From positions 1 through 39,741 of the forward strand of contig JAAWLO010000014.1 of assembly GCA_022797935.1 (NCBI GenBank): 39,741 nucleotides of DNA. Direction: 5' to 3'. A program made the position numbers and the translations under genes. The notes beneath the pieces were generated by a model. It did no database searches and had not been told where the DNA came from. It saw nothing but the letters and a program-made list of their open reading frames with translations. The stretch is from Oscillibacter sp. (lineage in GTDB: Bacteria; Bacillota; Clostridia; Oscillospirales; Oscillospiraceae). Below, piece after piece: positions 1-39,741 of this stretch. Positions within the stretch are counted from its first letter, which is position 1. Every line of letters begins with the position of its first letter.

Positions 1-24
1 GCCGGGGAAGAAGGAGCAGACAGG

Positions 25-780
25 ATGGTTGGGGTGAAACGAATCAGGCGGAATTCCGCTTCTGATCAGGTCCGGCGGGAGCTGATCCGCCGGATCAAAG
101 GCGGCGGGTTTCCAGAGGGAGTTCTCCCGTCGGAGGATGGGATTGCCAGCCTCTTCGGCGTCAGCCGGATAACGGTGCGGGACGCCCTGGCCAACCTGGA
201 GAACCTGGGCTACATCTCCCGCATCCAGGGCCGGGGAACGATTATCAATCAGACCATCAGCTCCCTGTGCGGGCGGGTGTCCGAGGGCCAGCCCTTCAGT
301 GAGCTGATTCGGTCTTATGGCTTCAGTCCATCGGTGGAAAACGGGAAGGTGGAGAAACGGCCGATTACGCCGCAGATCAAGGAGGCCCTGCAGACGGAGG
401 CCACCGAGATGTACCGGGTGGAGAAATTGTTCCTGGGCGACGGCGTCCCCATGGTTTTCGGCGTCAACCATTTTTCCACGGACTATTTGGACGACAGCAT
501 CCTTAACTGCCCTATGGACGAGACCCTGATTTTTTCGCTTTTGCAGGAGAAGTTTGGCTTTCCCGATATTGCCTATGATATTTTGGAGATCAACCCCTGG
601 ACGGCGGACGAATACCTGGCCGGACAGCTTCAGATTCCCGCCGGCACGGCGCTTCTCATGTTCCGGGCGGTTTCCATGGGCCGGGACGAACGGCCTCTGC
701 TGGTCAATTATGAGTTTTACCATCCGCAGAAGATCCATTTTCGGGAGGTCCGGAATGTGGATTATCAAATGAATCCCTGA
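25..780 (+). CDS. GntR/HutC-type transcriptional regulator with UTRA domain
   Basis: This is a 251-residue regulator. Residues about 11-75 form a GntR winged helix, with the typical PSEDGIASLFGVSRITVRDA stretch at 35-54 and a wing ending in GRGT. Residues about 95-245 look like a UTRA effector domain, the small-molecule sensing half of HutC-type GntR proteins. The ATG at 25 follows an AAGGAG ribosome site about 10 nt upstream, and the length is normal for the family. It presumably binds a metabolite and controls neighbouring genes to the left of the window. No target operator is visible here because only 24 bases precede it. The family call is firm; the ligand is unknown. Confidence 0.93.
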   Translation: MVGVKRIRRNSASDQVRRELIRRIKGGGFPEGVLPSEDGIASLFGVSRITVRDALANLENLGYISRIQGRGTIINQTISSLCGRVSEGQPFSELIRSYGFSPSVENGKVEKRPITPQIKEALQTEATEMYRVEKLFLGDGVPMVFGVNHFSTDYLDDSILNCPMDETLIFSLLQEKFGFPDIAYDILEINPWTADEYLAGQLQIPAGTALLMFRAVSMGRDERPLLVNYEFYHPQKIHFREVRNVDYQMNP

Positions 781-828
781 AATGCCATTCTTTTACCCCC
801 AAAACCGTTGCATCCGCAACAGCATAAG

Positions 829-898
829 TGTCGTTTACTATCGGAAAGTGTCGTCAAATGTCGTGATTTCTGTTTTTTGCCGAAGTCTGTTGTATAAT
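829..898 (+). promoter_or_regulatory. Promoter with three phased TGTCGT boxes, upstream of the Spo0A-C-like gene
   Basis: TGTCGT occurs at 829-834, 849-854 and 859-864, each preceded by AAR, at exact spacings of 20 and 10 bp, so on the same DNA face. A TATAAT -10 hexamer lies at 893-898 with no good -35. The boxes resemble the Spo0A box (TGTCGAA) and sit where an activator would replace a -35. Binding by Spo0A or by the encoded protein is inference. Confidence 0.6.
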
Positions 899-929
899 CT
901 TTCTATCTGTTACTTAGGAGGGATTTTTA

Positions 930-1286
930 ATGACAGATGGAGAGCGCATGGAACACATTGAAAACGAGCTCCAGCTCTTGGGTATCACCAAACGCTATCG
1001 CGGCTACAGACAGGCAGTCCTGGCCATTGAGCTGGCAATGGAAAACGAGGAAAATCTGCAGAATGTCACGGGACGGATTTACAAGACGGTGGCGGTACAC
1101 TGCGGCTGTGCCCAATCCTGTATTGAACGAAATATCCGTACAATTTCCCGGGTAGCCTGGAAAGCAAACTGCCCCCGATTGAAGCAGATTGCCCGCTTCC
1201 CCCTTTACGCGCCTCCGGCCGCTTCGGAGTTTATCTCCATTCTGGCTACGCATCTTCAACGAACGCAGAAAGAGCAGTTGCTGTAG
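930..1286 (+). CDS. Stand-alone Spo0A C-terminal-domain DNA-binding protein
   Basis: This 118-residue protein matches only the effector half of the sporulation regulator Spo0A. It has LLGITKRYRGYRQAVLAIEL at 16-35, where Spo0A has its LG-x-P-x-H-x-K-G-Y segment. A recognition-helix region (about 61-77, SCIERNIRTISRVAWKA) follows, and then the ASEFISILA segment at 98-106. No receiver domain or phosphoacceptor aspartate is present, so it cannot be controlled by phosphorelay in the usual way. The ATG at 930 follows GGAGG at good spacing. Its promoter carries three phased TGTCGT boxes, suggesting control by Spo0A or by itself. It is monocistronic and ends at a terminator shared with the convergent glutaredoxin-like gene. 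It may modulate Spo0A targets, but this is unproven. Confidence 0.85.
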   Translation: MTDGERMEHIENELQLLGITKRYRGYRQAVLAIELAMENEENLQNVTGRIYKTVAVHCGCAQSCIERNIRTISRVAWKANCPRLKQIARFPLYAPPAASEFISILATHLQRTQKEQLL

Positions 1287-1303
1287 ATTTAAGCCAGAAA
1301 AAC

Positions 1304-1338
1304 ACCCCGCCTTTCGGTAACATTCCGAAAAGCGGGGT
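1304..1338. terminator. Bidirectional terminator
   Basis: The hairpin pairs ACCCCGC and TTTCGG with CCGAAA and GCGGGGT around a TAACATT loop. On the minus strand it is followed by GTTTTTC, a proper T-tract. On the plus strand the tail is weak. It separates the convergent Spo0A-C-like and glutaredoxin-like genes. Confidence 0.85.
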
Positions 1339-1344
1339 CTGTTC

Positions 1345-1599
1345 TCATCCGCGCAGAACCGTTTCCAGGTCCCGCGTAGCGGTGCCGTCTTCCAGGACAA
1401 AGCAAGGAATCCCAATGCCGCCGTTTTCACGAATACCGGCGTAAGCGGGGCTGTCCTGCCGCAGAGCCAGGTAGGTCTTCAAATCAGGAAGGCTGGCAGA
1501 GAGGTTCTTGAACTCGATTTCTGCCTTTGCCTCGCTGAGGCGGTTCAGGGCATAGAGCGTGTCGGGGCACAGATGACTTCCAATCACTGTAACTTTCAT
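1345..1599 (-). CDS. Small glutaredoxin/thioredoxin-fold protein (CPDT active site)
   Basis: This is an 84-residue thioredoxin-fold protein. It starts MKVTVIGSHLCPDT, with a single active-site cysteine (C11) in C-P-D-T, and has a cis-proline-type GIGIPCF segment at 61-67. It therefore resembles glutaredoxin-related, monothiol-like proteins rather than CxxC thioredoxins; C66 could be a second redox residue. The start at 1599 is preferred over the in-frame ATG at 1617 because that ATG is embedded in the ribosome site GAAGGAG. It is the last gene of the malY-symporter-ridA unit, 43 nt after ridA, so a role in thiol or sulfide handling during cysteine breakdown is plausible. The exact activity is unknown. 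Confidence 0.8.
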   Translation of the reverse strand: MKVTVIGSHLCPDTLYALNRLSEAKAEIEFKNLSASLPDLKTYLALRQDSPAYAGIRENGGIGIPCFVLEDGTATRDLETVLRG

Positions 1600-1642
1600 T
1601 TTGAAAAACTCCTTCAAATATTATAATTATATTATTGGGTTT

Positions 1643-2011
1643 TTATAAAACCGCAATGGCTTCGATTTCGCAGAGAACACCCTTGGGCAGAGCTTTCACC
1701 GCCACGCAAGACCGGGCAGGTTTGGAGGTGAAATACTTGGCGTAAACCTCATTGAAGGCGGCGAAGTCACCCATATCCGCCAGGAAGCAGGTCGTTTTGA
1801 AGACCTAGTCAAAGCCGGTTCCAGCGGCCTCCAGAATGGCCCCGACATTCCTGCAGCTCTGCTCCGTCTGAGCGGCAATGCCTGCGGGGACCTCGCCGGA
1901 GGCAGGGTCTACAGGAATCTGGCCGGAGGTGTAGACAAAGCCGTTTGCCGCATAGCCCTGGGAATAGGGCCCAATGGCGCCGGGGGCGTTTTTAGTTTCC
2001 AATACGTTCAT
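1643..2011 (-). pseudogene. ridA: RidA (enamine/imine deaminase) interrupted by an in-frame TAG
   Basis: The reading frame encodes a near full-length RidA/YjgF protein of 122 codons. It has APGAIGPYSQG at 9-19, TSGQIPVDP at 28-36, the NEVYAKYF segment, [13 protein letters not shown] carrying the catalytic arginine, and EIEAIAVL before TAA. Codon 69 (1805-1807) is TAG, lying between GFD and VFKTTCFL where other family members have a sense codon. No other lesion is present, and the distal half includes the catalytic arginine. RidA hydrolyses reactive 2-aminoacrylate made by PLP enzymes such as the C-S lyase encoded upstream. The frame keeps a good ribosome site (AAAGGAG). It may be a recent pseudogene, a sequencing error or a recoded stop; as ordinarily read, only 68 residues are made. 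Confidence 0.88.
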
Positions 2012-2051
2012 AAGAAAACTCCTTTCTAAAATAGATCTTCTTACATTTTGG

Positions 2052-3308
2052 TTACCGTTTGCTGGCAGGCAGCGTTTTCTCCAGCCAGTCCTTGCCTTCC
2101 ACCAGACGGGTAACCATCATGGAGGCAATGGTATCTCCAGCGGCATTGAGGCAGGTTGCGGCGGGGTCAAACAGGAAGCCCAGCGTGGCAATGAGGGGGA
2201 ACGCCTCCGCCGGGAAGCCAAACATGCTGACAATCAGCATTTCTCCCACCAAACCGCCGCCCGGTGCGCCGGAAAGAACAAACGCGCTGAGGATCGCCAC
2301 AGCAATGGCCATAGCATAGGTACCCGCGCCGGTGAAGGACATATCAAAAATACCGAACAGGAACGCGATTTTCACGATGGAGCTGAGAACGGAGCCGTCC
2401 ATGTGCATGGTGCAGCCCATGGGAAGCACCAGGTCGCTGACGTCTTTGGGGATGTCAATGCGGTCGCAGGCCTCCTTGTTTACCGGCAGCGTGGCGGCAG
2501 AGCTCTGCGTGGCAAAGGCGGTGACGGCAGGGGTGAAGATGTGCTTCAGCATCCGCTGAAGGCCGGTTTTTCCTCCGGCAAACAGGGCGTACAGCGGGAA
2601 GAAAATCACCACGTACAGCAGACACAGGGGATAGTAAACCACCATGGAACGGCCATAGTCGCTGAGAAGCTGGGGGCCAAACTCCCCAATGAGGTTGGCG
2701 AAATAAGCGCCCAGGCCCAGCGGGGCTATGGTCATGATGACGCCCACAAATTTCATGATGATGTCATTGAGATTGGCCAGCAGCTTCCCTACCGGGCTGT
2801 TCTCTCCGCCGCAGGAGGCCACACAGAACCCCATGATGATGGCGAAGATGATGAGGGGCAGCATGTGGGACTTGCTCCACAGCTCCGGGAAATCACTGAC
2901 CGTCAGAGAACCCACAATCATCTGCGCGGCGGTCTGGGCCTCGCCCACCTCGGCGGCGGCCAGCTGGATGTTGGTTCCGGCGGAGGGGCTGAACAGGTTC
3001 ACCCAGATGAGGACGCAGGCGGCGGCTACGGCTCCTGTACCCAGGAAAACCGCCACGGTGCCGCCCAGAATCTTCCCCAGACGGTTCATATTGGCCATCG
3101 TACCCACAGCGCAGGCAATGGACACAAAGACAAGCGGCACGACTATGGTGAAGAGCAGGTTCAGAAAAATGTCTCCGATGGGCTTCAGCGTCTGCCCCAG
3201 GTCCGGGGAAATCACGCCGATAAGAGAGCCAACGGCGATGCCGCCAAGGAGAAGAATGGGGGTCTTATACTGCTGCCAAAGAGTCTGTCTGCCAGCTTGT
3301 GTAGCCAT
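2052..3308 (-). CDS. Dicarboxylate/amino acid:cation symporter (DAACS family)
   Basis: This 418-residue integral membrane transporter belongs to the DAACS family (GltP/SstT/DctA type). Recognisable features are the N-terminal hydrophobic helices, the serine-rich hairpin motif ATQSSAATLP at 266-275, and LPMGCTMHMDGS at 295-306, equivalent to the NMDGT substrate/sodium-site motif. It has about eight membrane segments plus two re-entrant hairpins by family knowledge. It lies 46 nt downstream of the C-S lyase gene under the same sigma-54 promoter, so it likely imports the amino acid degraded by the neighbouring enzymes, such as cysteine, cystine, serine or a dicarboxylic amino acid. Substrate is not decidable from sequence; the SstT-like serine/threonine option is attractive but unproven. 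Confidence 0.9.
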   Translation of the reverse strand: MATQAGRQTLWQQYKTPILLLGGIAVGSLIGVISPDLGQTLKPIGDIFLNLLFTIVVPLVFVSIACAVGTMANMNRLGKILGGTVAVFLGTGAVAAACVLIWVNLFSPSAGTNIQLAAAEVGEAQTAAQMIVGSLTVSDFPELWSKSHMLPLIIFAIIMGFCVASCGGENSPVGKLLANLNDIIMKFVGVIMTIAPLGLGAYFANLIGEFGPQLLSDYGRSMVVYYPLCLLYVVIFFPLYALFAGGKTGLQRMLKHIFTPAVTAFATQSSAATLPVNKEACDRIDIPKDVSDLVLPMGCTMHMDGSVLSSIVKIAFLFGIFDMSFTGAGTYAMAIAVAILSAFVLSGAPGGGLVGEMLIVSMFGFPAEAFPLIATLGFLFDPAATCLNAAGDTIASMMVTRLVEGKDWLEKTLPASKR

Positions 3309-3354
3309 GATACTATCTCCATTTCTCTTTTGTACCCTTGTCAGGGCGCGGGGT

Positions 3355-4524
3355 TTACAGATGATTAACCGCGTTTTCCAGCTGCTCCAGGGCCTGCTTC
3401 AGCACGCTCCGGGGGCAGGCGGCGTTGAGGCGCATGTAGCCGTTCAGACTCCGTCCGAAGGCACAGCCGTCATTCAGGCCCAGACCGGCCTTTTCAATCA
3501 TGAAGTCGTGAAGCGCCTGGTTGCTCAGGCCCAGGTCCCGGCAGTCCAGCCACATGAGGTAGGTAGCGTCAGGGGCATAGGTCTTGATTTTGGGGATGCG
3601 CGTCCGGCAGTACTCCGTCACAAAATCAAAGTTCTCCGAGAGGTAAACCAGCAGCTGCTCCAGCCACTCCTCTCCCTCCCGGAAGGCGGTCTCCATAGCA
3701 GTGACGGAGAAGGCGTTGTTCCGGTGAATGTCCATGTTCATCCAGAAGCGGTCAAACACCTCCTTCATGTGCCGGTTGGGAAATACCACGGCGCTGGCCT
3801 GGAGGCCCGCCAGATTGAAGGTCTTCGTGCCAGAGATGCCGGTAACTACATTGGAGGCAATTTCCGGGGAGAGGGACGCGGCGGGAATGTGCTTCTTTCC
3901 GTGGAAAATCAGGTCGGAGTGAATCTCGTCGCTGACCACCAGAACGTGGTTCTGCAGGCACAGCTCCATCATCCGGCGGAGTTCCTCCTCCTTCCAGACA
4001 ATCCCCAAAGGGTTGTGCGGGCTGCACAGCAGGAACAGGTCCGCAGACTGGAGTTTTTCTTCAAAGTCCTCCCAGTCCAGGCTCCAGACGCCGTCCCGCT
4101 CCACCAGGGGATTCTCCAGGACCTTCCGCCCGGCAAACTCGGCCATATCATAGAACTCGCCATAGACCGGCGTCTGAATCAGCACCGTGCCCCCTTGGGG
4201 CGTGTAGAGCTGAATCATGGCGCTGAGGGTCTGGACCACGCCCAGGCAGAAACTCATGCGGCTGGTATCCGGAGTCCAGCCGTTGCGGCGGCTCTGCCAA
4301 TCCCGGATGGCCTCAAAGTAGCTGCTGGGCCGGGCGGTGTAGCCCCAGATTCCCTCCTCTGCCCGGGCCTTCAGCGCATCAATGATGGGCTGGGCTGTCC
4401 GGAAGTCCATGTCCGCAATCCAAAGGGGAATGACATCCTCCCGGCCAAACTTCTGGAGGCGTTCGTCATACTTGGCGGACCGGTTTCCAGCTCGGTCGGC
4501 TATTTGGTCAAAATCGTACTGCAT
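3355..4524 (-). CDS. MalY/PatB-type PLP-dependent C-S beta-lyase (aminotransferase class I/II fold)
   Basis: This 389-residue fold-type I PLP enzyme has the MalY/PatB signature. It shows PLWIADMDF at 33-41, the GYT segment at 61-63, CSPHNPLG at 167-174, SDEIHSDL at 198-205, and SGTKTFNLAGLQ at 231-242 with PLP lysine K234. Family members cleave cystathionine or cysteine conjugates to thiol, ammonia and pyruvate through 2-aminoacrylate. The ATG at 4524 follows AAAGGAAG; a longer in-frame start at 4653 would run through the sigma-54 promoter and is rejected. It is the first gene of a four-gene unit driven by the promoter at 4581-4596. Together with the symporter and ridA it forms a sulfur- or hydroxy-amino-acid catabolic operon. 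An aminotransferase role is less likely. Confidence 0.9.
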   Translation of the reverse strand: MQYDFDQIADRAGNRSAKYDERLQKFGREDVIPLWIADMDFRTAQPIIDALKARAEEGIWGYTARPSSYFEAIRDWQSRRNGWTPDTSRMSFCLGVVQTLSAMIQLYTPQGGTVLIQTPVYGEFYDMAEFAGRKVLENPLVERDGVWSLDWEDFEEKLQSADLFLLCSPHNPLGIVWKEEELRRMMELCLQNHVLVVSDEIHSDLIFHGKKHIPAASLSPEIASNVVTGISGTKTFNLAGLQASAVVFPNRHMKEVFDRFWMNMDIHRNNAFSVTAMETAFREGEEWLEQLLVYLSENFDFVTEYCRTRIPKIKTYAPDATYLMWLDCRDLGLSNQALHDFMIEKAGLGLNDGCAFGRSLNGYMRLNAACPRSVLKQALEQLENAVNHL

Positions 4525-4580
4525 AAGCTCGCTTCCTTTCTCAGATGATGGATTGTGTGTGGCCTTTGCCGGATTATTAA

Positions 4581-4596
4581 AGCAAAAACCGTGCCA
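4581..4596 (-). promoter_or_regulatory. Sigma-54 promoter of the malY-type operon
   Basis: Read on the minus strand the sequence is TGGCACGGTTTTTGCT, matching the -24/-12 consensus TGGCACG-N4-TTGCW at every defined base. The -12 GC lies about 58 nt before the ATG at 4524, giving a leader near 46 nt. Confidence 0.93.
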
Positions 4597-4748
4597 TTTC
4601 AGGCATCCCGTCGAATTTATACGCAAAGTCCTTCTAAAACTGGCGAGGCGCACAAAACCGCAGGGATAGATTTTGACGAATTGCCGAAGTCCATCCCCAG
4701 GGGTTTTGTACCAGAATGCCGATTCGGTCTGTCCGCAGAGGCATCTAT

Positions 4749-4774
4749 TGGTTAAATATTTCTATTTGGTTAAA
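4749..4774. promoter_or_regulatory. Candidate enhancer sites (two TGGTTAAA repeats) for the malY-type promoter
   Basis: TGGTTAAA occurs at 4749-4756 and 4767-4774, 18 bp apart, about 180-200 bp upstream of the predicted start of the sigma-54 transcript. The second copy overlaps the stop codon of the enhancer-binding protein gene. The same motif is repeated beside the other sigma-54 promoter of this locus. Confidence 0.7.
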
Positions 4775-6821
4775 CCTGTTTATTTTGACCGGTTTCCCAC
4801 AGGGCCCGGCCCTCGGGGGTCAGCTGGCTGCCGCCGCGTCCCCGGCTCACCCGGACCAATCCCTTGGCAGCCATATCCGCCAGAATATCCCGGACTTCCT
4901 TCTGGGAAATGGGTACCCGCGCCTCCCGGGCCCGTTTCAGCAGGCTTTCCCGGCCTATGGAAATCCCGGCCTCCGATGCGGCATAGAGCTGGGAAAGAAC
5001 GAAGGAAAACCCACCGGATGCCTGCGGAACCGGGGCCGCAGGACGGAGAACGGATTCCCCGGTGAGAAACAGCGTGGGCGGCAAATCCTCCAAGGTGATC
5101 TCCAAGTGTCCGGTATAAATAAAGTATTCCACCACGTTCCGCAGTTCCCGGATATTTCCCGGCCAGCTGTGACTGCGGAAAAACCTCCGCACCGGCTCGG
5201 TCAGCTGGAAGGTTCCGCCCAGCTCCCGGCGAAAGTGGTCCGTCAAAAGAAACACGTCCTCTCCCCTCTCCGTCAGGGGCGGAATGAGGGCCGGCAGGGT
5301 GTTGATCCGGTAATAGAGGTCCCGGCGAAAACTGCCCTCCCGGACCTTTTGCTCCAGCGCCTCATTCGTAGCCGCTATAATGCGCACATCTATATGAATA
5401 ATCCGGCTGCCCCCTACCCGCATGACCTCCCGCTCCTGAAGGGCCCGGAGAAGCTTGATCTGCAGAACCGGGCTCATGCCCTCCACTTCGTCCAGAAACA
5501 GGGTGCCGCGGTGAGCCAGTTCAAAAAGACCGGGCCTTCCGCCTTTTTTCGCCCCCGTAAAGGCCCCTTCCTCATAACCGAAGAGCTCACTTTCCAGCAG
5601 ATTTTCCGGAAAGGCCGCCACATTGATCGCCACAAAGGGCCCGTCTGTCCGGCGGCTGGCCTGATGGACGGCGTGAGCAAAAAGCTCCTTGCCTGTACCG
5701 GTCTCGCCAATCAGAAGCACCGGACTCTCGCTGAGGGCCATCCGGCCCAGGGTTTCCTTGGTTTTCCGGATGGCCTCCGACTGGCCAACCACGTCGGCAA
5801 AGCTGTATTTCGCACAATGGCCTTTGTGATAGAGCTGACCGCGCAGTTCGTTCTGCCGGGCTTCCACGTCGTTGAACCGCTGAAGCAGCGCGAAGGCTCC
5901 AATGCAGGCATTCTGCCGGATGACCGGCACCACCTCGATGCTGAGGTTCACACCGTTCACCTTTACCGCCTTGGCCGGCAGAGTCTGGCGGCTTTGCAGG
6001 CACTGGACAAAGGGGATATACGGAAAGACCTCCTCGCATCGCCGTCCCTGAATCAGCGAAGCGCTGACGAGGGTCATCTCCTCGGCGCGGCGGCTGCACG
6101 CGAAGATTTCCCCCTTTTCGTTGATGCCCACCACACCGTCCTCCAGGCTCTCCATTAAAATGTAGAACAGACTCTCCAGACGAATGGAGCGGGCAAACAT
6201 CCGGTCAAAGCTGTAGTTATTGGTTGCCACCTCCCGGGCATAGTCCTGAAAGGCCGGACCTTCCAGCAGGGATTCCAGCTCCAGACGGAGGGCAATTTCA
6301 ATCATCATGCCGGAGGTACACACCCGCTGGCCCAGGTCAATCACAGTCTCCATGCCCGGCGGAACATAGCGGAGCTCTCCGGGCGTGACGGCAATCCGGG
6401 CCTCCGGCACCTCCGGCGCACCGGGGTAAAAGGGAATCCAACGGACATGGGTGATCCCGAACTGTTCCAGCTGGGCAATGGCCTCCCGCGCCATGGTCTG
6501 CGTCATGTTGACAAACAGCACCGGACTGCCTGCGGGGAGCTTCTTCAGCTTTCGCAGTTCCCTCCAGCGGAAGCTGACCTCCACTGCCATGGTCTGGCTG
6601 TCAATGGGAATGTGACGCAGCAGCTCCTCTGGAGAACCATAGGCGTCGGTAGACGCCACAAATAAATCCGCCCGGTCCAGCACCCCTGCGGCGCTGCCGT
6701 CCAGCACGGAGAAAGCGGAAATCTCCGCCACACCGCCGAACAGCTGGGCAATGTCGCTCCGGTAGGATTCCCCCGCCTGAGGGTCCAGCGCAATGACCGT
6801 AATACGCTTTTTGGATGACAC
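4770..6821 (-). CDS. Sigma-54 enhancer-binding transcriptional activator with PAS domain
   Basis: This 683-residue activator has a variable N-terminal sensor (about 1-200) that loosely resembles PrpR-type ligand-binding domains; this is uncertain. A PAS domain (about 213-325) follows. The AAA+ domain (about 340-585) has Walker A GETGTGKE at 372-379, the sigma-54-contacting GAFTGA at 419-424, Walker B GTLFLDEV at 439-446 and RRDLYYRI at 499-506. Instead of a Fis-type helix-turn-helix, the C-terminus (about 600-675) looks like a winged helix ending in [19 protein letters not shown]. The start is GTG at 6821, with AAAGGAGG six nt upstream. It lies between two sigma-54 promoters that share TGGTTAA repeats, so it almost certainly activates both flanking transcripts. 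The ligand is presumably an amino acid or sulfur compound. Confidence 0.93.
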
Positions 6822-6832
6822 AGAATCCCTCC

Positions 6833-6861
6833 TTTAACCATTTTCTTTAACCAGTTAACCA
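6833..6861. promoter_or_regulatory. Candidate enhancer sites (three TTAACCA repeats) for the cysteine desulfidase promoter
   Basis: TTTAACCA at 6833-6840 and 6846-6853 and GTTAACCA at 6854-6861 are the reverse complement of the TGGTTAAA repeats at 4749-4774. They centre about 80-105 bp upstream of the predicted start of the sigma-54 transcript. The first copy overlaps the ribosome site of the regulator gene on the opposite strand, so bound protein could also affect expression of its own gene. Confidence 0.72.
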
Positions 6862-6912
6862 TAATCCCCACCCGTTTGCAAGGAATTCCGGCAAAATAAA
6901 CAGGAAAATACC

Positions 6913-6928
6913 TGGCACGAGATTTGCT
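6913..6928 (+). promoter_or_regulatory. Sigma-54 promoter of the cysteine desulfidase-family gene
   Basis: TGGCACGAGATTTGCT matches the -24/-12 consensus at every defined position. The -24 GG is at 6914-6915 and the -12 GC at 6926-6927. The predicted transcript starts near 6939, about 50 nt before the ATG at 6991. Confidence 0.94.
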
Positions 6929-6990
6929 TTATAATCCGGTAACCAGTAACGACAAACCCCGCCAATATTTTATAGAGAGGAGCCCGTTTT

Positions 6991-8283
6991 ATGATTACAA
7001 AGGAAGAACTGCTGACCCTGCTGCACCAGGAGGTGGTCCCCGCTCTCGGCTGCACGGAACCGGTGTGCGCAGCCCTGGCCGCCGCCGGCGCCCGCCAAGC
7101 CATTGGCGGAGAGATTGTCTCCGTGAAACTGGAGGTCAATCCCGGCATCTACAAGAACGGCATGAGCGTCGGCATCCCCGGCTTTTCCCGGGTGGGCCTG
7201 AAATACGCCGCCGCGCTGGGGGCCGTTCTCAGCAACCCGGAAAAGAGCCTGCGGCTGCTGGAAGACCTGAATGAGGCCATCTCCGGCCAGGCCATCCGTC
7301 TGGTGGAGGACCGCCACGTCATCGTCATGATTAAGCACGACGAGACCCAGCTCTATGCCCGGGCGGAGGTCATCACCACCGCCGGTATCGGCATCAGCGA
7401 AATCCGGGGCACCCATTCCAACATCGTGTTCACCAAGCGGAACAACGAGGTTCTGCTGGAAAAGCCCTGGTCCGCCGCCGGAGGCGACGCGCTCCACGAC
7501 CACTTAAAGGAGATGACCGTCTCCGGCATCCGCCAGGTGGTGGAACAGTGCTCCGAGGAAGAGCTGTCCTTCCTGCTGGAGGGCGTGAATATGAACGAAA
7601 GCCTGGCGGACTACGGCCTGGAACATGACCCCGGCATCGGCATTGCGGGGGCTCTGAAACGGCAGATTGTCTCCGGCGGCATGGGGGACAACCTGTTCAG
7701 CCGGGTGATGACCCGCGTGGCCAGCAGCGCCGAGGGACGCATGAGCGGCTGCCCCTATGCCGTCATGAGCAGCGCCGGAAGCGGCAACCATGGCATCACC
7801 GCCGTGATTCCCGTGGCGGAGATGGCCCAGCACCTGGGTTCCTCCCGGGAGCAGCTGACCAGGGCCCTGGCCTTCTCCCACGCGCTGAACGTCTACATCA
7901 AGCTGTTTACCGGCAAGCTCTCCGCCACCTGCGGCTGCGGCGTCTCCGCGGCTACGGCGGCCTCCGCCGCTATGGTGTGGCTCATGGGCGGCAGCGATGA
8001 GCAGATCGGCGGGACGATCATCAACATGAGCGGCGACCTTACCGGCATGGTCTGTGACGGAGGCAAAATCGGCTGCGCTCTGAAGCTGGCCACCGCCGCC
8101 AATGCCGCCCTGATGTGCGCCTACCTCGCTATGGACGGCGTGGTCCTCCAGTCTACCGACGGCATCTGCGGCGCCACGCCGGAGGAAGCCATCCGCAACA
8201 TGGGGCGGGTCAGCACGCCGGGCATGGCGGAAACGGACCGGACCATTCTGGAAATCATGATGAACAAGGACCAGGCGGACTGA
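6991..8283 (+). CDS. cyuA: L-cysteine desulfidase / UPF0597 (CyuA, YhaM) family protein
   Basis: This 430-residue protein belongs to the family whose characterised members degrade L-cysteine to pyruvate, ammonia and sulfide with an iron-sulfur cluster. It has ALGCTEP at 18-24 and [16 protein letters not shown] at 50-65. SSAGSGNHG (261-269) and the cysteines C315 and C317 ([10 protein letters not shown]), C356 and C363 (VCDGGKIGC) fit cluster ligands. The ATG at 6991 follows GAGAGGAG. A perfect sigma-54 promoter stands upstream, divergent from the enhancer-binding protein gene. Its pairing with a C-S lyase, an amino acid symporter and ridA supports a role in cysteine or related amino acid catabolism. 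A serine-dehydratase-like activity on another substrate cannot be excluded. Confidence 0.9.
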
Positions 8284-8303
8284 GACTCCGCCGCCCAGAG
8301 AAC

Positions 8304-8370
8304 AAACGCGGGAGGATTTGCCGCAGGCCGGCGGTATAGCCAGCGCAGTTGACGATATCCTTCCGCGTTT
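8304..8370 (+). other. Strong stem-loop downstream of cyuA
   Basis: AAACGCGGGAGGAT at 8304-8317 pairs with ATCCTTCCGCGTTT at 8357-8370, giving 14 contiguous pairs with one G-U. The 39-nt loop can itself form a small CCGC/GCGG stem. No clear T-tract follows (TTCCCG), so it is not a canonical terminator. It lies in the otherwise empty 265-nt gap between cyuA and the MATE gene and may terminate or protect the cyuA transcript. Confidence 0.5.
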
Positions 8371-8449
8371 CTTCCCGCCTCTCCCCGCGCTTCCCATTTT
8401 GCACAACATCTCCCCGCCAGGGAAACCGTAAAATCATCCAAATTCACCC

Positions 8450-8477
8450 TTGCAGTTTTGGCAAAAACGACTATAAT
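8450..8477 (+). promoter_or_regulatory. Sigma-A-type promoter of the MATE gene
   Basis: TTGCAG at 8450-8455 and TATAAT at 8472-8477 are separated by 16 bp. Transcription would start near 8484, about 65 nt before the ATG at 8549. Confidence 0.6.
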
Positions 8478-8548
8478 GAACGGAGCTTTTCAGACAAGCC
8501 CCGGCTGCCGGATTCTCTGGCCGCCGGATAAACTGCGAGGAATTTACT

Positions 8549-9913
8549 ATGACAAAAAATCTGACCATCGGAAGCCCTCTGCGGCTCATTCTCAGCTTCG
8601 GGTTTCCCGTTCTTCTTGGAAACCTCTTTCAGCAGCTCTACAGCGTCATGGATACCGCCATTGTGGGCCAAACGCTGGGAGGCTCCGCTCTGGCCGCCGT
8701 GGGCGCTACCGGCTCCATCAACTTTCTGGTAGTGGGTTTTTGCTCCGGGGTATGCAGCGGCTTTGCCATCCCCGCGGCGCAGCAGTTTGGCGCGGGAAAC
8801 CCAAGGGAACTGCGGCGCTACGTGGCCGGAGGCGCCTGGCTCTGTCTTCTGTGCGGCGGACTGCTGACCCTGGCCACCGTGCTTCTGTGCGGCGACATCC
8901 TCACCGCTATGCGGACGCCGGCCGAAATCTACCAGCGGTCTTACCGTTATATCCTCACCATTTTCGCCGGGCTGCCCGCCTATTTCCTCTGCAATTACAC
9001 CGCCGGTGTTCTCCGCTCCCTGGGCGACAGCCGGACGCCGGTCATCTGGCTCAGCGCCGCAGCCCTGGTGAACATGGTGCTGGATGTGGTATTCATTCTG
9101 GCCTTCCGGCTGGACGTTTTCGGAGCGGCTCTGGCTACGGTCCTCTCTCAGCTGCTGGCGGGGATGGGCTGTCTGATTCGAATGTTCCGCGGGTATCCCA
9201 TCCTCCGCATGGAGCGGGCGGACTGGCGCTGGAGCGCCCGGCGGATGGGCGAGCTGTGCCTGATGGGGCTGCCCATGGGCCTCCAGTTCTCCATCACCGC
9301 CATTGGCAGCGTCATGATTCAGACCGCCGTCAACGGTCTGGGCACCGCCTATGTCACCGCCGTCACCGCCGCCAGCAAGGTGACCATGTTCATAGCCTGT
9401 CCCTTTGACGCCATGGGCAGCACAATGGCCTCCTACGGCGGACAGAACGTGGGGTCCGCCCGCTGGGAGCGGCTTCACCAGGGGGTGCGGGCCTGCCTGG
9501 TGCTGGGGGCCGGATATTCCCTTCTCTCTTTGGGGGCCTTGTACCTCTGGGCCGACCCGCTGAACGGGCTCTTCCTGGATGAAAGCGCCCTGCTGCCTCT
9601 GGCCCGGGAATATGTGCTGATCCAGGCCCTGTTCCACTTCCCCCTGGCCCTGGTCAACATTTTCCGCCTGCTGATCCAGGGCATGGGCTTCTCCCCGCTG
9701 GCCACCCTGGCGGGCGTGCTGGAGCTGGCAGGCCGGGCGGCGGTCTCTCTGCTGGTGCCGGTAATGGGCTTCCAAGCCGCCTGCTTTGCCTCCCCGGCAG
9801 CTTGGGTTCTGGCCGACCTGTTCCTGCTGCCCGCCTATCTGTACTGCTTCCGCCGTCTCTCCCGTCCGCAGGGAAGGGGCGGCGTGGGCCTCCCGGGTCC
9901 CAGCAGGGCCTGA
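8549..9913 (+). CDS. MATE family multidrug/organic cation exporter
   Basis: This 454-residue membrane protein has the two-fold, twelve-helix pattern of MATE transporters. It begins TIGSPLRLILSFGFPVLLGN, followed by a FQQLYSVMDTAIVGQ segment typical of helix 1, and a second-half repeat starts near residue 235. Length is normal for the family. The ATG at 8549 follows CGAGGAA. It has its own promoter and is closed by a strong terminator, so it is monocistronic. It would export cationic compounds in exchange for sodium or protons. The neighbouring minus-strand MerR regulator points towards the YfcC-type operon and not this gene, so a regulatory link is not supported. Confidence 0.93.
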   Translation: MTKNLTIGSPLRLILSFGFPVLLGNLFQQLYSVMDTAIVGQTLGGSALAAVGATGSINFLVVGFCSGVCSGFAIPAAQQFGAGNPRELRRYVAGGAWLCLLCGGLLTLATVLLCGDILTAMRTPAEIYQRSYRYILTIFAGLPAYFLCNYTAGVLRSLGDSRTPVIWLSAAALVNMVLDVVFILAFRLDVFGAALATVLSQLLAGMGCLIRMFRGYPILRMERADWRWSARRMGELCLMGLPMGLQFSITAIGSVMIQTAVNGLGTAYVTAVTAASKVTMFIACPFDAMGSTMASYGGQNVGSARWERLHQGVRACLVLGAGYSLLSLGALYLWADPLNGLFLDESALLPLAREYVLIQALFHFPLALVNIFRLLIQGMGFSPLATLAGVLELAGRAAVSLLVPVMGFQAACFASPAAWVLADLFLLPAYLYCFRRLSRPQGRGGVGLPGPSRA

Positions 9914-9936
9914 ATCCCGCCTGCATTTTATGAATA

Positions 9937-9983
9937 ACCGCCGGACGAAGTCGGTTTCTGCCTTCGTCCGGCGGTCATTTTTT
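9937..9983. terminator. Strong terminator after the MATE gene
   Basis: ACCGCCGGACGAAG pairs perfectly with CTTCGTCCGGCGGT, a 14-bp stem, and is followed by ATTTTTT on the plus strand. It lies between the convergent MATE and MerR genes and could serve both. Confidence 0.93.
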
Positions 9984-10011
9984 ATGGCAGCCCGCTGCGG
10001 GCCAATCGAAC

Positions 10012-10827
10012 TCAGCGGAGGGGAAGGCGCAGAATCTGCACCTCGTAAATACAATCCTGAAAACTGGTGAAATTGTCCTCGTATTCACTGGCAACCACCA
10101 CCCCCGGCGACCGGTTCTGGAAGTAGCGGCGGACATAGGTGCTGTCAAAGGGCTCCGCCAAAATGCGGGACTGCATACAGAAGTAATCCCCCGCCGGAAG
10201 GGTACGAATCTTCGGGTGTTCCAGGGCAGGTTTTTGCCGGAGGTACACAAAGTAATGGGTGGGGACCACCTCCCCTCTCAGCAGCGCCGGATAGTCCAGC
10301 AAATAGCCGTGCTGGCGCAGAAAGGCTGTATGGGAAAAGGTCCGGCTGTGCTGAAGACGGGTCAGCCGCTCTCCAGCAGTGCCGTAGATGTACTCTCCAG
10401 GCTCCAGGGGTTCCGCCAGAATGCAGCGCTCCGGCTCCTGGACCTTATAGGGCAGATCGTCAAAATCCCGCAGGTCCAGATGTTCATAATACGCCAGATA
10501 CCACTCCAGGTCCTCCAAAAGGGCATTCAGCGTCTCTGCTTCTTTCCGCAAAGTCTCTCTTCGCCGCAGCAAAAAGGTCTTGAACTGCGCGACGTCATTC
10601 GAGGCCAGGGCGTCCCGAATGTCTTCCAGACGGAACCCAAAACGCTGGAGGTATTTCACCCGGTCGATGTAGCTGATCTGGTCATAGTGGTAGTAGCGAT
10701 AGCCGGTTTTCTGATCTGTGCAGTGGGGCACCACCACTCCCTGTTTGTCATAAAACCGCAGGGTCTGGGGCGAGATGTTCAACAGTGCCGCCACCTCGCC
10801 TATGGTATAACGTTCCTTGTTCCACAT
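10012..10827 (-). CDS. MerR family transcriptional regulator with large C-terminal effector domain
   Basis: This 271-residue protein has a MerR winged helix at about 5-72 (YTIGEVAALLNISPQTLRFY, then the wing GYRYYHYDQI). A dimerisation coiled coil follows to about residue 125, and then a roughly 150-residue effector-binding domain of the BmrR/GyrI-like kind. The ATG at 10827 is preceded by a sigma-A promoter at 10880-10908. The divergent gene at 11084 has a promoter with a 19-bp spacer of the sort that MerR proteins untwist, so this regulator probably activates the transporter/amidohydrolase pair. The inducer is unknown; it may be the transported or hydrolysed amino-acid conjugate. Confidence 0.92.
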   Translation of the reverse strand: MWNKERYTIGEVAALLNISPQTLRFYDKQGVVVPHCTDQKTGYRYYHYDQISYIDRVKYLQRFGFRLEDIRDALASNDVAQFKTFLLRRRETLRKEAETLNALLEDLEWYLAYYEHLDLRDFDDLPYKVQEPERCILAEPLEPGEYIYGTAGERLTRLQHSRTFSHTAFLRQHGYLLDYPALLRGEVVPTHYFVYLRQKPALEHPKIRTLPAGDYFCMQSRILAEPFDSTYVRRYFQNRSPGVVVASEYEDNFTSFQDCIYEVQILRLPLR

Positions 10828-10879
10828 GATAGCATTCCCTTTCTGACGCAGATTGCCGTCTGCCGTCCGCTTTATTATA

Positions 10880-10908
10880 ATTATAAGGGAAATACCGGGA
10901 TTTGTCCA
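10880..10908 (-). promoter_or_regulatory. Sigma-A-type promoter of the merR gene
   Basis: On the minus strand TGGACA (10908-10903) and TATAAT (10885-10880) are separated by exactly 17 bp, a good housekeeping promoter pointing at the MerR gene. Confidence 0.7.
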
Positions 10909-10910
10909 CG

Positions 10911-10952
10911 TGGAAAGTCCATATCAGGCTGGAGGGTTCTTTGGACTTTCCA
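10911..10952. repeat. Perfect 11-bp inverted repeat in the merR intergenic region
   Basis: TGGAAAGTCCA at 10911-10921 is the exact reverse complement of TGGACTTTCCA at 10942-10952, with a 20-nt spacer. Each arm is itself nearly symmetric (TGGA-AAG-TCCA). It lies beside the merR -35 and about 65 bp upstream of the divergent promoter, which contains the related CTTCCAGTCCAG. It may be an extra operator or a hairpin in the leader. Confidence 0.6.
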
Positions 10953-11018
10953 GCAATTTTTGGTTGAATTGTAAAAAAGAAGGAGAAAAATTTCAAGCGT
11001 TTTTCCTGAAACGTGACC

Positions 11019-11049
11019 TTGACCTTCCAGTCCAGTACAATGTTACAGT
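11019..11049 (+). promoter_or_regulatory. MerR-type promoter with 19-bp spacer, driving the transporter/amidohydrolase operon
   Basis: TTGACC at 11019-11024 and TACAGT at 11044-11049 are 19 bp apart, and the spacer carries CTTCCAGTCCAGTACAATG, an imperfect dyad. Overlong spacers with the operator between -35 and -10 are the hallmark of MerR-activated promoters, and the MerR gene is divergent. Confidence 0.75.
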
Positions 11050-11083
11050 AACATAACCTTCAACAAACGAAAGGAGAGTCCTT

Positions 11084-12475
11084 ATGAAAAAGCAGTTCCA
11101 AGCGCCTCATGTGCTGGTCCTCGTGGTGGTCATGATTGCCCTGGCCGCCCTTCTCACCTGGGTGCTCCCGGCGGGAAGCTACAACCGCTATGTAGACGAG
11201 AATGGCGTCACCCTGGTTGAAGAAGGATCTTATCAGCAGATGGAGCAGACGCCGGTAGGCCCCTTTGAGATGCTCCAGGCCATCCCCAACGGTCTGGTGG
11301 AGGCCGCCTCGATTGTGTCCATCATTTTAATGTATGGCGGGGCTTTCGGCATCATCAACCACACGCAGGTGGTGGAAATCGGCATCGCCAGTTCCATCGA
11401 GAAAATGCGCCGGTTCTCCGCCCTCATCATCCCCGTCATCATGCTGCTTTTCTCCCTGATGGGGGCTATGCTGGGTATCTCCGAGAGTTGTTATGCTTTT
11501 ATACCCCTGTGCATCCTCCTGGCTAAAGCCATGGGCTATGACGCGATTGTGGGCTTCGCCATGGTAATGCTGGCCAATATTATAGGCTTCGCCGCCGGAC
11601 CTATGAACATGTACACCACCGGCATCTCGCAGCAGATTGCCCAGTTGCCCCTCTTTTCCGGTCTTGGCGTCCGGATTGCAGTCTATGCGCTGCTTCTGGG
11701 CGTCTCCATTCTCTATGTGCTGTGGTATGGCTGGCGCATCAAACGGGACCCCTCCCGCAGCCTTCTCTACAGCGCCGAAGCCCGGGAAGAGGAAGAATCG
11801 ATGGAGGCCCGCTACAGCGCCGCAGACTTCACCTTCCGGAAAAAGTGTACCCTGACCGCCCTGCTGGCTGGGTTCATCGGTTTGATTTACGGCATTGTCC
11901 GCCTGGGCTGGTGGCAGGGCAGCACCATTGGCGGCTACCTGCTGGGCATGGCCATTCTGGTGGCCGCCGTGGATGGGAAACGTCCCAACGAAATGGCCAA
12001 AGGCTTTGTGGACGGGGCCAAGGGCGTGCTGATGGGCGCTCTGATGGTTGGCTTTGCCCGGGCCATCATTCTCATCCTCACCGCCGGAAACGTCATTGAT
12101 ACCCTGCTCTTCTACGCTTCCATCCTGATCAGCCGGACCACCTCCGGCGTGGCCGCCGCCGCCATCTACGTCTTCACCTTCTTTTTCAACTTCGTGGTGC
12201 CCTCCGGCAGCGGCAAGGCCGCCATTGTCATGCCCCTCATCACCCCCATGGCCGACATGGCCGATGTCACCCGGCAGACAGCGGTGCTGGCCTATCAGCT
12301 GGGAGATGGCCCCACCAACCTCTTCTGGCCCACGGCGGCCCTGGCCCCTCTGGCTATGGGCGGCGTGCCCTACAGCAAGTGGATCCGGTGGTATCTGCCC
12401 CTGACCGCTATCCTGTTTGTGCTTTCCATTCTTGTCATTGTCATCTGTAATCAGGTGGGCTACGGTCCTTTCTGA
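11084..12475 (+). CDS. YfcC-family membrane transporter
   Basis: This 463-residue polytopic membrane protein resembles the YfcC/DcuC-like family. It opens with QAPHVLVLVVVMIALAALLT, followed by a WVLPAGSY segment typical of YfcC proteins. The later helices contain PSGSGKAAIVMPLITP near residue 378 and a GDGPTN motif near residue 408. Family members are thought to move basic amino acids, peptides or C4-dicarboxylates. The ATG at 11084 follows AAAGGAGAG. It is co-transcribed with an M20 amidohydrolase 24 nt downstream, so the cargo may be an N-acylated amino acid or short peptide. Expression is probably activated by the divergent MerR protein through the 19-bp-spacer promoter. Confidence 0.9.
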   Translation: MKKQFQAPHVLVLVVVMIALAALLTWVLPAGSYNRYVDENGVTLVEEGSYQQMEQTPVGPFEMLQAIPNGLVEAASIVSIILMYGGAFGIINHTQVVEIGIASSIEKMRRFSALIIPVIMLLFSLMGAMLGISESCYAFIPLCILLAKAMGYDAIVGFAMVMLANIIGFAAGPMNMYTTGISQQIAQLPLFSGLGVRIAVYALLLGVSILYVLWYGWRIKRDPSRSLLYSAEAREEEESMEARYSAADFTFRKKCTLTALLAGFIGLIYGIVRLGWWQGSTIGGYLLGMAILVAAVDGKRPNEMAKGFVDGAKGVLMGALMVGFARAIILILTAGNVIDTLLFYASILISRTTSGVAAAAIYVFTFFFNFVVPSGSGKAAIVMPLITPMADMADVTRQTAVLAYQLGDGPTNLFWPTAALAPLAMGGVPYSKWIRWYLPLTAILFVLSILVIVICNQVGYGPF

Positions 12476-12499
12476 GTATCTGGAAAAGGAGGAGATTCT

Positions 12500-13672
12500 A
12501 TGGATTATTCAAACGTGAATCAACTGGCGGAGGCGGTTTTCCCCTACGCTGTGGAGACCCGGCGGCACTTTCACGCCCATCCGGAACTGAGCAACCAGGA
12601 GTTTGAGACCACCCGCTATATTCTTCAGGAACTGGAAAACATGGGGATTCCCTGCGTGACCCCCGCACCCACTGGCGTAATCGCCGTCCTCTCCGGCCGG
12701 AAACCCGGAAAGACCCTGGGCATCCGGGCGGATATCGATGCTCTGCCCATTCAGGAGCTGAACGAGGTTCCTTATTGCTCTCAGAACCCGGGCGTCATGC
12801 ACGCCTGCGGCCACGATGCCCATACCGCCGCCCTCCTGGCCACAGCCCGGGTGCTCCGGGACCTGGAGTTCCCAGGAACGGTAAAACTCATCTTCCAGCC
12901 TGCCGAGGAATATTTCCCCAGCGGGGCCCTGGCCATGATGTCCGGCGGCGACCTGGACGGGTGTGACGCCATTATCGGCGCCCACGTCTTCAGCCACCTG
13001 CCTGTCGGAAGCTTCTGTGTGGAGCCCGGCGGGAAAATGGCGGCCTCCGCCAGTGTCAACATCCGCGTCAAGGGCAAGGGCGGCCACGGCGGAATGCCTC
13101 ATCAGGCTGTGGATGCCACCGTAGCGGCAGCCGCCATTCTATTGAACCTTCAGACTCTGTCCAGCCGGGAACTGGACGTTCACAATCCCGCCGTCATCAC
13201 CATAGGCACCCTCCAGGCCGGAACCGCCAAGAACATTATCGCTGAGGACGCCTTCATGACCGGAACCCTGCGCTATTTCGACAACGGCCTGCTGCCGCAG
13301 CTGGAAGCGTCCATCCGCCGCCTTGCCGGGCATACCGCCGCCGCCTTCCGGGCGGAAGCGGAGGTGGAGATTGTTCCCGGTCTGCCCGCCGTGGTCAATG
13401 ACCCGTCGCTCTCTCAGCTGGCGGTGAAGGCCGTCCAGGGAATTGGAGGTTCCCTGCTGTCTGTGAAGCCCAGTGCCGGCGTGGACGACTTTGCCTACTA
13501 TGCCCAAAAGGCCCCTTGCCTCTACGCGCAGATTGGTGCAGGTCATGACGCCAGCTTCCCGCACCACAATCCCCGGTTTGACCTGGATGAGCGCTGCCTG
13601 AAGCAGGCCGTGGCCTGGTTTACCGCCTTTGCTCTGGATTTCCTGGAGACAGACGCCCCTTCCGCTTTATAG
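12500..13672 (+). CDS. M20 family metallo-amidohydrolase (N-acyl amino acid hydrolase type)
   Basis: This 390-residue cytosolic metallopeptidase belongs to the M20D/amidohydrolase group. Metal and catalytic motifs are visible: HFHAHPELSNQE at 23-34, GIRADIDALP at 74-83, HACGHDAHTA at 101-110 (C103, H105), QPAEEY at 133-138 with E136/E137, and an HHNPRFD segment near the C-terminus. Enzymes of this group release amino acids from N-acyl conjugates using two metal ions. The ATG follows AAAGGAGGAG, 24 nt after the transporter gene. Import by the upstream YfcC-type carrier followed by hydrolysis is the simplest reading. The acyl group and amino acid are unknown. Confidence 0.92.
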   Translation: MDYSNVNQLAEAVFPYAVETRRHFHAHPELSNQEFETTRYILQELENMGIPCVTPAPTGVIAVLSGRKPGKTLGIRADIDALPIQELNEVPYCSQNPGVMHACGHDAHTAALLATARVLRDLEFPGTVKLIFQPAEEYFPSGALAMMSGGDLDGCDAIIGAHVFSHLPVGSFCVEPGGKMAASASVNIRVKGKGGHGGMPHQAVDATVAAAAILLNLQTLSSRELDVHNPAVITIGTLQAGTAKNIIAEDAFMTGTLRYFDNGLLPQLEASIRRLAGHTAAAFRAEAEVEIVPGLPAVVNDPSLSQLAVKAVQGIGGSLLSVKPSAGVDDFAYYAQKAPCLYAQIGAGHDASFPHHNPRFDLDERCLKQAVAWFTAFALDFLETDAPSAL

Positions 13673-14111
13673 TGAAGTATAAAGTTTTCTTCTGCACGCG
13701 GGAGAAAATTGATGAATTCCCACATTTTTCTCCGGTATCTTTGTATATTCTCATCAGCCTTGCATTCTTGACCCTACATCCTTCCGCAGATTTATGCTGA
13801 TTTCACTGGGAACGGTCCATCCAGACCGCATTTCTGTAAGACAACCCGCCGTTATGGGCTGCGGCATTTTCTTGACCATTCCGTCCCGCTTCTCTGTCTT
13901 TCAGCGCTTTCCGCAGATTCTTCCGAAAGACGCGCCGCCGGGGCCCGGAACAGAGTCCGGCAGCGTCTCCGCTTTTGCGCCCGGCGTCCCAGCGGGTCTG
14001 TCCGGTATTTTCGTGGAGCCGGACTGCCGGACCCGCCGTACAGGCATTGGCCAAGCGGAAGAACATTCCCAGATCGTTTATGCCCCCAGCCAAGAAAGGA
14101 GAATTATTCAG
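13673..14111 (+). other. 439-nt intergenic leader before the methionine gamma-lyase-type gene
   Basis: No gene is supported here. The 106 codons upstream of 14112 happen to be open in the same frame but lack a ribosome site and show no family similarity. A perfect 9-bp inverted repeat, GTCCGGCAG at 13955-13963 and CTGCCGGAC at 14024-14032, could form a stem in a leader RNA. I do not recognise an S-box, T-box or other known riboswitch. An AAGGAG ribosome site precedes the ATG at 14112. Confidence 0.5.
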
Positions 14112-15296
14112 ATGTCCGCTTACTCTGTCGAAACCGAAGCCCTCTATCAGGGCGAACAGATACAGGGCATGGAGCTGCACCCGGAATCTATCCCCTGCTT
14201 CTTTACTACGGCCTTTACCATGCGGGGCTTCCAGGAAGTCCAGCAGACTTACGCCTCGAAAGGCTACACCTACATCCGCACACGCAATCCCAACCGTACA
14301 GCCCTGGGGGAGATTGTCTCCTGTCTGGAAGGCGGAGAGGAGACGCTGATTTTTGCCTCCGGCATGGGCGCTATCACCAGTACGCTGATGGCTCTGCTGG
14401 AAAAAGGAGACCACGTGATCTGCAACGCCAACATCTACGGAGAGACCTTCGGCGTCATGACAGAAATTCTCGGTAAATGCGGCGTGGAAGTCAGCTTTGT
14501 AGACTTCCAGAACCTGGATGATGTTGTCCGGGCCGTCCGGCCAGAGACGAAGCTGATTTATTCCGAGGTCTTCTCCAACCCCACGCTGGTACTGGCGGAC
14601 TTGAAGTCCCTGGGGGAAATCGCCCACCAGAGAGGGGCCCTTCTGATGGTGGACAATACCTTCACTTCGCCGGTGGCCATCCAGCCGATTTCCTTCGGCG
14701 CAGACATTGTGGTCAACAGTCTGACAAAATTCCTCAACGGCCACAGCGACGCCATGGGCGGTGCCGTGACGGCCCGGAAGACCCTGTGCGCGAAAATCCA
14801 GTCCACAGCTATGCTGCTGGGCACGCCGGGAGAACCGTTCAGCGCGTGGCTCATTCAGCGGGGCATCCAGACGGCGGCGCTGCGCCTTCCCCGGCAGATG
14901 CATACAGCGGAACGTCTGGCAAAGGCCTTGGCGGAAAGCCCGCACGTGAAGAAGGTATATCATCCCAGTCTTCCCGGGTATCCGCAGCGGGAATTGGCGG
15001 ACAGCATGTTCGGCCCGAACGGCTATTGCGCCATGCTGAGCTTCGTGGTGGAAGAGGATCTGGAGAAAATTGACCAATTCATGCTGGCTCTGCGGTTTCC
15101 CCGGTACGCGCCTACGCTGGGCGGCCTGCACACGACACTGAGCCACCCGGTCACCTCGTCCCACATGGGCGTGCCGGACGAGACGCGGCGGAAGATGGGA
15201 ATTACACCGGGAATGATCCGGGTTTCCGTGGGAATCGAGGACCCGGAAGATTTGACAGCGGATTTCCTGCAGGCGCTGGAAGTATTCGGCGCATAA
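14112..15296 (+). CDS. Cys/Met metabolism PLP enzyme, methionine gamma-lyase type
   Basis: This 394-residue enzyme belongs to the trans-sulfuration family. It shows YIRTRNPN at 54-61 binding the PLP phosphate of a neighbour subunit, FASGMGAI at 81-88, VDNTFTSP at 180-187 and the PLP lysine K206 in NSLTKFLNGHSDAMGG. Members include methionine gamma-lyase, cystathionine gamma-lyase and O-acetylhomoserine sulfhydrylase. The GTPGEPFSAWL segment and the late SHMGVPDETRRKMGI segment fit the methionine gamma-lyase branch best, a moderate call. The ATG at 14112 has the only good ribosome site. It is a single gene closed by a strong terminator. It would yield methanethiol or sulfide, ammonia and an oxoacid, adding a third C-S-cleaving enzyme to this region. 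Confidence 0.88.
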   Translation: MSAYSVETEALYQGEQIQGMELHPESIPCFFTTAFTMRGFQEVQQTYASKGYTYIRTRNPNRTALGEIVSCLEGGEETLIFASGMGAITSTLMALLEKGDHVICNANIYGETFGVMTEILGKCGVEVSFVDFQNLDDVVRAVRPETKLIYSEVFSNPTLVLADLKSLGEIAHQRGALLMVDNTFTSPVAIQPISFGADIVVNSLTKFLNGHSDAMGGAVTARKTLCAKIQSTAMLLGTPGEPFSAWLIQRGIQTAALRLPRQMHTAERLAKALAESPHVKKVYHPSLPGYPQRELADSMFGPNGYCAMLSFVVEEDLEKIDQFMLALRFPRYAPTLGGLHTTLSHPVTSSHMGVPDETRRKMGITPGMIRVSVGIEDPEDLTADFLQALEVFGA

Positions 15297-15307
15297 CGCA
15301 AACAGAA

Positions 15308-15347
15308 ATGGAGTGCCGGGGCCAAGCCCGGGCACTCCATTTTTTTG
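15308..15347 (+). terminator. Terminator of the methionine gamma-lyase-type gene
   Basis: ATGGAGTGCC pairs with GGCACTCCAT, extended by an inner GGG/CCC, and is followed by seven or more T residues. It starts 12 nt after the stop codon. Confidence 0.93.
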
Positions 15348-15372
15348 TTATTCTCACTCTGCGGGAAAAATC

Positions 15373-16203
15373 TCAGGAGTCCAGCCCCAACAATTCCCGG
15401 CTATGCTGATTCAAATACGGCAGCAGCGTCTGATAGGGAATCTGAAACACCTGCGGTCCAGCTCCTTGGGCCGCCAGCTCGTAGGGCGAAAACCCCACCG
15501 TCATTCCGCTGCCGTCAAAGCTCACAGCGTAATTCGTCCAGTCCGCCAAAATGGCGGCATAGTCCGGCCAGAAATAGGCTTCCGGCTGTTCCCCCTGTTC
15601 GGCTGCCGCCTCCCGGGCCTGCAGAGTCAGCTCATTCTGCACCACCGTCCGCAGGACGCCGTCTTCATCCAAAAGTTCCGGGTCAAAGAAGCTTCCCGTT
15701 TCCAAATCAAAATTCCAGCTCAGCAGCACGGTGCTGACACGCTCTCCGCCGGCGGAGCTCTCATATACCCCCCGGACGCTGACCAGACCGGCCGTGCGGT
15801 AAACCGTACAGCGGAGGGTGCTGGTATAACAGGGACCTTCCGTTTTCGTCCGAAATTCCTGATCCGCCTCCGCCGCCTCCAGCTGCTCCAACGCGTTTTC
15901 CTCCCAGACGGCAAAGCAGGTATTAAAGGTCTCCGCCAGCTCCAGCGCTTCCAGTTCCTCCTCGGTGGCCCCTGCATCCAGAACCGTTCCGTCCTCCCGC
16001 AGAATCCGCAGAACCGGCGTCTCATAAGCATAGTCCGCCAGGGCCGCTCCCTGGCTGTCACGCAGGACGCCGCAGCGGTTCTCAACTTCCACCGCACAGG
16101 AGAGAGCCGTCTCCGGCAGAGCGTTTTTCACGTTGACCAGTGTCTCACTGGCGCAGCCCGCCAGAGCGCTCAGCACCAAAAAGAGGGCAATCATGGTACT
16201 CAT
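15373..16203 (-). CDS. Secreted lipoprotein, DUF3298-like
   Basis: This 276-residue protein has a short lipoprotein signal peptide. The hydrophobic stretch at 3-13 leads to the lipobox LSALAGC, with C17 as the lipidated residue. The mature part resembles DUF3298/RsiV-type extracellular proteins, in which a mixed alpha/beta domain around LVSVRGVYESSAGG and FDLETGSFFDPELL is typical. The family includes anti-sigma factor domains and peptidoglycan- or lysozyme-related proteins, but no specific function can be assigned. The ATG follows AAAGGAGG. It is 24 nt downstream of tmcAL, probably in the same transcript. It acts at the outer face of the cytoplasmic membrane. Confidence 0.75.
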   Translation of the reverse strand: MSTMIALFLVLSALAGCASETLVNVKNALPETALSCAVEVENRCGVLRDSQGAALADYAYETPVLRILREDGTVLDAGATEEELEALELAETFNTCFAVWEENALEQLEAAEADQEFRTKTEGPCYTSTLRCTVYRTAGLVSVRGVYESSAGGERVSTVLLSWNFDLETGSFFDPELLDEDGVLRTVVQNELTLQAREAAAEQGEQPEAYFWPDYAAILADWTNYAVSFDGSGMTVGFSPYELAAQGAGPQVFQIPYQTLLPYLNQHSRELLGLDS

Positions 16204-16227
16204 CGGGTGCCTCCTTTCCTGGGCGGT

Positions 16228-17433
16228 TCAAAGAATTACCGGTCCCGCCCGCCATTCCGCTCCGCCCCAGGCGGCGGAGAGATCGGGGTAAGCCAAGGCA
16301 TAGAGTCCGGCAGCCCGGACCTCCTCCTCAAAAAGACGGCGGGCAGGCTCCGCCAAACGACGGACCTGACCAGCTTTCATCAAAATGGGAACCGCAGCCG
16401 TTTTCCGCATCCTGGCCAATAGCGCCCGGCCTGCCCCGTTGGCTGCCAGCGGGCGCAAATAAGGCATCGCGCCGGGCAAGGACACATCCAGCCCCAGCCA
16501 GGCCCGCAGCACCATCCGCCGCAAGCGGGACAGAGCATACCGCTTTGTCTTGGCCTGGGCCAGCACCTCTTCCAGCGTGGGGGCCTGTTGGGCAGCCTGA
16601 AACAGGCGGTTGCTCAGTCCCTCCCGTCCGCCGTCCAGGGCCGCAAAGTCTTGGGGACCCATAGAACGCAGCCGGGCCAGAATCGCCCGTTGGCAGGTCT
16701 CCCAGAAAACCGGGGCCCGGCCCAGGGCCTCCTCCTGCCGGTACCGTTCCGCCATAGCGGGGGCCATGCGTGCCAACGCCATTCCCCGCTCTCCCTGCCG
16801 CAGCAGGCTGCGGATGGCGGAGGCCGACGGAAAACGCGCATCCTGCTCCAGGCTGTCATGCGCCGCGCCCACCCGGGGAATGGCCAGGGGCTCTATGGAA
16901 CTGTCCAATTGAAGCAGGGCCCGGCAATACGCCGCCCCCAGCGTGTTGTTTGGAAATTGCAGCAGGGACGCCTCCTCCGGCGTCAGCAGAGCGGCTACCG
17001 CCCGCTGCTGTGCGGCGGCAAAACTGTCTCCGTTCCGGAGCTCCTGCTGCAGGCACTGGGCAAATTCAGGCTCGTCCATGCTTCTGACCAGACGCAGAAG
17101 CGCCCCGGCGCTGCCGCTTTCGCTGCCGAACACCAGATGGGTAACCGGTCCCATGGCCTCCAGCGCCATCACTGCCCCCAGGGCAAATCCCGGCGCCGGG
17201 GACACCGCCCAAGGCAGCGGCAGCTCCACCACCAAGTCCGCCCCGCTCTCCACAGCGGCAGCGGCACGGGCACGCTTCCCCACCAGGGCAAAGTCTCCCC
17301 GCTGCACATAGTCCCCGCTCATGACGCAGACGATACCGGTCTCCGCCCCCAGCCGGCGGCGGGTTTCCTCCATCAGGTATACGTGGCCCTGATGCAGTGG
17401 ATTATACTCCGCTATGATACCAGCGACGGCCAT
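16228..17433 (-). CDS. tmcAL: tRNA(Met) cytidine acetate ligase
   Basis: This 401-residue protein of the YlbM/TmcAL family forms N4-acetylcytidine at the wobble base of elongator tRNA-Met from acetate and ATP. The N-terminal nucleotidyltransferase fold shows GIIAEYNPLHQGHVY at 5-19 with the HxGH signature (H14, H17), followed by MSGDYVQRGDFA. ASAIRSLL, with its catalytic-type serine/arginine, appears further on. The ATG at 17433 follows GAGGGGG; the longer in-frame start at 17532 lies in the promoter region and is rejected. It is divergent from ackA, an arrangement that fits the use of acetate as substrate. The family call is firm. Confidence 0.92.
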   Translation of the reverse strand: MAVAGIIAEYNPLHQGHVYLMEETRRRLGAETGIVCVMSGDYVQRGDFALVGKRARAAAAVESGADLVVELPLPWAVSPAPGFALGAVMALEAMGPVTHLVFGSESGSAGALLRLVRSMDEPEFAQCLQQELRNGDSFAAAQQRAVAALLTPEEASLLQFPNNTLGAAYCRALLQLDSSIEPLAIPRVGAAHDSLEQDARFPSASAIRSLLRQGERGMALARMAPAMAERYRQEEALGRAPVFWETCQRAILARLRSMGPQDFAALDGGREGLSNRLFQAAQQAPTLEEVLAQAKTKRYALSRLRRMVLRAWLGLDVSLPGAMPYLRPLAANGAGRALLARMRKTAAVPILMKAGQVRRLAEPARRLFEEEVRAAGLYALAYPDLSAAWGGAEWRAGPVIL

Positions 17434-17486
17434 AAAATTCCCCCTCAATTTGATGACAAAAAGGTGACATTTTGGTAAAAAAGTAG

Positions 17487-17514
17487 TTGTGTCTGGAAAA
17501 AAGTCTGGTATAAT
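17487..17514 (+). promoter_or_regulatory. Sigma-A-type promoter of ackA
   Basis: TTGTGT at 17487-17492 and TATAAT at 17509-17514 are separated by 16 bp, pointing to ackA with a leader of about 95 nt. Confidence 0.6.
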
Positions 17515-17613
17515 AGAAAGGAAAGCCCCCAAAAAGCAGGGCTGACGGTTACAATTATATCAAATTTCGGGAAACTGGCAAGCCTTTCCCACAAAGAAGG
17601 AGACGGTTACATT

Positions 17614-18810
17614 ATGAACATTCTGGTCATCAACGCGGGCAGTTCATCCTTGAAGTATCAGCTGCTGGATCCCATCAGCGGCGTGCTGCTGGCCAAGGGC
17701 CTGTGTGAGCGGATTGGAATCGACGGCAAGTTCACTTACAAAGCCGACGGGAAACAAACGCTGGACGCCGTTGATATCCCCATGCCCACCCATTCCGAGG
17801 CCATCCAGGCGGTGCTGGACGCCCTGGTGGACAAGGACAACGGCGTCATTGCCTCCATGAGCGAAATCGGCGCGGTGGGTCACCGGGTGGTCCACGGCGG
17901 CGAGGCCTTCAACAAATCCGTACTGATTGACGGCGAGGTGCTGAAGGCCATTGAGGACTGCATCCCCCTGGCTCCCCTCCACAACCCCGCCAACCTCACC
18001 GGCATCCGCGCTTGCCAGAAGGTGATGCCCGGCGTACCCATGGCCGCCGTGTTCGACACCGCTTTCCATCAGACCATGCCCCCGCAGGCCTATATGTACG
18101 CGCTGCCCTACGCCTGGTATGAGAACGACAAGGTCCGCCGGTACGGATTCCACGGCACCAGCCACAAATACGTGGCAGGCCGGGCCGCCGCGATGCTGAA
18201 CAAGAAGCCCGAGGAGCTGAAAATCATCTCCTGCCACCTGGGCAACGGCTCTTCCATCACCGCTGTGGAAGGCGGCAAAAGCGTGGACACCTCCATGGGC
18301 TTTACCCCCCTGGCCGGCGTGCCCATGGGCACCCGGTCCGGCGACCTGGATGCGGGCATCCTCCAATATGTGATGAACAAGTACGGCATGAGCATTGACG
18401 AAATACTCAGCACCCTGAACAAGAAGTCCGGTGTGGAGGGTCTCAGCTGCGTCAGCTCCGACTTCCGGGACCTGGAGTCCGCCGCGGAGAAGGGCAACCA
18501 GAAAGCCGCGCTGGCTCAAGAGAAGTTTGCCTACGAGGTGAAGAAGTATGTGGGCGCTTACGCCGCCGCCATGGGCGGAGTGGACGCGCTGGTCTTTACC
18601 GCCGGTGTGGGCGAGAACGATAAGGCGGTCCGGGCTATGGTCTGCCAGGGCCTGGAGTACATGGGCGTGAAGCTGGACCCTGCCGCCAATGACGTTCGGG
18701 GCAAGGAAACCGTCCTCTCTGCCGCCGGCTCAAAGGTGAAGGTTCTGCTGATTCCCACCAACGAAGAACTGATGATTGCCATGGATACGGCCGAGCTGGT
18801 GAAGCAGTAA
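17614..18810 (+). CDS. ackA: Acetate kinase
   Basis: This 398-residue enzyme interconverts acetyl phosphate plus ADP with acetate plus ATP, the ATP-yielding step of acetate fermentation. All hallmark motifs are present: MNILVINAGSSSLKYQL at 1-17, GHRVVHGG, DTAFH, RYGFHGTSHKYV with the catalytic histidine, HLGNGSS, GTRSGDLDAG, and the AGVGEND segment. Length is standard. The ATG follows GAAGGAG. A downstream hairpin terminator shows it is monocistronic; no phosphate acetyltransferase gene is adjacent. It lies back to back with tmcAL. Confidence 0.98.
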   Translation: MNILVINAGSSSLKYQLLDPISGVLLAKGLCERIGIDGKFTYKADGKQTLDAVDIPMPTHSEAIQAVLDALVDKDNGVIASMSEIGAVGHRVVHGGEAFNKSVLIDGEVLKAIEDCIPLAPLHNPANLTGIRACQKVMPGVPMAAVFDTAFHQTMPPQAYMYALPYAWYENDKVRRYGFHGTSHKYVAGRAAAMLNKKPEELKIISCHLGNGSSITAVEGGKSVDTSMGFTPLAGVPMGTRSGDLDAGILQYVMNKYGMSIDEILSTLNKKSGVEGLSCVSSDFRDLESAAEKGNQKAALAQEKFAYEVKKYVGAYAAAMGGVDALVFTAGVGENDKAVRAMVCQGLEYMGVKLDPAANDVRGKETVLSAAGSKVKVLLIPTNEELMIAMDTAELVKQ

Positions 18811-18840
18811 TTCCCAAAACGCCAGCGCCGCTCCCATACG

Positions 18841-18876
18841 AAAGCCGCGGCGGTTCCAGGGACCGCCGCGGCTTTT
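18841..18876. terminator. Terminator between ackA and the yitT-family gene
   Basis: AAAGCCGCGGCGGT pairs with ACCGCCGCGGCTTTT around TCCAGGG. It has T-rich ends on both strands, so it can act bidirectionally between these convergent genes. Confidence 0.9.
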
Positions 18877-18930
18877 CGCATATACCCTGCACCGCCTTGG
18901 GGCGCAGCGCTTCGGAAAACGATTTTTTAT

Positions 18931-19815
18931 TCATCCGGTAATCCGTTTAAAATTTCCAATGGTCTCATTGACACTGGAAACATAGGCAAAGGCGTCCGGA
19001 AACTCCTTCAAAATTCTCTGGAAATGGGAAATCTGCTTTCGATTCACCACGCAGATCACCAAATCCTTATCCGTCTTGGAGTACATCCCCTCTGCGTGGA
19101 GAACGGTGGCGCTGTGCTGCAATTCCGTCACAATTCGTTGGGAAAGCTGATTTGCCTGTTCCGTGACCACCTCAAACTTCCGTGCGCTCTTTCCGCCTTT
19201 GAGCATACTGTCGCTGACGTAAGAGGTAAAATAGCAGTAAATCAGGCAGAGAATCACCGGTTCCACCTGACGCCCATAAACGAAGAAGGACAAGGCCGCC
19301 ACCACCACGTTCATGGGGAAAATCATCCAGACTAAATTCATCTCGGGCCGCTTTTTCTGAATCCAGATCGCAATCAAATCGGTCCCGCCTGTGGACCCGC
19401 CGTGCCGCAGGGCCAGACCGTAAACCACGCCGTTGATGAGCCCCGCCGCCAGAGGGCCCAGAATGGAGGAGGTTCCGTTTTCCGTATGGCAGGCAAGGCT
19501 CTGGAAAGAGGGCCACTGGTGAAGCACCAGGGAACAGAGGGAAAACACCAGGACATAGGTCAGCGTCTTTTTCGCATACTCGGCGTTGACCGTTTTCCAC
19601 GTCAGCAGAATCAGCGGGAGATTGATGAGCAGAGACAAATAGCCGATGCTGATGTGAAACAAATACTGGACCATGGTAATCAAACCGTTGATCCCCACCG
19701 GGGCAAAGGAATTCGGAAAAACGAACAACTCGTAATTGACAGCCGTCAGCACCGCCGCCGCAATTACCGCGAGATATCCCAGGAGAAGTTCCTTTGTTTT
19801 TTCTGCGTTTTCCAC
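18931..19815 (-). CDS. YitT family membrane protein (DUF161/DUF2179)
   Basis: This 294-residue protein has about five or six hydrophobic segments in residues 10-200, including LLGYLAVIAAAVLTAVNYEL at 11-30 and a GGSTGGTDLIA motif typical of YitT proteins. A soluble C-terminal DUF2179 domain (about 215-294) shows KTDKDLVICVVNRKQI. The start is GTG at 19815 behind AAAGGA. Function in this family is not established; a transport role is often suggested. An 84-nt gap with a hairpin separates it from the end of the long SnoaL-containing operon, so it is more likely a separate housekeeping gene than part of that pathway. Confidence 0.9.
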   Translation of the reverse strand: MENAEKTKELLLGYLAVIAAAVLTAVNYELFVFPNSFAPVGINGLITMVQYLFHISIGYLSLLINLPLILLTWKTVNAEYAKKTLTYVLVFSLCSLVLHQWPSFQSLACHTENGTSSILGPLAAGLINGVVYGLALRHGGSTGGTDLIAIWIQKKRPEMNLVWMIFPMNVVVAALSFFVYGRQVEPVILCLIYCYFTSYVSDSMLKGGKSARKFEVVTEQANQLSQRIVTELQHSATVLHAEGMYSKTDKDLVICVVNRKQISHFQRILKEFPDAFAYVSSVNETIGNFKRITG

Positions 19816-19860
19816 CGCCGTACCAGTCCTTTCCCATTCTCAATTCTGTGTACCCGCAAT

Positions 19861-19891
19861 TTGGGCGGAGAGAACTGCGCTCTCCGCCCAA
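19861..19891 (-). terminator. Hairpin closing the 17-gene operon
   Basis: TTGGGCGGAGAG pairs perfectly with CTCTCCGCCCAA, 9 nt after the stop codon of the last SnoaL-like gene. The T-tract lies on the plus strand side (GGTTTTTTT), while the minus-strand tail is only ATTGCG. Termination of the operon is therefore plausible but not canonical. Confidence 0.6.
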
Positions 19892-19899
19892 AGGTTTTT

Positions 19900-20442
19900 T
19901 TACAGTTCCAGCGTCGTGAAGCTCTGATCGCCCGTGCAGACCGCCCGGATATAATCACAGCAGAGTCCCGTCGTCTCAAAGGTGATGAGCCATTCCCCAT
20001 CCATCTTTTCCACATGGAAGGAACTGATATTCAGCGCCTTTTCCTTTTGCAGCTCCAGCCCGGTGGGGGGACCGTAGATGCTGGGACCGGTATTCGTCCC
20101 CGAGAAATAGTAGCGCATCCAGACCCGGTAGGCATTCTCCCCATTCGGCGCGGCAAAAATCGCGGGGATCTCAACCTTCAAATCCGGGAACGCCGAGCAC
20201 AGGCGCATGACCTCATGCTCCACCGCCGGAATATCACGAAGCACAAAGCCATTCTCCCGATGGACCTCCACATTGTCCGCGTAGATTTCATAGACGCTGC
20301 CGAACATCTTGTGGTTATAGATAAACTCCCAGAAACCCTTCAGATAGGCGCAGAGGCTCTCTCCGTCCGTGACCTGAATCGACCGAAGGGCCTGCTCCTT
20401 TGCGTGCAGCTGAGCCGACAGGTCAAAACATACCATGCTCAT
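19900..20442 (-). CDS. SnoaL/NTF2-like protein, A-type subunit of pair 3
   Basis: This 180-residue protein has the cone-shaped NTF2/SnoaL-like pattern. A helical N-terminus is followed by GSVYEIYADNVEVHRENGF, then a strand-rich half with FPDLKVEI, YRVWMRYYFSGTN, SIYGPPTG and a final DGEWLITFETT. No signal peptide is present, so it is cytosolic. It shares a run of 25 identical residues with the pair-2 A protein (21103-21645), showing a recent duplication. Its ATG overlaps the stop of the B-type partner by 4 nt (ATGA), implying translational coupling and a hetero-oligomer. Related folds serve as dehydratases, isomerases or cyclases; the activity here is unknown. It is the last gene of the operon. 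Confidence 0.82.
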   Translation of the reverse strand: MSMVCFDLSAQLHAKEQALRSIQVTDGESLCAYLKGFWEFIYNHKMFGSVYEIYADNVEVHRENGFVLRDIPAVEHEVMRLCSAFPDLKVEIPAIFAAPNGENAYRVWMRYYFSGTNTGPSIYGPPTGLELQKEKALNISSFHVEKMDGEWLITFETTGLCCDYIRAVCTGDQSFTTLEL

Positions 20443-21053
20443 CCCATTGCCTCCTCTTCCGCAGCGGCGCCCGGCGCCGTGTCCTTTTCCGCAAGTCCGT
20501 CGTAGAAATCCAGCAGCGACTTGGCGAAGGGCCGGAGATTGGCGGTGCGGCGGCGGATGGAGTCCTGACCATTGATTACAAACTCATCCACGATGCACCA
20601 GCGGCCTTCTACCTTCTTGACATAGCACTCACACAGGCAATACGCACTGTCCATGGCAAAGGTAGAGCCGTCTCCGAGACCGCCAAAGGTCGCTCCGCCC
20701 CGGGAGACCGTGCCCGAGTTGCTGGTCACCTGCCCGAAGTGGTATCCGCTCTCCTGGTCTCCCTCTGCGTAGATTTCTTTGAAGTTGCACTTCTTGTTCG
20801 GATAAAGGGAGAAGGTCGGCAGGGTCTCAACCTCCAGGGCGTCCTTGCCCCCCACCCAGGTTCCGACGCCCTCCAGCCGCGTGACTGTGTGGTCACAGTA
20901 ATAGTCGTAGCACAGTCCCGCTTGATGGAATTCCCAAATCAGACGGGTGTAGACCTCAAACTGCTTCGCCACTTCCTCGGGCGTCTCGAACTTACAATTG
21001 TAATAGTATTCTTCCAGGGCACGGCGCTCTGCCAATACTTCCTTGCGGCCCAT
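20439..21053 (-). CDS. SnoaL/NTF2-like protein, B-type subunit of pair 3
   Basis: This 204-residue NTF2-fold protein is a paralogue of the pair-2 B protein. Both begin MGRK, continue with EVLAER, and share ETPEEVAK with a later AGL-x-YDYYCD segment. The C-terminal strand region has ECYVKKVEGRWCIVDEF, followed by a tail rich in alanine and glutamate. It keeps the YDxYxD-xxxx-EG signature seen in the A-type proteins, so A and B are probably distant homologues. The frame ends in ATGA, overlapping the A-type gene, and carries that gene's ribosome site (AGGAGG) in its last codons. The function is unknown; subunit pairing is inferred from gene arrangement. Confidence 0.82.
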   Translation of the reverse strand: MGRKEVLAERRALEEYYYNCKFETPEEVAKQFEVYTRLIWEFHQAGLCYDYYCDHTVTRLEGVGTWVGGKDALEVETLPTFSLYPNKKCNFKEIYAEGDQESGYHFGQVTSNSGTVSRGGATFGGLGDGSTFAMDSAYCLCECYVKKVEGRWCIVDEFVINGQDSIRRRTANLRPFAKSLLDFYDGLAEKDTAPGAAAEEEAMG

Positions 21054-21102
21054 ACAAATCTCCTCTCCTGTTCGGATTTTTTAACCCTTTGTTTCAGGAC
21101 CT

Positions 21103-21645
21103 TTACATTTCAAGGGATGAAAAGCTCTTGTCCCCCGTACACACTGCCCGGATGTAATCGCAGGGGTGCATCGTCCGCTCCAGGACGATCAGCCACTCTC
21201 CGTCGATCTTCCGCAGGTAGAAGGCGCTGAGATTCAGGGCCTTTTCCCCTTCCATCCGCAGACCCGTAGGCGGTCCGTAAATACTGGGTCCTTTATTGGT
21301 GCCGGTAAAGTAGTAGCGCATCCAAACCTTATAGCCGTCCTCGCCTGTGGGAACCGCGAAGATGTCCGCAATGTCCACCTTCAAATCCGGGAAGGCGCCG
21401 CAAATCGCCATCGTTTCCTGCTCCACCTCCTGAATGCTCCGCTGGACAAAGCCGTTTTCCCGGTAGAGCTCAATATCGTCTGCGTAAATGTCATAAACAC
21501 AGCCGAACATCTTGTGATTATAGATGAATTCCCAGAAGCCTTTCAGGTAGGCGCACAGGCTCTCCCCGTCCGTCACCTCAATGGCCCGGATTTTGGCCTC
21601 GTGGGCATGGAGCGCGTCCGCCCGGGCAAAACACACCTGGCTCAT
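21103..21645 (-). CDS. SnoaL/NTF2-like protein, A-type subunit of pair 2
   Basis: This 180-residue cytosolic NTF2-like protein is nearly collinear with the pair-3 A protein. It has VTDGESLCAYLKGFWEFI, then GCVYDIYADDIELYRENGF, FPDLKVDI, YKVWMRYYFTGTN, SIYGPPTG and a C-terminal CDYIRAVCTGDKSF. The paired cysteines in that tail are conserved in pair 3 but only one is kept in pair 1. The start overlaps the stop of its B-type partner by 4 nt. A 49-nt gap without a hairpin leads on to pair 3. As in the other pairs, acidic and aromatic residues near YDIYAD may line the pocket; this is family inference only. Confidence 0.82.
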   Translation of the reverse strand: MSQVCFARADALHAHEAKIRAIEVTDGESLCAYLKGFWEFIYNHKMFGCVYDIYADDIELYRENGFVQRSIQEVEQETMAICGAFPDLKVDIADIFAVPTGEDGYKVWMRYYFTGTNKGPSIYGPPTGLRMEGEKALNLSAFYLRKIDGEWLIVLERTMHPCDYIRAVCTGDKSFSSLEM

Positions 21646-22247
21646 TCTTCCGCGCCTCCTTCCGTTTCCGTACAGACATCCTTTGCCTGCAGGTCTCCCA
21701 GCACCGTTTCATAGAAGGGCTGAGAGTTGGCCCGCTGGCGGCGGGTCACTTCCTCGCCGTAGCCCAGCCATTCGTCTTTGATGACCCAGCGGCCCTCCAC
21801 CTTCTGTACGCAGCACTGACAGAAGTTAACCTTGTCTTCCCGGTGAAAGACGGAGTCGTCTCCCCGGCCAGCAAGGGTAGCGCCCTTGGAGGAATAGACT
21901 CCCTCGTTGGCGGTCATCTGGCCGAAGCGGTAACCCTCCTCGGGACTGCCCACGCAGAAGATATCCAGGAAGTGGCTGTCGTTCTGGGGAAAGGGGGCGA
22001 AGGCGGGAATGGTATGAATTTCCGTCACGTCCACGCCGCCGGTCATCTTTCCGCCGCCCTCGTGGCGGATGACCGTTTCGTCGCAGTAGTAGTCGTATAC
22101 CAGGCCCGCCTGGTGATAGACCCAGATGAGTTTGGTGTAAACCTCGAAGAGCTTTGCCACTTCTTCCGGCGTTTCCAGCTTGCAGCTATAATAGTAGTCT
22201 TCCAGGGCCTTCCGCTCCGCCAGAACCTCTTTTCTTTTTCTGCCCAT
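21642..22247 (-). CDS. SnoaL/NTF2-like protein, B-type subunit of pair 2
   Basis: This 201-residue NTF2-like protein starts MGRKRKEVLAERKALEDYYY and contains AGLVYDYYCDETVIRHEGG and EEGYRFGQMTANEG. A CQCCVQKVEGRWVIKDEW strand has three closely spaced cysteines, and the tail is acidic (TEGGAEE). Its ATG directly abuts the stop codon of the glycerol-dehydrogenase-like gene (0 nt gap), and its end overlaps the A-type gene by ATGA. This tight packing indicates coordinated translation with the dehydrogenase, suggesting that the NTF2 pair acts on the ketone or alcohol handled by it. No known enzyme can be named with confidence. Confidence 0.82.
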   Translation of the reverse strand: MGRKRKEVLAERKALEDYYYSCKLETPEEVAKLFEVYTKLIWVYHQAGLVYDYYCDETVIRHEGGGKMTGGVDVTEIHTIPAFAPFPQNDSHFLDIFCVGSPEEGYRFGQMTANEGVYSSKGATLAGRGDDSVFHREDKVNFCQCCVQKVEGRWVIKDEWLGYGEEVTRRQRANSQPFYETVLGDLQAKDVCTETEGGAEE

Positions 22248-23354
22248 TCAGACCGCCTTTCTCTCGTGGTATTTCCGCCCCAGAGCATCTGCGGCCATGA
22301 GAGCCTGATAGACCATCTCACCGGTGACCTCGAAGGGCATGTTGTGAATGGTGCTGGTGGGCACACAGGCCTTTTCCGCCGCGTTGCGCACCACAGCCGG
22401 GTCCACATCGGGATAACCCAGATCCGCGAAGCAGATGGGCAAACCCACGGAAGCGCTGAAGGCCTGGACTTCCTCGAAATCCTCCCAGGCGTCCTCCAGA
22501 ACCAGCTGCGCCAGGGTACAGAAAGCCACGTTGAAGCCATGGAGCTGGCGGTGCAGGGCGGGGATGTGCGTAAAGCCCTTCTGGATGCCGTGGGCGGCGG
22601 CCAGGCCGCCGCTCTCGAAGCCAATGGTAGAGAGATAGGTGTTGGTCTCCACAATGACCTCCACCGCCTCGGTGCAGACGCCCGCTTCCACGGCTTCCTT
22701 GGCCTTAAGGCCGTCCCGCTTCAGGTTCTCCCAGCAAAGCTTTGCCAGGGCAGTAGCGGCCCGGGTGGGTTTGGCGTGGACCTGGTTGTCCTTGCCGGAG
22801 GCCCGGCAGGCCCGGGCTTCGAACCAAGTGGCCATAGCGTCACCCATACCCGCTACCAGCAGCTTGGCCGGGGCGGCGGCAATCACTGCCGTATCCACCA
22901 GGACCATGTTGGGGCAGCTGTCCAGGAACAGGTAGCGGTCGAAGGTGCCCTCCTCGTGGTAGACCACGCTGCAGGAGCTGCAAGGCGCGTCGGAAGAAGC
23001 AATGGTGGGAACTACTACCATGGGAAGCCCCGCGCTGTAGGCCACGCCCTTGGTGGTGTCCAGGGTTTTGCCGCCGCCGATACCGATCACGCAGCTGAAT
23101 CCGCCGCTCCGGGCGGTATCCGCCAGGCGGTCAATCAGGGACTGGCAGCACTCCCCCTCGAACTTCTCGTAGGCCAGGGTATAATCGCTCTTTCCCTGGA
23201 AGCACTGGTCCAGCACCGGGTGAATCATGGGGTCCACAAAAGGATCCATGATAATCAGCAGCTTTGTGCCCATACCGTCCAGGTACTTGTCCAGCTCCGC
23301 CAGGACATTGGGGCCCTGGACATACCGGGAGGGGCTTTTCAGTAACTTGCTCAT
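22248..23354 (-). CDS. Iron/zinc-containing alcohol dehydrogenase, glycerol dehydrogenase-like
   Basis: This 368-residue enzyme of the GldA/Fe-ADH superfamily oxidises or reduces a polyol or alcohol with NAD(H). It has VIGIGGGKTLDTTKGVA at 89-105 for NAD binding, the VVPTIASSDAPCS segment, and a metal-ligand aspartate in AGMGDAMATWFEA. Histidine ligands lie in GGLAAAHGIQKGFT and LHGFNVAFCTL. These fit glycerol dehydrogenase better than class III Fe-ADH. The ATG follows GGAAAGGATTG. It lies 30 nt after the TRAP large membrane subunit and abuts the pair-2 B gene. The operon thus carries two alcohol dehydrogenases of unrelated families plus a hydroxyacid dehydrogenase. The true substrate is unknown. 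Confidence 0.88.
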   Translation of the reverse strand: MSKLLKSPSRYVQGPNVLAELDKYLDGMGTKLLIIMDPFVDPMIHPVLDQCFQGKSDYTLAYEKFEGECCQSLIDRLADTARSGGFSCVIGIGGGKTLDTTKGVAYSAGLPMVVVPTIASSDAPCSSCSVVYHEEGTFDRYLFLDSCPNMVLVDTAVIAAAPAKLLVAGMGDAMATWFEARACRASGKDNQVHAKPTRAATALAKLCWENLKRDGLKAKEAVEAGVCTEAVEVIVETNTYLSTIGFESGGLAAAHGIQKGFTHIPALHRQLHGFNVAFCTLAQLVLEDAWEDFEEVQAFSASVGLPICFADLGYPDVDPAVVRNAAEKACVPTSTIHNMPFEVTGEMVYQALMAADALGRKYHERKAV

Positions 23355-23384
23355 GATGTTTCCAATCCTTTCCGCAGAGGGAAT

Positions 23385-24674
23385 TTAGATGGTGTAGCCC
23401 ATGATCTTGGGCAGGAACAGCACCAGCTGGGGGATGTACGTAATCAGCAGCAGCGCCACGACCGCCACGCCGATCCAGGGCCAGATATCCTTTGCCAGCT
23501 TGTTCAGGGGCACGCCGCCAATGGCGGAGGCCATGAAGAGGTTGGCGCCCAGAGGCGGGGTGACGAAGCCAATGGCCAGGTTCACAATGGTGACAATACC
23601 GAAGTGCACCGGGCTCACGCCCACAGCGGTGACAATCGGCAGGAGGATGGGAACCGTCAGAATGATGGCGGCGTTGGTCTCCATGAAGGTGCCCATGAAG
23701 AGATAGATGACGTTGATGATGAGCAGGAGGATAATCTTGTTCTCGGTAATGGCCAGAATCGCGGCCGCCACCTTGGCGGGAACCTGCTCGATGGAGAGGA
23801 TGCTGCCAAAGCCGGAGGACATACCGATGATGAACATGACCGGCGCGGAGATGGTCATGGCGTGCATAGCCAGATAGGGCAGAATCTTCAGGCTGACTTC
23901 CTTATAGACGAAGACGCTGACGATCACGCCCACCAGGCAGCCCAGCGCGGCGGACTCGGTGGGGGTGCAGATACCGCCGTAGATGCTGCCCAGGATGATG
24001 ACGGGCACCAGAATGGCGGGGATGGCGTCAATCCAGACGTGGAGGGTCTCCTTAGCGGAGAGCTTCACCTTGGTCTCCGGGGTGTAGCCCTTGCGCTTGG
24101 AGGAGAAATAGCAGTAGCCGATGAGGGCGCAGCCGAAGATGATGCCTGCGGGAATGCCGGCGGTGAACATCGAAGTCAAGGACACGCCGGCGGTGGTGGC
24201 ATAGACCACCATGCACACGCTGGGGGGAATCATGGTGCCAATGGCTCCGCCGATGGCCACCATGCAGGTGCTGTAGGAGCGGTCATAGTGCGCCTTCACC
24301 ATCTCGGGAATCATCAGCATGCCAATGGCGGAAACCGTAGCGGAGCCGGTGCCGGAAATGGCGGCAAAGATGATACAGGCGATAATCGTCACGATGCCCA
24401 GACCGCCGGTGATGTTGCCGAAGCCAAGCTTTGCCACGTTTACCAGGCGCTTGGAGATGCCGCCCTTCGCCATGATGTCGCCGGCAAAGGTGAACAGCGG
24501 GCAGGCCACCAGCAGATAGGAGTTGAAGCCATTGCTGGCCGTTTTTGTGAACGCGGAAAGAGAAACGGTTTCGAAGAGTTCAATGTTGATCAGGGAGGTC
24601 ATACCCAGGGACACCGCAATGGGCGCGCCCAGGATGAACAGCACAATAAAGATCAGAACCAATAACAGCATCAT
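23385..24674 (-). CDS. TRAP transporter large permease subunit, DctM type
   Basis: This 429-residue membrane protein with about twelve hydrophobic segments is the DctM component of a tripartite ATP-independent periplasmic transporter. It shows the typical opening FIVLFILGAPIAVSLGMTSL, an NSYLLVACPLFTFAGDIMAKGG segment, GTGSATVSAIG, and a TEAS-like PTESAALG motif in the middle. It uses a sodium gradient to import a substrate, usually an organic or sugar acid, delivered by the binding protein. It begins 5 nt after dctQ, so M and Q are translated together. Confidence 0.93.
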   Translation of the reverse strand: MMLLLVLIFIVLFILGAPIAVSLGMTSLINIELFETVSLSAFTKTASNGFNSYLLVACPLFTFAGDIMAKGGISKRLVNVAKLGFGNITGGLGIVTIIACIIFAAISGTGSATVSAIGMLMIPEMVKAHYDRSYSTCMVAIGGAIGTMIPPSVCMVVYATTAGVSLTSMFTAGIPAGIIFGCALIGYCYFSSKRKGYTPETKVKLSAKETLHVWIDAIPAILVPVIILGSIYGGICTPTESAALGCLVGVIVSVFVYKEVSLKILPYLAMHAMTISAPVMFIIGMSSGFGSILSIEQVPAKVAAAILAITENKIILLLIINVIYLFMGTFMETNAAIILTVPILLPIVTAVGVSPVHFGIVTIVNLAIGFVTPPLGANLFMASAIGGVPLNKLAKDIWPWIGVAVVALLLITYIPQLVLFLPKIMGYTI

Positions 24675-24679
24675 AGGAT

Positions 24680-25321
24680 TCAGCCCTCCTTCTTCCGTCC
24701 GTGCTTCGCCCGGAAGGCGGCTTCCTCAGCATAGGCCTCCTCCGGTACCTGCTCACGGTACTCGGCCCGGAGCTCGTCGTCAAAGCAGTAGTTATCCAGA
24801 CCGCCGTTCAGAACGCCGTAAGGATTGACGAAGACCGGCATGGAGCAGTTGAAGTGGCGGACCTTCCAGACCAGGGTCTGAAGGCAGCGGACGACGCCGA
24901 GGCCGTAGCCAATGGGGCCCGCCATATACATCCAGTTCTGGCTGATGTCAATGGTCAGGGCGCGGTTATTCCGCTCAAAGATGCGCACAACATTCGTCAG
25001 AGTGCCGCTGAAGAAGCGAATAAACAGAATCAGCATGACCACCTGGGTAAAAATCATCAGACTTTTCTGCACCTTTTCCGGCATCAGGCGGCGCACTGCG
25101 TCAATTTCGATGTGAATGCTGTTCCGGGTGGCATAGCTCAGACCGATGTAGCTCACCCAGACATAGCAGAATTTGCAGACTTCTTCACCCCAGGGCACGC
25201 CGGTACCAAAAAGATTCCGGCCAAAGACCTGGACCAGGATGATGATCAGCATGATAAAGAACATAATCATGCCGAAAAAAGCTTCCACGTTAATATCCAG
25301 CCAGTGGAGAATTTTTTTCAT
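24680..25321 (-). CDS. TRAP transporter small permease subunit, DctQ type
   Basis: This 213-residue protein has four predicted membrane helices and a VPWGEEVCKFCYVWVSYIGL segment, matching the conserved W-x-E-E of DctQ proteins. An unusually long polar C-terminal tail of about 70 residues follows (EYREQVPEEAYAEEAAFRAK). I place the start at the ATG at 25321, because the in-frame GTG at 25333 lies directly on the GGAGG ribosome site; the resulting spacing of 13 nt is slightly long. It pairs with DctM to form the membrane part of the TRAP system. Confidence 0.88.
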   Translation of the reverse strand: MKKILHWLDINVEAFFGMIMFFIMLIIILVQVFGRNLFGTGVPWGEEVCKFCYVWVSYIGLSYATRNSIHIEIDAVRRLMPEKVQKSLMIFTQVVMLILFIRFFSGTLTNVVRIFERNNRALTIDISQNWMYMAGPIGYGLGVVRCLQTLVWKVRHFNCSMPVFVNPYGVLNGGLDNYCFDDELRAEYREQVPEEAYAEEAAFRAKHGRKKEG

Positions 25322-25351
25322 AGCGTTTTCCACACCTCCGATTTACATAGA

Positions 25352-25383
25352 GCCGGGCGGACGAAGGTACTCCGCCGCCCGGC
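25352..25383 (-). other. Intercistronic hairpin between dctP and dctQ
   Basis: GCCGGGCGG and CCGCCCGGC form a perfect 9-bp stem, extended by CGGA/TCCG pairing towards the loop, 35 nt after the dctP stop. No T-tract follows on the minus strand. Such hairpins after binding-protein genes often protect upstream mRNA, giving excess binding protein; that role is inferred. Confidence 0.6.
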
Positions 25384-25418
25384 CCTTCCAATGTTCAGGA
25401 ATTAGGGGTGCTCTGTAT

Positions 25419-26522
25419 TCAGCGGGCGGCGTCCACCAGCTCCATGTACTGGTTGAACACATCCTCGCCGGTGATCTTCACGATTTCCGCCTTGGTGACC
25501 GCGCCCATCTTCTCGGCCATCTCAGCCTTGACGGCAGGATCCAGTTCGGCGACCTCAATGCCGTACTCGTCGGCAAACTTTTTCAGCAGGTCCTCGTTCT
25601 CGGCAATGTAGTGGTCTCTGTGGTACTCGTAGAGGACCTTGCTGGCCTCGTCGATCAGAGCCCGGTCCGTATCGTTAAGGCCCTCATACCACTCCTGGTT
25701 GCACACAGCCATGTCGCAGCCCATAACGTGATCGGTCATGGTGAAGTACTTCTGGACCTCGTAGAAGGAGTAATCCTCGAAGTTTACCGTGGCGCCTTCC
25801 TCGCCGTCAATCAGCTTCTGCTGGAGGGAGACAAAGAGCTCGTTCCAGTCGATGGAGACGGCGTCCACGCCAACGGCCTGCCACGCGGCGATCTGCACGG
25901 TGGAATAGCCGCGGATCTTCAGACCCTTCAGGTCATCCATGCTGTTGATGGGGCGGGCGCTGTTGTACAGCTCCCGGAAGCCCAGGCTCAGCAGAGCCAG
26001 ACCCTGGATGCCGATCTTGTTCCAGGAATTCATGATGAAATCGCCGCCCTCACCCTCGAAGAACTTGTGGAGGTGATCCAGGCTGTCGAAGGTGTAATAG
26101 TTATTCAGCAGGGCCAGCTCGGGAACCTGGGTCTCGAAGGAAACGGGGTTCAGCACGTCAATCTGGATGTCGTTCTCATAGAGCATCTCCAGAGCCGTGG
26201 TCCAGTCGCCCAGAACGCCGCCGGCATAAATCTCAACGGTGATGCGGCCGTTGGTCTCGGTCTCCAGGTACTCCTTGAAGGCCTCCAGGCAGCGCACGCC
26301 CACAGAGCCGTCGTTGTGAACGGTGGCAATCTTGATGGTCATAGGCTCCCCTTCGGCAGCGCCGCCGGAGGAACCGGAGTCACCGCTGTTCGCGGAGGAG
26401 GAATCGCCGCTGCCGCCGGAGGAACCGGAGCCGGAGTCGGAACCGCCGCCGCAGGCGGCCAGGCTCAGCACCATCGCGAGGGTCAGCACCATGGCCAGGA
26501 GGGCTTTCATAGACTTTTTCAT
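25419..26522 (-). CDS. TRAP transporter substrate-binding lipoprotein, DctP type
   Basis: This 367-residue extracytoplasmic solute receptor has a signal peptide with lipobox LSLAAC (C24), so it is membrane-anchored. A serine/glycine-rich flexible linker of about 35 residues follows. The mature domain has TIKIATVHNDGSVGVRCLEAF, GRITVEIYAGGVLGD, and LKGLKIRGYSTV with R204, the position that binds the carboxylate in most DctP proteins. That implies an acidic substrate. The start at 26522 has AAAGGAAA; the in-frame ATG at 26555 gives a lysine-rich extension without a ribosome site. It follows SnoaL-like pair 1. Confidence 0.92.
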   Translation of the reverse strand: MKKSMKALLAMVLTLAMVLSLAACGGGSDSGSGSSGGSGDSSSANSGDSGSSGGAAEGEPMTIKIATVHNDGSVGVRCLEAFKEYLETETNGRITVEIYAGGVLGDWTTALEMLYENDIQIDVLNPVSFETQVPELALLNNYYTFDSLDHLHKFFEGEGGDFIMNSWNKIGIQGLALLSLGFRELYNSARPINSMDDLKGLKIRGYSTVQIAAWQAVGVDAVSIDWNELFVSLQQKLIDGEEGATVNFEDYSFYEVQKYFTMTDHVMGCDMAVCNQEWYEGLNDTDRALIDEASKVLYEYHRDHYIAENEDLLKKFADEYGIEVAELDPAVKAEMAEKMGAVTKAEIVKITGEDVFNQYMELVDAAR

Positions 26523-26600
26523 TGTTCTTTTTCCTTTCTTCCTTTTCTTCTTCATTGCTGCTATTCACACACCCGGACAGGGCCGGGACGCTGTGACAGA

Positions 26601-27149
26601 TTAACCCAGCACCCGTTTATAGGCGCCGTTGCTGCGGATGCTGGCCTCTTTGGCGACGCGCCATTTGCCGTCCACCTTCTGAATCCAGCACTCGCACATT
26701 TCCAAGTCCTCACAATCCTCATAGCCCAGGCCGCTGCCGGGGCCGTCGGGACCGATGCCATCCGTGGAGGAGGCGTCATTCCACACAACCTGACCGAAGC
26801 GGAACCCGTTTTCCGGGTCGCCTACACAGTGAATCTCTTCGAAGACCACATTCAGGTCCGGCGTCCGGGCCAGAGCCCGCAGGGTGTCCAGCACCACATG
26901 GTCAGAGCCGGAGAGGTTGTCGCCGCCGTCCCGCTCCTCCTGGAGGCCGTCATAGTAAAAATCATAGACCCGGCCCACCTGCTTGTGCTTCCAGATGAGC
27001 ATCGTGTAGGCCTCAAAGAGGTCCGCAATGTCCTGGGGCTTCTCGTATTTGCAGCTGCGGACCACGTCCTCGTAGATCTTCCGCTCGGCGAGGATTTCGT
27101 CGGTGGTCATCTCGGTGATTTTCTTGCGTTTGATGTCTCGGATGTTCAT
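26601..27149 (-). CDS. SnoaL/NTF2-like protein, B-type subunit of pair 1
   Basis: This 182-residue NTF2-like protein has a B-type layout: EILAERKIYEDVVRSCKYEK, then LFEAYTMLIWKHKQVGRVYD, DPENGFRFGQVVWN and CECWIQKVDGKWRVAKEASI. It lacks the acidic tail of the other B proteins and carries a glycine-rich insertion (GIGPDGPGSGLGYED) in the middle. It is more diverged from pairs 2 and 3 than they are from each other. The ATG overlaps the A-type stop by 4 nt; here the A gene comes first, the reverse of pairs 2 and 3. It is followed by dctP after a 78-nt gap. Confidence 0.8.
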   Translation of the reverse strand: MNIRDIKRKKITEMTTDEILAERKIYEDVVRSCKYEKPQDIADLFEAYTMLIWKHKQVGRVYDFYYDGLQEERDGGDNLSGSDHVVLDTLRALARTPDLNVVFEEIHCVGDPENGFRFGQVVWNDASSTDGIGPDGPGSGLGYEDCEDLEMCECWIQKVDGKWRVAKEASIRSNGAYKRVLG

Positions 27150-27691
27150 TCGGCAGCCTCCTCTTCCGCGGACTCCGGCGCACCGGTGCAGGTGGCCCGG
27201 AGTTCGTCAATGGAGTACATGACAAATTCCTTGACAATCTGCCAGCGGCCGCTGATCTCCTTCACCGTGGCCATGCTCATGGCAATACAGGCATTGGGGT
27301 CAATGGCCTTATTGGTGGCGGGACCATAAATGCTGTAGGTCTTGTTGGTGCCGGACATCGTGAAGTAGCGCCAGAGCTTGTAGCTGCCGTCCGCCTGCTT
27401 CACCGCAAAGGTATCCCGCATGGACACCGTCATATCCGGGAAGGCGGAGGTGAGCTTCAGGGTATCCTTCATCATCTCGTGAGCGCCGTCCAGATAGACG
27501 CCGTTCTCCCGATGAATCTCCGCGTGGTCCGCATAGATGTCGTAAACACTGCCGATCCACTTGTGGTTGAAGATGAGCTCCATATAGAGCCGGAAGTACT
27601 CCGCCAAGGAGGCCTCGTCCGTCACCTTCAGATTCCGGATGGCCTCGTCCACGGCCATCATATCGTTGTAGAGCTTATCTGCCCGATACAT
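27146..27691 (-). CDS. SnoaL/NTF2-like protein, A-type subunit of pair 1
   Basis: This 181-residue A-type NTF2-like protein has VTDEASLAEYFRLYMELIFN, IGSVYDIYADHAEIHRENGV, FPDMTVSM, YKLWRYFTMSGTN, SIYGPATNK and SGRWQIVKEF, with a glutamate/alanine tail. The YDIYAD-x4-HRENG block, the SGTN block and SIYGP are common to all three A proteins and are the best candidates for pocket residues. It follows the EutH-type permease gene by 12 nt with AGGAGGAAATTGC before the ATG. Similar-fold enzymes dehydrate or isomerise hydrophobic or sugar-like substrates; no specific activity can be claimed. Confidence 0.8.
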   Translation of the reverse strand: MYRADKLYNDMMAVDEAIRNLKVTDEASLAEYFRLYMELIFNHKWIGSVYDIYADHAEIHRENGVYLDGAHEMMKDTLKLTSAFPDMTVSMRDTFAVKQADGSYKLWRYFTMSGTNKTYSIYGPATNKAIDPNACIAMSMATVKEISGRWQIVKEFVMYSIDELRATCTGAPESAEEEAAE

Positions 27692-27703
27692 GCAATTTCC
27701 TCC

Positions 27704-28795
27704 TCAGATCTCGGATGTGGAAACGGGGGATTTGCGGGTAAGGTACATGGCCAGCGCCACGGCCAGGATGCCGCCGGTAATCTTTGTCACCGCCAGAGCG
27801 AAAATCATCTCCGGCTCCACGCTGGCGGTAAAGCCCAGATGGTCCCCCAGCACAGCGCTGCATGTCACCACCCAAGCGGTGGAGACAATGACGCCCCGGC
27901 GGTCCATATCCTTGGTCATGACGAACATGGACACAGAGTTGGCAAGGGCAAACACCATGGCGCTGACGCTCACGAAATCCAGCCCCAGCTTCTCCCCTGC
28001 CCAGGACAGAGGCTTCCGCAGAAGCTTCATCAGAACAGCCAGCACCGGGAAGGTTCCTCCCAGTACCACGGCGATTTCCGCCACGGTTTTCATTGCCCCG
28101 TCAATGGGGTCCATGCCGGGAATCAGCACCACGCCGGTAATGGAGGTAAAGGCCGCGCAGGCCAGTCCGCCCGCACACAGGATCCCCACCAGCCGGCCAA
28201 AGACCATGCAGCCCCGCGTCATCTTCTCCGGAGAGAGCGCCAGCCCAACGGCCAGCAGCGCCGCCAGCACCGCCACTGGGGCAATGTTCACCGCCGTCAG
28301 CCCCAGGGGGAACCCGGCAGCCAAGCCGCCCAGAAAACTCCCGAAGGGTAAGGCAATGAGTCCGATCAGCAGTCCCTGGATGAAAAAGGGCTGTTTTTCC
28401 TTCGGGATGATCCCCAAGCCCACGGGGATATTGAACACCAATGTAGCGCCCAGGGTGGAGGACACCAGCACCCCGGCCAGTTTTCCCGCCATGGGATCTT
28501 CCGCCAGCTCCATCGCCAGCTGATAGCCGCCCATGTCGTTGGCCAGAATGGCTCCCAACACGGCGGGGTCCATCCCAAACCGTGCGAACAGCGGGGCAAT
28601 GGTGGCGCTGACGCCCTGCTGGATAAGGGGGGTCAGGCACACAATGCCCACCATGCCCAGGGCCAGAGGACCCATGGTCTCGTAGCCCTTATCGAACTCC
28701 TTGCCCAGTCCCAGGCGGTCCCCCAGAATTTTGTCAAGGCCTCCCGCCAGGGCGCCGAAGGCCATGACCCAGAGTACAATCTCGTTAAAAGACAT
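27704..28795 (-). CDS. eutH: EutH-family permease
   Basis: This 363-residue polytopic membrane protein matches EutH, known as an ethanolamine carrier. It has about ten to eleven hydrophobic segments, a GALAGGLDKILGDRLGLGKEF segment near the start, ILANDMGGYQLA near residue 83, and VSVSAMVFALANSVSMF in the second half. No ethanolamine ammonia-lyase, Eut microcompartment shell or eutR/eutVW gene is present in the window. Its neighbours (creatininase family, SnoaL pair, TRAP) suggest a different amine or alcohol as cargo, or export of a product. The ATG follows AAAGGAG. The symbol denotes family only. Confidence 0.85.
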   Translation of the reverse strand: MSFNEIVLWVMAFGALAGGLDKILGDRLGLGKEFDKGYETMGPLALGMVGIVCLTPLIQQGVSATIAPLFARFGMDPAVLGAILANDMGGYQLAMELAEDPMAGKLAGVLVSSTLGATLVFNIPVGLGIIPKEKQPFFIQGLLIGLIALPFGSFLGGLAAGFPLGLTAVNIAPVAVLAALLAVGLALSPEKMTRGCMVFGRLVGILCAGGLACAAFTSITGVVLIPGMDPIDGAMKTVAEIAVVLGGTFPVLAVLMKLLRKPLSWAGEKLGLDFVSVSAMVFALANSVSMFVMTKDMDRRGVIVSTAWVVTCSAVLGDHLGFTASVEPEMIFALAVTKITGGILAVALAMYLTRKSPVSTSEI

Positions 28796-28815
28796 GCCGC
28801 TCCTTTACCCGTTCT

Positions 28816-28836
28816 CCGGGCGGAAAATCCGCCCGG
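28816..28836 (-). other. Intercistronic hairpin between the creatininase-family and eutH genes
   Basis: CCGGGCGGA and TCCGCCCGG form a perfect 9-bp stem with a 3-nt loop, ending just upstream of the eutH ribosome site on the minus strand. No T-tract follows. It may stabilise or process the long operon mRNA. Confidence 0.55.
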
Positions 28837-28851
28837 GACAGGCGTGTCTTC

Positions 28852-29781
28852 TTATTTCCGGTGGCCCCGCTCGTCGTGGTCCTTGTCGTAGCGAATGAAA
28901 TCGCCGCCGTTGAAGCCGTTGAAGCCCAGAGGATTGCGGAAGCCCAGAGGATTGATGCCCACGGGATGCTTCTCCATCAGCTCCTTGATGAACTGGGTAT
29001 AGCCCTCTACGACCTGCTCCACCAGGGCATCGCCCTTCTCCTTGCTGGCCTTGGTGGGGTTGCCGATGACGCCGTAATCCAGGTCATCCTTCTCCAGCAG
29101 GGCGAAGGTGCCGTCAAAGTGGTACATCTGCCACTTGTGGGACATCTCGCCGGGCGCCTTCTTCCACTTGCCGTCCACCAGGGGCGTGCCGCCGCCGTCA
29201 ATCGCCAGGTCCATATGAACCAGATCGCCATAGAGCGACAGAGCCATGGAAGTCTCGGCCTCGTCAGCGTGCCACATGAAGTCCTCCAGAACATTCTTGT
29301 TGTCGCCCAGGAAGTCATACCAGGTGGAAGCCACCGTGAAGTAACCCTCCATGCCCAGCTTGTGAACCGCCGTGATGAAGCTGCTGTCCGCGCCATGGGC
29401 AACCAGGAGGATAAACTTGTTGTAGCCCACATTGGAGGCGCCGGCAATGATGTCGTGAATCAGCGCAATGTTGGTCTCATAGTTCAGTGCAATGGTGGCC
29501 GGCATGCCCATGTGCATGTAGGGATGTCCGCCGTACATGGGGCAGGGCAGCACCGTGGCGCCGGAACGCTCGGCCACCTTGGCCGCCAGATGAATGGCGT
29601 TGAAGCTGTCCAGGCCGTTGGGGCAGTGCGGGCCGTGCTGCTCAATGGCACCCAGGGGGAGGATGGCCACGTCACAGACTTCTTTGGCATAGGCGATGTT
29701 CACGGGAGCGGTGTTGTTCTCAAAAAACACAGAGTCTCTCCGGTCCAGCTTAAACTGGGTCTGCTTCTTCATTTCAGCCAT
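28852..29781 (-). CDS. Creatininase family amidohydrolase
   Basis: This 309-residue protein has the creatininase-family metal-site motifs: LPLGAIEQHGPHCPNGLD at 41-58 (E47, H49, D58), LVAHGADSS at 126-134 where family members have a NGHGGN-like loop, and WHADEAETSM at 170-179 with a glutamate ligand. Family members hydrolyse cyclic or linear amides such as creatinine, or act in mycofactocin and riboflavin-related chemistry. The C-terminus carries a small repeat, NPLGFRNPLGFNGFNGG. The ATG at 29781 follows AGGAAAGG. It lies between the zinc alcohol dehydrogenase and EutH genes; an 89-nt gap upstream is GC-rich but has no terminator. Amide or ring hydrolysis in the pathway is inferred. Confidence 0.88.
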   Translation of the reverse strand: MAEMKKQTQFKLDRRDSVFFENNTAPVNIAYAKEVCDVAILPLGAIEQHGPHCPNGLDSFNAIHLAAKVAERSGATVLPCPMYGGHPYMHMGMPATIALNYETNIALIHDIIAGASNVGYNKFILLVAHGADSSFITAVHKLGMEGYFTVASTWYDFLGDNKNVLEDFMWHADEAETSMALSLYGDLVHMDLAIDGGGTPLVDGKWKKAPGEMSHKWQMYHFDGTFALLEKDDLDYGVIGNPTKASKEKGDALVEQVVEGYTQFIKELMEKHPVGINPLGFRNPLGFNGFNGGDFIRYDKDHDERGHRK

Positions 29782-29870
29782 GATGTCAGTTTCCTTTCCT
29801 CAGTCAGAATTGATTTGTATGGATGGATTTGGCACGTTTTATAGACAGGCCGCCGGGCGGCCGGCCGTAC

Positions 29871-30917
29871 TCAGGGTTTCAGCAGAATCTTGATGCGCAT
29901 TTCCTTCTTGGCCCGGACCATGTCCACCACCTGAGGCAGCTCCTCCAGGGGCCGGCAGTGGGTAATCAGGGGCTTCACCTTCAGCTTGCCCTCGGCCATA
30001 TAGCGCAGCACGGGTCCAAAGGAGTTGGGACTGGCCAGGGAACCTATCAGCTCCGCATCTTTGACAATCAGCGCGTTCATGGGAACGTCCACCATAGCGC
30101 CGTTGTACCAGCTCACCGCCACAATGCGGCCTGTGGGCTTCAGCGCCTGCACGGCGCTGTTCAGGGCGCTGTTGCTGCCGGATGTCTCAATGATGATCTC
30201 GGGACCTCCATCGGTCAGCTCCTTTGCCCGCTGAGCCACGTCCTCTTTGTGGTAATTGATGGTCTCCGCAATGCCGCACTCCTTGGCAATGGCCAGCTTT
30301 TCATCCCAGCTGCCGGCCACGATGACCTTGCTGGCTCCGGCAATGTTGGCAAGCTGGGCCGCCAGCTGTCCAATGGGTCCATCGCCGATTACCAGCACCT
30401 CCGCACCGGCGGGAATCCGGGCCTTGGTGACCGCGTACATGGCCGTGGCGGCGGGCTCCGCCAAGGCGGCTTCCTCCAGGCTCAGGCCCTCGGGAATCTT
30501 ATAAGTATGGCGCTGGGGAACGGCCACATACTGGGCAAAGACGCCCTGACGGTTGCGGTAGGAACCGATCACCTCCCGGTTCGGGCAGAGGTTGTAATGG
30601 CCCTTGCGGCACTCATCGCACTCGCCGCAGCCCAGACTTACGTCGGAGGTCACCCGGTCTCCCACCTGGAAGCCCCGGACATTCCTGCCCACTTCCACCA
30701 CCGTGCCGCTCCACTCGTGGCCGGGGATGATGGGATACTTGGTGTTGCCATTTTTGATGTGGACCATTTCCCCGGTGAGCAGCTCAATGTCCGTGGCGCA
30801 GAAGCCCGCATAGGAAATCTCCGCCAGAATTTCATCATCCTTGGGAACAGGTCTTGGAATTTCGGAGTACTCCATTTCCTCCGGCCGCATAAAACGAATG
30901 GCTTTCATCTCACTCAT
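29871..30917 (-). CDS. Zinc-dependent medium-chain alcohol dehydrogenase
   Basis: This 348-residue MDR enzyme resembles sorbitol, threonine and galactitol-1-phosphate dehydrogenases. Catalytic zinc ligands are C40 (GFCATD), H67-E68 (PGHEW) and E154. A structural zinc site is formed by C97, C100, C103 and C111. The nucleotide-binding glycine motif is VLVIGDGPIGQLAAQLA. It would oxidise a secondary alcohol of a polyol or sugar acid with NAD. Its ATG forms TGATG with the stop of the MBL-fold gene (1-nt overlap), showing coupling. Combined with the IolB-like isomerase and the hydroxyacid dehydrogenase, it suggests stepwise oxidation of a polyhydroxylated substrate. Confidence 0.9.
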   Translation of the reverse strand: MSEMKAIRFMRPEEMEYSEIPRPVPKDDEILAEISYAGFCATDIELLTGEMVHIKNGNTKYPIIPGHEWSGTVVEVGRNVRGFQVGDRVTSDVSLGCGECDECRKGHYNLCPNREVIGSYRNRQGVFAQYVAVPQRHTYKIPEGLSLEEAALAEPAATAMYAVTKARIPAGAEVLVIGDGPIGQLAAQLANIAGASKVIVAGSWDEKLAIAKECGIAETINYHKEDVAQRAKELTDGGPEIIIETSGSNSALNSAVQALKPTGRIVAVSWYNGAMVDVPMNALIVKDAELIGSLASPNSFGPVLRYMAEGKLKVKPLITHCRPLEELPQVVDMVRAKKEMRIKILLKP

Positions 30918-31723
30918 CAGGCGGACTCCTTTCTATATTGCAGCTCCTGCTTGCCGTTGATAATCTGAATTTCTCCCTGCCGGAAGCAGAGGGGCGCACA
31001 GCTCCCATTGTTCTCCAGCAGCCGGCAGAACTCCCCGGGGTCTCCGCCGTGCTCGGCGAAGGTCCAGAAATGGCAGGGCACGCCATACCGTGCGCCGCAG
31101 AGCCGGGCGGCCTCCGCCCCCTCGGCGGCATTCATATTGCCAAACCGGCCATTGATGGAGAGCATCGCGATATCCGGTTTGTATTCCGCCGCCTCCCGGA
31201 TAATTTCCTCCCGGAACGCCGTGTCTCCGGAGAAGTAAGCCCGGCAGCCCCCCATTTCCACCAGGACGCCGATGGCGTCCGGCGCCATATCTCCATGGTC
31301 CGCCGTGATGGCCTGGATGTGGACCGCATGGTCCTGATAGCTGTCTCCCCGGTCCAGACGCCGCCGCCGCTCCGGGGCAATGCCCATGGAGGACAGCTGC
31401 TCCTGACAGCTGGACGGCCCCAGAAAGAGCGGCGCCTTCACTCCCCGGGCAATCTGGGGAATGGCTTCGTAATCGAAATGATCGAAGTGCAGGTGGGTCA
31501 CCACATAGTAGTCCACCTCCAGCTCCTCCGGGGCCAGGAGAATGGGCGAGAGCCGCTTGAAGCCCCGGATTCTCTCACCGCAGTTGGTGAGGTAAGGGTC
31601 AATGACCAACCGGTTTCCCTCGGAATCCTTCAGGAGAAACCCGGCCTGACCCAGCCAGCAGACGGCCAGCTCATCGGGAGCAACGCTGACTCGCCGCAGG
31701 GTTTGGTGAAGATTCTTGTCCAT
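30917..31723 (-). CDS. UlaG-like MBL-fold metallohydrolase
   Basis: This 268-residue metallo-beta-lactamase-fold protein has VCWLGQAGFLL at 21-31 and the dinuclear metal motif THLHFDHFD at 76-84 (H77, H79, D81, H82). TADHGDMAPDAIG, YFSGDTAF and a final CHFWTFAEHGGDP segment follow. It resembles L-ascorbate-6-phosphate lactonase UlaG, so lactone hydrolysis is a reasonable guess. The ATG at 31723 follows AAGGAGG and the gene overlaps the IolB-like stop region by position only; a longer in-frame start at 31747 is rejected. It probably opens a lactone made by one of the dehydrogenases in this operon. Confidence 0.86.
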   Translation of the reverse strand: MDKNLHQTLRRVSVAPDELAVCWLGQAGFLLKDSEGNRLVIDPYLTNCGERIRGFKRLSPILLAPEELEVDYYVVTHLHFDHFDYEAIPQIARGVKAPLFLGPSSCQEQLSSMGIAPERRRRLDRGDSYQDHAVHIQAITADHGDMAPDAIGVLVEMGGCRAYFSGDTAFREEIIREAAEYKPDIAMLSINGRFGNMNAAEGAEAARLCGARYGVPCHFWTFAEHGGDPGEFCRLLENNGSCAPLCFRQGEIQIINGKQELQYRKESA

Positions 31724-31734
31724 GGAAGTCCTCC

Positions 31735-32592
31735 TTAATAGAGGCATCCCTCCAGCCAGGAATACCGCTCGTCAAACTGGACCTTGTACTTCTTGGTTTC
31801 GCCGGCCAAACCCCAGAGGAGGTAGGCCTGAGTTCCCGGCAGGGCCACCGTGGTGTGATAGCCGGTGGGCAGCGCTACGGCGGTGTTGTTTTCCTCGATC
31901 ACGTTGACCTCGTCCCAGAGCTTCTCGGAGAAGTCCATGCTCAGGTCGTAGCCGTGCTGAAGAAGGCCGCCCTTGCCGGTGCCCTCGGAGGTCACCTGGA
32001 AGGAGAAGATCTCATCCAGAACGACTTCCTCACCGGGACGCTCGTAATCGTGCCGGTGGGCGGGGAAGCCAATCCAGCCGCCGGGAACCGACACCGTCTC
32101 GCCGACAATCAGCAGCTTGCTGATGTGATCGTTGTGTTTGCCGGGTTGGCCAAAGATAAACCGGTACTTCCGCTTGTAGATATATTCGCCGGGCTCGCCC
32201 TCTTCAATCTCTTCGGGCGGGCAGAAGTACGGGGCGTTGCCCTCTTCGCAGTAGGCGGTGAACACCCGGGCCTCCATGCCCTTCTCGCTGTAGAGCTTTA
32301 CCTTGGCCTTGGGGGGAACATAGAGGGCGGTGGGCAGGTCGTCGTAAACATTGCCCCGGGTACCTTTGGCTCCGTCAATGACGGTCTTGCCCTCGTACTC
32401 CACCCAGCAGGTCACGTCGCCCTGCTGGAGGACAATGCCCTGTTCCTCCCCTGTGACGGTGTACTCCAACGTCTTCCCGGCAGGCAGCAGAATGCGGCCG
32501 AAGCCCATAAAGGTCATCTTGGAATTGCCCTTGGAGATGACGCTTTCATACCCCTCCAGGTCCTGGAAACGGTAAACGGTTGTATAAGACAT
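31735..32592 (-). CDS. IolB/KduI-like 5-deoxy-glucuronate isomerase family protein
   Basis: This 285-residue double-cupin protein matches the IolB family, whose members isomerise 5-deoxy-glucuronate in inositol catabolism. Metal-binding residues are visible in GFPAHRHDYERPGEEVVLDE (two histidines and a glutamate) and in a later GYHTTVALPG. The N-terminal cupin contains GFGRILLPAGKTLEYTV. No iolCDEG genes are in the window, so myo-inositol is not necessarily the substrate; a related aldose or uronate-to-ketose isomerisation is likely. The ATG follows GAGGAGG and lies 24 nt after the hydroxyacid dehydrogenase stop. Confidence 0.87.
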   Translation of the reverse strand: MSYTTVYRFQDLEGYESVISKGNSKMTFMGFGRILLPAGKTLEYTVTGEEQGIVLQQGDVTCWVEYEGKTVIDGAKGTRGNVYDDLPTALYVPPKAKVKLYSEKGMEARVFTAYCEEGNAPYFCPPEEIEEGEPGEYIYKRKYRFIFGQPGKHNDHISKLLIVGETVSVPGGWIGFPAHRHDYERPGEEVVLDEIFSFQVTSEGTGKGGLLQHGYDLSMDFSEKLWDEVNVIEENNTAVALPTGYHTTVALPGTQAYLLWGLAGETKKYKVQFDERYSWLEGCLY

Positions 32593-32616
32593 GATGGTTT
32601 CCTCCTCAATGAAACA

Positions 32617-33561
32617 TTACAGTTTGTTCACAGGATACGTGACGGTTTTCCCCTCCAGCACCTCCCGCACACCCAGTGCGCTGTCCATGGCCATAGCCCG
32701 GAGGGCTCCGGCGCTGAGGGCGGCGTTGTGGGGGGAGAGAATGACATTTTCCATAGAAAAGAGGGGATTGCCGGCGCTGGGGGGCTCCTGCTCAAAGACG
32801 TCCAGCCCCGCTCCGGCGATTTTCCCGGCTTTCAGCGCCTCGATCATAGCGGCTTCGTCAATGACAGGTCCCCGGGCGGCGTTGATGACAAAGGCGCTGG
32901 GCTTCATCATCTCAAATTCCTTGGCTCCTACCAGATGGAAGGTGGAGGGAAAGAGAGAGGTATGTACAATCACAAAATCTGCGGTCCGGTAGACTTCCTC
33001 TGCGGAAACCATGGTCACCGGCAGCCCCTCCACGTCCTTCTGCTCCACAAAGGGATCGCTGGCAATCATCCGGGTGTCGAAGCCGGACAGCTTCTTCACC
33101 ACCATCCGGGAAATCTTGCCCATGCCAATGATACCAATGGTGCTGTCCTTCAGCTCAATGGTCTGGAAGGCATTGCGCTGCGCGAACTCCCCCTTCCGGG
33201 TAAGGCGGTCCATCCGCACGGTCCGCTTGCTCAGGGCCAGAACCAGCATGACAATGTGCTCCGCTACGGCGTTAAGATTGGAATAGGGCGCGTTTACAAT
33301 CTGAATGCCTTTGGCTGTGGCGTGGTCCACGTCAATGTTGTCCACACCCATGCCGTGCTTGGCCACCACTTTCAGTTCCGGCAGCGCGTCCATGATTTCC
33401 GCCGTGATGTGGGCCGAGCGGATGAGAATGCCGCCGCAGCCCTGGGCCTGCTGGATGATGTCCTCCGGCTTTACGGAGGTCCCCTGGACCACCTCAAAGG
33501 CCTCTTTCAAATAGGACACCGCATCCTGGTGAATATGTTCTGTCAAAAATACCTTCTGCAT
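32617..33561 (-). CDS. D-2-hydroxyacid dehydrogenase (phosphoglycerate dehydrogenase-like)
   Basis: This 314-residue NAD-dependent dehydrogenase reduces a 2-oxoacid or oxidises a D-2-hydroxyacid. It has IGIIGMGKISRMV for NAD binding (a G-x-G-x-x-S variant of the usual glycine motif), the substrate-binding arginine in NAARGPVIDE, the DVFEQEPP glutamate and the catalytic histidine in LSPHNAALS. There is no C-terminal ACT regulatory domain, so it is a catabolic-type enzyme rather than biosynthetic SerA. The ATG at 33561 follows GTGAGGG and overlaps the aldolase stop by a few bases (stop ends at 33570); a longer start at 33606 lies inside the aldolase gene. Its likely partner is a 2-oxoacid entering or leaving the aldolase. 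Confidence 0.9.
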   Translation of the reverse strand: MQKVFLTEHIHQDAVSYLKEAFEVVQGTSVKPEDIIQQAQGCGGILIRSAHITAEIMDALPELKVVAKHGMGVDNIDVDHATAKGIQIVNAPYSNLNAVAEHIVMLVLALSKRTVRMDRLTRKGEFAQRNAFQTIELKDSTIGIIGMGKISRMVVKKLSGFDTRMIASDPFVEQKDVEGLPVTMVSAEEVYRTADFVIVHTSLFPSTFHLVGAKEFEMMKPSAFVINAARGPVIDEAAMIEALKAGKIAGAGLDVFEQEPPSAGNPLFSMENVILSPHNAALSAGALRAMAMDSALGVREVLEGKTVTYPVNKL

Positions 33562-33569
33562 ACAATCCC

Positions 33570-34334
33570 TCACTTCCGGATGGCGTCCACAGCGCTCTTG
33601 CCCCATTTGACAATCATCCCCTGGTCAGAGGCCAGCAGGATGTACTGCACGCCCTTTTCTATCAGCTTTTTGGCCGCCTCAGGCGTTCCCGCCACGGTGC
33701 CCACGGCTTTGCCGGCCTTCAAGGTCTTGGACGTGATGGCCTCAATGGCGGCCTGCACTTCCGGATGACCCGGATTTCCCGGCACGCCGTAAGACTGCGA
33801 AAGGTCCATGGGGCCGATAAAGATAACATCCACACCCTCTACCTTCAAAACCTCGTCCAGGTTTTCCACACAGGTCTTCGTCTCACAGTGCGAGACAATC
33901 AGGGTGTTGGTGTTCGCGGTATCGATATACTCCTGCACGCCGCAGGTTCCGTACCCGCAGGCCCGGACGCTGGGAGACAGTCCCCGGACGCCCAGAGGCG
34001 TATACTTTACATAGGACACCAGATCCCGGGCCTCCTGCGCCGTGTCCACATTGGGCACCTGCACACCGGCGTAGCCCAAATCCAGGTTCTGGAGGATTTC
34101 CACCTGCTGGTTTTCCCGAACCCGCACCAGAGGCGTAATGCCCGCCGCATCAGCGGCCCGGACGATATTCGTCAGCTGTTCCCGGTCCACTGACACGTGC
34201 TCCGTATCCAGCACAAAGAAATCGAAGCCCGCCAGAGCCAGGAGCTCCACTACGGCCGGGTCCGTCAGCTTGACGAACGTTCCTATGGCGCTCTCTCCAC
34301 GCTGGATTTTTTGTTTCAGCAAATTCTCGCGCAT
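33570..34334 (-). CDS. HpcH/HpaI family 2-oxoacid aldolase
   Basis: This 254-residue class II aldolase resembles 4-hydroxy-2-oxo-acid and 2-keto-3-deoxy-sugar-acid aldolases. It has the GTFVKLTDPAVVELLALAGF opening, FVLDTEH with the catalytic base H46, VRV with R71, and metal ligands E151 (SHCETKT) and D177 (GPMDLSQS). It would cleave a 2-oxo-4-hydroxyacid to pyruvate and an aldehyde. The ATG at 34334 follows AAAGGAAG. It is the first gene of the 17-gene operon, 42 nt downstream of a consensus sigma-54 promoter; the longer frame to 34622 would cross that promoter and is rejected. Confidence 0.92.
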   Translation of the reverse strand: MRENLLKQKIQRGESAIGTFVKLTDPAVVELLALAGFDFFVLDTEHVSVDREQLTNIVRAADAAGITPLVRVRENQQVEILQNLDLGYAGVQVPNVDTAQEARDLVSYVKYTPLGVRGLSPSVRACGYGTCGVQEYIDTANTNTLIVSHCETKTCVENLDEVLKVEGVDVIFIGPMDLSQSYGVPGNPGHPEVQAAIEAITSKTLKAGKAVGTVAGTPEAAKKLIEKGVQYILLASDQGMIVKWGKSAVDAIRK

Positions 34335-34375
34335 TCCACACGCTTCCTTTCCCACTGAATCTCGACCCGTTATAA

Positions 34376-34391
34376 AGCAAATCCCGTGCCA
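34376..34391 (-). promoter_or_regulatory. Sigma-54 promoter of the 17-gene catabolic operon
   Basis: On the minus strand the sequence is TGGCACGGGATTTGCT, identical to consensus at all defined positions. Transcription would start near 34365, about 31 nt before the aldolase ATG. No further promoter of similar quality is seen down to 19900, so the run from 34334 to 19900 may be one transcript. Confidence 0.93.
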
Positions 34392-34604
34392 AAACGGCCA
34401 AGACCCCTCTTTCCAAAAAATCTTTGGGGAGAACTCCCGAAGGCTTTGGGGCGCGTTTGTGCGTTTCGCCGGAATTCCCGCCGCCGGAAACCGGGCCCGT
34501 CGGCTCATCAACCAAGGCACAGGCACAACATGTATGCAATTCCTCAGACAGACGTTGTTTTTCCGCACACGGGCCATACCGCATCCGCCGCCAAGCATGA
34601 CAAA

Positions 34605-34631
34605 CCCCCGGCCATCTTCCATGACCGGGGG
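34605..34631 (-). terminator. Terminator of the RACo-corrinoid protein operon
   Basis: CCCCCGGCCAT and ATGACCGGGGG form a GC-rich hairpin with one mismatch, 18 nt after the corrinoid-protein stop codon. It is followed by TTTG on the minus strand. It separates this operon from the sigma-54 promoter downstream. Confidence 0.75.
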
Positions 34632-34649
34632 CGGTAAGTCTCTTGACGC

Positions 34650-35285
34650 TCAGGCGCAGAAATCGACTGCGGCGGCTGCGGCAGAGGTGGCGTCAGCGGT
34701 GTAGCAGTCCGCGCCGATGGAGGCGGCAAAGGCCTCCGTCACCGGTGCGCCGCCCACCATAATCTTCACCTTGTCACTGATGTCCGAGGACCGCACGGCC
34801 TCTACCACGGACTTCATCTCGTTCATGGTGCTGGCCAGCAGGGCAGAACAGCCCACAATGCGGGCGTTGTGCTCCCGGGCGGCGTCCACAAAGGCCGACG
34901 CAGGCACATCCACACCCAGGTCTACCACCTTCAGACCCTTGCCTTCCATCATCATCCGCACCAGGTTTTTGCCAATATCGTGCAGATCGCCCTTGACGGT
35001 GCCGAGAATGACCGTGCCCTTCTCCTCCACACCGGCGTCCGCCAGCAGAGGGCGCAGCACCTCAATGCCCCGGTTCATAGCCCGGGCGGCTACCAGCACT
35101 TCCGGCACAAAGACCTCGTTGTTCTTGAACTTCGCGCCAATGATATTCATGCCCGCCAGCAGGCCCTCTTCCAGAATTGTCTGGGGGCTCAGGCCCTCTT
35201 CCACCGCCTGCTGCACCAGTTCCTTGACCTTCGGGGCCTTGCCCGCCTGAAGCTGGGCGCTGATCTCCTGTAAAAGCTCACTCAT
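34650..35285 (-). CDS. Methyltransferase-associated corrinoid (B12-binding) protein
   Basis: This 211-residue protein has a four-helix B12-binding cap (about 1-85) followed by a Rossmann B12-binding domain (about 90-211). The cobalt ligand motif is GDLHDIGKN at 99-107 with H102, followed by SALLASTMNEM and VGGAPVTEAFA, both typical of MtaC/MtbC/MtvC-like proteins. It shuttles a methyl group between a substrate-specific methyltransferase and an acceptor methyltransferase. It is co-transcribed with the RACo-type activator 56 nt upstream, with AAAAGGAG before its ATG. The URO-D-fold gene at 38642 is the only methyltransferase candidate nearby; a second one is missing from the window. Confidence 0.94.
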   Translation of the reverse strand: MSELLQEISAQLQAGKAPKVKELVQQAVEEGLSPQTILEEGLLAGMNIIGAKFKNNEVFVPEVLVAARAMNRGIEVLRPLLADAGVEEKGTVILGTVKGDLHDIGKNLVRMMMEGKGLKVVDLGVDVPASAFVDAAREHNARIVGCSALLASTMNEMKSVVEAVRSSDISDKVKIMVGGAPVTEAFAASIGADCYTADATSAAAAAVDFCA

Positions 35286-35341
35286 GATATCCGTCTCCTT
35301 TTAAAATTTTTGGCTCTCTTAAGGTGTTCTATCCTACCGTC

Positions 35342-36871
35342 CTAAAAGGCGGCAAATAACAAGTTTTCCGCATACCGCCGGGCAAATACCTGGTTCCCCG
35401 ACAGCGGCATCTCCTTCCCGCGGGCCCGGATGACCTCCAGCGCCTTCCAGGCCTCCCGGTCCAGCAGCAGCGCCGCCGCCCCAGCCAGCGCTCCGTTTCC
35501 CATAACCGCCGCCCGTTTTGCCAGAGCTTGGGGAAACAGCCCCACTTTGACAGCACTGGTCAAATTCATGGAGTGTCCAAAGCCCCCGGCAATGCAGAAC
35601 CGGTCCACTGCCTCCGGCGGCAGTCCCGCTGTCTGCAGCAGTGTGTCAATACCGGCTCGGAGGGCGGATTTTGCCAGCTGAACCTGACGCACATCCTCCT
35701 GCGTCACCCAGACGCTGGCGCCCGGCAGCTCCCAGGCCAGTTCCCCTTCCTGAAGCACCACACCAGCCTCGTTGCCGCACAGCAGCCCTGATTCATCCAG
35801 CACGCCCCGTTCCAGCATCATCCGCACAGCATCCAGAATGCCGGAACCGCACACGCCTGCCGGAACACAGTTGGCCATTACCTGAATGCCGGTATCCCCC
35901 TCCGCCGTCTGCCAGACAGCGCTGACCGCTCCGGGTCCCGCCGGCATTCCGAAGGCAAGGCCTGCGCCCTCGAAGGCCGGACCCATGCCGGTGGAGGCAC
36001 AGATCATCTGCCCGCTGCAGCTGAGAATGATTTCGCCGTTCGTGCCCAAGTCCACCAGAAGGGCCGTCTCCCCGGGAAGCCCCGGCAGACCTGCGGCCAG
36101 TGCCGCACAAAGGGCATCCGCCCCAATGTAAGCCCCCAGGCAAGGAGGCAGATACACCGGCGCCCCCCCCAGAGAATACCGGCTCTCCCCGCCGAAAAGC
36201 GCCTGGGGAACAAAGTTCTCCCCATCCCCTTCGGTGGGCAGGCGTTCCCAGAAATGAAGCATCGCCGTGTTGCCCGTGAGCACCACCCGGTCCAGCTTTC
36301 GAATCCCCGCCTGTTCCATACACAGGGCGGCCATGTTTTCCACTTGGGCGTGAAGGATATCCTCCAGCAGTTCAGGGCCGTTCTGGCGGGCAAAATCCAC
36401 CCGGGAGAGTACATCCGCGCCAAACCGGGCCTGCCTGTTCGGCTGGAGGATTTCTCCCCGGAGACTTCCGTTCTCCAGGTGGTAGAGCCGTATCGCGATG
36501 GTGGTTGTCCCCACATCCACGGCAGCTCCCCAGCCCTGTTCCGTCAAGCCATGGGGCGGCAGCACGGCGGAAAGATTTTCCCCGCCGGTCCAGAGGGGAT
36601 AGATGCACACATTCCCCACCGCCCGGGCAAAGCAGGCCAGCCGCACACCGGCGGAACGCTCCCCCTGAAGGAGAAACGCCTCCTCTTCCGCGCCCATGGG
36701 GGTGAGACTCCCGGTGCAGAACACCCTGCACTTCCCGCAGATGCGGTTTCCGCCGCAGGGGGCGGGAAAGGGGGCGCCGGTCTGGGCCAGCAGATCCCAA
36801 AGGGAGGTCTCGCCGTCAAAAGGCACACGCCACTCGTTGCTTCCCAGAATGACCGAGGCCACGCCGGACAT
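35342..36871 (-). CDS. RACo-type reductive activator of corrinoid proteins (2Fe-2S ferredoxin plus ASKHA domain)
   Basis: This 509-residue protein has an N-terminal 2Fe-2S ferredoxin domain with cysteines C39, C45, C48 and C80 (pattern PCGGNRICGKC...ACFARA). A linker and then a DUF4445/ASKHA ATPase fold follow, beginning at GAAVDVGTTTIAIRLY (about 114-129), with further motifs VDLGTNGEI and AGGFGHSMNL. Such proteins use ATP to reduce inactive Co(II) corrinoid back to Co(I). The ATG at 36871 follows AAAGGAGGG; the longer in-frame start at 36976 lies upstream of the promoter. It has its own sigma-A promoter and is followed by the corrinoid protein gene, its probable client. Confidence 0.93.
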   Translation of the reverse strand: MSGVASVILGSNEWRVPFDGETSLWDLLAQTGAPFPAPCGGNRICGKCRVFCTGSLTPMGAEEEAFLLQGERSAGVRLACFARAVGNVCIYPLWTGGENLSAVLPPHGLTEQGWGAAVDVGTTTIAIRLYHLENGSLRGEILQPNRQARFGADVLSRVDFARQNGPELLEDILHAQVENMAALCMEQAGIRKLDRVVLTGNTAMLHFWERLPTEGDGENFVPQALFGGESRYSLGGAPVYLPPCLGAYIGADALCAALAAGLPGLPGETALLVDLGTNGEIILSCSGQMICASTGMGPAFEGAGLAFGMPAGPGAVSAVWQTAEGDTGIQVMANCVPAGVCGSGILDAVRMMLERGVLDESGLLCGNEAGVVLQEGELAWELPGASVWVTQEDVRQVQLAKSALRAGIDTLLQTAGLPPEAVDRFCIAGGFGHSMNLTSAVKVGLFPQALAKRAAVMGNGALAGAAALLLDREAWKALEVIRARGKEMPLSGNQVFARRYAENLLFAAF

Positions 36872-36905
36872 AGAAGTTTCCCTCCTTTCTGCCGTCTTTG
36901 GCGCT

Positions 36906-36934
36906 ATCATAGCCCCTGGAAAAGCACTTGTCAC
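36906..36934 (-). promoter_or_regulatory. Sigma-A-type promoter of the RACo-corrinoid operon
   Basis: On the minus strand GTGACA (36934-36929) and TATGAT (36911-36906) are separated by exactly 17 bp. The start would lie about 28 nt before the RACo ATG. Confidence 0.7.
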
Positions 36935-37110
36935 GAGCGTTTGCAAAATATCATAATAAATTGATAAAAAACGCAAATTCTTTCTACAGATCCTTCTCTC
37001 CGCCGCTTTACCGCTCGCAGCGTGTGCAACAGCAAAATATATTGTTGCGTTTTTGCATACACCTCAAAAAAGTACCCACAAATCTGCACAAGCTCATGCA
37101 CGGAAACGGC

Positions 37111-37129
37111 GGATTTTCCGGGAAAATCC
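37111..37129. promoter_or_regulatory. Perfect palindrome upstream of the sigma-54 promoter, candidate activator site
   Basis: GGATTTTCCGGGAAAATCC is a 9-bp perfect inverted repeat about one central base, centred some 90 bp upstream of the -24 element. That is the usual distance for an enhancer-binding protein site. The protein that binds it is not identifiable. Confidence 0.55.
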
Positions 37130-37209
37130 CGGCGGCTTTCACAAAAGCATCTCAGCACTTTTAGACGAGTCTCTAAAGTTCCGTGTCTCCATCCTCCTGA
37201 CGGCTGACT

Positions 37210-37225
37210 TGGCACATCTTTTGCT
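37210..37225 (+). promoter_or_regulatory. Sigma-54 promoter of the PocR/AraC - URO-D operon
   Basis: TGGCACATCTTTTGCT keeps TGGCAC, the 5-nt gap and TTGCT of the -24/-12 consensus, with A in place of the seventh-position G. The start would be near 37237, about 120 nt before the GTG at 37359. Confidence 0.85.
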
Positions 37226-37358
37226 TTGTAATAGCGCTTAGAAGGAGGTTTCGCCAGGCGGTTTATCGGATTTCCACTCCGTTCCGCCGCCGGCCGGTTT
37301 GCCGGACGTCATGCAAGCGCCGGGCGGGGCCCTTACTAAGCCCAGAGGAGGAACCGCC

Positions 37359-38654
37359 GTGAAACAAGAGTCCGGCTTTGACAGTGCGCTGGTCAAAAGC
37401 TGCGCCCGTTCCTTTTCCGCCGCCTCCCAACTGGGAACGGTAGTCTCTCTGGCCGACGGCCAAAGTCTGGCCGCCTTCGGCTCTTACACCTGCGAATCCT
37501 GTTCCATCTGCCGTCTGGCGGGTCATCCCCAGACCCTGTGTGCGCACATGCGGGTCTACGGCATGGGGGAGGCCGAGCGGTTCGGAGGGCGGTACGTCTA
37601 TCTTTGCCCCCTGGGACTGACCTGTTTTACCGTACCCATTCTGGGCGAAAGCGGACCGGAGGCTTCCATCACCGCCGGCCCCTTCCTCATGGTCGACCCC
37701 CAGGACTATCTGCGCAGCGACCTGCTCCCCCGTCTGCGGGGAGGGAAGCCGGAGGGTCTGGCGGAGGCTGTGGCCGGTATCCCGTCGGTTTCCGCCGCCC
37801 GGGTGGAGGACCTGTCCCACCTGCTGTTCCTCAGCGCGGCATTCCTGAACAAGACCGGCGCCGCCCGCCGCATGCTGGACCTGCAGGAGTCCCTCTCCAT
37901 TCAGCGTCACGTCTCCTCCCACATTGCGGCCCTGAAAAACGCAGAGCCCACCCCCTACCCTTTTCAGACGGAAAACGAGCTTCTGCGCTGCGTGGCCCAT
38001 CTGGACCGGGAAGGAGCGGGACAGCGGCTCAACGAGCTGCTGGGCTATATTTTCTTCTCCCTGGGGGGAGATTTCCAGCTGGCCAAATCCCGCATCTGCG
38101 AGCTGTTGGTGCTGCTGTCCCGAACGGCCGTCACCGCCGGCGCGGACCCGGACGCCATGCTGCTGCTGACCCACGAATACATTCAAACCATCCCCCGCAT
38201 CTCCGGCGCGGACGAGCTGTGCGTCTGGCTGACCCGGGTAGTCAACCGCTTTGTGGACCAGCTATTTGAGTTCTCCGGCGTGAAGCACGCGGGCGTCATC
38301 CACCGGGCAGTCCTCTACATCCGGGCCCATCACGCGGAGAAAATCTCCCTGGAGGATGTGGCCCGTTCCGTCTATCTCTCACCCACCTACTTCAGCCGGG
38401 TCTTCAGCCAGGAGACCGGCAGCACCTTCAACGCCTACCTCAACGGCGTCCGGGTGGAATCCTGCAAGAGCCTGCTGCTGGACCCCTCTCTTCAGCTGCT
38501 GGACGTAGCCCTGGCGGCAGGCTTTGAGAGTCAGAGCTATTTTACGAAGGTATTCAAGAAATACACGGGATTCTCCCCTCTGCAATACCGGGAAAAGCTC
38601 CTGAAGGAGCCCCCCTCAATCAAGAAAGGAAGCGAGTTTTTATGTCCACCCTGA
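37359..38654 (+). CDS. AraC-family regulator with N-terminal PocR sensor domain
   Basis: This 431-residue protein starts with a PocR-type ligand-binding domain (about 10-170) carrying clustered cysteines C45, C48, C51, C61 and C83 (TCESCSIC, TLCAHM, LCPLGLTCF). A helical middle follows, then an AraC double helix-turn-helix at about 325-425 (ISLEDVARSVYLSPTYFSRV, FESQSYFTKVFKKYTGFSPL). PocR domains sense small organic compounds such as propanediol. The start is GTG at 37359 behind AGAGGAGG; upstream ATGs at 37299 and 37311 lack ribosome sites. The gene overlaps the URO-D-fold gene by 13 nt, so they are translated together. It probably regulates the corrinoid and catabolic operons next to it. 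Confidence 0.9.
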   Translation: MKQESGFDSALVKSCARSFSAASQLGTVVSLADGQSLAAFGSYTCESCSICRLAGHPQTLCAHMRVYGMGEAERFGGRYVYLCPLGLTCFTVPILGESGPEASITAGPFLMVDPQDYLRSDLLPRLRGGKPEGLAEAVAGIPSVSAARVEDLSHLLFLSAAFLNKTGAARRMLDLQESLSIQRHVSSHIAALKNAEPTPYPFQTENELLRCVAHLDREGAGQRLNELLGYIFFSLGGDFQLAKSRICELLVLLSRTAVTAGADPDAMLLLTHEYIQTIPRISGADELCVWLTRVVNRFVDQLFEFSGVKHAGVIHRAVLYIRAHHAEKISLEDVARSVYLSPTYFSRVFSQETGSTFNAYLNGVRVESCKSLLLDPSLQLLDVALAAGFESQSYFTKVFKKYTGFSPLQYREKLLKEPPSIKKGSEFLCPP

Positions 38655-39676
38655 AAGAACGCAACGCCCAGCGCCTCCAGCAGAGCATCACCGGCCAGCG
38701 CCCTGACGGCCACGCGGTATTCAACTTTTACACCTATCCCTTCTTCCAGGCCGCCACAAATGTAGACCTGGACCAGTATTTCCACAACCCCAAGGCCTGC
38801 TTCGAGTCCCAGCTGGAAGCCCTGGAGCTGCTGGACGGCTGCGGCAACCTGGTTCCGGACATGGGCGCCGTGGCGGAGACCAGCGCCCTGGGCGGCACGG
38901 TCCGCTTCGATGAACACGGCTACATCTCGGTCAAGCCGGCGGAAATTGAGGAGCTGGACGACGTTCTTGCCATCAAGCCCGGCGACCCCTACGGGGACAA
39001 CTATATGCGCCGCGCCCTGGAAACCCTGGAGTACATGGTGCAGCACTGCCCCGACGGCTACAAGGTGAACCCCCACGCCATCATGGGTCCTTTCACCGTA
39101 GGCGCACAGCTGCGGGGCATCAGCGATTTCTGTGCCGACACCATTGGCGAGCCGGATCTGGTGCAGGCCATTTTAGACCTGGTCATCGAGACGCAGATCA
39201 ACTTCCTCCACGCGCAGGAAAAGATTCTTGGCGGTCCCCTGCATCACATTCTGGTGTGTGACGACCTCTCCGCCTTCCTCAGCGCCGCGTCCTATGAGGA
39301 AATTATCCTGCCGTCTTACGACAAGCTCTTTGCGGAGTTCCCCCACACCCAGCGCTGGCTTCACAATGACTCCACCGCCCGCCACGTGGCCCACCTCATT
39401 CCCAAGGCGGACATGGTGGCCTGGCAGTATCACCCCAGCATCACGCCGCAGGACGCTCTGGAGCTGACGGACAACAAGGTCACCCTATTGGGCGGACTGG
39501 CGCCGGTGGAGCTGGCGGGCCTGACGGTGGAACAGACCATTCAGAAGTGCAACGAGGTGATCGACTCCTTCCAGGGCAATCCCCGCTGCGTTCTGGCGGC
39601 AGGCGGTTCCATCAACCAGGTTCCCATTGAAAATCTGAAGGCTATGTTCCAGGTGGCGGACCAGAGGAAAATTTGA
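38642..39676 (+). CDS. Uroporphyrinogen decarboxylase-fold protein, probable corrinoid-dependent methyltransferase
   Basis: This 344-residue TIM-barrel protein of the URO-D/MtaA superfamily has MGPFTVGAQLRG near residue 148, CDDLSAFLSAASYEEIILPSY near 206, and a C-terminal PIENLKAMF. In zinc-dependent methylcobamide:thiol methyltransferases the ligands come from an HxC motif and a late cysteine in a PGCG-like loop. Here these positions read HND (241-243) and AAGGSIN (319-325), so the thiolate ligands are absent. It is therefore more likely a substrate-side methyltransferase, or one with altered metal use, than a coenzyme M- or homocysteine-type enzyme. Heme biosynthesis is unlikely in this context. 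It is coupled to the PocR/AraC gene, with AAAGGAAG before its ATG, and lies near the corrinoid protein and activator. Confidence 0.88.
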   Translation: MSTLKERNAQRLQQSITGQRPDGHAVFNFYTYPFFQAATNVDLDQYFHNPKACFESQLEALELLDGCGNLVPDMGAVAETSALGGTVRFDEHGYISVKPAEIEELDDVLAIKPGDPYGDNYMRRALETLEYMVQHCPDGYKVNPHAIMGPFTVGAQLRGISDFCADTIGEPDLVQAILDLVIETQINFLHAQEKILGGPLHHILVCDDLSAFLSAASYEEIILPSYDKLFAEFPHTQRWLHNDSTARHVAHLIPKADMVAWQYHPSITPQDALELTDNKVTLLGGLAPVELAGLTVEQTIQKCNEVIDSFQGNPRCVLAAGGSINQVPIENLKAMFQVADQRKI

Positions 39677-39723
39677 CCCGCGCTTTCCTCTTTACAAGCG
39701 CCACTGCTATTTGATATCATGGG

Positions 39724-39741
39724 CGGGAGGAATTCCTCCCG
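39724..39741 (+). terminator. Possible terminator stem cut by the window edge
   Basis: CGGGAGGAATTCCTCCCG is a perfect 18-nt palindrome 47 nt after the URO-D stop codon. Whether a T-tract follows cannot be seen because the window ends on its last base. Confidence 0.45.

Follow-up and report, generated by a model that had tools for sequence, protein, structure and literature searches.

Twin SnoaL-type proteins that keep different ancestral residues suggest a joint two-part enzyme for newly imported molecules

Proteins of the SnoaL-like family (PF07366), for which we take the pocket loop G-x-[HN] ... G-x-x-T as the defining feature, include the SnoaL/SnoL-type polyketide cyclases and hydroxylases. 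These enzymes work in antibiotic synthesis, whereas the proteins considered here, designated A and B and tentatively assigned to the same domain family, occur in a catabolic context. The bile acid 7-dehydratase BaiE, a SnoaL-like dehydratase, is hosted by gut clostridia; ChsH1/ChsH2-type hydratases, which differ from A and B in having another fold, are built from paralogous subunits with a common active site. To our knowledge, enzymes of the SnoaL/NTF2 fold are homomers. PMC13101464 describes them in the same way, with KSI, a catalytic NTF2 protein, as a dimer and BaiE as a trimer of one protein, and places ChsH1/ChsH2 in the MaoC family. According to PMC11476836, StmL and StmN of the setomimycin cluster are homologous NTF2-like proteins (33% identity) with a proposed heterodimer; they differ from the A/B system in that they belong to a Streptomyces polyketide cluster, and the heterodimer there is a proposal only.

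Two unequal SnoaL domains in one chain are the mark of a family of about 330-410 aa (Priestia, Deinococcus, Sinorhizobium, Phaeobacter and others) that is annotated only as "ester cyclase" and was found in 62 of 72,556 plasmid records; a literature search on this two-domain ester cyclase cluster found nothing. It resembles the A/B system in its unequal domains, in its arrays (two Deinococcus plasmids carry runs of three or four SnoaL genes) and in its neighbours (LacI, aldolase/citrate lyase, cupin, hydrolase and sugar transporter genes), but it consists of one chain where A and B are separate genes. The nearest outside relative found, an ester cyclase on a Halobellus limi plasmid (L115 5932-6411; single-domain, SnoaL 36.6 bits), differs in being a single gene that has no partner of its kind and follows four longer genes annotated as ester cyclase. 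The original prediction had regarded the paired architecture as unrecognised for this fold: the pairing indeed recurs, but it is less isolated than supposed, given the two-domain one-chain family and the heterodimer proposed for StmL/StmN (PMC11476836).

The window analysed is the whole stretch of 39,741 nt of an Oscillibacter sp. contig (JAAWLO010000014.1). All six predicted minus-strand ORFs (A1, B1, B2, A2, B3, A3) were found in place as three pairs with lengths of 180-204 aa (Table 1), and they carry the sequence blocks foreseen for the two types: SIYGP, SGTN/TGTN and HRENG/YRENG in A, EILAER/EVLAER and FRFGQ/YRFGQ/YHFGQ in B. ATGA was read directly from the DNA at all three pair junctions, with a GAGGAGG or GGAGG stretch within the Glu-rich tail codons of each pair's first gene. 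The identical ATGA overlap, however, is a property of the window's three pairs and not a family trait: across the family, the genes overlap by 4 nt in 7/15 pairs and lie 4 to 50 nt apart in 8/15. The assignment of the pairs to one operon is consistent with a same-strand run from 36976 to 19900 with intergenic gaps of -37 to +89 nt.

Table 1. Features of the window, listed in descending position.
Feature	Position	Strand	Evidence and remarks
URO-D-family methyltransferase	38642..39676	+	
AraC-type regulator, divergent	37299..38654	+	
RACo-like reductive activator	35342..36976	-	
Corrinoid protein	34650..35285	-	
HpcH/HpaI aldolase	33570..34622	-	
2-hydroxyacid dehydrogenase	32617..33606	-	
IolB-like isomerase	31735..32592	-	below equivalog cut-off
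MBL-type hydrolase	30917..31747	-	below equivalog cut-off
IolM-like dehydrogenase	29871..30917	-	below equivalog cut-off
Creatininase/IolN-like	28852..29781	-	below equivalog cut-off
EutH-like permease, directly upstream of A1	27704..28795	-	NCBIfam EutH subfamily 403 bits, below cut-off 482
A1, A-type SnoaL-like subunit, pair 1	27146..27691	-	181 aa; SnoaL 16.2 bits (below cut-off); A clade; N/S/T loop intact
B1, B-type subunit, pair 1	26601..27149	-	182 aa; ATGA overlap with A1; B clade; Cys-x-Cys present, N/S/T loop lost
TRAP DctP	25419..26555	-	profile match
TRAP small permease	24680..25333	-	profile match
TRAP DctM	23385..24674	-	profile match
Glycerol dehydrogenase-type alcohol dehydrogenase, between DctM and B2	22248..23354	-	NF006941 467.7 bits, cut-off 336
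B2, B-type subunit, pair 2	21642..22247	-	201 aa; ORF, B clade, residue alignment
A2, A-type subunit, pair 2	21103..21645	-	180 aa; ATGA overlap with B2; SnoaL 35.0 bits; A clade
B3, B-type subunit, pair 3	20439..21053	-	204 aa; ORF, B clade, residue alignment
A3, A-type subunit, pair 3	19900..20442	-	180 aa; ATGA overlap with B3; SnoaL 31.6 bits; A clade
13-pair hairpin directly past A3	19860..19892	.	possible operon end; terminator score on + strand only

In the Pfam scan of the window proteins, A2 and A3 exceeded the PF07366 cut-off of 28.4 bits and A1 remained below it, and B1, B2 and B3 gave no PF07366 match. SnoaL was detected at E<=0.1 in 5/16 B-type proteins scanned (B1-B3 included; best E 2.2e-5), and the B type is tied to the A type by hhalign (E 4.6e-39); the window proteins align over a single SnoaL domain, not two. 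A PDB sequence search with the A/B profile returned nine matches at E<=1, with SnoL (8r2b and 2gex, E about 0.001) as the best and BaiE absent from the nine; the window pairs gave weak matches only, and the two-domain protein matched ester cyclases and SnoL.

Beyond the window, the search for adjacent A and B genes revealed 15 pairs in five genomes of gut bacteria, a rare and sporadic distribution among the genomes searched (genes outside the window were called with a simple codon-score script); the literature searches listed no title on the A/B pair system. A2 matched 9 of 72,556 plasmid records, all at less than 60% identity, and B1 matched the Halobellus protein alone among plasmid records and nothing among phages. 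All 15 A genes and 15 of the 18 B genes are paired. No lone A gene was seen in the genomes searched, and of the three surplus B genes two form part of B-A-B triples and one lies apart from any A (L029 14739-15329); the two types thus do not regularly occur alone. Since B genes outnumber A genes by three, a 1:1 relation is not strict, which counts against a heteromer. The prediction that pairing is kept while order is not was borne out by the 15 pairs: the gene order within the pair has switched at least twice, residues are shared out between the partners (see below), and the A and B distance matrices mirror each other (r 0.88, with 0/10,000 permutations as high; when only this genome's six pairs are compared, the true pairing comes first of 720). 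Pair matrices and trees were built without the three surplus B genes. Mirrored distances would, however, also be expected from joint inheritance without contact and are to that extent counted against the heteromer. Both partners are under purifying selection in 7/7 ortholog comparisons (dN far below dS; dS close to 1 or higher, with saturation in one case).

A and B are sister clades that derive from a single duplication: each type forms one clade, A+B is supported by 100/99, and the single haloarchaeal gene of Halobellus limi is sister to both (95/93). The Halobellus proteins Hal1-4 and two Phaeobacter proteins were excluded from this last tree. An earlier tree with fewer rows did not recover A as a clean clade, and this counts against our best explanation, as does the lack of a partner in the Halobellus relative. 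The conserved residues differ between the clades: the loop residues N/H, S/T and T are all three present in 15/15 A proteins and in 2/15 B proteins (singly in B: N/H 2/15, S/T 8/15, T 5/15); A has Asn at a position that is His in the C-domains of two-domain proteins. Conversely, the second Cys of C-x-C is found in 15/15 B proteins, in the Halobellus protein and in 16/17 N-domains of two-domain proteins, but in 0/15 A proteins; the Cys/Trp/Thr set kept by B is not conserved in A. This distribution suggests that A and B split the ancestral conserved residues between them and provides the strongest evidence for a heteromer: because A keeps the N/S/T loop and B keeps Cys/Trp/Thr, a functional unit would need both.

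The Cys motif of the N-domains suggested A and B as the split halves of a two-domain protein. With only six two-domain rows, none of the topologies was rejected (FN+B 0.375, FC+A 0.365, FN+A 0.248); with wider rows, all were rejected (p-AU 0.002 for B+N-domains, 0.0008 for A+N-domains and, narrowly, 0.049 for A+C-domains). In consequence, two-part SnoaL proteins probably arose twice independently. A third two-domain type (GN/GC) was included in the first tree only, there without L025 10108. The two-domain family is present in 5/5 carrier genomes of A/B; in the non-carrier L095, a two-domain protein precedes an ABC transporter at the place where L027 has B-A-B, and the two transporters are homologous in each component (35-52%).

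Four classes of transporters (EutH-like, TRAP, SSF, ABC) stand beside the pairs, including a whole TRAP transporter in the window (23385..26555, minus strand). By hand count from the maps, a transporter directly abuts the unit in 9/15 pairs and lies in the same gene run in three more; in L029, L030, L031 and L032, the type-1 unit follows a homologue of the EutH-like permease (41-74% identity). As to the earlier suggestion of three substrates, three steps or stereoisomers, the link to different transporters favors one A/B pair per imported compound.

A and B might instead be two homomeric enzymes that catalyse consecutive steps and whose genes stay side by side and coupled solely to balance their expression; this is conceivable but not probable. 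Catalytic NTF2 proteins such as KSI and BaiE are described as homomers (PMC13101464), some B genes have no A of their own, and the slower-evolving partner is B in 3/3 comparisons of the pair-1 type and A in 3/3 of types 2 and 3, which would suit distinct roles for the two; yet a shared unit accounts better for the fact that A and B conserve different portions of the ancestral residue set, 0/15 A genes lack an adjacent B, and a one-chain two-domain relative takes the place of a carrier's B-A-B. Somewhat harder to accept are non-catalytic carriers or sensors that bind ligands for the adjacent transporter or regulator, which could still be heteromeric. The company of the pairs, four transporter classes with LacI-type regulators nearby in places and no fixed enzyme set, would suit such a role, and non-catalytic NTF2-like ligand binders are described in PMC3924330; their existence is counted against our explanation. 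L098 speaks in the same direction on both counts, as it has the core catabolic genes without A/B on its 20 kb (no A gene was reported for its genome, G075, which is 80% complete and stands by its handle in the A search set). An invariant A loop (15/15) is, on the other hand, common to a two-domain family sited among dehydrogenases, aldolases, hydrolases and cupins, and domain scans of the six window proteins revealed no fused transporter or DNA-binding domain.

IolB-, IolM- and IolN-like genes accompany the pairs in one gene run and an iolE search gave no place in the window, which might indicate that the pair substitutes for the inosose dehydratase (IolE) of the inositol pathway. This is very improbable: all three genes score well under their equivalog cut-offs (IolB 116.2 vs 205, IolM 220.5 vs 450, IolN 158.1 vs 245 bits), Butyricicoccus has the EutH-like, A, B and SSF genes without IolB-, IolM- or IolN-like genes across 20.5 kb, and it was rejected as the main reading because iolE exceeds its cut-off elsewhere in 4/5 carrier genomes, that of the window included.

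We therefore slightly favor, on the strength of these comparisons as a whole, the explanation that each A/B pair constitutes one heteromeric SnoaL-type (NTF2-fold) lyase or isomerase for imported substrates; from the sequences we infer the physical A-B contact as well as the stoichiometry, chemistry and substrate. One ancestral gene, probably encoding a homomer, would have been duplicated once, after which the canonical Asn/Ser/Thr loop of the pocket persisted in A and the Cys/Trp/Thr positions in B; the pair would then have diverged as a unit and ended up beside transporters of several types. Inside the cell, the heteromer most likely performs acid-base chemistry as a lyase or an isomerase (a beta-elimination or a keto-enol shift). 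It would act on the compound that has been taken up or on the first product of its oxidation, and the isomerase, the hydrolase and the HpcH/HpaI aldolase would then complete the pathway. A more far-reaching version is tentative and stands somewhat short of an even chance: a modular obligate SnoaL heteromer, its active unit using residues of both subunits after complementary loss following one duplication, paralleled independently by the one-chain two-domain family; the A/B pair would be copied beside different transporters and open one new imported substrate each time. If true, asymmetry would be a repeated solution in the SnoaL/NTF2 fold, in a two-gene and an independent two-domain version, and the pairs would offer a handle on uncharacterised catabolic operons. 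The question is testable in a named strain with a simple version of the system: Butyricicoccus pullicaecorum DSM 23266 contains a EutH-like gene, A, B and an SSF symporter together with one two-domain protein.

The six open reading frames of pairs 1–3 (A1/B1 to A3/B3, minus strand) were verified with the coordinates, sizes and motif blocks of the original prediction, and all three A/B junctions indeed consist of ATGA. A GAGGAGG or GGAGG motif precedes each second gene (window 20442, 21645, 27149); it forms part of the codons for the Glu-rich C-terminal tail of the first gene. The assignment to SnoaL-like proteins was supported by Pfam for A2 and A3, which exceeded the SnoaL cut-off, and weakly for A1, but the B proteins of the window gave no match. 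Because the A and B profiles are homologous (173 aligned columns, E 4.6e-39), B nevertheless belongs to the same fold family as A.

The genome of the window harbors further A/B genes on three more contigs (C20, C152, C105), and a scan of 84,980 species (one genome per species, two peptide patterns derived from A only) added five loci in four genomes (see table); as just two patterns were used, there are probably further carriers beyond these five. A/B carriers are rare: in overlapping sets that include the genome of the window or of the named carrier itself, they amounted to one of 60 relatives (A2 as lone query), two of 400 genomes of the family (A profile) and two of 394 of the order, with matches in two of 398 of the phylum (at most eight candidates per genome being scored in the latter three), one of which, G936, possesses the two-domain protein only. 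One of ten Flavonifractor genomes and one of 87 genomes of the Butyricicoccus family were carriers; in the family of G936 one of three genomes matched, again by the two-domain protein only. No single-domain A or B gene outside the carriers was reported in the scans of relatives, family, order, phylum and genus; among plasmid records, one single-domain protein, from Halobellus, is related and belongs to neither the A nor the B clade.

Whole-genome searches and locus maps yielded 15 A, 18 B and five two-domain genes of this type in the five carriers. Pairing is kept across genomes, whereas gene order is not: every A gene is adjoined by a B gene and 15 of the 18 B genes are paired, two others being the extra member of a B-A-B triple (L027; L029, Eubacterium) and one lacking an adjacent A (L029, 14739-15329); the order is A-B in six pairs and B-A in nine, which requires two changes by parsimony on the A and the B tree alike, with the B-A-B arrangement as a possible route. 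Absences of partners are soft evidence, since three of the five carriers are MAGs and the genome of the window is 84% complete in 158 contigs. The 4-nt overlap recurs in seven of 15 pairs (remaining gaps 4 to 50 nt). The distance matrices of A and B are correlated (r 0.88; none of 10,000 permutations as high), and when only the window's genome with its six pairs is considered, the true assignment of partners takes first place among 720. In all seven comparisons dN was well below dS for both A and B (dS near or above 1, saturated once); the more conserved partner is B in the pair-1 type and A in types 2 and 3.

Loci and features of the A/B genes and their relatives
Feature	Locus	Positions	Genome or remark
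13-pair hairpin directly after A3	window	19860-19892	terminator score on + strand
Corrinoid methyl-transfer set (corrinoid protein, RACo-like activator, URO-D methyltransferase, AraC/PocR-like regulator)	window	34650-39676	
A/B pair	L025 (contig C20)		window's genome
A/B pair	L026 (contig C152)		window's genome
B-A-B triple	L027 (contig C105)		window's genome
Two-domain relative	L028 (contig C128)		window's genome
Carrier locus	L029		Eubacterium MAG
Carrier locus	L030		Butyricicoccus pullicaecorum DSM 23266
Carrier loci	L031, L033		Candidatus Flavonifractor intestinipullorum
Carrier locus	L032		Dysosmobacter MAG
Third two-domain type	L027	7435-8478	
Third two-domain type	L025	10108-11052	
Third two-domain type	L028	3678-4688	
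Third two-domain type	L033	6773-7786	
Row of four SnoaL ('ester cyclase') genes	L118	11944-15742	Deinococcus QL22 plasmid
Row of three	L122	9956-13111	Deinococcus AB2017081 plasmid
Row of five	L115	1342-6411	Halobellus plasmid

Judged from the trees, A and B are the products of one duplication. In the widest tree, which included two-domain relatives from plasmids, A (97/94) and B (98/92) each formed one clade, as did A+B (100/99). The sister of A+B was a single-domain protein from a haloarchaeon, Halobellus limi (95/93), and its placement inside A or inside B was rejected (p-AU 0.008 and 0.013); narrower trees were weaker (in one, A 79/58 and B 83/88; in the other, A was not a clean clade, with two changes). 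The pocket loop residues Asn/His, Ser/Thr and Thr occur together in 15/15 A versus 2/15 B (singly in two, eight and five B proteins, respectively), as well as in the Halobellus protein and 11/17 N-domains of the two-domain family; the C-domains have His in 17/17, with Gly in place of the Ser. The C-x-C of B shows the opposite pattern: its second Cys is present in 15/15 B, the Halobellus protein and 16/17 N-domains versus 0/15 A. Thr49, Trp53 and Thr89 (numbered as in B1) do not vary among the B proteins and are shared by the Halobellus protein and 94% of N-domains; A has Thr at the two Thr positions in 40 and 47% of cases and usually Tyr instead of Trp53. Arg23, Cys33 and Gln120 are invariant residues of B's own. 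Such a split conservation of ancestral residues after duplication would be expected if A and B were subunits of a composite enzyme; it is the best evidence for an A/B heteromer, though not proof of contact. That A and B are the split halves of the two-domain protein was rejected (p-AU 0.002 for B+N, 0.0008 for A+N, 0.049 for A+C), the same topologies not being rejected with fewer rows; in consequence, it seems that two-part SnoaL proteins evolved on at least two occasions. Judged by titles, no paper on a heteromeric catabolic SnoaL pair was found in an open-paper library. The nearest case found is StmL/StmN, two NTF2-like proteins for which a heterodimer is proposed, not demonstrated (PMC11476836); NTF2 proteins are described as catalytic or ligand-binding (PMC3924330), and BaiE as a trimer (PMC13101464).

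The two-domain protein is present in all five carriers (approximately 361-384 aa; L028, L030, L031, L093, L094). In G936 (L095) it is flanked on one side by a LacI-type regulator and on the other by an ABC transporter that resembles the one behind the B-A-B triple of L027 (binding protein 35, permeases 46 and 52, ATPase 46% identical). Relatives occurred in 62 of 72,556 plasmid records (52 covering at least 80% of the query); in the annotated regions inspected, varying sets of LacI, HisD-like dehydrogenase, aldolase/citrate lyase, cupin, alpha/beta hydrolase, SDR and sugar ABC/MFS transporter genes were the neighbors. Since SnoaL genes form rows of three to five on Deinococcus and Halobellus plasmids, multiple sets per operon are a theme of the wider group; these rows may constitute an uncharacterized catabolic cluster. 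The Deinococcus rows adjoin HisD-like, aldolase, cupin and sugar ABC genes. In A/B carrier genomes, a third two-domain type (approximately 337-347 aa) has LacI genes or SSF symporters in its vicinity; the L027 copy, the only one scanned, exceeded the Pfam SnoaL cut-off, and that of L025 stops early (314 aa).

The A/B pair accompanies transporters more than any fixed enzyme set. By hand count on the maps, an EutH-like, TRAP, SSF or ABC transporter directly abuts the unit in nine of 15 pairs and lies non-abutting in the same gene run for three (window pairs 2 and 3, Dys2 of Dysosmobacter); the Flavonifractor pairs Fla3 and Fla4 and Dys3 have none abutting. The same-strand run of approximately 17 kb with all six A/B genes of the window encodes an HpcH/HpaI aldolase, 2-hydroxyacid dehydrogenase, IolB-like isomerase, MBL-type hydrolase, IolM-like dehydrogenase, creatininase/IolN-like hydrolase and glycerol-dehydrogenase-type enzyme, an EutH-like permease, a TRAP transporter, a RACo-like activator and a corrinoid protein. 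The core catabolic genes recur with a different TRAP transporter in another genome (L098, 6617-15056; identities: HpaI 87%, hydroxyacid dehydrogenase 66%, IolB-like 83%, IolM-like 83%, creatininase-like 74%), and no A/B pair is present on its 20 kb; the Butyricicoccus stretch holds LacI, EutH-like, A, B and SSF genes and none of the core catabolic genes. We infer that each pair would act on an imported compound, or on the first product formed from it, and would thereby feed a core route. Acid-base lyase or isomerase activity is the likeliest predicted chemistry, because the A loop is invariant and dehydrogenases, an isomerase, a hydrolase and an aldolase are nearby; the corrinoid and URO-D genes hint that the substrate carries a methyl group. 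A plain inositol route is very unlikely, since iolE (over cut-off) is located elsewhere in four of five carriers. Genes similar to the corrinoid set, and one further URO-D-like ORF each (judged by eye), adjoin the A/B loci L031 and L032. One Dysosmobacter B-A pair (L092, 6613-10167) follows a membrane H+-pyrophosphatase gene instead of a solute transporter. The SSF symporter gene directly after the L025 B-A pair appears to be split over two overlapping frames (8523-9401, 9145-10092), owing to a frameshift, pseudogenization or faulty assembly.
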